From IMG/VR virus record IMGVR_UViG_3300022701_000186, positions 1-32,433 of that record: a stretch of DNA of 32,433 bases; one strand, written 5' to 3'. Made by a program: the position numbers and the translations under genes. The notes beneath the pieces are model-generated. The model searched no databases and was not told the origin of the DNA. It saw only the letters and a list, made by a program, of their open reading frames with translations. The stretch's first letter is position 1, and each line of letters opens with the position of its first letter. Shown one piece after another: positions 1 through 32,433 of the stretch. Source of the DNA: a virus.

Positions 1-44
1 ATAAACCAAATATGCTAAACTGTAAATAAACTAAGAGGATAAAG

Positions 45-287
45 ATGACAGTTAAAATTAAAGATGAAAATGAAGAATCTTCTTCAGAACAATTTTTAGT
101 TGATTTAGGTGAAGATATTACGCCAATACATGAAAAAATAATCGAGCCTATAGAATATGCAATTACTAAATTTCAATTTCAAATTAGATATTGTGAGGAT
201 ACTATAGAAGATTCTCAGGAACAGATAAAACATTATAAAAATAAAATAATAGAATATAAAAATTTAATAGAAAAAATTAAAGAATAA
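45..287 (+). CDS. Small acidic coiled-coil protein, unknown function
   Basis: An 80-residue protein that I do not recognise. The first 30 residues are acidic and probably flexible. Residues 30-80 are a lysine/glutamate/isoleucine-rich helix with heptad character, predicted to form a coiled coil. A GAGGAT Shine-Dalgarno lies 6-8 bases before the ATG. The next gene starts two bases after its stop, so it opens a rightward run of three small genes (45-926). Short helical proteins like this are common in early or accessory phage regions, but nothing here gives a specific role. Confidence 0.7.
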   Translation: MTVKIKDENEESSSEQFLVDLGEDITPIHEKIIEPIEYAITKFQFQIRYCEDTIEDSQEQIKHYKNKIIEYKNLIEKIKE

Positions 288-289
288 CC

Positions 290-751
290 ATGACTGAACC
301 TAATTACGAACTGGCATATAATAATCTTAAAATCAAATATGATAATATGACATCTAAATTTAATGAATATATAACAATGTATAAAAAATCTATGGATATG
401 GTAGATAATCAATTAAATCAAATACAAAAAGAAGAAGATGATTTAAATAAAAAAATAAGTGCAGTAGAATCATTTTGTGAAGAAAAAGAAATAAAAGAAG
501 AAGATATTAAACCTTTAAAACAATATTCTAATTTAGAACTATATAGAAGATTAATAATGCTAACTGAAATGGAAGACTCTATAAGATCAAAAATATTTAA
601 TGTTAATTGTGAATTAAAATCCAGATATAAAGATCATAAAGAGTGCGATCTTTATCTTTCTAGTAAAAGTTCAGATGCTGAATATACAGATTATATTGAT
701 TATTTAGAAGAACAAATTGAAAAATTAAAGGATAACCATGAAAGAGATTAG
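290..751 (+). CDS. Coiled-coil protein, paralogue of the 2348-3136 product
   Basis: A 153-residue, charged, almost entirely helical protein with no recognised family. Residues 9-26 (NNLKIKYDNMTSKFNEY) closely match residues 9-26 of the product at 2348-3136 (TNLKIKYDNLVTKFNER), and the DNA beneath is similar too, so the two N-termini share an origin. Residues 40-65 and 135-150 look like further coiled-coil segments. The start follows the previous stop by two bases, and its 3' end overlaps the next gene by 14 bases. The shared N-terminal helix could be a common oligomerisation or docking segment; this is inference. Confidence 0.7.
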   Translation: MTEPNYELAYNNLKIKYDNMTSKFNEYITMYKKSMDMVDNQLNQIQKEEDDLNKKISAVESFCEEKEIKEEDIKPLKQYSNLELYRRLIMLTEMEDSIRSKIFNVNCELKSRYKDHKECDLYLSSKSSDAEYTDYIDYLEEQIEKLKDNHERD

Positions 752-926
752 AAAAAAATTGGCAAATGACGAGCCACTAACCAGAGATGAAATAACTGAT
801 GAGATATTAGCTAATATGCCTCAAGAAGCCCAAGAGATAGGTTATAAGCTCCTTAAAACAGTATTTAAGGATAAAGATGACATCTTGCTTAGTGAATTCA
901 TATTTCAGCTTAATAAGGCTATGTAG
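738..926 (+). CDS. Small helical hypothetical protein
   Basis: A 62-residue helical protein of unknown function. AAGGATAACC sits directly before the ATG and supports this start, which overlaps the end of the upstream gene by 14 bases, as expected for translational coupling. The sequence has an N-terminal basic stretch (KEIRKKL) and an acidic middle (TRDEITDEILANMP). Its stop codon overlaps the convergent gene on the other strand by 8 bases, so it is the last gene of the first rightward run. Confidence 0.6.
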   Translation: MKEIRKKLANDEPLTRDEITDEILANMPQEAQEIGYKLLKTVFKDKDDILLSEFIFQLNKAM

Positions 927-1548
927 GCTGCCAGTAGCGGTTTTCGCCTTTTACTATATCATCCGATAATCTGTATAAATTCTTACCAGCACTATCTTGG
1001 TACTTTACAATATAACCTTTATAAACAAGTGCATTAATAGTACCTTTTCTTTTATTTTGCTCCATAATAGACATTCCAGTTGTATTACTGCGTGTCAAAA
1101 GATTCTTTAAATATACAGGCTCATTTTCTTGACCAGCCCAATATATCATTCTGATGGTCTCTTTATCAGCAATTCCTTTTATGTTCTCTACGTTTTTTAG
1201 CTTGCTTCTGGGAAATAAAAATCTATGGTCAAATGAATATTCAATCCAAAATAAATGGTTGCCTGATAAACGCTTTTTTCTTATTAGTTTTAGCTCATTA
1301 AAACATTTAAGCCAAAAAGATATTACAGCCTCTGAATAGATCTTACCCTTGTTCTTGCTATACATTGATGTAGTTCTGTTAACTGTAAATACATAAGAGT
1401 AATTAAATGTTTTTAAGAAATCATAAAAATCTTTAAGCTCATCAGATAACATTGATATAATCTCTTCTTTATCTTTTATATCAACTAAGTTTTCTAATAT
1501 TTCTTGTTGCTGTTTTCTGCATTCTTCAATTGTAAGGTATGAACTCAT
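919..1548 (-). CDS. Predicted winged-helix protein (possible replication or regulatory protein)
   Basis: A 209-residue protein without a confident family match. The C-terminal third (about residues 130-200) has the look of a winged helix: helices (IRMIYWAGQ; SIMEQNKRKGTINALVYKG) then a beta-wing (YIVKYQDSAGKNLYRLSDD). The middle (about 45-115) has a similar helix-then-strand pattern (FWLKCFNELKLIRKKRLSGNH; LFWIEYSFDHRF), so there may be two such domains, as in Rep_3-type plasmid initiators. That similarity is architectural inference only. On its coding strand a run of seven G lies four bases before the ATG, the same leader signal seen before many late rightward genes. Confidence 0.6.
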   Translation of the reverse strand: MSSYLTIEECRKQQQEILENLVDIKDKEEIISMLSDELKDFYDFLKTFNYSYVFTVNRTTSMYSKNKGKIYSEAVISFWLKCFNELKLIRKKRLSGNHLFWIEYSFDHRFLFPRSKLKNVENIKGIADKETIRMIYWAGQENEPVYLKNLLTRSNTTGMSIMEQNKRKGTINALVYKGYIVKYQDSAGKNLYRLSDDIVKGENRYWQPT

Positions 1549-1569
1549 ATATCCCCCCCGAGTTGTTTG

Positions 1570-1767
1570 TTAGTCAATTCTGTATGAATTATAATTTGGA
1601 AAATATTTTTCTTTGTGACGTATATTCAGATATTTCTTTATGGCCTCCTCTTCAGTCATTTCACCATCATATTGCATGATAGCAAGACGCTCTTCTATCT
1701 CATAAAGTTCGTCTTCAGAATTAATAAAATTTAAGTACCTTTTTAGGCGATCTTTTTGACTTATCAT
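1570..1767 (-). CDS. Small charged hypothetical protein
   Basis: I prefer the ATG at 1767, giving 65 residues beginning MISQKDRLKRYL. A longer reading from 1827 would add a hydrophobic stretch encoded by the tandem repeat and T-rich DNA upstream, which looks like non-coding sequence read through. The protein is charged and helical (DELYEIEERLAIM, EEEAIKKYLNIRHKEKYF) and could be a small DNA-binding or adaptor protein, but no family is recognised. It lies immediately upstream of the winged-helix gene on the same strand, with 21 bases between them, so the two probably form one leftward unit. Confidence 0.55.
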   Translation of the reverse strand: MISQKDRLKRYLNFINSEDELYEIEERLAIMQYDGEMTEEEAIKKYLNIRHKEKYFPNYNSYRID

Positions 1768-1787
1768 AATATTATTATAAAACAAAA

Positions 1788-1809
1788 ACAGGGAAAAAAC
1801 AGGGAAAAA
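1788..1809. repeat. Perfect 11-bp tandem direct repeat, operator-like
   Basis: Two back-to-back copies of ACAGGGAAAAA occupy 1788-1798 and 1799-1809, between the divergent genes at 1767 (leftward) and 1927 (rightward). An 11-bp period places both copies on the same face of the helix, as expected for a cooperative repressor or an iteron-like site. The sequence is directly visible; the function is inferred from position. Confidence 0.5.
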
Positions 1810-1864
1810 AACGCCCACATTAAGCACACTTTCTTTTTTTTATTCTTTTTTTATTTTCTAATTT

Positions 1865-1884
1865 TGGTATAATGTCTGCGGGGG
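1865..1884 (+). promoter_or_regulatory. Extended -10 promoter followed by a G-run
   Basis: TGGTATAAT gives an extended -10 element (TG at 1865-1866, TATAAT at 1868-1873). No good -35 is present, only a T-rich tract. Six bases after the -10 a run of five G starts at 1880, which is the expected initiation point. It would drive the rightward genes from 1927. Confidence 0.6.
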
Positions 1885-1907
1885 CAATACTAGCCTTAAG
1901 TTGCCCC
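1880..1907 (+). promoter_or_regulatory. 5' UTR hairpin at the predicted transcript start
   Basis: GGGGCAA (1881-1887) and TTGCCCC (1901-1907) are perfect inverted repeats around a 13-base loop. If transcription starts near 1880, the RNA begins with this stem. No U-run follows, so it is not a simple terminator. It may stabilise the 5' end or tune translation of the gene at 1927, whose TAAGG ribosome site lies just downstream. Confidence 0.45.
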
Positions 1908-1926
1908 TGTTAAAATAAGGGTATAT

Positions 1927-2340
1927 ATGACAAAATATATGTATTGTAACGGAGTATTGATAAAAGCAAAAACTCAACAAGAATTAAAAGAAAAGTTACA
2001 AATAGAAAAAGAAATACAAAAATGCTGTTATAAACGAATACCAAAGTTATTCGAAGAATTTAAAGAAACTTTTGATGAATATTATGATGAAATAGAAAGT
2101 TATGCATTTGAAAAAATTATCCTTGCAGAAGATGAAATGTTACCAAAACAATTTTTATCAGAAATGCCCAATATAAATTCTAAAGAATTAAAAAAAATGA
2201 TAAATCATGTCCGTGAATTATTTAGGTTTTATTTAATATTAAGAGATGAATATACTATGTCTAAGTTCTTGATTTATAATCCTACATCTGTATGCACAAT
2301 TAAAAGAATTAGAAAAAAAATTCAAAATATGAAAGGATAA
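1927..2340 (+). CDS. Hypothetical helical protein
   Basis: A 137-residue protein I do not recognise. It begins with a short beta-like segment (YMYCNGVLIKA) and continues as charged helices rich in glutamate and lysine. TAAGG lies 6-10 bases before the ATG. It is the first gene after the promoter at 1865 and is followed after 7 bases by the long coiled-coil gene, so it probably leads an operon reaching about 4320. No motif points to a function. Confidence 0.7.
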   Translation: MTKYMYCNGVLIKAKTQQELKEKLQIEKEIQKCCYKRIPKLFEEFKETFDEYYDEIESYAFEKIILAEDEMLPKQFLSEMPNINSKELKKMINHVRELFRFYLILRDEYTMSKFLIYNPTSVCTIKRIRKKIQNMKG

Positions 2341-2347
2341 TATAACT

Positions 2348-3136
2348 ATGCAAGACTACAAAGAACTTTTTACTAATCTAAAAATCAAATATGACAATTT
2401 GGTTACAAAGTTTAATGAACGTGAAAAAAAGCATAAAGATCAAATACAATCTTTAGAAAAAGTCATTGATGATATAAGAATCCAACGTAATGCTTTTGAA
2501 AAAGAATTAGTTCATCAAATGAAATTATATAATGAAGAGTATAATAAATATGAAAAAGAAAAAGAACTTAACCAAGTACTTTTAGATCAAACAGAAGAAA
2601 ATTCTACAGTTTTTAATCCTGATTTATTCTTGTTAAACTTAAATTTAATAAAAGATCATATTTATAAAACATTTGAACATATAGATGATTTTCATTTAGA
2701 AAATATTACTAATGAAAATTTTCATATACATAAAATAGATAAAGCTATGGATGATCTTTTTCAAGAAGGATGCTGTAATTTGTTTTTTGCAAGGAATGGT
2801 GGTGATGATAATGATATTTTTAAAAAAGAATGGGAAGAAATAGGTGGTAATTTTTATGAGTTCTGGGACTCTATAGAAAAGAAAAAAAAACAATTAGATA
2901 ATGATATAGAATTTAAAAGTAAATATAAAAGCTTTAAAAAATCAGAAGAAATATATAAAAAAACCGATCAGATAATAGAAATAATAAAAGATTTACAAAA
3001 TAATGTACTTGATGATTTAATAGAATTACAATTTATTGATAATGATACAGCTTCAAGCTTATTTGATAAATATTGTAAAGATTATATTTTTATGGGTCCA
3101 CCAAAAAAACTAGAGAAAAAAAATGACAATAACTAA
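2348..3136 (+). CDS. Long coiled-coil protein, paralogue of the 290-751 product
   Basis: A 262-residue charged protein. Residues 1-90 form a long predicted coiled coil; the segment TNLKIKYDNLVTKFNE near the N-terminus matches the product at 290-751. Residues 95-200 look globular, with aromatic-rich stretches (FYEFWDSIEKKKKQLDND), and the C-terminal part is helical again. The next gene overlaps by 14 bases. The architecture, a shared N-terminal helix with unrelated C-terminal parts, suggests modular small-protein evolution in this region. The function is unknown. Confidence 0.7.
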   Translation: MQDYKELFTNLKIKYDNLVTKFNEREKKHKDQIQSLEKVIDDIRIQRNAFEKELVHQMKLYNEEYNKYEKEKELNQVLLDQTEENSTVFNPDLFLLNLNLIKDHIYKTFEHIDDFHLENITNENFHIHKIDKAMDDLFQEGCCNLFFARNGGDDNDIFKKEWEEIGGNFYEFWDSIEKKKKQLDNDIEFKSKYKSFKKSEEIYKKTDQIIEIIKDLQNNVLDDLIELQFIDNDTASSLFDKYCKDYIFMGPPKKLEKKNDNN

Positions 3137-3323
3137 CGAACAAATATATAATGCAGCTCTGTTTGGCAAAGAAGATATCGAAGTTAGGCTAGCAAAAGCA
3201 TTAAGTGAAATAGAGAAACTAGAAGAAGAAATATCGTTTTTTAGAAAAAAGATGATGGACTATAATATTGTAATTAACGCTTTTAAAGGTGATAGAGATG
3301 ATAAAATTAGGCATGATAATTAA
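3123..3323 (+). CDS. Small coiled-coil hypothetical protein
   Basis: A 66-residue protein overlapping the previous gene by 14 bases. Residues 20-50 (VRLAKALSEIEKLEEEISFF) are a clear heptad-type helix, and the C-terminus is charged. It belongs to the run of small coupled genes from 1927. No family is recognised and the role is unknown. Confidence 0.6.
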   Translation: MTITNEQIYNAALFGKEDIEVRLAKALSEIEKLEEEISFFRKKMMDYNIVINAFKGDRDDKIRHDN

Positions 3324-3435
3324 AAAAATATTTTTTATTCTTATATTAACCGCAATAATATCATTGCCTTATAAAGCCCAAGCTAAAAAACCATTCTGCA
3401 TTCATTTGCCTGATGGTGTTATTTTATGCATGTAG
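3298..3435 (+). CDS. Tiny predicted secreted peptide with two cysteines
   Basis: A 45-residue reading frame. The N-terminus is a textbook Sec signal: basic MIKLGMIIKK, a hydrophobic core (IFFILILTAIISL), and an AQA cleavage site after residue 29. The mature peptide would be only 16 residues with two cysteines (KKPFCIHLPDGVILCM), which could form one disulfide in the periplasm. AGG lies 8 bases before the ATG; a second in-frame ATG at 3313 is also possible. It overlaps the genes on both sides, which is typical of a real translationally coupled phage gene. Possible roles are superinfection exclusion or a lysis accessory; neither is shown. Confidence 0.5.
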   Translation: MIKLGMIIKKIFFILILTAIISLPYKAQAKKPFCIHLPDGVILCM

Positions 3436-3614
3436 ACTTTGATAAAGTAGATCCTATGTTATATAATTATATAATTGCTTTTGGAATAATTCTAATTATA
3501 ATCCTGCTTATTATATTAATTTTTATTGTTATAAAAAATGACAAGATTATTAGAGAAATTGGGGATAAGAAAAAAAAAGAAGGAATTTTCTGGGGCGATG
3601 GTAATAGTGGATGA
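3426..3614 (+). CDS. Single-span membrane protein
   Basis: A 62-residue protein with one strong membrane segment at about residues 14-37 (YIIAFGIILIIILLIILIFI) and a charged tail (KNDKIIREIGDKKKKEG). The acidic N-terminus and basic C-terminus predict N-out, C-in topology. It overlaps the secreted-peptide gene upstream by 10 bases. The pair recalls lysis or exclusion gene pairs, but no holin or spanin family is recognisable and no lysin gene is nearby, so I leave it as a membrane protein. Confidence 0.55.
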   Translation: MHVDFDKVDPMLYNYIIAFGIILIIILLIILIFIVIKNDKIIREIGDKKKKEGIFWGDGNSG

Positions 3615-3783
3615 TTTTGGTAATGAGCAAGTTATATCATTTAGAGATAAAATAAAATTAGAAATATATGGCGATATAGACTTTAAAGAATGGCGCCTAC
3701 CTAATCAAACATATGTAGAACGCTTTGGCACTAAGCGTGACGTTGATCTGAAAGAAGAAAAATTTTGTCCATCTTTTAAATAA
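3598..3783 (+). CDS. Small beta-rich protein sharing a domain with the next gene
   Basis: About 61 residues from ATG 3598. A start at 3538 would give 81 residues but a 77-base overlap with the membrane gene and no Shine-Dalgarno, so 3598 is favoured. The segment MVIVDDFGNEQVISFRDKIK matches the next product's IIISKDGNEEHIEYTQPISI in spacing, and both continue with a strand that ends in a G-(D/E)-(I/V)-x-(F/I) turn. The two adjacent genes therefore appear to share one small beta domain. The function is unknown. Confidence 0.5.
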   Translation: MVIVDDFGNEQVISFRDKIKLEIYGDIDFKEWRLPNQTYVERFGTKRDVDLKEEKFCPSFK

Positions 3784-3837
3784 TAATTTTTCATGTTAAG
3801 CTATAAATGATGGAAAATTTATTTATAGGGGGAATGC

Positions 3838-4323
3838 ATGAGTAAATGGACATCGGCCTTGCATGTTGTAAAACGTGTTTTTATGTGCTGTATAAGGTGC
3901 TTTGAGGTAACAGAGCGTATGACACGCACACAATCCGAGGAAGAGACAGCTAATCATAATCATGATAATATAGATCGCAAATCTAGCATTGCTAAAATTA
4001 TTATTTCTAAAGATGGTAATGAAGAGCATATTGAATATACCCAACCTATATCTATTAGATATATGGGTGAAGTTCATATACATAATGAAAGCCATTATTA
4101 TACACCAACAAGAACACCTATTTATACACCTAACCTAACCCCAAATAATAGTAACACTGATTTAAGAAAATATGTTGAGATAGCATTAAAAGATTCACCT
4201 AGATCACAAATCTATAAAAAAATGCAACGTAGAACTATAGATGCACTAGAAGGTACGTCTTTACAAAAACGTATGATAAAAGTAGAGCAAGACAATAATA
4301 ACCTTGCTGTGCCCTATATATAA
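3838..4323 (+). CDS. Hypothetical protein with small beta domain and helical tail
   Basis: A 161-residue protein. The N-terminus (residues 1-30) is rich in cysteine and basic residues (HVVKRVFMCCIRCFE). Residues 55-85 carry the beta domain shared with the product just upstream. A proline/threonine-rich linker (TPTRTPIYTPNLTPN) follows, then a basic helical C-terminus. The start is backed by a run of five G ending five bases before the ATG. A terminator-like hairpin follows about 35 bases after the stop, so this is probably the last gene of the operon that begins near 1927. Confidence 0.65.
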   Translation: MSKWTSALHVVKRVFMCCIRCFEVTERMTRTQSEEETANHNHDNIDRKSSIAKIIISKDGNEEHIEYTQPISIRYMGEVHIHNESHYYTPTRTPIYTPNLTPNNSNTDLRKYVEIALKDSPRSQIYKKMQRRTIDALEGTSLQKRMIKVEQDNNNLAVPYI

Positions 4324-4359
4324 ATGTTATTCTAATATAGGAACGTATTTCCTTTTTTA

Positions 4360-4390
4360 GGGTGGGCATTTATAACCCACCCTTCTAATT
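4360..4390. terminator. Terminator hairpin between convergent genes
   Basis: GGGTGGG (4360-4366) pairs perfectly with CCCACCC (4376-4382) around a 9-base loop, followed on the plus strand by a loose T-rich tail (TTCTAATTACTTT). It lies between a rightward gene ending at 4323 and a leftward gene ending at 4389, the usual place for a shared terminator. The T-tail is imperfect. Confidence 0.65.
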
Positions 4391-4607
4391 ACTTTACCAT
4401 ATGGCATTTATAAAATTTTAGATTATCCCATTTTAAAGTTATGATTGTTTCATAATATTCAATTGTACTTGCTTCAGGATTTTTTGTGCTTGCCAGATAA
4501 TCATGTAGTTTATTTTCAAGACTCTTAATATCACTTAAATATAAATCTATTATCTTATCATTTGTTGGATTTAAATAATCCAACTCTAGGTTATCTCTTT
4601 TTTTCAT
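4389..4607 (-). CDS. Small hypothetical protein
   Basis: A 72-residue charged, mostly helical protein beginning MKKRDNLELDYLNP. An AAGAGGCA Shine-Dalgarno lies just upstream of the ATG on the minus strand. It is divergent from the serine recombinase and shares the regulatory region 4608-4758 with it. No family is recognised. Its position across a repeat-bearing divergent promoter from a recombinase makes a regulatory role possible, but nothing in the sequence shows a DNA-binding fold. Confidence 0.6.
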   Translation of the reverse strand: MKKRDNLELDYLNPTNDKIIDLYLSDIKSLENKLHDYLASTKNPEASTIEYYETIITLKWDNLKFYKCHMVK

Positions 4608-4640
4608 TATTGCCTCTTTCTTTTGTTGTTAATCTTAGAC

Positions 4641-4663
4641 CTGTTTAATAGTTTTTTAAACAG
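4641..4663. repeat. Inverted repeat upstream of the recombinase
   Basis: CTGTTTAA (4641-4648) and TTAAACAG (4656-4663) are perfect inverted repeats separated by 7 bases, inside the divergent promoter region. It could be an operator or a crossover/accessory site for the serine recombinase encoded 96 bases downstream; resolvases commonly act on short inverted repeats next to their genes. No second matching site was noticed in this window. Confidence 0.4.
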
Positions 4664-4686
4664 ATTAAAGAAATTACTAAAAAAAG

Positions 4687-4715
4687 GTTAACAAATCGTT
4701 AACAATGTGTATAAT
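4687..4715 (+). promoter_or_regulatory. Sigma70-type promoter with paired GTTAAC operator half-sites
   Basis: TTAACA (4688-4693, 5 of 6 to TTGACA) and TATAAT (4710-4715, 6 of 6) are spaced by 16 bp. Two copies of GTTAAC (4687-4692 and 4698-4703), 11 bp apart, cover the -35 and the spacer, so a bound repressor would block polymerase. TGTGTATAA (4706-4714), the reverse complement of the DnaA-box consensus TTATNCACA, overlaps the -10. A near-identical GTTAA pair is found at 6666-6682. Confidence 0.65.
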
Positions 4716-4758
4716 TAATCTAATGTTATAAACATGGGGGTATTTATGGAGTTAATTA

Positions 4759-5367
4759 ATGGCTTTAATTGGATATGCCCGCATTTCTACACAACACCAA
4801 AGTTTAGACATGCAAATAGATGCACTTAAAAAAGAAGGGTGCATAAAAATATTCTCTGAGACAGTCAGTGGCGCCAAAGCTAATAGACCTCAATTTACAG
4901 CATGCCTAGATTACCTTAGAGAAGATGATACTATTGTTGTATGGAAATTAGATAGATTAGCTCGTACACTAAAAGAATTATTACATCTGATAAAATATTT
5001 TGAAGATAAAAAAATACATTTCGTATCTATTACTGAAAAGATCGATACTAAAACAGCCATGGGTAAATTTGCATTTCATTTATGTGCCTCTATGATCGAG
5101 TTCGAACGTGATGTTATTAGAGAGCGTGTCAGTGCAGGCCTTAAAGCTGCCCGTGCACGTGGCAATCAAGGCGGCCGCAAATACTTACTTAGTAAAGAAA
5201 AACGTCAACTAGTATATGATTTATATGAGACTAAACAAATACCAGCTAAAAAAGTAGCAGAGCTTGTTGGTATAAAGAAATCACTAGTTCTTAAATACGT
5301 ACGCGAAATGAAACTAGAGAAAAAAAATCTTGAGTTGAAAACAGAAACAATAGAGAATAATAAGTAG
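4759..5367 (+). CDS. Serine recombinase (resolvase/invertase family)
   Basis: A 202-residue small serine recombinase that cuts and rejoins DNA through a phosphoserine intermediate. The catalytic domain starts GYARISTQHQSLDMQ, with nucleophile Ser10 and Arg8. The second motif VWKLDRLAR gives Asp65, Arg66 and Arg69, and the long dimer helix carries FERD (Glu116-Arg117) and RERVSAGLKAAR. Residues 140-185 are a helix-turn-helix (AKKVAELVGIKKSLVLKYV) that binds the crossover site. The size fits the gamma-delta/Hin group, not the large integrases, so it more likely resolves, inverts or regulates than integrates. It has its own promoter at 4688-4715. Confidence 0.93.
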   Translation: MALIGYARISTQHQSLDMQIDALKKEGCIKIFSETVSGAKANRPQFTACLDYLREDDTIVVWKLDRLARTLKELLHLIKYFEDKKIHFVSITEKIDTKTAMGKFAFHLCASMIEFERDVIRERVSAGLKAARARGNQGGRKYLLSKEKRQLVYDLYETKQIPAKKVAELVGIKKSLVLKYVREMKLEKKNLELKTETIENNK

Positions 5368-5373
5368 GTTATC

Positions 5374-5592
5374 ATGAACAAAAATAATGAAATGACTCAA
5401 ATTATATCTGTAAATAAAATCTCAATACCAGTACAAGATAGTAATCTTGGTTCAAAAATCTTAAAAACAATTTTATATGTAAAAAATAATGAATATGCAT
5501 GCTCCCAAGGAATCGGTGAAGATGACTGGGTAATAAGTAATGGCACTATAATTAATTTAGAAGATGCAATGAACCATTATTTTAAAGTATAA
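5374..5592 (+). CDS. Small hypothetical protein downstream of the recombinase
   Basis: A 72-residue protein, 6 bases after the recombinase stop and probably cotranscribed with it. TAGGTTATC before the ATG contains a weak AGG ribosome site. The sequence looks like a small alpha/beta fold (KILKTILYVKNNEYACSQGI, WVISNGTIINLEDAMNHYF) with no recognised family. Its stop codon borders the non-coding region with DnaA-box-like sites. Confidence 0.6.
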   Translation: MNKNNEMTQIISVNKISIPVQDSNLGSKILKTILYVKNNEYACSQGIGEDDWVISNGTIINLEDAMNHYFKV

Positions 5593-5793
5593 ACAGTTTT
5601 TTCCACAAAAAATGTGGATAACTAATAGAGGCAGTTTGAACTCCACATATGTAAAATAGCGGGGCATTAGTTTGTAACTGCCTCTTATCTCAAGTCTATT
5701 AACATTTTTATTATTTGTCATTGTTTTTATTTAACCGTGCCCCTATGACAATTATTAAGCATTATGAAAAGGCAGTAAGGGCACAGTATTTGG
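5593..5793. other. Non-coding region with DnaA-box-like sites and inverted repeats
   Basis: A 200-bp gap between convergent genes. It holds TTTTCCACA (5599-5607, one mismatch to the DnaA consensus) facing TGTGGATAA (5613-5621, a perfect consensus on the minus strand). It also holds a 10-bp inverted repeat AGAGGCAGTT/AACTGCCTCT (5627-5636 and 5676-5685), an AT-rich tract (about 5700-5735), and a 6-bp inverted repeat GTGCCC/GGGCAC (5737-5742 and 5779-5784). Possible readings are a replication origin, a structured RNA or a bidirectional terminator region. The sites are visible; the role is inference. Confidence 0.45.
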
Positions 5794-6180
5794 TTATAAG
5801 ATAGCGCAGATATAATATCTTGCCATCTTCATATTCTCATTTATAAAATTACTAATTATTTGATGCATCTTTTGTAATAATTCTTTATCTTTTTTGTCAT
5901 ATGCTTCATCAATAGTCTCAGCTTTAAGTAATGTCGCTAACTCACTACTAGGCTGTAATATCTCATCACACATAGCAAGCTGCGTATCTGTTAACGTAGA
6001 CTCCCAACAGTCGCTAGGGTTTTCTGATAATATGGAATTGTAGCGCATATTGTTATTGTAAAATTCTTCTACATTTGTCACAAATATGTCATATTCATCT
6101 ATCATCTGTAATATCTCAAAATACAGATCTTCACAATCTCTTAAATCTTTATCTATAATTGGTAATCTTTTTATTGTCAT
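5794..6180 (-). CDS. Hypothetical protein
   Basis: A 128-residue acidic, mostly helical protein (for example CEDLYFEILQMIDEYDIFV and LLQKMHQIISNFINENMKMA). It is not recognised. It is the last gene of a leftward trio (5794-6616), separated from the membrane gene upstream of it by 12 bases with a ribosome site AAGGGG on the minus strand. Context gives no clear role. Confidence 0.65.
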   Translation of the reverse strand: MTIKRLPIIDKDLRDCEDLYFEILQMIDEYDIFVTNVEEFYNNNMRYNSILSENPSDCWESTLTDTQLAMCDEILQPSSELATLLKAETIDEAYDKKDKELLQKMHQIISNFINENMKMARYYICAIL

Positions 6181-6192
6181 AATAAACCCCTT

Positions 6193-6429
6193 CTATTGAA
6201 TATAAACAATAAATGGAGACATATGAATAATTAAGTTTATTAATATACTTAAAGTCACTGTCATAATAAAACCAAATGTAGATATAAAGAATATCATCAT
6301 AAAGAATAATATAGGCAATATAACTAGAAATGGAATGATATATAATACAGGCATTAAGGCAATTACACCTATGATTGCTAATGCTAATATAATGGGTTGC
6401 TCGGTAATTTTTACGGTCTCTTGTTTCAT
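6193..6429 (-). CDS. Small multi-span membrane protein
   Basis: A 78-residue protein with a short charged N-terminus (MKQETVKITEQP) and then about 65 nearly uninterrupted hydrophobic residues, enough for two or three membrane spans (PIILALAIIGVIALMPVLYI; FLVILPILFFMMIFF; GFIMTVTLSILINLIIHM). The size and layout are compatible with a holin, antiholin or superinfection-exclusion protein, but no family signature is visible and no endolysin is adjacent. It is cotranscribed with its leftward neighbours; the upstream gene ends 4 bases before it. Confidence 0.6.
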   Translation of the reverse strand: MKQETVKITEQPIILALAIIGVIALMPVLYIIPFLVILPILFFMMIFFISTFGFIMTVTLSILINLIIHMSPFIVYIQ

Positions 6430-6433
6430 AAAA

Positions 6434-6616
6434 TTACCTATCTAATTCTTCTATTATAGATTCCATCCATTCGATAGTTTCTAAATCTTGTTCTTTTAAA
6501 AGATTAAGGCATTCATTATTTAAATCTTCATATGAAATTTCACCATTTAAATATTTAATACCTGCTTCTTTAAATTTATTATTTCTTTCTTCTGTTCTAA
6601 AATATTTCTTTGTCAT
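6434..6616 (-). CDS. Small helical hypothetical protein
   Basis: A 60-residue charged protein, first of the leftward trio. AAGGAGTT lies 6-8 bases before the ATG and is the strongest canonical Shine-Dalgarno in the accessory region. The sequence (NNKFKEAGIKYLNGEISYED; LKEQDLETIEWMESIIEELD) suggests two or three helices. Small phage proteins of this kind are often adaptors or inhibitors; no specific match is known to me. It is transcribed from the divergent promoter at 6642-6670. Confidence 0.6.
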   Translation of the reverse strand: MTKKYFRTEERNNKFKEAGIKYLNGEISYEDLNNECLNLLKEQDLETIEWMESIIEELDR

Positions 6617-6641
6617 AAGTTTAACTCCTTTTTTAATGCTT

Positions 6642-6670
6642 ATAATACTAGTATAGCAAGAATTAGTTAA
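6642..6670 (-). promoter_or_regulatory. Leftward promoter overlapping the GTTAA repeats
   Basis: On the minus strand TTAACT (6670-6665) and TATTAT (6647-6642) are separated by 17 bp, a good sigma70 layout for the trio ending at 5794. The -35 lies inside the first GTTAA copy of the repeat at 6666-6682, so a bound regulator would control it. Confidence 0.55.
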
Positions 6671-6682
6671 GAAATAGTTAAT
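6666..6682. promoter_or_regulatory. Paired GTTAA operator, second copy
   Basis: GTTAAG-AAATA-GTTAAT (6666-6682) repeats the pattern GTTAAC-AAATC-GTTAAC of 4687-4703, with the same 11-bp period and a conserved AAAT in the middle. Both sit in divergent promoter regions of the accessory block, so one regulator probably binds both. The regulator itself is not identified. Confidence 0.55.
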
Positions 6683-6716
6683 ATCAATGGTTTAAAAGGG
6701 TAAAATATTACATATA

Positions 6717-6757
6717 TTGCTTTTTTTCTAAGAATAATGATATTATGTAACTAGGGG
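6717..6757 (+). promoter_or_regulatory. Promoter of the cytosine methyltransferase gene
   Basis: TATTAT (6741-6746) is a good -10. A weak -35 (TTGCTT, 6717-6722) is 18 bp upstream. Seven bases after the -10 comes GGGG (6754-6757), the expected initiation point, and a second run of five G (6766-6770) serves as the ribosome site for the ATG at 6782. Confidence 0.5.
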
Positions 6758-6781
6758 TTTAAATAGGGGGTATACATTTTA

Positions 6782-7762
6782 ATGAAAGTGCTTGATTTAT
6801 TTTCAGGTATTGGAGGTTTTTCTCTAGGTTTAGAATGTGCAGGATGGGAAACTATAGCCTTTTGTGAGATTGAACCTTCATGTAATAAAATTCTATCAAA
6901 ATATTGGCCTGATATACCTATTTTTGACGATATAACAAAATTATCTGCAAACGATATTGAATCTTCTGTTGATATTATTTGTGGTGGCTTTCCTTGTCAG
7001 GATATTTCCATAGCTGGCAAAAAAGCTGGTATAGGTGGTTTAAGATCAGCATTATGGAAACAATATTTAAGGTTAATAAATGAAATTAGACCCAAATATG
7101 CAATTATCGAAAACGTGGCAAACCTTCGTAGTAATGGACTTATTACCGTCCTGCAAGATTTATGGCAGATCGGGTATAATGCAGAATGGCATTGCATACC
7201 AGCTTCCGCCATTGGCGCGCCTCACCAAAGGGATCGCATCTGGATCGTGGCCAACCCCGACAACAAGGGATGCAACAATAACCAAGGCAAGACCACCAGA
7301 AAAAATGATAAGAAAAGACGGCAGGAATGTTCTGCGAACTCCATCACTGGCAGAAACATTATTGCAAAAGAAAAACTTTCCTTATACGAAACAGGATTTA
7401 CAAAAGAAACAACAGGGGCAAAATTACAAAACAGCAAAACAATTTTGGCCAACCCCGACTGCGAGGGATTACAAAGATACAGGCAAGCTGGAGGTTTTAG
7501 CCAAATACTCAAAGAAGAAAAGATTAGCTTGTTCCGTTGCAGCAGAGGAGTTGAGCAATGGGAAGTCGAGCCAGATATCGCAAGATTAAAGGATGGTAAA
7601 CTTAACGCAGATTGGGTGGAATGGTTGATGGGATTTCCTGTGGGATGGACAGAAGGTTTAACACGTAAACAAAGGTTGATAGCTCTTGGAAATGCCTTAG
7701 TACCGATTATTCCAGAGATGATCGGTGTTTGTATACAAAATTATGAAAACAGTAAGTTATAG
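6782..7762 (+). CDS. DNA (cytosine-5) methyltransferase
   Basis: A 326-residue C5 methyltransferase that adds a methyl group from SAM to cytosine in phage DNA. The motifs are in order: I, DLFSGIGGFS (5-14); IV, GGFPCQD (68-74) with catalytic Cys72; VI, ENV (110-112); VIII, QRDRIW (139-144); and IX/X, ALGNALVP (301-308). Residues 150-260 would form the target-recognition region and are unlike other families I know, while WEVEPDIARL and LNADWVEWLMGFPVGW before motif X are typical of phage enzymes. The 3' half has visibly higher GC than its surroundings and is open in a second frame (see 7080-7589). No cognate restriction gene is present, so self-protection against host restriction is likely. 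Confidence 0.93.
   Translation: MKVLDLFSGIGGFSLGLECAGWETIAFCEIEPSCNKILSKYWPDIPIFDDITKLSANDIESSVDIICGGFPCQDISIAGKKAGIGGLRSALWKQYLRLINEIRPKYAIIENVANLRSNGLITVLQDLWQIGYNAEWHCIPASAIGAPHQRDRIWIVANPDNKGCNNNQGKTTRKNDKKRRQECSANSITGRNIIAKEKLSLYETGFTKETTGAKLQNSKTILANPDCEGLQRYRQAGGFSQILKEEKISLFRCSRGVEQWEVEPDIARLKDGKLNADWVEWLMGFPVGWTEGLTRKQRLIALGNALVPIIPEMIGVCIQNYENSKL
7080..7589 (+). CDS. Candidate overlapping gene inside the methyltransferase (WPTP protein)
   Basis: A 169-residue +1-frame reading inside the methyltransferase gene. It has its own ATG, with AAGG 7 bases upstream. It encodes NGIAYQLPPLARLTKG followed by SGSWPTPTTRDA, and again WPTPTARDYKDTGK 66 residues later. From memory, this NGIAYxLPPL...SGxWPTPTxRD pattern occurs in stand-alone proteins of phages and metagenomes, so it is unlikely to be a random shadow. 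The DNA that reads as motif VIII (RDRIWIVANPD) in the main frame reads as SGSWPTPT in this one. Whether it is translated, or the product of an ancient frameshift, is unproven. Confidence 0.35.
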   Translation: MKLDPNMQLSKTWQTFVVMDLLPSCKIYGRSGIMQNGIAYQLPPLARLTKGIASGSWPTPTTRDATITKARPPEKMIRKDGRNVLRTPSLAETLLQKKNFPYTKQDLQKKQQGQNYKTAKQFWPTPTARDYKDTGKLEVLAKYSKKKRLACSVAAEELSNGKSSQISQD

Positions 7763-7771
7763 GGGGGCAGT

Positions 7772-8110
7772 ATGCCAAAAAAGAAAATGCCAGAAGGCAA
7801 AAAATTTCCAAAAGGCGTTAGTGGTAATCCTAATGGACGTCCAAAAGGTAGAATATCTTTTATACCAGCTATTAAACAAGCGCTAGCAGAATGTGTTGAT
7901 GATAATAAAGGTGACCCAATTCAGATGCGTGATGCCTTAGTTAAAACACTTTTAAATAAAGCCTTAGGTGGTGATATGAAAGCACTTGAATATGTTATAG
8001 ATCGTATTGATGGTAAAGCTTTACAAAATGTCGAAATGGATGCGCGAGTCGAAATATCAAAAGACAAATTACATAAAGTAGCAAAGGCCATAATAGATGA
8101 ATCAAAATGA
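7772..8110 (+). CDS. DUF5681-like protein, candidate small terminase subunit
   Basis: A 112-residue basic protein. The N-terminus (FPKGVSGNPNGRPKGRISF, residues 13-31) is the hallmark of the DUF5681 family, often found next to phage terminase and methyltransferase genes. The rest is helical (IQMRDALVKTLLNKALGGDM; ALEYVIDRIDGKALQ). A run of six G ends four bases before the ATG. Its last 14 bases overlap the start of the first DPPY methyltransferase. It could be the small terminase, which binds the packaging site, because no other candidate lies before the large subunit; this is contextual inference. Confidence 0.75.
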   Translation: MPKKKMPEGKKFPKGVSGNPNGRPKGRISFIPAIKQALAECVDDNKGDPIQMRDALVKTLLNKALGGDMKALEYVIDRIDGKALQNVEMDARVEISKDKLHKVAKAIIDESK

Positions 8111-8192
8111 AATGATATTTAAAGAAAATAGAATAATAACTAAACTAAATGATATTTGGCAATTAGGTAATCATAGGTTAATGTGTGGTGAT
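8097..8192 (+). repeat. 5' cassette repeat, copy 1
   Basis: These 96 bases at the start of the first DPPY methyltransferase match 8863-8958 with only four differences (766-bp offset). They begin with the 14-base junction ATGAATCAAAATGA, which holds both the start of this gene and the stop of the upstream one. The repeat forms the left edge of an exchangeable methyltransferase cassette. Confidence 0.85.
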
Positions 8193-8876
8193 AGTACTGA
8201 TATTAATCATATAAAAAAGCTTATCAATAATAATAAAATTGATATGTTATTTGCAGATCCACCTTATGGAATGAATAAAATAGGTTATAGAAATAATAGA
8301 ATTGGGGGAACAATTCAACCTGGTAATAATTTTATTCCTTTTAATGATAATATAGATAATACAATTAAAGTATTTAATTTAATACAACATTTTGATATTC
8401 CTATCCAAATATGGTGGGGCGCAAATAATTATGCTAGTCATTTACCTAATACAAATAATTGGATTGTATGGGATAAAAGAATTGAAGATAAACAAAAAGA
8501 TCGTCAATCAGATTGTGAACTTGCATGGTGTAAATCTCAATTTAAGTCTATTAGGATTTTTCGGCATTTGTGGAAGGGATTAATAAAAGATTCTGAACGC
8601 ATGCAAAAAAGAATACATCCAACTCAAAAACCAATTGCCTTAGCTGAATGGTGTTTTGAAGAATTAAGAGTTGATAATAATATACTAGATCTTTTTGGTG
8701 GTTCAGGCTCAACACTTATTGCATGTCAAAATACAAATCGTACTTGTTATATGATGGAGCTTCATCCTTACTACTGCGATACAATATTAAAGCGCTATAT
8801 TAAAGAATTTAATAAGCAGCCAGTTAATTTATTAAATAATAAAACGTATGATGAATTAAGTTATGAATCAAAATGA
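8097..8876 (+). CDS. DNA adenine/cytosine-N4 methyltransferase, first tandem copy
   Basis: A 259-residue amino-methyltransferase (N6-adenine or N4-cytosine). DPPYG (54-58) is the catalytic motif IV and comes before the SAM-binding motif LDLFGGSGST (197-206), the order of the beta class. HPTQKPIAL before motif I is typical. The N-terminus (WQLGNHRLMCGDST) is the YhdJ/ParB-methylase style. The first 96 and last 123 bases are nearly identical to those of the next gene, while the middle is unrelated, so target specificity probably differs. It overlaps the gene upstream and the gene downstream by 14 bases each. Confidence 0.92.
   Translation: MNQNEMIFKENRIITKLNDIWQLGNHRLMCGDSTDINHIKKLINNNKIDMLFADPPYGMNKIGYRNNRIGGTIQPGNNFIPFNDNIDNTIKVFNLIQHFDIPIQIWWGANNYASHLPNTNNWIVWDKRIEDKQKDRQSDCELAWCKSQFKSIRIFRHLWKGLIKDSERMQKRIHPTQKPIALAEWCFEELRVDNNILDLFGGSGSTLIACQNTNRTCYMMELHPYYCDTILKRYIKEFNKQPVNLLNNKTYDELSYESK
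8754..8876 (+). repeat. 3' cassette repeat, copy 1
   Basis: These 123 bases at the end of the first DPPY methyltransferase match 9718-9840 at 119 positions (964-bp offset). They encode the common tail PYYCD-ILKRYIKEFNKQPV... and end in the junction that starts the next gene. The identity exceeds what protein constraint alone requires, indicating recent duplication or recombination. Confidence 0.85.
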
Positions 8877-8958
8877 AATAATATTTAAAGAAGATAGAAT
8901 AATAACTAAACCAAATGATATTTGGCAATTAGGTAATAATAGGTTAATGTGTGGTGAT
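8863..8958 (+). repeat. 5' cassette repeat, copy 2
   Basis: Second copy of the 96-base block found at 8097-8192, at the start of the second DPPY methyltransferase. Four substitutions separate the copies, with no indels. Confidence 0.85.
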
Positions 8959-9840
8959 GCTCTAAGAGAAGAAAACATTGCATTATTATTAAATGGTAAC
9001 AAAGCCGACTTCTGTTTTATCGATCCACCTTATGGCATTAAAATAGATAAATGGGATAATCCTATTGATGAAAAGGTATGCTTATCATTAGTAGATAAAT
9101 TTACAAAAGAAAACAGCTTTTTTGCATTTACACATCAGATGCCTAAAATGCTCGATTGGTTAAAAAGTTTAGAGGATACTAAGTATAAATATAAAGATCA
9201 TATTGTATGGGTTAAGCGTGCACATAATTCACCAACTCCAGAAATTTTAAGAACACATGAAACCTTAATGATATATAAAAAAGGTAAGAAAAAATATGTA
9301 AAAACTAAAGGACTATATGCCGATGTTAAATGCCCCAACCTCTATTATGATCTTGCCAATATCAAATCTTTTAAAAGATATATAGGAGCACTGTGGAAAC
9401 AAATAGAAACGGGTGAAAAACAAATGAAAAAATATTCAGATAAAGCAAATCAAGCATATAAGTTTATGAATCATGGTCATGACACAGACGTAGCACCTAA
9501 AGAAACAAACTTTACTAATGTCTGGTCTTTTTTACCTACTAATAAAACTAAACTTAATGAAAAAAATCGTCTTGACCACCCAACCATAAAACCGATATTA
9601 CTTATAAATCGTATTGTTGAATTATGCGCGGGCGATAATGAGATTGTACTCGATATGTTTTTAGGTTCGGGTACCACCCTGCTTGCATGTGAAAATACTA
9701 ATAGGATCTGTTACGGTATGGAGCTTAATCCTTACTACTGCGATATAATATTAAAGCGCTATATTAAAGAATTTAATAAGCAGCCAGTTAATTTATTAAA
9801 TAATAAAACGTATGATGAATTAAGTTATGAATCCGAATGA
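8863..9840 (+). CDS. DNA adenine/cytosine-N4 methyltransferase, second tandem copy
   Basis: A 325-residue amino-methyltransferase. DPPYG is at 54-58 and LDMFLGSGTT at 263-272, preceded by HPTIKPILL, again the beta order. The central part (THETLMIYKKGKKKYVKT; FTNVWSFLPTNK) differs fully from the first copy and is about 65 residues longer, while both ends are nearly the same. The two enzymes therefore likely share a scaffold and differ in target. The start overlaps the first copy by 14 bases, and its end overlaps the large terminase by 14 bases. Likely role: modify phage DNA before packaging to evade restriction. Confidence 0.92.
   Translation: MNQNEIIFKEDRIITKPNDIWQLGNNRLMCGDALREENIALLLNGNKADFCFIDPPYGIKIDKWDNPIDEKVCLSLVDKFTKENSFFAFTHQMPKMLDWLKSLEDTKYKYKDHIVWVKRAHNSPTPEILRTHETLMIYKKGKKKYVKTKGLYADVKCPNLYYDLANIKSFKRYIGALWKQIETGEKQMKKYSDKANQAYKFMNHGHDTDVAPKETNFTNVWSFLPTNKTKLNEKNRLDHPTIKPILLINRIVELCAGDNEIVLDMFLGSGTTLLACENTNRICYGMELNPYYCDIILKRYIKEFNKQPVNLLNNKTYDELSYESE
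9718..9840 (+). repeat. 3' cassette repeat, copy 2
   Basis: Second copy of the 123-base block at 8754-8876. It ends in ATGAATCCGAATGA, a two-base variant of the junction, which here starts the large terminase instead of another methyltransferase. Confidence 0.85.
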
Positions 9841-11182
9841 TATTATTACTAACGGTTGTTATCATCACTTAAGTGCCTATGCGCAATATATAAAAGATGA
9901 TTTTCAAAGACCCGATCATATACAAACTATTATTAAAGCGTTAAGTAAAGTCGAATCAGGAGAAATCAAACGCTTAATGATAAATTGCCCTCCGCGTTTT
10001 GGTAAGTCATATCTAGTATCTACGATATTTCCCACTTGGTATATTGGACGACATCCTAAAAAAAATATAATCTTTACTACATACGGGCAAAGCCTAGCAG
10101 ATGATTTTGGCAGGCAGGTACGTAACATTGTTGAAGATGACAAGTTTAGGTTTATATTTCCTAATGTAAAGCTAAGTCAAGATAGCGCTAGCGTAAAGAA
10201 ATTCGCAACCAATCTAGGCGGTATTTATTATGCAATAGGAGCAATGGGATCTTTAACTGGTAAGGGTGCGGATTTAATTATATGTGATGATATTTTGCGT
10301 AACAGAGCAGACGCAAATTCAGACACTATAAGAAAAAATATACTCGATTGGTACAAGTCTACATTATATACAAGGCTTGCACCGGGCGGCGCTATAGTTT
10401 TTATTAATACACGCTGGCACCAAAATGACCTTGCAGGGTACTTGCTTGAAAATGAAGGTGATTCATGGACGCATATTAACATGCCTGCTATATCAGATGA
10501 TGGGCATTCTCTATGGCCTGAGCGATGGCCTTTAGATCAGTTAGAAAATATTAAAAAAACAATTGGTTCTTATGAATGGTCTGCGCTTTATCAACAAAGC
10601 CCTGCGCCTGCAGATGGCGGCATGTTTAATAAAGGATGGTTTGAAATAGTAAATGCCAAAACAGTTGATAATGTAAAATCAATAAGATATTGGGATCGTG
10701 CTGCAACGGTTAAAAAAGATGGAAACGACCCCGATTGGACAGTTGGCGTTAAGATGTCAAAAGATAAAAACAACATTTTCTATATTGAAGATATAGTAAG
10801 GCTTAGAGCAAGTTCTCTTGATGTACAAAAAGCTATTCATAATACAGCAGTTCGTGATGGTACTCGTACTGTCGTAGGTTTAGAGCAAGATCCGGGGCAA
10901 GCTGGTAAGTCTGAAGTTGATTACTTAACTCGTATGCTTGCAGGCTTTAATGTTAAATCATTTAAGGTCACAAAAGATAAAATAACAAGAGCATCGCCAT
11001 TCTCTGCGCAATGTGAGGCAGGTAATGTCAAATTACTAAAAGGTGGTTGGGTTCATGATTTTCTTGAAGAATTATCTATGTTTCCATTTGGTGGACATGA
11101 TGATCAAACTGACGCTGCTGCAGGTGCACTAAATTATTTGACTGAAGATAGGTTTAGTTATGAAGCTATGGTAAGATGGTAA
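9827..11182 (+). CDS. terL: Terminase large subunit
   Basis: A 451-residue DNA packaging motor that translocates DNA into the prohead and cuts the concatemer. The ATPase domain carries Walker A CPPRFGKS (54-61), Walker B LIICDD (150-155) and a coupling-type segment FINTRWHQNDLAG. The RNase H-like nuclease domain follows, with candidate metal ligands Asp290 (RYWDRAAT), Glu353/Asp355 (GLEQDPG) and Asp425/426/429 (GGHDDQTDA). The length is usual for the family. It is translationally coupled to the methyltransferase upstream through the repeated 14-base junction, so packaging and modification genes are expressed together. Confidence 0.95.
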   Translation: MNPNDIITNGCYHHLSAYAQYIKDDFQRPDHIQTIIKALSKVESGEIKRLMINCPPRFGKSYLVSTIFPTWYIGRHPKKNIIFTTYGQSLADDFGRQVRNIVEDDKFRFIFPNVKLSQDSASVKKFATNLGGIYYAIGAMGSLTGKGADLIICDDILRNRADANSDTIRKNILDWYKSTLYTRLAPGGAIVFINTRWHQNDLAGYLLENEGDSWTHINMPAISDDGHSLWPERWPLDQLENIKKTIGSYEWSALYQQSPAPADGGMFNKGWFEIVNAKTVDNVKSIRYWDRAATVKKDGNDPDWTVGVKMSKDKNNIFYIEDIVRLRASSLDVQKAIHNTAVRDGTRTVVGLEQDPGQAGKSEVDYLTRMLAGFNVKSFKVTKDKITRASPFSAQCEAGNVKLLKGGWVHDFLEELSMFPFGGHDDQTDAAAGALNYLTEDRFSYEAMVRW

Positions 11183-11214
11183 AATCTAAATAATTCACAT
11201 TTACTAACTTTTGT

Positions 11215-11252
11215 TTTACACTAAAATTAACTACTTATAATCTTTCGGGGGG
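11215..11252 (+). promoter_or_regulatory. Late promoter with a G-run at the predicted start
   Basis: TTTACA (11215-11220) and TATAAT (11236-11241) are 15 bp apart (16 bp if TTTTAC is used). Five bases later a run of six G (11247-11252) covers the expected initiation point and lies five bases before the portal ATG, so the transcript would have a leader of only about ten bases. Confidence 0.6.
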
Positions 11253-11257
11253 AAGAG

Positions 11258-12760
11258 ATGACAAAGAAGAAAAATAAAGTTATCAATTTTGATGGCTGGG
11301 GAAATATACTTACTAATCTAGGCATTCGCGGTAAAGACAGAACACAATCTACTAATTACTTATATGATAATAGACTAGACGAAAATCAATTAATGAATTT
11401 ATATACTGGTGATGGCTTTGCTAAAAAAGTCGTTGATCTTATTGCAACTGAGATGACTAGAGAATGGTTTACAATTGAAGGTGATACTGATAATCTGATA
11501 GTAGGCGCATTAGATGAGATTGATGGTAAAGAAAAAGTCACCGATCTTATTAGATGGTCAAGATTATTCGGCGGGGCAGTTTTATTGTTGGGTGTTGACG
11601 ATGGTCAGGAATTAGATCAACCAATTAACTATAACAATATTAGAAAACTTGATTATCTACAGGTATTTGATAGACATCAAGTATGGTGGACGTTTAACGA
11701 TGTATATGGCGTTGAGTCTAGAAACTTTGGCAAGCCTGAATTCTATAGAATAAATCCTTTAAAAACAGCAGCAGCAGAAATCGTAGTACATGAATCCAGA
11801 ATAATAAAAATGGATGGTGAAAAGCTACCAGTGCGTCGCTATATCGATAATGATTACTGGGGTGATAGTGTATTACAACCTATCTATACACAATTAAAAA
11901 ATTTAGGTGCTGCTTATGGTGCAACTGCAAATATCATGGAAGATTTTGTACAATCTGTTTTAACAATTAACAATTTACAAGACATGTTAGCAGCGGGTGA
12001 AGATGAGTTAATTCAAAAAAGATTACAGATAATAGATACCTCAAGACATGTAGCAAATACAATATTACTTGATGAGAATGAAAGCTATACAAAGCTAGGT
12101 TCTTCTGTAGGTGGTCTTGATGGATTGATAGATAAATTTACATTAGCATTAGCAGCAGTGTCTGGTATACCAGTTACCTTCCTTATGGGGCAGGCGCCAG
12201 CAGGATTGCAAGCAACAGGTGCTAGTGATATCAGAATGTTTTATGATAATATAAAAGGAGAACAAGAAGATACTCTGCGTCCTGTTATCGAAAAGCTTAC
12301 TAAAATAATCATGTTATCTAGTGAAGGTGGCTTTGGTGGCCGTGAGCTAGAAAATTGGTGCATTAAATTTACTCCTTTATGGCAGCTAACTGATTCAGAA
12401 AATGCTACACTTAGAAAAACAATTGCTGAAACCGATCAGATATATATCAACACAGGTGTGTTAGATCCAAGTGAGGTTGCTATAGCACGTTTTGGAGGCG
12501 AAAGTTATTCGATGGATACTTTTATTGATAATGAGACAAGAGAAAACCCTGAAATGACTCCAGAAGATGTATCAGCTATTGAAGAGATTAGAAATACAGT
12601 AACTGAGATGGCTAGAAAAGAGCAAGAAGAAGAAATGATGGAGCAGCAAGAAGAAGAGGAAGAAGAGGAAGAAGAGCCAGAAATACCACAACAAAATGAA
12701 GATGAATTGAAAAGGGAAGATCGTTTTTTTGATATTTTAAATAAATTAGCTGAGAGGTAA
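11258..12760 (+). CDS. Portal protein (DUF1073 type)
   Basis: A 500-residue portal, the dodecameric ring at the capsid vertex through which DNA passes. It matches the DUF1073/anti-CBASS Acb1-associated portal style: LYTGDGFAKKVVDLIATEMT near the N-terminus, SRLFGGAVLLLGVDDG (about 105-121), a stem region, and GIPVTFLMGQAPAGLQATG before the C-terminal helices. The end is extremely acidic (about residues 450-485), with nine consecutive glutamates encoded by a GAA/GAG repeat, a place prone to length change. The start is fixed by the G-run leader. It follows the large terminase, the usual head-gene order. Confidence 0.9.
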   Translation: MTKKKNKVINFDGWGNILTNLGIRGKDRTQSTNYLYDNRLDENQLMNLYTGDGFAKKVVDLIATEMTREWFTIEGDTDNLIVGALDEIDGKEKVTDLIRWSRLFGGAVLLLGVDDGQELDQPINYNNIRKLDYLQVFDRHQVWWTFNDVYGVESRNFGKPEFYRINPLKTAAAEIVVHESRIIKMDGEKLPVRRYIDNDYWGDSVLQPIYTQLKNLGAAYGATANIMEDFVQSVLTINNLQDMLAAGEDELIQKRLQIIDTSRHVANTILLDENESYTKLGSSVGGLDGLIDKFTLALAAVSGIPVTFLMGQAPAGLQATGASDIRMFYDNIKGEQEDTLRPVIEKLTKIIMLSSEGGFGGRELENWCIKFTPLWQLTDSENATLRKTIAETDQIYINTGVLDPSEVAIARFGGESYSMDTFIDNETRENPEMTPEDVSAIEEIRNTVTEMARKEQEEEMMEQQEEEEEEEEEPEIPQQNEDELKREDRFFDILNKLAER

Positions 12761-12761
12761 C

Positions 12762-13007
12762 ATGTCATCATTTAAAAATAGAGCTTTGGAATTGCTAAAC
12801 TTGAAAAATTTTGTTTCAATAGATGAAGTTCAAAAGTCTCTTGATAGTGAAGTTATACGTGTTGCAGAAGAATTAAAAAAAATTAATAAGCGCATAGATA
12901 GCATTCATAATCGTATTGACATGAAAGAAGAAGAGCTTAAAGATTTGGAAATTGCTAAGCAAGTAAAATTAGATGAAATACATGAGTTATTCTATAAGGA
13001 AATTTAA
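12762..13007 (+). CDS. Small coiled-coil protein in the head module
   Basis: An 81-residue helical protein starting one base after the portal stop, with GAGGTAAC as its ribosome site inside the end of the portal gene. Residues 25-70 (VIRVAEELKKINKRIDSIHN and IDMKEEELKDLEIAKQVKLD) are a strong coiled coil. It sits between the portal and the head-fibre-like genes and could be a trimerisation or assembly helper for them. No family is recognised. Confidence 0.6.
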   Translation: MSSFKNRALELLNLKNFVSIDEVQKSLDSEVIRVAEELKKINKRIDSIHNRIDMKEEELKDLEIAKQVKLDEIHELFYKEI

Positions 13008-13010
13008 GCC

Positions 13011-13970
13011 ATGGATTTAAAAGATTTAGAAATTAATCAGTTAGTCATAGAGTGGCTTAGATATCATATACCTCGCTATATAGATAAAAACATTCCTATC
13101 CTAGTTGCAGATGAGGTCGATAAGATACCTCCTGCTATATCAATAAAAGATGCTTATATAAAAGAAGACGAACTTAATATTGAACTTACCTCAAATGAAG
13201 TTATTAATTTAGGTAATATTAAAGGCGACGCTGGTATTATGGGCAAAGAAGGTACCAGAGGGATTGGCATTAAAAGTGTAAAGATAACCGAAGGTCATTT
13301 AATTATTACATTGGATAATGATAACCAATTTGATCTTGGTAATGTAATAGGCCCTGCGGGTCCACAAGGTGAGTCTGTAACAGGTCCACCACCAGAACAT
13401 CGCTATGTAGAAAAAGATAATTGCATACAATTTAAACAGCCTGATGGAGAGTGGGGTATTTGTATACCCATAATCGATAAAAGGACTGTAAAGGTAGATA
13501 ATTATGGCGGCTCTATTGGTCAACCTATCATTACAAAGCTTAGCGTATTATTTGATAATATACTTGTTGATAGCAATGTTCAAAAAATAGATTTTACGGG
13601 CTCTGTTGATGTTACAAAGGTGCAAGATAAGTTTGTCAGGGTGCAAATAGGTCTTGTTTGGGAGACCTTAACAGCCGATACAGTCTTAGAAAATAATAAA
13701 GGATATATAATCGATGGAAATGTACAATTAAATTTAACCTTACCTGATAATTGCTATATTGGTGACACTATTGAAATTTTGATGGGAAGTGTTGAAGGAT
13801 TTAGGTTAGTAGCGCCTAGTGGCATTGATTTTTTTATGGGTAAAAAGCAAGTAGTTAACTATCTTGAAAATGCTCCTGGGCAAGTTAATTCTGCTTTGGC
13901 AATTAAATGTAATTATGCTAATCTAAAATATATAGTAACATCTTCAATGGGAAATTTTACTATTACATAA
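13011..13970 (+). CDS. Fibre-like protein with short collagen-like repeats
   Basis: A 319-residue protein. Residues 1-40 are helical. Two beta segments that each end in (D/N)LGN(I/V) lead into glycine-rich collagen-type stretches (GDAGIMGKEGTRGIG and GPAGPQGESVTGP). The C-terminal 105 residues form a beta domain that aligns with the C-terminus of the next gene: WETLT, NKGYI, LTLPDN, FFMGKK, and an end NLKYIVTSSMGNFTIT matching TEWIVLSPVGNLDIN. Collagen-like triplets favour trimeric fibres. Its place beside portal and minor head genes suggests a head fibre or decoration rather than a tail fibre. Confidence 0.65.
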   Translation: MDLKDLEINQLVIEWLRYHIPRYIDKNIPILVADEVDKIPPAISIKDAYIKEDELNIELTSNEVINLGNIKGDAGIMGKEGTRGIGIKSVKITEGHLIITLDNDNQFDLGNVIGPAGPQGESVTGPPPEHRYVEKDNCIQFKQPDGEWGICIPIIDKRTVKVDNYGGSIGQPIITKLSVLFDNILVDSNVQKIDFTGSVDVTKVQDKFVRVQIGLVWETLTADTVLENNKGYIIDGNVQLNLTLPDNCYIGDTIEILMGSVEGFRLVAPSGIDFFMGKKQVVNYLENAPGQVNSALAIKCNYANLKYIVTSSMGNFTIT

Positions 13971-13995
13971 TATATAAATTTGGGGGAATTTAAAT

Positions 13996-14484
13996 ATGGC
14001 AACTAATAATTCGTGGAATGCGGAATATAATAATGAGGACGGTCAACTACTGATCGGTTCAACATCACAAGATCAACCAATTGTAGGTACACTTACAGGC
14101 GGCGCAGGTATCGTAGTTACAAACGGCGACGGTAATATTACAATCGATGCAACAAAAGCAGAATTTTGGGAAGTCATTACAGACGCTACCCATCAAATGG
14201 AAATAGATAAATATTATCTAGCAAATAACGCTGCTCCTGTTGTGTTTACATTACCATTAACAGCAGCCGTAGGCACAGAGCTTTATGTTGTAGATATGCA
14301 AGCAGGTTGGGTAGTAGAACAGAACGCAAATCAGCAAATGCACTTCGGTAAAAAATCAACAACAGTTGGCATTACAGGTAATATAACTTCTACAAAGAAT
14401 TATGACTCTATGAGATTAGTATGCTCTGTTGCAGATACTGAATGGATTGTATTATCACCAGTTGGAAACTTAGATATTAACTAG
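13996..14484 (+). CDS. Head fibre/decoration-like protein, paralogous C-terminus
   Basis: A 162-residue protein. The N-terminal 50 residues (LLIGSTSQDQPIVGTLTGGA; NGDGNITIDA) match a short beta repeat common in phage fibres. The C-terminal domain (about 55-162) is homologous to the end of the gene upstream, sharing WEV/WET, DKYYL/NKGYI, LP, HFGKK/FMGKK and a closing IV(L/T)S(P/S)xGN. A run of five G ends nine bases before the ATG. Probably a homotrimeric surface protein that shares an attachment or capping domain with its neighbour. Confidence 0.65.
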   Translation: MATNNSWNAEYNNEDGQLLIGSTSQDQPIVGTLTGGAGIVVTNGDGNITIDATKAEFWEVITDATHQMEIDKYYLANNAAPVVFTLPLTAAVGTELYVVDMQAGWVVEQNANQQMHFGKKSTTVGITGNITSTKNYDSMRLVCSVADTEWIVLSPVGNLDIN

Positions 14485-14492
14485 GTAGTTTT

Positions 14493-14990
14493 ATGGCAAT
14501 TCAAAATTCTTTAAATAAAGAAAATTTGACTATTCAAAAAGATGGGGTTCAAATTGAGGATTTAACAAATACTCTTAATTTTCTGACCCCTTTTGTGCAT
14601 GTGTCTTCTGATGGTAATGGCACAGTTACTTTTTATCAACCTGATAGGATTTACGATACTAATCCCGGTCGTAGTTTAAACACAGCGTTTATACCAGATG
14701 TAAATCGCACATGTTCTATTATCTATACAGTTAGATTTCAAACATCAACAACGATTGGAGGTGGAACATCTGGTCAAGTTGATTTACAAATAAGCGATGA
14801 TAATATTTCTTATACAACTATCTCTTCGACATCATCTGGTATTAGTGGTGGTCTTATATTGGGTATAGCAATAACTCAGGATATAAGAGATTCATTAACC
14901 GCAGTAATTCCACCTAATACTTATGTAAAATTAACAACATCTGGTAATGCAACTATTACACTTGTGAATCAATATGAGGTGCATATTTAA
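14493..14990 (+). CDS. Probable structural beta-sandwich protein
   Basis: A 165-residue protein rich in threonine, serine and glycine with alternating strands (VDLQISDDNISYTTISSTSS; IPPNTYVKLTTSGNATITL). The pattern resembles small phage fibre or decoration domains that bind other virion proteins or host surface sugars. It follows the two fibre-like genes after 8 bases and abuts the minor head gene at its stop, so it belongs to the virion module. No family can be named with confidence. Confidence 0.6.
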   Translation: MAIQNSLNKENLTIQKDGVQIEDLTNTLNFLTPFVHVSSDGNGTVTFYQPDRIYDTNPGRSLNTAFIPDVNRTCSIIYTVRFQTSTTIGGGTSGQVDLQISDDNISYTTISSTSSGISGGLILGIAITQDIRDSLTAVIPPNTYVKLTTSGNATITLVNQYEVHI

Positions 14991-15872
14991 ATGGCAATAC
15001 CAAGTTCAGTAAAACAAGCTATAGCTAGGCGCAAAGCAGAAGGGATAAAGAAGAAAGGTGGTCGACCTCCTCAATGGTTATTTCCTGAATCTGTTGAACG
15101 TGAATATAGACGCAAGCTTTTTGACATAGTGGATATATTACAAAAATCTATAAGCGATACTTTATTAATGGAATTACCATCGCTATATAAACAAGCTAAT
15201 CAAGTCAATACAGACTCTATTAAATACGATCCTTGGCTAGTTAAACAAAATTTTGCTTTTATTCGTAGTGATGACTGGGCAAGAGATTTAAATAATTTAA
15301 TGAATGCCAGCAAAGTATTATTTGATAGAAGAATTCCGCAGGTAGAATCACTTACCTCTGATATTGCAAAAGAGACTTCTGACTTTAATCAAAAACAATT
15401 TGATAGGGTAACGCAGGCAGCATTAGGAGTTAATGTATTGGCAACCGATCCTGATTTGCAAACAAGGCTTAATGCATTTGCATTTCGTAATGCAGATTTA
15501 ATTAAAGATATTGGTGATAAAACTGTTAAGGATATTTCAGTAATTGCCAGCCAAGGTTTAACACAAGGTAAGGCATTAAGTGAAATAGAAAGTGAAATAC
15601 AATCGCGCTTTCCTATGGCAAAAAGAAGAGCTAAGACAATAGCAAGAGATCAGATAGCAACATTAAATGGTAACTTAACTAAGGTAAGACAGAAATCAGT
15701 TGGTATAGATAAATATAGATGGTCAACAAGCGGTGATGATAGGGTAAGGGATGAGCATAGAGAATTAAATGGTTTAATATTTAGTTGGGATAAGCCTCCA
15801 TCTATAGGTAATCCTGGAGATCCCATCAATTGCAGGTGCAGCGCTATACCTATCTTTGATGATTTATTATAG
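14991..15872 (+). CDS. Minor head protein (Mu F/SPP1 gp7-like)
   Basis: A 293-residue head morphogenesis protein. The C-terminal domain carries the family signature: RRAKTIARDQIATLNGNL, then YRWSTSGDDRVRDEHRELNG and the closing GDPINCRCSAIP. In SPP1 and Mu these proteins associate with the portal and are packaged in small copy number, possibly ejected with DNA. The N-terminal 200 residues are mostly helical. The start is the base after the previous stop. Its position after portal and before the protease/scaffold gene is standard. Confidence 0.85.
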   Translation: MAIPSSVKQAIARRKAEGIKKKGGRPPQWLFPESVEREYRRKLFDIVDILQKSISDTLLMELPSLYKQANQVNTDSIKYDPWLVKQNFAFIRSDDWARDLNNLMNASKVLFDRRIPQVESLTSDIAKETSDFNQKQFDRVTQAALGVNVLATDPDLQTRLNAFAFRNADLIKDIGDKTVKDISVIASQGLTQGKALSEIESEIQSRFPMAKRRAKTIARDQIATLNGNLTKVRQKSVGIDKYRWSTSGDDRVRDEHRELNGLIFSWDKPPSIGNPGDPINCRCSAIPIFDDLL

Positions 15873-15931
15873 TAAATCTGGTTGAAAAATTACTATTGCA
15901 AGTTGAAATAGTTTAATGTTAATATCGAATT

Positions 15932-15951
15932 AAAAGAATTATTTCTTTTTT
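15932..15951 (+). terminator. Weak terminator-like hairpin
   Basis: AAAAGAA (15932-15938) and TTCTTTT (15943-15949) form an AU-rich stem with a 4-base loop, followed by a few more T. It lies in the 106-bp gap after the minor head gene. The stem is weak, so it may act only as a partial terminator. I see no convincing promoter in this gap. Confidence 0.3.
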
Positions 15952-15978
15952 GTTTAACTTATAGGTTAATAAAATTAA

Positions 15979-17178
15979 ATGAAGAATGTAGCTCGTTTTG
16001 ACAGGGGGTTGGTCAAAAAAGCGATTGTAACCGATGAGGGTTACCTCCGTGCCGATGCTATAGTAACAAGAACAGGTGTTTTTACTTATATAAATGCCGA
16101 TGGTACTATTCGCAAAGAACTACGCCACCCTGATGATGTTTTTAAAGATAATAGTTTAGAAAGCATGAAGATGCGCCCAATAACCGACGGCCATCCACCA
16201 CAAAAATTAGTTGATGCAAAGAATTTTAAAGAACTTAGCGTAGGGTATACAGGTGAATCTGTAAATACTGATGGTAGGTTTATAGTAGCATCTATGATGG
16301 TAACTGATAGTAAATCAGTAAATGATATTAGAGATGGTAGAAAAAGAGAACTATCTTTAGGATATACAGTGGACTTGGAACGCGAAGATGGTGTTTATGA
16401 TGGTCAAGAATATACCCATAGACAAACAAACATAATATATAATCATTTGGCAATTGTAGATCGTGCAAGAGCTGGAAGTGAGGCACGTATACATCTAGAT
16501 GGATTAGGTGCAGAAGAGGTAATTAATAGCGATAGTATTGTTGCTATTGATTCGGATTATTCAAATCTAAATATAGGGGGAACTAAGATTATGGATGATA
16601 AATTTAGCATTGTTGCTTTAGACGGCTTAGAATATAAGGCTGCTCCAGAAGTTGCAAACGCATTCAAAAAATTTGATTCTGAAAAGTCAGAGTTAAATAC
16701 AAAAATTGATAGCTTAACAAATGAGCTTGATAAGTTAAAAGCTGAAAAAGATGAACTTTCATCTAAGCTTGACGAAATGAATTCAATAGATCATGAAGCT
16801 AAATTAAAAGAAGCTGTAAAAAGCAGAGTTAGTTTACTTTCAAAAGCTAATGAAATCTTAGGCAAAGAAGCAAGTGAAATTAACATGGATGAAATGGCTG
16901 ATAGAGATATTAAGGTATCTGTTATCAAAGTAAAGCGTCCTAAAGTAAATCTAGACGAAGCTAATGACACATATATCGAAGCTTGTTTCGATCTTATCGT
17001 AGAAGACTCAGCAGAAATAAAAGTTGAAGATTCAGAAAGTTTAAAAAAACAACGTGAAGCTTTATCTGTAAAATCAGATGCTGAAGATAAGAAAAAAATG
17101 AGTTCTGATGAAGCTTTTAAAGCATATGTAGATCGTTTAAAAAACGGTTATAAAATGACTGACAAAAAAGACAAATAG
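15979..17178 (+). CDS. DUF2213-type prohead protease/scaffold fusion
   Basis: A 399-residue protein. Residues 1-180 match the DUF2213 maturation-protease type: VKKAIVTDEGYLRADAIVTR, MRPITDGHPPQKLVD with a candidate catalytic His, KRELSLGYTVDLE with a candidate catalytic Ser, and NHLAIVDRARAG. From residue 205 onward it is a charged coiled-coil scaffold (LTNELDKLKAEKDELSSKL) ending in a helical C-terminus, which normally binds the capsid protein. An in-frame internal ATG at 16591 has its own G-run ribosome site, so the scaffold part can probably be made separately. It precedes the decoration and capsid genes, as expected. Confidence 0.85.
   Translation: MKNVARFDRGLVKKAIVTDEGYLRADAIVTRTGVFTYINADGTIRKELRHPDDVFKDNSLESMKMRPITDGHPPQKLVDAKNFKELSVGYTGESVNTDGRFIVASMMVTDSKSVNDIRDGRKRELSLGYTVDLEREDGVYDGQEYTHRQTNIIYNHLAIVDRARAGSEARIHLDGLGAEEVINSDSIVAIDSDYSNLNIGGTKIMDDKFSIVALDGLEYKAAPEVANAFKKFDSEKSELNTKIDSLTNELDKLKAEKDELSSKLDEMNSIDHEAKLKEAVKSRVSLLSKANEILGKEASEINMDEMADRDIKVSVIKVKRPKVNLDEANDTYIEACFDLIVEDSAEIKVEDSESLKKQREALSVKSDAEDKKKMSSDEAFKAYVDRLKNGYKMTDKKDK
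16591..17178 (+). CDS. Nested scaffold protein (internal start)
   Basis: In-frame internal translation would give a 195-residue scaffold beginning MDDKFSIVALDGLEYKA. A run of five G (16576-16580) lies 10 bases before this ATG, the same leader type used at the annotated gene starts, and the boundary coincides with the end of the protease domain. Lambda uses the same arrangement (Nu3 inside C). A large excess of scaffold over protease would follow. Not proven from sequence. Confidence 0.5.
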   Translation: MDDKFSIVALDGLEYKAAPEVANAFKKFDSEKSELNTKIDSLTNELDKLKAEKDELSSKLDEMNSIDHEAKLKEAVKSRVSLLSKANEILGKEASEINMDEMADRDIKVSVIKVKRPKVNLDEANDTYIEACFDLIVEDSAEIKVEDSESLKKQREALSVKSDAEDKKKMSSDEAFKAYVDRLKNGYKMTDKKDK

Positions 17179-17203
17179 TAACACTTAAGGGGGGAAAACT
17201 AAC

Positions 17204-17959
17204 ATGTCACAATTAAACTACAATTTCGATATGGTTATCGCACAGAGAGGAATGAAAGCTGATTCTGGTTTTGATAACGTATTATCTTATAATGCAGAAG
17301 AAAACATTGCATTTGGTATGGGCTTAGTACAAGGCGTTGCTGAAAATGGCTGCCAATTACCTAAGCTAAACGTTGCAGTATTATCATTTGATGCAGACTT
17401 TGTAACTGCTAACGACATCGATTTAGATGTTAACGGCGTTGCAATTACAACTGTTCCATTCAATACAGATCAAGCTACAACACTTGAAGATTTAAGAGCT
17501 GAATTAGATAGCATTGAAAACATCACAGCAGTATCTACAGGCGCTCGTGAAATCACTTTAACAGGTGCTGGTATTGTTGTTCTTTTAGAAAATATTGCAG
17601 TAACAAACGGTGCTTCACAAGCAAACGGTTCAGCTGCTTATTCTAATGGGCAAGGTTTTGTAGGGGTTGCTTTACTAGATCATGCAAGAGAGCAAACATT
17701 AGCAGGCGTTGCACAATATGACCAATATGAAGCGGTTTCAGTAATGAGCCAAGGTCGTGTTTACGTATATGTTGAGCAGGCAGTAGCTGTTGGCGATCCT
17801 GTTTACTTAAGAGTAAATGCAGGTGGAGATGCAGATGAGTTACCGGGGCAATTCAGAATGGATGCTGATGGTGGCGATGCAATTTTATTAAGTAGAGTGC
17901 GTTGGTTAAAAGGCGCAGCTGCTGATGGTTTTGCAGTATTAGAAATTAATTTAGTATAA
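17204..17959 (+). CDS. Capsid decoration/structural protein
   Basis: A 251-residue protein located directly before the major capsid gene, where DUF2190-like decoration proteins lie in related phages. The two ends (FDMVIAQRGMKADSG; VAVGDPVYLRVNAGGDADEL; AILLSRVRWLKGAAADGFAV) look like one beta-rich domain. Residues 55-130 form an inserted domain (LDVNGVAITTVPF; ATTLEDLRAELDSI; REITLTGAG) of the same type as that inserted in the sheath and baseplate J proteins. A run of six G ends nine bases before the ATG. Probably stabilises or decorates the capsid surface. Confidence 0.7.
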   Translation: MSQLNYNFDMVIAQRGMKADSGFDNVLSYNAEENIAFGMGLVQGVAENGCQLPKLNVAVLSFDADFVTANDIDLDVNGVAITTVPFNTDQATTLEDLRAELDSIENITAVSTGAREITLTGAGIVVLLENIAVTNGASQANGSAAYSNGQGFVGVALLDHAREQTLAGVAQYDQYEAVSVMSQGRVYVYVEQAVAVGDPVYLRVNAGGDADELPGQFRMDADGGDAILLSRVRWLKGAAADGFAVLEINLV

Positions 17960-17979
17960 AAACTTTTATCAATAATCTC

Positions 17980-17986
17980 GGGGGGG
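17980..17986 (+). promoter_or_regulatory. Seven-G leader of the capsid gene
   Basis: CTCGGGGGGGATT places seven G 7 bases before the capsid ATG, acting as the ribosome site. A weak -10-like TATCAA lies seven bases upstream of the run. This gene needs the highest expression in the genome, and it has one of the longest G-runs. Confidence 0.5.
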
Positions 17987-17993
17987 ATTCACA

Positions 17994-18941
17994 ATGTCTG
18001 AAAAAATAACTTCAGTAAATCTTGACGCAAACGAAACTGCGTTTTTCGCAAGAGAACTAGAATATATCAAAGCAAATACTTATGATGTATTATATCCAAC
18101 ATTAAAAGCAACTCAACTTATCCCAGTATCTACAAATGCTGGTGCAGGTGCTGAGTCAATTACATATCAACAATTTGATCAGTTAGGCTTAGCTAAGATC
18201 ATAGCAAATTATGCTGATGACTTACCACGTGCTGATATTAAGGGTAAAGAATTTACTTCACCTATAAGATCAATTGGTGCTTCTTATGGGTACAACGTTC
18301 AAGAAATTAGAGCGGCTCAATTTGCTAATCGTAACTTAACAGGTCGTAAAGCTAATGCAGCTAGACGTGCTGTAGAGCAAAAGATTAATAATATTGGTTG
18401 GTATGGTGAAGATGATAGCAATCTATTAGGTTTAGTTAATCATCCAAATGTAACAAGAGTAGCAGCTCCACAAAATGCTGGTGCAACTTCTACATTATGG
18501 GTTAATAAAACTCCTGATGAGATTTTAGCTGATATGAATAATTTAGTTAATGGTATTGTTGATTTAACAAATGGTGTTGAAGCTCCAAATACATTAATTA
18601 TGCCAATCGATCAATATACTTATATCTCTACTGTTGCAAGAAGTGCAACATCTGACACAACAATTTTAGAATTCTTCTTAATGAATTCTCCTTTTGTTAA
18701 CAGAGTTGAGTGGGTTAACGAGCTTAAAGGCGCAGCTGTAGGTGGCTTTGGTGTTGATAGTTCAGATGTTATGATTGCATATGATAACAATCCTGATAAA
18801 CTAACATTAGAAATACCACAACCTTTTGAGCAGTTTCCTGCACAAGAAAGAGGATTAGAGTTTTTAATAAATACTCATGCTAGATGCGGTGGAGTAATTG
18901 CATACTATCCGTTATCAATTTCTATAATGGAGGGAATTTAG
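17994..18941 (+). CDS. Major capsid protein (DUF2184 type)
   Basis: A 315-residue capsid protein of the HK97-fold superfamily, DUF2184 style. Recognisable stretches are FFARELEYIKANTYDVLYPT and LKATQLIPVSTNAGAGAESI near the N-terminus, YADDLPRADIKGKEFTSPIR, RRAVEQKINNIGWYGEDDSN, PNTLIMPIDQYTYISTVARS, and the C-terminal AQERGLEFLINTHARCGGVI. There is no N-terminal delta domain, so scaffolding is supplied by the separate upstream gene. The next 74 bases lead into a homing endonuclease gene that interrupts the head operon. Confidence 0.88.
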   Translation: MSEKITSVNLDANETAFFARELEYIKANTYDVLYPTLKATQLIPVSTNAGAGAESITYQQFDQLGLAKIIANYADDLPRADIKGKEFTSPIRSIGASYGYNVQEIRAAQFANRNLTGRKANAARRAVEQKINNIGWYGEDDSNLLGLVNHPNVTRVAAPQNAGATSTLWVNKTPDEILADMNNLVNGIVDLTNGVEAPNTLIMPIDQYTYISTVARSATSDTTILEFFLMNSPFVNRVEWVNELKGAAVGGFGVDSSDVMIAYDNNPDKLTLEIPQPFEQFPAQERGLEFLINTHARCGGVIAYYPLSISIMEGI

Positions 18942-18983
18942 TAAGCTTTAATTAAGGCATTGCTACTTTCCAATAGATAGTGT

Positions 18984-19017
18984 ATACTGCCTCTGAAAAA
19001 TTTATAGGAGGCAGTAT
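18984..19017 (+). promoter_or_regulatory. Hairpin covering the ribosome site and start of the GIY-YIG gene
   Basis: ATACTGCCTC (18984-18993) pairs perfectly with GAGGCAGTAT (19008-19017) across a 14-base loop. The right arm contains the GGAGG ribosome site and the first two bases of the ATG (19016-19018). RNA reaching through from the capsid operon would hide the start codon. In T4, homing endonuclease genes such as I-TevI are silenced this way on long transcripts. Confidence 0.65.
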
Positions 19018-19969
19018 GACATACAAGAAAAAAGTTTTAGGTATTTATATGATTACAAATTTACAAACTAAAGAGGTTTATATAGGTTCAAGCGTTAATT
19101 GCTTAAACCGTATTTGTGATCATAAAAAAGAGCTTAGAAAAAATAAACATCATTCTAGAATATTACAGGCATCATTTAATGAATATGGTGAAAGTAATTT
19201 TAGTTTTGAAATTATTGAACAACATGAAAATGTTGATAAAAGTTTTTTATATGAGAGAGAAAATTTTTATTTAAATGAAAATAGAGATAATCTTTTAAAT
19301 ACAGCTCCACGTGCCGAAAGTATTAAGGGTGTTAAAAGAACTGATGAGCATAAAAAGCTATCAAGTGAAAGAGCAAAAAAAACTTTTAAAGGCGTTACTA
19401 AAAGTGCAGAACATAAAGAAAAGTTAAGTAAAGCTAAATTAGGTAGAAAAAGAAGTCCTGAGACAATTGAAAAAATTAGACAAGCAGCATTAAAACAAAT
19501 GTCTGATCCTAATATGAGAAAATTGTTAAGTGATAAAGCTAAAGGTCGCAAGGTTTCTGAAGAAGTAAAAAAGAAAATTAGTGCTTCAAGTAAAAAACTT
19601 TGGGATAATGAAGAATATAGAAACAAAGTAAATGAGGCAAGAAGGATTGCTGTTAATAGCAAAGAGTATAAACAAAAACAATCTGAAGCATCAAAAGAAA
19701 GGTGGCAGGATCCTAAATTTAGGAATAAAGTAAATGAAGCAAGAAATGCAGCTATTAATACAGAAGATTATAAACAGAAAAGAAGTAAAGCAAGTAAGAA
19801 GCTTTGGCAGGATCCTGAATATAGAGAAAAGAAAATGAATAGTATGAAAAATATTTATAAAGATGAAGAATATAGAAATAAAATAAGCATAAGCTTAAAG
19901 AAAAAGAATATAGAGAAATATAGGAATAAAATTTTGGAATTAGAAAAATTAATTTCAAGTTTAGAGTAA
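19016..19969 (+). CDS. GIY-YIG homing endonuclease, free-standing
   Basis: A 317-residue protein from the ATG at 19016, chosen over an in-frame GTG at 18980 because AGGAGG precedes it. GIY (9-11) and YIG (22-24), with Arg32 nearby, define the GIY-YIG nuclease domain (about 1-95). The rest is a basic chain of NUMOD3-like DNA-binding repeats: TDEHKKLSSERAKK, SAEHKEKLSKAKLGRKRSPE and VSEEVKKKISASSKKLW, then three repeats of the type (K/R)xWxDPE/KYRNKVNEAR. It sits between the capsid and the neck genes and is a selfish gene that spreads to endonuclease-lacking relatives. Internal repeats may vary in number. Confidence 0.92.
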   Translation: MTYKKKVLGIYMITNLQTKEVYIGSSVNCLNRICDHKKELRKNKHHSRILQASFNEYGESNFSFEIIEQHENVDKSFLYERENFYLNENRDNLLNTAPRAESIKGVKRTDEHKKLSSERAKKTFKGVTKSAEHKEKLSKAKLGRKRSPETIEKIRQAALKQMSDPNMRKLLSDKAKGRKVSEEVKKKISASSKKLWDNEEYRNKVNEARRIAVNSKEYKQKQSEASKERWQDPKFRNKVNEARNAAINTEDYKQKRSKASKKLWQDPEYREKKMNSMKNIYKDEEYRNKISISLKKKNIEKYRNKILELEKLISSLE

Positions 19970-20007
19970 TACATTTTTCATAGGAATGTATATCCTTGTT
20001 GTTTTTA

Positions 20008-20038
20008 AGTGAGGTAGTATTTAATCGACTACCTCACT
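20008..20038. repeat. 11-bp inverted repeat after the homing gene
   Basis: AGTGAGGTAGT (20008-20018) and ACTACCTCACT (20028-20038) form a perfect 11-bp stem with a 9-base loop. There is no T-run on either strand in the right place, so it is not a classical terminator. Its core GAGGTAGTAT differs by one base from GAGGCAGTAT at the start of the homing gene, so related inverted repeats flank that gene. Confidence 0.55.
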
Positions 20039-20069
20039 AACTTCAAAAAATCGGGGGGGATTTTTGATT

Positions 20070-20408
20070 ATGAAGTTGAAGAGTAATCTAACATATGTTT
20101 ATGTGGTTGGCAAAAATTATATTATGCCAGGCCTAAATTATCTAGAAGATATATCGGTTCTTGACCACCCTCACGTGCAGGGTCATATTGATAGAAAAAA
20201 CTTAGAGTTACTATCTGATTTACCTAAGAAAAAAAACAGTAATTCTTTAAATTATGAAGAAATGAACGCTAAGGAATTAGCTAAAGAAATCAAAGATATT
20301 TACGATATAAAATTATTAGAAAAAATAAAAAAATCTGACAGTAGAAAACTAGTTTTAGATGCCATAGAAAAGCAGCTTAATAGTTTCTACGAAGAAGATG
20401 GAGAATAA
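20070..20408 (+). CDS. Small neck-region protein
   Basis: A 112-residue protein from ATG 20070; a TTG at 20064 is possible, but the ATG is better placed after the seven-G run ending at 20059. The first 50 residues are beta-like (KLKSNLTYVYVVGKNYIMPG; VLDHPHVQGHIDRKNLELL), and the rest is a helical, lysine-rich tail similar to a short HeH/LEM-like DNA- or protein-binding helix pair (NAKELAKEIKDIYDIKLLEK). It lies between capsid and head-completion genes, so a role in head completion is likely, but no family is certain. Confidence 0.6.
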   Translation: MKLKSNLTYVYVVGKNYIMPGLNYLEDISVLDHPHVQGHIDRKNLELLSDLPKKKNSNSLNYEEMNAKELAKEIKDIYDIKLLEKIKKSDSRKLVLDAIEKQLNSFYEEDGE

Positions 20409-20411
20409 ATT

Positions 20412-20771
20412 ATGTCAATTGATACTATTCTTTTAGATATTGCACCTGAAATGGCAAGCGTTGATCCTGCAGTCAGAGCTCGACTTATTTCTTATGCAAC
20501 TATACAGGTTGGTTTTAAATGTAAGCCTGATATAAAGAATTTAGCAATTGCATATTTGACAGCTCATAATTACACATTATCACAACGTGGTGGTGTGGGT
20601 GGAAATATAACATCAGAAAAAGAGGGGGACTTGGCAAGAAGTTTCGGGGGTGCAGGCAGCGATCCATCAGGATTTAGCAGCACTAATTATGGTATGGAAT
20701 TTATGAGATTAAAAAATATGTTCTTGCTTACGCCTCGTACACGTCAAGTTAATAGAAATAATGACTGTTAA
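20412..20771 (+). CDS. Head completion protein (DUF4054 type)
   Basis: A 119-residue protein of the adaptor/head-completion type. The helical N-terminus (DTILLDIAPEMASVDPAVRARLI), the segment NLAIAYLTAHNYTLSQRGG, and the later SFGGAGSDPSGFSSTNYGMEFM with GMEFMRLKN are typical of DUF4054 proteins found after the capsid gene in related phages. These proteins bind the portal ring and form the first connector layer. It ends overlapping the next gene by 11 bases. Confidence 0.75.
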   Translation: MSIDTILLDIAPEMASVDPAVRARLISYATIQVGFKCKPDIKNLAIAYLTAHNYTLSQRGGVGGNITSEKEGDLARSFGGAGSDPSGFSSTNYGMEFMRLKNMFLLTPRTRQVNRNNDC

Positions 20772-21222
20772 AGATGTAGATAAAGGTTGGAAAAAGATTT
20801 TAAAAAATCTTAAAACAGAGAATGGCAGCTATGCTAAGGTCGGCATACAATCTGATGCAGGCAAAAATGAAGAAGATGAAGATAGCACTGCATATATATA
20901 TGAATATGCAGCAGCAAACGAATTTGGTACTAAAAAAATTCCATCACGTCCTTTTATAAGAAAAACATTTGATGAAAATAAAAATAAAATAGATGTTAAA
21001 GTATTAAGTCTGCAAAGTGATATTTATAAAGGCAAAGTAGACTTTAAAAAAGGATTAGGCCAATTAGGCCAATGGTACGAAGGGGTTATAAAAGAATCTA
21101 TTAAAAATACTAATTGGGAACCTAATGCCCCATCTACTATAGAAAAAAAAGGCAGTTCAAAGCCGTTAATAGATACTGGTACAATGAGAAACTCTATAAG
21201 ATCTGTGGAGGTATTTAAATGA
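20761..21222 (+). CDS. Neck/tail-completion protein (HK97 gp10-like)
   Basis: A 153-residue protein. AKVGIQSDAG, AYIYEYAAANEFGTKKIPSR and PFIRKTFDENK are the signature of the HK97 gp10/virion morphogenesis group, and the end (WEPNAPSTIEKKGSSKPLID then TGTMRNSI) is the usual C-terminus. These proteins join head and tail. It overlaps both neighbouring genes by 4-11 bases, which keeps neck proteins co-translated. Confidence 0.8.
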   Translation: MTVKDVDKGWKKILKNLKTENGSYAKVGIQSDAGKNEEDEDSTAYIYEYAAANEFGTKKIPSRPFIRKTFDENKNKIDVKVLSLQSDIYKGKVDFKKGLGQLGQWYEGVIKESIKNTNWEPNAPSTIEKKGSSKPLIDTGTMRNSIRSVEVFK

Positions 21223-21554
21223 CAACACAATTTAGATCATCTTTTACAGTTAGAAGAAAAGTTGCAGGTAGTTATGTAAATGGTTTTTGGGTAGAAGGTT
21301 CTGAATCATCTTTTGTAATACAGGCATCAGTACAACCAGTTCGTGGCTTAGAGATGGAGGAATTACCAGAAGCTAGACGTAATTCACAAGCGGTTAAAAT
21401 ATATACAGATACACAATTATTAACAGTTGCACCTGATGGCTCAACAAATCCAGATATATTAGAGGCCTTTGGTTTTGACTTTGAAATAATCTCAGTTATG
21501 CCTTACCAATCTAATGTAATTAGTCATTATAAATGCATGGGGGTAAAGTTATGA
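21219..21554 (+). CDS. Head-tail connector/stopper-like protein
   Basis: A 111-residue beta-rich protein (FTVRRKVAGSYVNGFWVEGS; FVIQASVQPVRGLEMEELPE; VKIYTDTQLLTVAPDG). The pattern RKxxGxYVxGxWVEG...ASVQPxxGxE is typical of small neck proteins of contractile-tailed phages. Its start overlaps the gp10-like gene by 4 bases (ATGA), and GAGGTATTTAA supplies the ribosome site. The likely place is the neck between connector and tail terminator. Confidence 0.7.
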   Translation: MTTQFRSSFTVRRKVAGSYVNGFWVEGSESSFVIQASVQPVRGLEMEELPEARRNSQAVKIYTDTQLLTVAPDGSTNPDILEAFGFDFEIISVMPYQSNVISHYKCMGVKL

Positions 21555-22096
21555 CGGTAGCTATATCTACACTTCAACTAGCTTTATATAATTGGATAAC
21601 AAGCGTGACAGGGGTCACAACTATATGGTCTTTTGCTAATGCACCGCAACCAGCGTTGCCTTATATAACATTGAATATATTAAATATAAATAGCACGGGT
21701 CCAGATTATGAAACGCCTCCTAATGATGATGGAGATGCAGCACTTTTTGGTAACCGTGAGCTTACTTTAGAAGTGAATTATTATGGGTCGGGTGGTATAG
21801 ATGCGCTTGAGAATTTAAGAACATCTATCCAACAAGTTAATATAAAAGAAACGTTGAATGCAGCAGGCATTGTATTTATCGATAGAGAGTTGAGCCAAAA
21901 TTTAACTTTTTTACAAGATAGTTTATATGAGGAAAGGCATTTAATGGAATTTAGGTTCAGATATTCTAATCAAGGTGCAAGCCCAACCTTATTTGAGGTT
22001 GGTATTATTGAGCGCGTTGGTATGGAGGGTGAATTTGATAAGGGTGATGGTAGCGTTGTTATTACGCAAACGTATGATATCGATAGCACACCATAG
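21551..22096 (+). CDS. Neck/tail terminator protein
   Basis: A 181-residue protein from ATG 21551, chosen over 21533 because a run of five G (21539-21543) sits 7 bases before it. The sequence LQLALYNWITSVTGVTTIWS, PQPALPYITLNIL and FGNRELTLEVNYYG matches the LIC_12616/tail-terminator style in which a small alpha/beta protein caps the sheath and tube. It overlaps the previous gene by 4 bases. The terminator-like hairpin after it closes the head-neck operon. Confidence 0.75.
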   Translation: MTVAISTLQLALYNWITSVTGVTTIWSFANAPQPALPYITLNILNINSTGPDYETPPNDDGDAALFGNRELTLEVNYYGSGGIDALENLRTSIQQVNIKETLNAAGIVFIDRELSQNLTFLQDSLYEERHLMEFRFRYSNQGASPTLFEVGIIERVGMEGEFDKGDGSVVITQTYDIDSTP

Positions 22097-22101
22097 GTTA
22101 A

Positions 22102-22140
22102 AACTCTAATTGTATAATGCAATTAAAAGAGTTATTATTT
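22102..22140 (+). terminator. Terminator at the end of the head-neck operon
   Basis: AACTCT (22102-22107) pairs with AGAGTT (22128-22133), and inside it TAATTG pairs with CAATTA (22107-22112 with 22120-22125), giving a bulged stem followed by TATTATTT. It lies six bases after the tail-terminator stop and before the G-run leader of the sheath gene. Confidence 0.55.
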
Positions 22141-22151
22141 AATTGAATACT

Positions 22152-22169
22152 TTTAATATTTCGGGGGGG
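22152..22169 (+). promoter_or_regulatory. Promoter and seven-G leader of the sheath gene
   Basis: TTTAAT (22152-22157, 5 of 6 to TATAAT) is followed after five bases by seven G (22163-22169), which end four bases before the sheath ATG. The layout matches the portal promoter. The -35 is poor. Confidence 0.5.
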
Positions 22170-22173
22170 AATT

Positions 22174-23469
22174 ATGAGTATACGTGACATAGTGAACGTA
22201 CAAATTACAAGACAAACCACACCTGTAAGCCAATTAGGTTTCGGTGTTGTTATGATTTTAGGCACACACAAAGTTTTCAATGAAAGAATTAGATATTACC
22301 AAGAAGCAGATTCTATTTTAGAGGATGGCTTTGAAGCTACAGATCCAGAATATGTAGCAGCTTTAGCGGTATTATCACAGCAACCACGTCCAATACAATT
22401 GGCAATTGGTAGACGTTCTGTTGATGATGTTGTTATGACTGTGGAAACTGTTGTAGATTCTACAAATTACACAGTAACAATAAACGGTACTGATTTTACA
22501 ATTAACTCAGGTGTTGCTGCAACTAACTTAACGATAGCTGCGGCTTTAGTATCTGCTATTAATGGTGGTTCAGAGCCTGTTACTGCAGTTGATAATCTAG
22601 ATGGTACTTATGATATTAATGCAGATGTGGCAAATGATGCATGGACATTAGCATTTGATGAAAATCAATCTGTAGCTGATTATGTAGCAAGTGACGCATT
22701 ACAAGATGATTTAACAGCGGTTAATGATGAAAATGATGACTGGTATGGCCTTGTATTAACATCAAGAGTTCAACAAGATGTTGAGGATGCTGCTGCATGG
22801 TGTGAAGCTCGTATTAAGTTATTTGGAACAGCTTCATCTGATACAGATATTTTAGATGCATTATCTACAACAGATATTGCTTATGTATTATCAGATGCTG
22901 AATATGCAAGAACATTTGTAATTTATCATGATCAAGCTGCTGATATTTATCCAGAAGCTGCATGGTTTGGTAAGCAATTCCCAACACCACCGGGGTCTAC
23001 AACATGGGCATTTAAGACATTAGCTACAATACCTTCTGTTAAGTTAACAGCTACACAACGTATTAACGCACAAAATAAGAATTGTAATACTTATGAAAAT
23101 AGAGGCGGTGTTAGCTTTACATATCAAGCCAAAGTTGCTGAAGGCGAATTTATAGATATTATTCGTGGTGTTGACTGGTTACAAGCTCGTATGACTGAAA
23201 GAATTTTCTCAAGATTAGTTAACTTACCTAAGATTCCTTATACAGATCCAGGTGCTGCAATTATTGAAGCTGAGATAAGAGCACAACTAGATATTGGTAT
23301 AGCTCAAGATTTAATTGCTGCAGATCCACAATATACGGTAACCATTCCTAAAGTTGCAGATCAACCATTTAATGATAGAGCAAATAGATATTTCCCAAAT
23401 ATAACATTCTTCGCGACTCTTGCTGGTGCTATACATAGCCTTGAGATTCGTGGTGTTGTTTCAGTATAA
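22174..23469 (+). CDS. Tail sheath protein (DUF3383 type)
   Basis: A 431-residue contractile sheath subunit. The N-terminus (VNVQITRQTTPVSQLGFGVV) and the C-terminal half (PEAAWFGKQFPTPPGSTTWA; RGVDWLQARMTERIFSRLVN; ITFFATLAGAIHSLEIRGVV) are the DUF3383 signature. Residues 84-150 are an inserted domain (YTVTINGTDFTINSGVAATN; AAALVSAINGGSEPVTA) whose DNA is nearly the same as part of the baseplate J gene, including a 20-base exact match. The protein surrounds the tube and contracts on infection. It heads a tail operon with its own promoter and G-run leader. Confidence 0.9.
   Translation: MSIRDIVNVQITRQTTPVSQLGFGVVMILGTHKVFNERIRYYQEADSILEDGFEATDPEYVAALAVLSQQPRPIQLAIGRRSVDDVVMTVETVVDSTNYTVTINGTDFTINSGVAATNLTIAAALVSAINGGSEPVTAVDNLDGTYDINADVANDAWTLAFDENQSVADYVASDALQDDLTAVNDENDDWYGLVLTSRVQQDVEDAAAWCEARIKLFGTASSDTDILDALSTTDIAYVLSDAEYARTFVIYHDQAADIYPEAAWFGKQFPTPPGSTTWAFKTLATIPSVKLTATQRINAQNKNCNTYENRGGVSFTYQAKVAEGEFIDIIRGVDWLQARMTERIFSRLVNLPKIPYTDPGAAIIEAEIRAQLDIGIAQDLIAADPQYTVTIPKVADQPFNDRANRYFPNITFFATLAGAIHSLEIRGVVSV
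22423..22680 (+). repeat. Inserted domain shared with the baseplate J gene
   Basis: The segment encoding sheath residues 84-168 resembles 30447-30671 in DNA as well as protein: bases 22513-22532 and 30531-30550 are identical, and similarity extends over about 110 bases around them. The domain has the pattern YTVxINGTxxTxNSGVAATNLT...LVSAINGxxEPVTA. It is a likely duplicated domain inside two otherwise unrelated tail proteins. Confidence 0.75.
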
Positions 23470-23484
23470 TTATAGGAGTTAAAT

Positions 23485-23937
23485 ATGAGTGGAGTTAGAA
23501 CATATAGCCCAAGCGAAATAGTGATGACAGTAAATGGCGTTGCTATGGGTAATTTTGCAGATGGTACATTTATAACCGTTGCAAGAGATGAGCAAAGTTT
23601 TACAAAAGTAACAGGTGCTGATGGAACTGTATCTAGATCTAAAAGTAATAATAGATCAGGTACTGTTACATTATCATTACAACAAACAAGTCCTTCTAAT
23701 GAAGTCTTAAGTGCATTGCTTGCACAAGATGAGTTAGATAATAGCGGTGTGGTGCCTGTTTTAATAAAAGATAATTCAGGTACATCAAGATTCTTTTCAG
23801 GTACTGGTTGGATACAAGGTATGCCATCAGTAGAATATGCAAAAGAAATTGCTAACCGTGAATGGGTTATCGAAATGGCAGACATGGAATTTAATGTTGC
23901 AGGTAACCTAGGTGTTGGTGTTGCTGAAGAAGCTTAA
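23485..23937 (+). CDS. Tail tube protein (DUF3277 type)
   Basis: A 150-residue tube protein. YSPSEIVMTVNGVAMGNFAD, GTFITVARDEQSFTKVTGAD and the SRSKSNNRSGTVTLSLQQTS segment are typical of DUF3277 tubes, a fold related to Hcp and T4 gp19. It forms hexameric rings inside the sheath. Gene order sheath-tube-chaperone is standard. TAGGAG lies 9 bases before the ATG. Confidence 0.88.
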   Translation: MSGVRTYSPSEIVMTVNGVAMGNFADGTFITVARDEQSFTKVTGADGTVSRSKSNNRSGTVTLSLQQTSPSNEVLSALLAQDELDNSGVVPVLIKDNSGTSRFFSGTGWIQGMPSVEYAKEIANREWVIEMADMEFNVAGNLGVGVAEEA

Positions 23938-23957
23938 TTTAATATAAAGGGAGTTTT

Positions 23958-24410
23958 ATGATTGAGTCTAAAGAAAAGATAATTGAAGGTGCAAAATATT
24001 ATGTTAGTCAGTTTCCTGCGCGTCGTGCATTGAAGCTACAAACAAGGTTAGTAAAATTATTAGCGCCAAGTTTATTTGCTACATTAGGTTCAGCTAAATC
24101 TATGGATATTTTAGATGTGGATTTATCTGATTTATCAATAGGTAAGGCTGTTGAAATGTTAGTTAATAGGTTAGATGAAAATGATCTTGAAAACTTAGTT
24201 TTAGAACTCCTTTGCATGACAAGACGCGAAGGCAAAGAAATTACACCACAGCATTTTGATATGGTGTATGCAGGTAATTTTAATGAACTTTTTAAAGCAT
24301 TATTTTTTGTTTTAGAGGTAAATTTTGCATCTTTTTTTCAGGCGATCGATATTGGCAAGCTAAATATACAAGCAAGCAGTCAAGTCGATCAAAAGAACTT
24401 GGAAAATTAA
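23958..24410 (+). CDS. Tail assembly chaperone, short (G-like) product
   Basis: A 150-residue helical protein immediately before the tape measure region, the position of lambda G and its myovirus equivalents. It ends in-frame at 24410, but the run of seven T at 24332-24338 is read as TCT-TTT-TTT-CAG, a slippery T-TTT-TTT site near its end. A -1 slip there joins it to a second frame that continues to 24592. The chaperone coats the tape measure and recruits tube subunits. AAGGGAGT is the ribosome site. Confidence 0.85.
   Translation: MIESKEKIIEGAKYYVSQFPARRALKLQTRLVKLLAPSLFATLGSAKSMDILDVDLSDLSIGKAVEMLVNRLDENDLENLVLELLCMTRREGKEITPQHFDMVYAGNFNELFKALFFVLEVNFASFFQAIDIGKLNIQASSQVDQKNLEN
24332..24338 (+). 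promoter_or_regulatory. Programmed -1 frameshift slippery site
   Basis: Seven consecutive T form the heptamer T-TTT-TTT in the frame of the chaperone gene. After a -1 slip the next codon is TCA (24338-24340), and the -1 frame stays open for 85 codons to the TGA at 24590-24592. This matches the conserved frameshift that makes G and GT in long-tailed phages. Confidence 0.8.
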
Positions 24411-24592
24411 GAGAAGATTTAAGTCAAGAGTATATTATTTGGCGTCTTGTTTTTGAGAAAGTTGCAACATTAGAAGAGCTTGAAACTCATTGGAGTTTAG
24501 ATGATGTTGCTAGGGCTAATGCTTTATTAGATATGAAAAATACTTATGAAGCATATGAGTATGAAAAAATGAAGGCTAAGAGCAAGCGATGA
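24338..24592 (+). CDS. Tail chaperone extension made by -1 frameshift (T part)
   Basis: The -1 frame after the slippery site encodes about 84 residues: SGDRYWQAKYTSKQSS, then LSQEYIIWRLVFEKVATLEE and THWSLDDVARANALLDMKNT, ending AYEYEKMKAKSKR. The WSLDDVARANALLDM pattern is typical of the T domain, which binds the tape measure protein. It has no start codon of its own in a suitable place and is expressed as a fusion with the chaperone at 23958. Its TGA overlaps ATG 24589 (ATGA), the usual coupling to the next structural gene. Confidence 0.82.
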   Translation, partial: SGDRYWQAKYTSKQSSRSKELGKLREDLSQEYIIWRLVFEKVATLEELETHWSLDDVARANALLDMKNTYEAYEYEKMKAKSKR

Positions 24593-24628
24593 CAACAGTT
24601 AAACTATTAGATTATAAAACCAATCTTT

Positions 24629-24651
24629 GTTATAATATTTCTGATTATAAC
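24629..24651 (+). promoter_or_regulatory. Hairpin upstream of the HNH gene
   Basis: GTTATAAT (24629-24636) and ATTATAAC (24644-24651) form a perfect 8-bp stem with a 7-base loop, ending 2 bases before the AGGGAG ribosome site of the HNH gene. It contains TATAAT on the plus strand at 24631-24636, so it may also be a promoter, allowing the gene to be expressed alone. No U-run follows. Confidence 0.5.
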
Positions 24652-24666
24652 TTAGGGAGTTTTTAT

Positions 24667-25383
24667 ATGAAAAATTGTAGTAAATGTCATGCTTTAAAAT
24701 CTTTTGATAATTTTTATTTGCATAAGAATATTTATAGTTCTTGGTGTAAAGAATGTACTAGAAATCAAGTTAATCAATATCGAAAAAATAATACTGAAAA
24801 AGTAAAACAAAGAAAAAAAGATTATTATGAGAATAATAAAGAAAGAATATTACAAAAAAATCAGGAATATAGAGACAATAATCCAAGAGATTATTCTGAA
24901 GAATATAAACGTTATTTAGAAAGAGTTGGAATTGAACAATATCGTAAAGAATGCCGTGAACGTTCTAAAAAATATCGTGAGAATAATCGTGAAAAAATAA
25001 ATAAAAAAGCTCGTGACTTTAGAAATGCAAATATAGAAAAAGCTATTAAAAAAAATAGATTATATAGAGAAATAAAAGGTGAGAAGCTTTTAGAAAGAAG
25101 ACGTGAACTTTATTATGAAGATTATGAAAGACATTTAAATTATAAAAGAACACGTGATGCTATTAAAAAATTGCATACTCCATCATGGGCAAATTTAGAA
25201 AAGATAAATTCTATTTATAAAGAATGTTATGAAATGAACAAAAAAGAAGGAAGAAAAAAATATGCTGTTGATCATATCATTCCATTAAGAGCAAACAACG
25301 TATCTGGGTTACATTATGAAAATAATTTAAGAATTATTTGTTATAAAGAAAATTCCAGAAAACAAAATAAACTGGAGGAATGA
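24667..25383 (+). CDS. HNH homing endonuclease, free-standing
   Basis: A 238-residue protein from ATG 24667. AGGGAG (24654-24659) precedes this ATG, whereas the in-frame ATG at 24589 belongs to the old gene junction. The N-terminus has a zinc-ribbon pair CSKC...CKEC (Cys4, 7, 27, 30). The middle is a long, highly basic helix. The C-terminus is an HNH motif (YAVDHIIPLRANNVSGLHYE and NNLRIICYKENSRKQNK) with His203, His216 and Asn229 as candidate active residues. It separates the chaperone from the tape measure and is most likely a mobile homing gene. Its last codons (CTGGAGGAA) provide the ribosome site of the tape measure gene. Confidence 0.9.
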   Translation: MKNCSKCHALKSFDNFYLHKNIYSSWCKECTRNQVNQYRKNNTEKVKQRKKDYYENNKERILQKNQEYRDNNPRDYSEEYKRYLERVGIEQYRKECRERSKKYRENNREKINKKARDFRNANIEKAIKKNRLYREIKGEKLLERRRELYYEDYERHLNYKRTRDAIKKLHTPSWANLEKINSIYKECYEMNKKEGRKKYAVDHIIPLRANNVSGLHYENNLRIICYKENSRKQNKLEE

Positions 25384-25387
25384 AATT

Positions 25388-26944
25388 ATGGCAACAGTCC
25401 GGGAGTTAACTACTTCTATTGGTTTTAAGGTTGATGATAAAAAACTTCGATCTATAAATCAAAGTATGGATCAGATAAAGACCAGTATACTTGCTGTTGG
25501 AGCGGCGGCTGCTGCTGCTGCGGCTGGTTTATTTAAACTTGCATCTTCAACAGCAGAACAAGGCGATAATATTGCTAAAACCGCTAGAGATTTAGGTATA
25601 GGCACTGATGCTTTACAAGAATATGCTTATGCAGCAAATATTGCTGGTATTTCTCAAGGAGAACTAGAAAAAGGTTTAAAATTATTTTCAAGATCAATGG
25701 GTCAGGCTGCTCAAGGTACTGGCATTGCTGCTACACAATTAGAATATTTAGGTATTACTGTTCGTGATGCTAATGGTGAAATGAAATCAAATGAAGTTTT
25801 ATTAGAAGAAGTAGGAGATAAATTAAGAGAAGTTGAAGATGCATCAATAAGAGCTTCTATATCTCAGGATTTATTTGGTAGATCAGGCCAAAGAATGGGA
25901 ACATTTTTAATTCAAAATAGAGATACATTAGATGAATTAAGACAAAGAGCCCATGAATTAGGAATAGTAATTGATAAAGAAACCTTAACAGCTTCAGAAG
26001 TTTTTACAGATAGTTTATTTGAAGCTAACGAAGTAATGAGAGGTTTAAAAAATCTTATTGGCGGAGAATTATTGCCAGTATTTACAGATTTATTTGATAG
26101 TTTTAGAGATTTTGTATTAATTAACAGAGAATTAATTAAAGTAAGAATACAAAGCTTTATTGAAGGTACTATCACATTCTTAAAAGGTTTATGGGCAGTA
26201 TTATCAGCTTTAATAGATACGTTTGATTTCTTTGCGCAAGTTGTAGGTGGATCAGCCAATGCATTAAAGTTATTATTTGCATTTTTTGTTGCAGCTAAAT
26301 TATCTAACTTTATAGGTGCTCTTGTAAGTTTAGTATCTGCACTTAGGGCTGTAGGTTTAGCTGGTATATTTGCGTCTATTTCAACGGCTCCTTTATCGGC
26401 AGTTATATTTGCAATTACAGCAGCTATCGTTTTATTAATAGCTTATTGGGATCAAGTTAAATTATGGATACCTGACTGGGTATTTGCTACATGGGATATG
26501 TTATCCAATGCTATTAGTGGAGTGGTTGGTACTGTTATCGATGCAGTTAAATGGGTAGGTGAGTTATTAGGTTTACTTGATGAAGATAATGAAGTTAATG
26601 TTGACGTTAATAGAAACTTAAAAACAGGCGCGCAGAATTTTACGCCAGCAGAGCAATTAAGACAAAGTGGAAACAGACAAGAGATAACAGATCGCATAAC
26701 AAGTGGAACTATAGGTGAAATGGTAGAGCAAAGGCCTATGGCTGCTTTCCAACCTGTCAATAATGTAAATACATCTAATAGTTCAAGAAATGTAAATGTT
26801 AAATCAGATATAACAGTTAACGTACCTGCGGGCACATCTGAGGAGCAATCTGCATTTTTAAAACAAGCTGCACGTGAAGCGTTTAGAGAAGAATATGAAA
26901 ACAGCTTGCAAAATGTTTTAGTTAATAACCCTGAATTAGAGTAA
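25388..26944 (+). CDS. Tape measure protein
   Basis: A 518-residue protein that sets tail length. The N-terminus (MATVRELTTSIGFKVDDKKL), an alanine-rich helix (AVGAAAAAAAAGLF, about 37-50), long heptad helices to residue 230, hydrophobic segments at about 275-360 (LLFAFFVAAKLSNFIGALVS; SAVIFAITAAIVLLIAYWDQ), and a serine/asparagine-rich tail are all usual. At about 1.5 angstroms per residue it predicts a short tail of roughly 75-80 nm; this is a family rule of thumb. The start ATG has the same first codons as the ATG at 24589, suggesting that the gene was displaced by the HNH insertion. Confidence 0.9.
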   Translation: MATVRELTTSIGFKVDDKKLRSINQSMDQIKTSILAVGAAAAAAAAGLFKLASSTAEQGDNIAKTARDLGIGTDALQEYAYAANIAGISQGELEKGLKLFSRSMGQAAQGTGIAATQLEYLGITVRDANGEMKSNEVLLEEVGDKLREVEDASIRASISQDLFGRSGQRMGTFLIQNRDTLDELRQRAHELGIVIDKETLTASEVFTDSLFEANEVMRGLKNLIGGELLPVFTDLFDSFRDFVLINRELIKVRIQSFIEGTITFLKGLWAVLSALIDTFDFFAQVVGGSANALKLLFAFFVAAKLSNFIGALVSLVSALRAVGLAGIFASISTAPLSAVIFAITAAIVLLIAYWDQVKLWIPDWVFATWDMLSNAISGVVGTVIDAVKWVGELLGLLDEDNEVNVDVNRNLKTGAQNFTPAEQLRQSGNRQEITDRITSGTIGEMVEQRPMAAFQPVNNVNTSNSSRNVNVKSDITVNVPAGTSEEQSAFLKQAAREAFREEYENSLQNVLVNNPELE

Positions 26945-26950
26945 AAAATT

Positions 26951-27586
26951 ATGGCAATATCATTATTATATAATCCTAGGGGTCAAAGAAAAACAGCAAT
27001 AGGAACTTTAGTTATAGAGGCAACTTTATCAGAAAATCATGAAGCTACATGTACAGTAACAGACCAGCCTATTGAGACAGGTGCGAGGATTTCAGATCAT
27101 ATCATATTGGATCCTGAGAGGGTAACAATACAGGGTTTTGTTTCTGATTCTCCTTTAAGTTTAGCATCTGGGTTTAATTCTCAAACAACATTTGATGAGT
27201 TATATGCAATAAGAGAAGCAAGACAATTAGTAACAGCTGTTACTGGTTATAGAGTTTATACAGATATGGCAATAACACGTATATCGGTGCCTAGAGATCA
27301 GAATACAGGTCAGTCAATAAGATTTACTGTTGAGTTAAAGAAAGTAAATAGGGTTGGCAGCTTAACTATAGAATTATTTGAGGATGTATTATCTGAGGTT
27401 AATGGTGTTGTAGATCAAGCATCTAGCCGTCTTAACCTTGGTAGATTTACGCCAGTTGATTTAACAACTAACTTACCTAATTTAAATGCAGCAACAGCGC
27501 AGCAATATCAGGCATTAGATACAGCGGCTCGTGATATAGCATCTGATGTTTTAGGTAGAGTAACTAGTACTTTAACAGGAGTTTAG
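26951..27586 (+). CDS. Baseplate Dit-like/hub-attached protein
   Basis: A 211-residue protein. TLVIEATLSENHEATCTVTD and PIETGARISDHIILDPERVT (residues 20-60), then VTIQGFVSDSPLS, form the signature N-terminal domain of Dit-like baseplate proteins in simplified myoviruses. It probably forms a ring between the tube end and the hub. Gene order tape measure-Dit-plug-hub-spike matches Pam3-like phages. The start follows the tape measure stop by 6 bases. Confidence 0.75.
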   Translation: MAISLLYNPRGQRKTAIGTLVIEATLSENHEATCTVTDQPIETGARISDHIILDPERVTIQGFVSDSPLSLASGFNSQTTFDELYAIREARQLVTAVTGYRVYTDMAITRISVPRDQNTGQSIRFTVELKKVNRVGSLTIELFEDVLSEVNGVVDQASSRLNLGRFTPVDLTTNLPNLNAATAQQYQALDTAARDIASDVLGRVTSTLTGV

Positions 27587-27588
27587 AG

Positions 27589-27924
27589 ATGAGTTTTATA
27601 ATACCAACTCAAAGTTTGCCAGCATATAGTTTTGAGATTGCATTAGAGGGTGCTACATATCGTATAGCTTTGATATGGAATAGTAGACATGAATATTGGA
27701 CAATGGATTTAAAAGACAGGCAGGGAAATATTTTAATTGGTGGCATTAAGTTAGTTATTAATTATGAAATATTATTTAGATATCGTCGTGGTGATGTTCC
27801 ACCGGGTGCAATAGTTCCTGTTGATATAACTGGTAGATTAGAGCGTATTGGTCGCAATGATTTAGGTACCAATGTAAAATTAGTTTACTTAACTGAGGAT
27901 GAGGTTAATGGCATTATTTCTTAG
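27589..27924 (+). CDS. Baseplate plug protein
   Basis: A 111-residue beta-rich protein (YSFEIALEGATYRIALIWNS; YWTMDLKDRQGNILIGGIKL; RGDVPPGAIVPVDITG). The pattern SFEIxLEGxxYRIxLxWNSRxxYWTMDL is typical of the small baseplate plug family (cyanophage Pam3 gp18-like). It starts two bases after the Dit-like gene and overlaps the hub gene by 17 bases. It likely stabilises the hub inside the baseplate. Confidence 0.75.
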   Translation: MSFIIPTQSLPAYSFEIALEGATYRIALIWNSRHEYWTMDLKDRQGNILIGGIKLVINYEILFRYRRGDVPPGAIVPVDITGRLERIGRNDLGTNVKLVYLTEDEVNGIIS

Positions 27925-28831
27925 GGATATATTAGTAAACATAAATAACCCTGAAACTGGTTTAGATCAGAATTTTGCGGCTTCAACTTTGCGTATTGCT
28001 TTTATGGTTGAGAAAAACACAAAGGCGGATAGCAATACAGCTAAGGTTGATGTTTATAACTTAAGTGAATATACCAGAAGCTTGCTTAGGGAGTTTGATG
28101 ATACTCTAACAATAAGTGCAGGTTACTCGGAAGGGTATGGCAATAAATTAATGTTTAAGGGACAGCTAACTAAGATTAATCATAAGAAAAACTTACCAGA
28201 TATTATATCAACATTAACATGTGGAGATGGAGTAAAGAAGACAAGAGAAACAAGGGCAAGCGTTAGTTATGAAGAGGGTTCAAAGTCTAGTGATATTATA
28301 AGAGACTTAGCTAATAAATTACAATTACCAATAAAAGAAATACCTGATGACATAAAGGAAACATATTTGCAGGGGTTTTCTCATAGTGGCAGCGTTAAGG
28401 AAGCATTGAATAAGGTAATTGATAAAGCAGGTTTAGAATGGTCTGTGCAAAATGAAGAGATACAAATAATAAAAAAAAGAAATGTTACCAAGACACAGGA
28501 AATTATTATATCTCAATTAGAGGGTTTAATTGAGCAGCCTGAGAAGCTTCATGATTTGGAAGCTAACTTGGCGGGGGCACAACCTAAGCCCGGTTACAGA
28601 ATAAAAATGTTATTAAATCCTGATATTGAGCCGGGTATAAAAGTATTTTTAGAAAGTCCTAATGTGCAATTAGAGCAGCCAGAATTTAGAGTAGAGAAAG
28701 TAACGCATACTGGTGATAACTGGGCTGGTGATTTTATAACTGAGTTTACAATAGTAGAAATAACACCACCTGCAGAGGTTATCTTGCCCGGTAAAACAGT
28801 AACGATTTCAAGACCAACAATAGAGGGGTAA
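27908..28831 (+). CDS. Baseplate hub protein (gp27/gpD-like)
   Basis: A 307-residue protein from ATG 27908, chosen over 27899 because GAGG lies 3-4 bases before it. Early features (FAASTLRIAFMVEKNTKADS; AKVDVYNLSEYTRSLL; LTISAGYSEGYGNKLMFKGQ) and the later repeat of a similar barrel (LPIKEIPDDIKETYLQGFSH; GSVKEALNKVIDKAGLEWSV) are typical of the hub fold that caps the tube and carries the spike. Spike gene follows directly. The C-terminal part (PGYRIKMLLNPDIEPG; VEKVTHTGDNWAGDFITEF) is the usual last beta domain. Confidence 0.85.
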   Translation: MALFLRDILVNINNPETGLDQNFAASTLRIAFMVEKNTKADSNTAKVDVYNLSEYTRSLLREFDDTLTISAGYSEGYGNKLMFKGQLTKINHKKNLPDIISTLTCGDGVKKTRETRASVSYEEGSKSSDIIRDLANKLQLPIKEIPDDIKETYLQGFSHSGSVKEALNKVIDKAGLEWSVQNEEIQIIKKRNVTKTQEIIISQLEGLIEQPEKLHDLEANLAGAQPKPGYRIKMLLNPDIEPGIKVFLESPNVQLEQPEFRVEKVTHTGDNWAGDFITEFTIVEITPPAEVILPGKTVTISRPTIEG

Positions 28832-28832
28832 C

Positions 28833-29603
28833 ATGGATAATATTTTAAGTGACGTATTAAATGTAGCATTTAAAAGCATGATGAATAACATGCATACTTG
28901 CATGCCTGGTCGAATAGAGAGTTATGATCATACAATTCAGAAGGCATCAGTATTGCCATTAATAAAAAAGAGTTATAAGGATGGTAAATCTCAAAGTTTA
29001 CCAGTTGTAGTCAGTGTACCAGTGGTGTGGCCAAGATCATCAAATGCGTCCATGACATTTCCAGTAAATAAAGGTGATTATGTATTGTTATTATTTTCAG
29101 AGCGTGCAATGGAGAACTGGTTAGCATTAGGTGGGCAGCAAATACCGGGTGATACTAGAAAGTTTGATTTAACAGATGCGATTGCTATACCGGGTTTATA
29201 TCCATTTAATGTTGCATCCTTATCAGAGAACAACACTGATGTTTTAATAAAATATAATTCTACGACAGTAAGAATAACTGCAAGTGGTGATGTGAATATA
29301 GACACGCCAACAAATGTAAATATAAATGCGGGCAATGATATTACCATGACAGCGGGTAATAATATAGCAATGTCTGCAACTAATAACTTAACAATGACAG
29401 CTAACTTAATAGGAACTTCTGCAACTGGTATAACATCGACAATTACAGGTGGTGGTGGTGGAAATGTATCTATAGATGGACCTGTTGTGACAACATCCAC
29501 AATAGATAGTGATGGAGATATAACCGCTGGAACCATTAGTTTACAATCGCATGTACATAGCGGCGTTCAATCTGGTGGTAGCAATACGGGTACGCCTGTT
29601 TAA
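28833..29603 (+). CDS. Baseplate spike (gpV/Gp138-like)
   Basis: A 256-residue membrane-piercing spike. Residues 1-125 are the OB-fold domain (CMPGRIESYDHTIQKASVLP; VVVSVPVVWPRSSNASMTFP; GDYVLLLFSERAMENWLALG). From 145 the chain becomes a beta-helix made of short repeats (NINAGNDITMTAGNNIAMSA; TNNLTMTANLIGTS). It ends in SLQSHVHSGVQSGG, whose HVH motif typically binds iron at the spike tip. The start is one base after the hub stop. Confidence 0.88.
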   Translation: MDNILSDVLNVAFKSMMNNMHTCMPGRIESYDHTIQKASVLPLIKKSYKDGKSQSLPVVVSVPVVWPRSSNASMTFPVNKGDYVLLLFSERAMENWLALGGQQIPGDTRKFDLTDAIAIPGLYPFNVASLSENNTDVLIKYNSTTVRITASGDVNIDTPTNVNINAGNDITMTAGNNIAMSATNNLTMTANLIGTSATGITSTITGGGGGNVSIDGPVVTTSTIDSDGDITAGTISLQSHVHSGVQSGGSNTGTPV

Positions 29604-29609
29604 TATCTG

Positions 29610-29631
29610 ATTGTAATGTAAAAATTACAAT
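29610..29631. promoter_or_regulatory. Inverted repeat upstream of the gp25-like gene
   Basis: ATTGTAAT (29610-29617) and ATTACAAT (29624-29631) form a perfect 8-bp inverted repeat with a 6-base centre. It covers the -35 region of the promoter at 29645, so it may be an operator. No T-run follows in a terminator position. Confidence 0.45.
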
Positions 29632-29644
29632 GTTATGATTAATT

Positions 29645-29662
29645 TATAAAGATTCGGGGGGG
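29645..29662 (+). promoter_or_regulatory. Promoter and seven-G leader of the late baseplate genes
   Basis: TATAAA (29645-29650) is followed by five bases and seven G (29656-29662). The expected initiation point lies within the G-run, and the run ends 8 bases before the ATG at 29671. The layout matches 11236-11252 and 22152-22169. Confidence 0.55.
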
Positions 29663-29670
29663 AATTCTTT

Positions 29671-30039
29671 ATGACACAAAATAGAGACTTGAAACTTGAC
29701 ACTGTAAGTCATGATCTTCAAGTCAAAGCATATGATTTACAACTTGTTAATGATGTTGATTCAACAGCACAGCGTTTAAAGGTACGTTTAAAATTCTTCT
29801 TTACAGAATGGTTTTTAAACCGTACAGCGGGCGTGCCTTATCTACAATCTATTCTAGAAAAAGGATCTGATATTCAGCAGGTCGAAAATATCTTAAAAAC
29901 AGTCATTATCGAAACACCTCGAGTAATTCAGTTAACCAGTTTTACACTTGATTACAATAATTTTTCACGTCAATTAATTGTTGATTTTAGTGTCTTAACT
30001 GATGATGGACCAATTGTTTTTAATGAGGTATTGCCATGA
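29671..30039 (+). CDS. Baseplate wedge protein (gp25-like)
   Basis: A 122-residue protein of the gp25/lysozyme-like wedge family, which initiates sheath assembly at the baseplate. DLQLVNDVDSTAQRLKVRLK, FFFTEWFLNRTAGVPYLQSI and the following L-KG-D pattern (ILEKGSDIQQVENIL) are typical, as is the closing beta part (FTLDYNNFSRQLIVDFSVL). It overlaps the J-like gene by 4 bases (ATGA). It has its own promoter and G-run leader. Confidence 0.85.
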   Translation: MTQNRDLKLDTVSHDLQVKAYDLQLVNDVDSTAQRLKVRLKFFFTEWFLNRTAGVPYLQSILEKGSDIQQVENILKTVIIETPRVIQLTSFTLDYNNFSRQLIVDFSVLTDDGPIVFNEVLP

Positions 30040-31472
30040 GTTTTGGACTTACTCCTTTGGGCTTTGTACGTAAGCGTTTATCGGATATAAAAGCGGAATT
30101 AGAGCAAGCGGTTTTAGATGAGTTTGGTGAAGTCAATACAGATCCTGATAGTGTATTTGGTCAATTGATAGGTATATTTTCTAATATCATTGCAGATTTA
30201 TGGCAGGAAATGGAGAACACTTATTTTTCTCAATATCCAGCAACTGCTGAGGGTATAAGTTTAGATAACGCTGTTGACTTGGTAGGCATAAGAAGATTAG
30301 AGGCAACTAAGACAAGAGTATTAGCATCTATAACTGGTGACCAATCTACATTAATACCAGCAGGGTCGCAAGTTGCGGTTGCAGAGACTGGCGAAATATT
30401 TGAAAACCCAGAAGATGGTTTTATAACAAGAAGTAATGCACAAATATTAGTAATTGAGGTAACAACAGTTGCAGATAGCACTGATTATACGGTAGTTATT
30501 AATGGCACTTCCATCACATATAATAGTGGAGTTGCTGCAACTAACTTAACAATTGCTGCAGGATTAGTATCTGCAATTAATGGAGAAACCGAACCTGTTA
30601 CTGCTAATGATCTTGGCGGTGGCGAATTTGATATTACTACTGATCAAGATGATCTTGGTTTTAATGGAAGTGTAGGTAGTGAACTTACTATCACATCAAG
30701 AACATCTCCATTGCTTTTTGAAGCTATAGACACAGGTCCTATAACAGTTTTATCTGGGACTTTTACAGAGATCGTAACGCCTGTTAGCGGATGGGATGCT
30801 ATCTCTAATATAGAAAATGGTGTTGCGGGTCGAAATTTAGAAACAGATCAGGAGTTAAGAATTAGACGCTTAAACTCAATAAGAGTACTTGGTGCAGGTT
30901 CGGTAGAAGCTATACAGGCAAGATTGCGTCAAGAGGTTCAAGATGTATTAAATGCGCTTGTATTTGAAAATAGAGAACCGTTTGAAGTTGATGGCAGGCC
31001 TGCGCATAGTTTTGAGACTGTTGTACAAGGTGGTGATGACACTGAGATTGCAGAAAAGATATGGGAATTAAAGCCTGCTGGCATACAGACAACTGGCAAC
31101 GTTAACGTAATTATTACAGATAGTAATGGCGATTCACAATCTATATTTTTCTCAAGACCTGAACCTGTTTATGTATGGGTAGAGGTAGATTTAACGGTAA
31201 TTTCTGGTGAGTTTAGTGCAACTGGTGCAGATGACGTTGCAGCTGCGATACTTGCATTTGGTCAATCTTATAATGTTGGTGAAGATATTCTTTATCAAGA
31301 ATTTACGCAGCCTATTTATAATGTTGGTGGCATAGAATTAATTGATTTAACTTTAGCAACGTCGGCAACGGCTGTGGGGCCTCCTGGTGCTTATAGCGCT
31401 GCTAACTTAACTATAGATGAAGTTGAGATTGGTGATTTTGATTTAACAAGAATTACGGTTAATATATTATGA
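30036..31472 (+). CDS. Baseplate J-like wedge protein
   Basis: A 478-residue protein that forms the baseplate wedge ring. The N-terminal helices (FGLTPLGFVRKRLSDIKAEL; SVFGQLIGIFSNIIADLWQE; LDNAVDLVGIRRLEATKTRV), the middle (WDAISNIENGVAGRNLETDQ; ELRIRRLNSIRVLGAGSVEA; EIAEKIWELKPAGIQTTGNV), and the C-terminal EDILYQEFTQPIYNVGGIEL are classical Baseplate J. Residues 138-212 are an extra domain inserted between the N-terminal helices and the core, related in DNA to the sheath insertion. It overlaps the next gene by 4 bases (ATGA). Confidence 0.88.
   Translation: MSFGLTPLGFVRKRLSDIKAELEQAVLDEFGEVNTDPDSVFGQLIGIFSNIIADLWQEMENTYFSQYPATAEGISLDNAVDLVGIRRLEATKTRVLASITGDQSTLIPAGSQVAVAETGEIFENPEDGFITRSNAQILVIEVTTVADSTDYTVVINGTSITYNSGVAATNLTIAAGLVSAINGETEPVTANDLGGGEFDITTDQDDLGFNGSVGSELTITSRTSPLLFEAIDTGPITVLSGTFTEIVTPVSGWDAISNIENGVAGRNLETDQELRIRRLNSIRVLGAGSVEAIQARLRQEVQDVLNALVFENREPFEVDGRPAHSFETVVQGGDDTEIAEKIWELKPAGIQTTGNVNVIITDSNGDSQSIFFSRPEPVYVWVEVDLTVISGEFSATGADDVAAAILAFGQSYNVGEDILYQEFTQPIYNVGGIELIDLTLATSATAVGPPGAYSAANLTIDEVEIGDFDLTRITVNIL
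30447..30671 (+). repeat. Inserted domain shared with the sheath gene
   Basis: Second copy of the domain at 22423-22680. Protein pattern: EVTTVADSTDYTVVINGTSI, TYNSGVAATNLTIAAGLVSA, INGETEPVTAN. The segment 30531-30550 is identical to 22513-22532 in DNA. The insert lies between the N-terminal helices and the J core. Confidence 0.75.
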
Positions 31473-32433
31473 GTATAGTTGACGATAGTATTGAATTATT
31501 TATTGAACAGTTTAAAGGGGCTGCAGCTATAGAGGGCTTAGCACGTGCATTGACTGCTGGCCTAACGCAAGCTGAGACTACATTAGATGATTTATTATTA
31601 AAGCGTTGGTTAGAGCTTGCTGAGGGTGAACAACTAGATAGGTTAGGTGTTATATTAGGGCAGCCGCGTTTTGGTCGTGATGACGAAGCTTATCGTGCTG
31701 CATTATACTTTCAGATATTTATTAATACATCTAAGGCGGATCCAGAGGCGATAATAAAAGCTACTCGTGTTTTGAGTGCGGGTAATTTTTTACGATATTG
31801 GGAAAACTATCCAGCTGGTTATCAGATATTTACAGATGGACCTAATACGCTTGATATAAGTGGCGCTGTATTATTAACCTTTCCATTGCAATTAGATGAC
31901 GGTGGTGTTTTAGAAACTGATGATGGTGGTGAGTTTGAGACAAGAAGTGCGCTTGATGTGCCACAAGAATTAGTATTATTTTTAAAGTTTTTATCACCGA
32001 CGGCAATAGATTATATATCCGTAATCTTCTCACTTGGAGAAACGCCTTTATTTGGTGTATTTGAATTTTTAAGTGCATATTTAGTTACTGATGACGGTGG
32101 TTTATTTGAGTTAGATGATGGTGCGCAATTAGATGTGATAACTACAGAAGTTGCTAAATCTAATGATGGGTTTCAAGGCTTTAGTGAATTATCATTAGGT
32201 ATATTTCTTTTAGACGACGATGGTGAGTTAGAGATAAATAATAGTGCATATGCAACGCCTGCATTGGAATTAGATGACGGTGGATTTTTAGAGAGTAGTA
32301 ACGAACAATTATTTTTAATACAGGTTGAAGAAGTTGAATCTGATCCTGGACCTTTAGCAATATTTTTCCTTGACCAAAGTCCTGACGGTGGTGGGAAATT
32401 AGCAGAGGTAATGGTAGATGAGAATATTAATTA
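31469..32433 (+). CDS. Baseplate-associated protein (DUF2612-like), partial at window end
   Basis: At least 321 residues, with no stop before the window end. The N-terminus (LARALTAGLTQAETTLDDLL; RWLELAEGEQLDRLGVILGQ; DDEAYRAALYFQIFINTSKA) is the DUF2612/tail protein I-like domain that follows baseplate J in compact myoviruses. From residue 140 it carries repeated (L/T)DDGGxxE octads at 142, 150, 207, 215, 248 and 268, in tandem pairs, which suggests a repetitive beta structure and perhaps metal binding by the acidic turns. The start overlaps the J gene stop (ATGA). This repeat region may attach fibres or be a receptor-binding part. Confidence 0.8.
   Translation, partial: MSIVDDSIELFIEQFKGAAAIEGLARALTAGLTQAETTLDDLLLKRWLELAEGEQLDRLGVILGQPRFGRDDEAYRAALYFQIFINTSKADPEAIIKATRVLSAGNFLRYWENYPAGYQIFTDGPNTLDISGAVLLTFPLQLDDGGVLETDDGGEFETRSALDVPQELVLFLKFLSPTAIDYISVIFSLGETPLFGVFEFLSAYLVTDDGGLFELDDGAQLDVITTEVAKSNDGFQGFSELSLGIFLLDDDGELEINNSAYATPALELDDGGFLESSNEQLFLIQVEEVESDPGPLAIFFLDQSPDGGGKLAEVMVDENIN

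Follow-up and report, generated by a model that had tools for sequence, protein, structure and literature searches.

A gene nested in the +1 frame of a phage cytosine methyltransferase gene, probably encoding the target-recognition chain of a two-polypeptide enzyme

The stretch of DNA analysed here (32,433 nucleotides of a viral record, referred to as the window) belongs by gene content to a contractile-tailed phage, with genes for terminase, portal, major head and tail-sheath proteins located downstream. Its C5 cytosine methyltransferase gene encodes a chain, termed alpha, which carries motifs I, IV (PCQ), VI (ENV), VIII and X of the PF00145 family and in which, reading in frame 0, motifs I-VIII are followed by a linker of non-conserved sequence and then by motifs IX and X (Table 1). 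Inside this gene the +1 frame is open, as the initial annotation had described, and encodes a product termed beta that terminates at a stop codon at 7587-7589. The +1 peptides quoted in that annotation agree exactly with the translation, the same bases read RDRIWIVANPD in frame 0, and a 14-base block at 7248-7261 recurs without mismatch at 7446-7459, a spacing of 198 nt (66 codons), each time as part of a longer 24-nt repeat of 88% identity. The segment is also GC-richer than the rest (0.433 for 7080-7589, compared with 0.391 over the gene and 0.327 over the window). A tandem pair of DNA methyltransferase genes lies further along the window at 8097-8876 and 8863-9840; phrog_498 is the best match for both, and the N- and C-termini of the two proteins are nearly identical while their middles differ.

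Table 1. Coordinates of the features at the nested methyltransferase locus
Feature	Position	Strand	Evidence
Alpha: C5 cytosine methyltransferase, catalytic chain, 326 aa	6782..7762	+	Pfam PF00145 E=4.8e-51; profile match to M.HhaI in PDB, E=1.3e-34
Alpha motif IV, GGFPCQD (catalytic Cys)	6983..7003	+	Sequence; invariant in the alpha alignment
Shine-Dalgarno-like AAGG, 7 nt upstream of the beta ATG; +1-frame stop TAA between the two at 7077-7079	7069..7072	+	AGG at Arg codon in 9/11 clade members
Beta: nested +1-frame ORF, 169 aa + stop, ATG start; alternative ATG at 7098	7080..7589	+	ORF; phrog_1008 E=2.6e-11; +1 selection
Dual-coding segment: alpha motifs VI-VIII / beta N-terminus (QLSKTWQTF...GRSGIMQNGIAYQLPPL)	7080..7246	+	Lowered frame-0 third-position divergence
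Alpha motif VI, ENV	7109..7117	+	Sequence; E and N invariant in the alpha alignment
Alpha motif VIII, RDRIWI	7229..7246	+	Sequence; alpha alignment
Putative target-recognition part of beta, two WPTPT units (7248-7262, 7446-7460); alpha frame an unconserved linker	7248..7586	+	+1-type substitutions; in-frame homologue in single-chain enzymes
Motif IX (LNADWVEWLMGFPVGWT), in the alpha frame in the window	7601..7651	+	Aligns with M.HhaI KLHPRECARVMGYPDSY and, in hhalign (98.5%), with the C-terminal end of beta in relatives
Alpha motif X (ALGNALVP)	7682..7705	+	Sequence; alpha alignment

The +1 run of the window gene extends over 169 codons against 67 expected from 1000 synonymous-codon shuffles (p<0.001), and the other 29 of the 30 window genes tested all have +1 runs of at most 66 codons. 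Relatives were retrieved by means of the frame-0 protein, so that their choice is without bias toward the +1 frame. Among 65 non-redundant relatives the +1 run exceeds synonymous shuffles (p<=0.05) in 62 and the +2 run in three, and the free accumulation of stops in the +1 frame that the initial annotation had considered is not seen (350 stops against 579 expected, compared with 1027 against 981 in the +2 frame). The synonymous shuffles rule out chance or base composition as the cause of the open frame. As a control, four actinophage C5 methyltransferases have +1 runs that are unremarkable in three cases (p 0.46-0.79) and borderline in Spartoi (p=0.04), and the nested frame is thus not a general by-product of C5 methyltransferases. 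The +1 product has independent homologues, as it belongs to phrog_1008 (E=2.6e-11), a family also matched by the other beta frames that were tested; the protein-like frame suspected at the outset is a real and conserved one.

The distribution of substitutions over codon positions distinguishes which frame is under selection in each part of the gene. Within the clade of the window the mismatch at frame-0 codon positions 1/2/3 is 0.23/0.14/0.52 before the +1 ORF, 0.14/0.07/0.29 over motifs VI-VIII within it, 0.41/0.21/0.21 past motif VIII within it and 0.23/0.14/0.53 on its 3' side, and selection therefore passes from frame 0 to both frames, then to the +1 frame and finally back to frame 0. Frame-0 third-position divergence amounts to 0.21-0.32 over 7080-7246 compared with 0.47-0.56 upstream, and in bins of 60 bases it drops from 0.47 (bin ending 7081) to 0.32, 0.21 and 0.23; the onset of this synonymous constraint on frame 0 coincides with the beta ATG and its end lies near the beta stop. 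A substitution test was run on 62 disjoint pairs taken across the viral relatives as a whole. Of the 44 pairs with enough data past motif VIII, 38 have most of their substitutions in that region at frame-0 position 1, which is the third position of the +1 frame, and three at position 3 (p1>p3, p=1.7e-8); upstream of the beta ORF all 18 usable pairs follow the ordinary frame-0 pattern. The comparison of selection in the two frames across relatives, which the initial annotation had put forward as a check, thus reveals +1 selection past motif VIII, a hallmark of the nested alpha/beta family that the window shares. Mean amino-acid identity past motif VIII is 0.69 in +1 and 0.53 both in frame 0 and in +2, which means that the frame-0 translation is no better conserved there than the unused third frame; between the window and a distant locus (L021) it is 0.61 in +1, 0.27 in frame 0 and 0.24 in +2. 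Over 105 loci the alpha frame contains no stops through the recognition region where 345 would be expected from the beta sequence, a figure that arises partly by construction as alpha was picked as a stop-to-stop ORF, and an alpha frame that is open across this region is expected if alpha must reach motif X.

Protein-level selection acts on both frames, in complementary parts of the gene. Of the two options initially offered for this locus, namely that one frame arose by overprinting of the other or that both are expressed, the selection in both frames favours the second, and one-way overprinting is an incomplete description. Overprinting rather appears to run both ways: the N-terminus of beta is laid over motifs VI-VIII, and downstream it is beta that is selected and the alpha frame that seems to be the overprinted linker.

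The ATG of beta is conserved, follows an in-frame +1 stop and is preceded by AAGG, GAGG or GGAGG 7 nt upstream. The Arg codon that makes up this element is AGG in 9 of 11 clade members, compared with 18.7% of their Arg codons overall (p=1e-5); one clade member (L116) is devoid of the first beta ATG. At L021 (2254-3630) the +1 ORF covers the whole methyltransferase and its own ATG is located 4 nt upstream of the methyltransferase ATG (ATGACATGGCTG). These features bear on the possibility that programmed +1 frameshifting near motif VIII yields one chain, composed of motifs I-VIII and the +1 recognition region, with no separately started beta. As far as the recognition region, the joined product would look like a single-chain enzyme, and selection of both frames in complementary parts would be accounted for. 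Frameshifting is nevertheless very unlikely, as the synonymous constraint on frame 0 already begins at the 7080 ATG, well before the end of motif VIII, this ATG is conserved together with its upstream AGG, alpha stays open through to motifs IX-X beyond the reach of a +1 product that stops at 7589, and loci of the L021 type have a +1 frame that is open from the alpha start.

Members of phrog_1008 appear as stand-alone proteins in databases, and the peptides of the +1 frame had at first been likened to such proteins. This likeness did not hold, since every WPTP protein examined in three frames overlies a C5 methyltransferase one frame back, which three-frame translation reveals to be either complete or truncated; a stand-alone family is rejected because all examples are nested in a methyltransferase. 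When bacterial genomes were scanned with the beta alignment, at least 443 relatives came up; the best 80, representing many phyla, were fetched. In all 80 of these best-scoring loci beta lies in the +1 frame of the methyltransferase with an overlap of >200 nt, as it does in the window; the median overlap of the two stop-to-stop ORFs among the same best 80 of at least 443 is 765 nt, and a fusion of beta and alpha into a single ORF occurs in none of them (0/80). Within the literature collection searched, no paper was found that deals with WPTP proteins or with cytosine methyltransferase genes read in overlapping frames.

Annotators have met the beta frame before, without explanation. In Paenibacillus phage Diva it is annotated as 'g49 internal gene', and in Smooch and others two overlapping 'DNA methylase' genes are annotated. 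The name of phrog_1008, 'DNA methyltransferase', is that of an enzyme, and by the present evidence the family would correspond to the nested chain. In Komagataeibacter phage phiKX1 (L201, 1309-1917) and in L002 (392-652) the beta frame is annotated as 'hypothetical protein' and the methyltransferase frame is unannotated; gene callers may choose either frame. At four further loci (L019, L020, L022 and L023) the alpha ORF comprises just 197-208 aa and ends shortly past motif VIII, despite a long and intact +1 ORF. Comparison of the window with the beta ORFs of L006-L009 reveals the gain and loss of WPTP modules of about 30-60 aa, with two in the window and up to five in L009, which may alter target specificity.

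C5 methyltransferases recognise their target through the stretch between motifs VIII and IX. In four single-chain actinophage enzymes (PFR1, Spartoi, Lton and Tweety; E 6e-11 to 5e-9) the beta profile finds the frame-0 region past motif VIII, and it has no match in the eight other frame-0 proteins searched. Between their motifs VIII and X, and in frame 0, all four enzymes have a PTP unit and, after it, motif IX. The type of recognition region, a PTP unit and then LNxxFxEWMMGxP, is common to them and the nested loci, but they consist of one frame and one chain. As beta is homologous to the VIII-IX region, which recognises the target, it would represent the recognition half of the enzyme. At the locus of Mycobacterium phage Tweety (L294, 547-1659) PTP units occur in the +1 frame and, more distally, in frame 0, where motifs IX and X accompany them, and this locus is possibly an intermediate between the split and single-chain forms. 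The +1 product has no Pfam match at E<=1, by which an HNH or other known domain is rejected, and no solved relative by sequence at E<=1. AlphaFold models of beta alone reach modest or partial confidence (pLDDT 71.5, and 58.4 for a relative), and a Foldseek search with the beta model found no solved fold (best E 3.7). A modest model of beta alone that matches no fold is compatible with an obligate subunit, without showing one.

That beta is an unrelated overprinted protein with a function of its own (e.g. anti-restriction), sharing DNA with alpha for economy only, is very improbable: the N-terminal part of beta is its own and lacks a Pfam match, as would suit such a protein, but in its C-terminal part the beta family has homology to single-chain C5 methyltransferases, over their recognition region and motif IX, and beta is nested in alpha at all bacterial loci fetched (best 80 of at least 443). 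It is hardly credible that an open and similar +1 frame is a mere by-product of frame-0 conservation and base composition, for although the N-terminal part of beta shares its bases with the strongly conserved motifs VI-VIII, in a GC-rich segment, the open runs beat the shuffles in nearly all relatives as given above and frame 0 is the less conserved frame past motif VIII. Equally remote is a homing endonuclease inserted out of frame, of the kind described as the ShiLan domain in phage methylases. Phage methylase genes with out-of-frame ORFs are on record (PMC11855218), and a hidden ORF in another frame of the gene is a shared trait, but the ShiLan-type element is an inserted homing endonuclease of sporadic distribution in the third frame, whereas the ORF described here is in the +1 frame, present family-wide, overlaps the conserved motifs VI-VIII with no insertion and has no HNH or other Pfam match.

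The position of motif IX sets the window apart within the family. In 89 non-redundant viral loci the C-terminus of beta reads LNPxWVEWLMGFPxGWT, a block that corresponds to motif IX as it aligns with M.HhaI KLHPRECARVMGYPDSY and with the block in the alpha chain of the window. Twelve distinct viral loci have motif IX in the alpha frame, with beta ending just before it; among the best 80 of at least 443 bacterial loci, motif IX is in beta in 72 and in alpha in none. In a tree of alpha motifs I-VIII the loci with motif IX in alpha fall within those with motif IX in beta and two changes are needed, on which grounds the return of motif IX to alpha looks derived. The window alpha has EPDIARLKDG and then KLNADWVEWLMGFP, whereas at other loci the same bases give EPxVGRVADG in one frame and LNPxWVEWLMG in another. 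This would be accounted for by a tandem duplication with a change of frame and a later loss of motif IX from the beta reading of the first copy. The window clade is a variant in which motif IX, normally a part of beta, is in alpha and beta keeps the recognition part only.

M.EcoHK31I is a two-polypeptide C5 methyltransferase that recognises YGGCCR, a sequence it shares with M.EaeI. Lee, Kam and Shaw reportedly found in 1995 that its small-chain gene is contained, in another frame, within the gene for the large chain. The large chain contains motifs I-VIII and X and the smaller chain is also required, as outlined in PMC3404938 and PMC3439449. In the summary given in PMC3404938 the small chain holds motif IX only and the predicted recognition domain is located in the large chain. 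The alpha chain of the window likewise has motifs I-VIII and X. It differs from M.EcoHK31I in that motif IX is in the large chain and not in the small one, and the window is for this reason regarded as a variant of the M.EcoHK31I arrangement. A second difference, relative to the description of M.EcoHK31I in the PMC3404938 summary, is that the recognition region is here in the small +1 chain, a discrepancy that counts against the reading proposed below. M.AquI, as summarised in the same paper (PMC3404938), has a second chain with motifs IX-X and half of the recognition region; a recognition region contributed at least partly by the second chain is common to both systems, but the beta of the window is nested and motifs IX and X are both in alpha. 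In Mycobacterium phage Smooch (L203, 930-1875) alpha stops soon past motif VIII and a +1 ORF contains the recognition region and motifs IX and X, an arrangement that is M.AquI-like and appears derived from the nested form.

The locus is best explained, with a probability of roughly 0.86, as encoding a nested two-polypeptide C5 methyltransferase with a mode of action like that of M.EcoHK31I; alpha (frame 0) would provide catalysis and beta (+1) recognition. Artificially split C5 methyltransferases are known to reassemble, and do so best when the split lies between motif VIII and the recognition domain (PMC3404938). According to the proposed mechanism alpha would be translated from 6782 and beta separately from its own ATG at 7080, with a ribosome-binding site of its own inside alpha. 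The first third of beta overprints motifs VI-VIII and the remainder would form the recognition region of WPTP units. The two chains are predicted to form a complex in which beta selects the DNA sequence and alpha catalyses methyl transfer, such that both are needed, and the likely role of the enzyme would be to shield phage DNA from host restriction. A wider proposal, put forward with less assurance but still judged likely, is that a broad, multi-phylum family of C5 methyltransferases is encoded by reciprocal overprinting. The first half of the shared DNA segment would be selected mainly in frame 0 for catalysis and the second half in +1 for recognition, each frame being a passenger in the half of the other, and the window clade would have shifted the boundary between frames and so returned motif IX to the catalytic chain. 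The published placement of the recognition domain in two-chain enzymes would then need revision.

To our knowledge long overlapping genes on the same strand are seldom accepted in bacteria and phages, and most cases rest on a single species. The overlap described here recurs in hundreds of loci from many phyla and shows a clear substitution signature and what would be an obvious division of labour. It would explain many 'hypothetical' WPTP proteins and a misnamed PHROG, as well as the fact that gene callers output sometimes the enzyme and sometimes its partner, and it predicts that many phage C5 methyltransferases cloned as a single chain would be inactive. M.EcoHK31I has already been used for targeted methylation (PMC3439449), and the nested family may offer further naturally split enzymes for this purpose.

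Follow-up and report, generated by a model that had tools for sequence, protein, structure and literature searches.

Tandem phage methyltransferase genes with near-identical ends and dissimilar cores in the overlap between the terminase genes

How did two adjoining DNA methyltransferase genes, almost the same at their ends and dissimilar at their centers, come to lie within a tailed-phage terminase operon? The question is raised by the metagenomic virus record IMGVR_UViG_3300022701_000186, analyzed over its full 32,433 nt and referred to here as the window. The genes of the locus run in the order C5 methyltransferase, terS, MT1, MT2, terL (all on the plus strand), and portal gene. The first encodes a Dcm-like C5-cytosine DNA methyltransferase (6782..7762; PF00145, E=5e-51) and is followed by a gene for a DUF5681 protein, the putative small terminase subunit terS (7772..8110; PF18932, E=3e-16), which is 54% identical to the product of the gene immediately 5' of terL in a related 42-kb record, IMGVR 3300040801_003073 (here L005). 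MT1 (8097..8876; PF01555, E=2e-17) and MT2 (8863..9840; PF01555, E=1.5e-33) are predicted N6/N4 DNA methyltransferases that have no ParB domain, MT1 of the WWGANxY subfamily and MT2 of another, and the large terminase subunit gene, terL (9827..11182; PF03237/PF17289), comes next. Against PF01555 (N6_N4_Mtase), with its curated cutoff of 26.7 bits, MT1 scores 64 bits and MT2 scores 117 bits; in both, DPPY (motif IV) precedes motif I (FxGxG), the order of the beta class, with DPPYG at residues 54 to 58 and motif I close to the C terminus (LFGGSGS in MT1 and MFLGSGT in MT2). A serine recombinase gene of the resolvase family (4759-5367) is present 3 kb upstream of the pair. Farther downstream, a GIY-YIG nuclease gene resembling a homing endonuclease (18980-19969) lies directly 3' of the major capsid gene and contains internal repeats (19614-19887) spaced roughly 100 nt apart at 70% identity, and a 264-residue open reading frame among the tail genes (24589-25383), with CxxC pairs and no Pfam match, is possibly another homing nuclease.

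At each of the three boundaries from terS to terL, a 14-nt overlap, ATGAATCNNAATGA, contains the stop codon of one gene together with the start codon of its successor. The terS stop/MT1 start (8097..8110) and the MT1 stop/MT2 start (8863..8876) both read ATGAATCAAAATGA, and the MT2 stop/terL start (9827..9840) is a 2-nt variant, ATGAATCCGAATGA. The original prediction placed this junction at exactly these positions, and all three copies were recovered: a search of the window allowing one mismatch returned matches at 8097, 8863, and 9827 and nowhere else. Three matches occurred in 0 of 100 dinucleotide shuffles of the window, which rules out a chance origin, and the pattern was absent from the unrelated loci retrieved for comparison. 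As the terS/MT1 junction is the first copy, the repeat extends outside the methyltransferase pair on both sides.

The ends of the two genes are matched over a much greater length. The 5' block of MT1 (8097..8192) has its copy in MT2 at 8863..8958, with 92/96 nt identical and all four differences nonsynonymous; the 3' blocks (8754..8876 in MT1 and 9718..9840 in MT2) are identical at 119/123 nt, one of the four differences being silent and located in the junction. Alignment thus bore out the near identity first described for 96 and 123 bases, with four differences in each. The blocks are direct repeats; the inverted pairs reported measure 14 to 20 nt and are 75 to 88% complementary. Upstream of the 3' block, a weaker match continues as far as 8674/9638, giving 209 nt at 84%, and covers motif I. 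Identity breaks off sharply, past RLMCGD at the left edge of the core and ahead of MEL at its right edge; the breakpoints lie in or beside DNA for conserved methyltransferase motifs (just past RLMCGD and at MEL-P-YCD, respectively). Synonymous differences per synonymous site were 0/15.2 in the 5' block and 1/20.2 in the 3' block, against 12/19.8 in the motif I segment formed by the 87 nt directly upstream of the 3' block; between the terL genes of the window and L005, the value was 140/288. Because synonymous sites are nearly identical in the blocks and strongly diverged next door, and because identity stops so abruptly, protein conservation alone is ruled out as the source of the match, and after correction at the protein level, the ends stay far more alike than the centers. 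The end proteins of MT1 and MT2 are 88 to 91% identical, none of the other enzymes listed exceeds 53% in this region, and a tree of the ends pairs MT1 with MT2 (SH-aLRT, 99). On this evidence, the ends have a very recent common ancestry that the cores do not share.

The exchangeable core of MT1 comprises DPPYG, the recognition region, and S-adenosylmethionine (SAM) motif I (8193..8753); that of MT2 (8959..9717) is 66 residues longer. The MT1 core is 60% identical to that of L014, 58% identical to that of Psychrobacter phage pOW20-A, and 33% identical to that of MT2, and the MT2 core shows at most 30% identity to anything compared, with MT1 only its 25th-best match. A profile of MT1 subfamily cores, made from phage relatives with MT1 held out, gave 258 bits for the MT1 core and 63 bits for the MT2 core, the latter lying within the range of 59 to 69 bits given by enzymes of other subfamilies; with the general PF01555 model, the preference was reversed (96 bits for the MT2 core and 47 bits for the MT1 core). 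A tree of the cores failed to place MT2, whose branch was very long, and did not reject sisterhood of MT1 and MT2 (p=0.8); it is therefore the profile scores and percent identities that carry the argument for different ancestry of the cores. These indicate that the cores belong to different subfamilies, so that the genes are recombinational mosaics and not a plain duplicate; duplication followed by divergence was ruled out, as the MT1 core is nearer to enzymes of other phages than to the core of MT2, in spite of the near identity of the ends. The centers had been called unrelated, a description that stands for subfamily and length but not for DPPYG and motif I, which are common to both. In structural models, MT1 has a predicted beta-class fold and motif order (best Foldseek E value of about 1e-8) like those of the N6-adenine methyltransferases M1.HpyAVI, M.MboIIA, M.RsrI, CcrM, and M.BceJIV, although identity to the solved structures in the Foldseek alignments is only about 12 to 22%; the AlphaFold model of MT2 is of low quality over its core (mean pLDDT, 58).

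We consider it probable that two cassettes were placed in the terS/terL overlap, that one of the genes was recored by homologous exchange, and that the products serve in protective methylation. Each cassette would consist of the body of a beta-class amino-methyltransferase, free of a ParB domain, with its start and stop codons within the 14-nt repeat. One gene would then have taken a new core, with its DPPYG, recognition region, and SAM motif I, through crossovers in or beside the conserved-motif DNA, the left one just past RLMCGD and the right one at MEL-P-YCD, and the outcome would be near-identical ends enclosing cores of two subfamilies. A competing account, to which we give roughly a one-in-five standing, holds that MT1 and MT2 are long-standing tandem neighbors, with unrelated cores from the outset or as old duplicates, and that gene conversion has homogenized their ends without any exchange of cores. 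Genes in tandem lend themselves to conversion, segments conserved throughout the family are present in the ends, and the core tree leaves sisterhood unrejected; were the two enzymes acquired separately, conversion of this kind would leave the same sequence as core exchange. An old duplicate is nevertheless unlikely, given that the profile score puts the MT2 core outside the MT1 subfamily, and the ends also have in common poorly conserved stretches (MNQNExIFKExR and KEFNKQPVNLLNNKTYDELSYES) that independent enzymes would not already have shared.

L005 is informative about the site of the cassettes. Its TerL is 83% identical to that of the window, and the two records are collinear over most of 6274-18371, with 77 to 85% DNA identity in the common stretches; homology breaks at 6777 and resumes exactly at 9827, the third junction copy and the start of terL (by blastn, window 9827-11182 aligns with L005:1347-2702). 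L005 contains neither cassette, and its terS overlaps its terL directly through ATGAATCCGAATGA (L005 1347-1360), identical to the third junction copy of the window; no PF01555 gene was found anywhere in the 42-kb record. With the cassettes missing and the junction the same, a zero-cassette state exists, and relatives do not always carry exactly these two cores. Because the repeat is itself the terS/terL overlap, gain or loss of cassettes by recombination at the junctions would leave the end of terS and the start of terL correct. In the simplest reading, the CG form of the junction would be the old terS/terL overlap and the AA form would have been brought by the 5' ends of the cassettes, terS gaining its AA ending upon their arrival. 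Gain is only tentatively preferred to loss, because recombination between copies of the junction, with removal of cassettes, would lead to an identical picture, and polarity cannot be read from terS, which differs by 46% from that of L005. In L005, an HNH-type open reading frame (L005:2696-3409) follows immediately after terL and is absent at that place in the window.

The gene before terS has its own history. The slot directly upstream of terS is occupied in L005 by a stand-alone ParB gene and in the window by the Dcm-like gene, and the upstream, ribosome-binding sequences (window 6700-6790 and L005:440-535) are nearly identical through GTTTAAATAGGGGGTATACAT; the gene in this slot has thus been exchanged right at its start codon, Dcm in one and ParB in the other. 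MT1 and MT2 match positions 180 to 443 of the PHROG 498 profile, the methyltransferase half (E<=6e-50), the L005 ParB protein matches positions 36 to 188, and a search of the window for PF02195, the N-terminal ParB half, gave no match. The window and L005 therefore carry complementary halves of a protein usually found as one fusion. Fusions of N6_N4 methyltransferases to a ParB fold are reported to be frequent in phages in a survey of ParB-fold fusions (PMC12704722), and nearly all of the 80 IMG/VR relatives of MT1 surveyed here were ParB-methyltransferase fusions, many with terS directly downstream. MT1 and MT2 resemble these PHROG 498 fusions, whose genes occur beside terS/terL, in the methyltransferase half; they differ in having no ParB half and in their placement between terS and terL. 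A common end joined to a differing core thus arises in other phages also, the shared part in those cases being the ParB domain: L059 has two tandem ParB-methyltransferase genes before terS that match at 89% over the initial 377 nt and are unrelated thereafter, and Staphylococcus phage TPWB-09 has tandem ParB-methyltransferases before terS with 506 nt in common at 70%.

As to function, protection of DNA from host restriction is plausible from what is known of the family and is the likeliest role suggested by the gene content, because three DNA methyltransferases of two chemistries adjoin and no restriction enzyme was recognized among the open reading frames scanned. MT1 and MT2, expressed from the packaging operon, probably act late in infection on target sequences that differ between them and would thereby shield the packaged genomes. 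It is also conceivable, at rather longer odds than end conversion, that they methylate the packaging site and regulate cutting by terminase, the matching ends being a by-product; the pac site of phage P1 is controlled by adenine methylation, MT1 and MT2 sit between terS and terL, and in many phages a ParB-methyltransferase relative immediately precedes terS. L005, however, uses a related terminase for packaging although its record contains no PF01555 gene, and replacement of a core would alter the recognized site, a poor fit with control of a fixed pac site. With regard to expression, AAGG precedes both MT1 and the terL gene of L005, and no Shine-Dalgarno-like sequence was found before MT2 or terL in the window, so that translation of these two must rest on coupling; the cassettes probably rely on termination-reinitiation.

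A false joining of two methyltransferase genes through repeats during metagenome assembly is very improbable: the record is metagenomic and the end repeats measure about 100 nt, but all frames are intact across the three overlaps, and a second contig, IMGVR 3300022696_000244, has both cassettes in the same arrangement with 18 differences in 15,386 bases, one of them in MT2. Searches of IMG/VR with MT1, MT2, the ends only, and terS found no carrier except this near-identical contig; a genome-contig collection searched with terL and with MT1 yielded no relative, and phage DNA searched with the MT2 core yielded no match. Among about 80 terL relatives, that contig aside, no methyltransferase was recognized between terS and terL. 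Locus L003 has a 798-residue terL open reading frame (L003:6473-8869) that is apparently split by an intein-like segment, and an HNH-type open reading frame (L003 8128-8670) overlaps this segment. In no relative recovered by these searches did the ends enclose a different core or flank one or three cassettes, and ongoing exchange is therefore put forward as a hypothesis. The proposal that identical ends allow cassettes to be added, deleted, or swapped accordingly holds as far as the zero-cassette state with its intact junction in L005, and not for an altered core or number; "array" is generous wording for two copies. We would tentatively go further and regard the terS/terL overlap as a standing landing site at which methyltransferase bodies bearing the repeat and common ends are loaded, stacked, and recored, a suggestion that is possible but clearly less secure than the origin proposed for this one locus. 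If it were true, individual phages would carry different sets of protective methylation with packaging undisturbed.

The closest known process, by analogy, is the exchange of recognition domains at conserved-motif DNA. PMC3983042, citing Furuta and Kobayashi 2012, describes the movement of target recognition domains between nonorthologous Type III methyltransferases of Helicobacter through recombination within sequences that code for conserved methyltransferase motifs. Our locus is similar in that a recognition center would have been replaced and the ends kept, with exchange at conserved-motif DNA, but the exchanged part also holds the catalytic DPPY and SAM motif I, and the genes are orphan, phage borne, and tandem, in a terminase operon with a common start/stop repeat. 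PMC7394358 catalogs Type I systems in which the hsdS specificity genes are duplicated but distinct and can be switched by recombination; these hsdS copies too are adjoining homologous genes with common segments around different recognition parts, whereas here whole methyltransferases are involved, with no inverted copy and no recombinase immediately adjacent. The present case would work like these, with the catalytic and SAM motifs exchanged as well and with the operon kept readable by its start/stop repeat.

Phages have to match the shifting restriction systems of their hosts, and a mosaic of shared ends and different cores, at a site that is empty in a related phage, suggests that protective enzymes may be gained, lost, or recored by recombination. 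Exchange of a core between fixed ends would, if true, offer a simple, one-step recombination route to a new methylation specificity, and it would link recognition domain exchange, which is familiar chiefly from the restriction systems of bacteria, to phage counterdefense.
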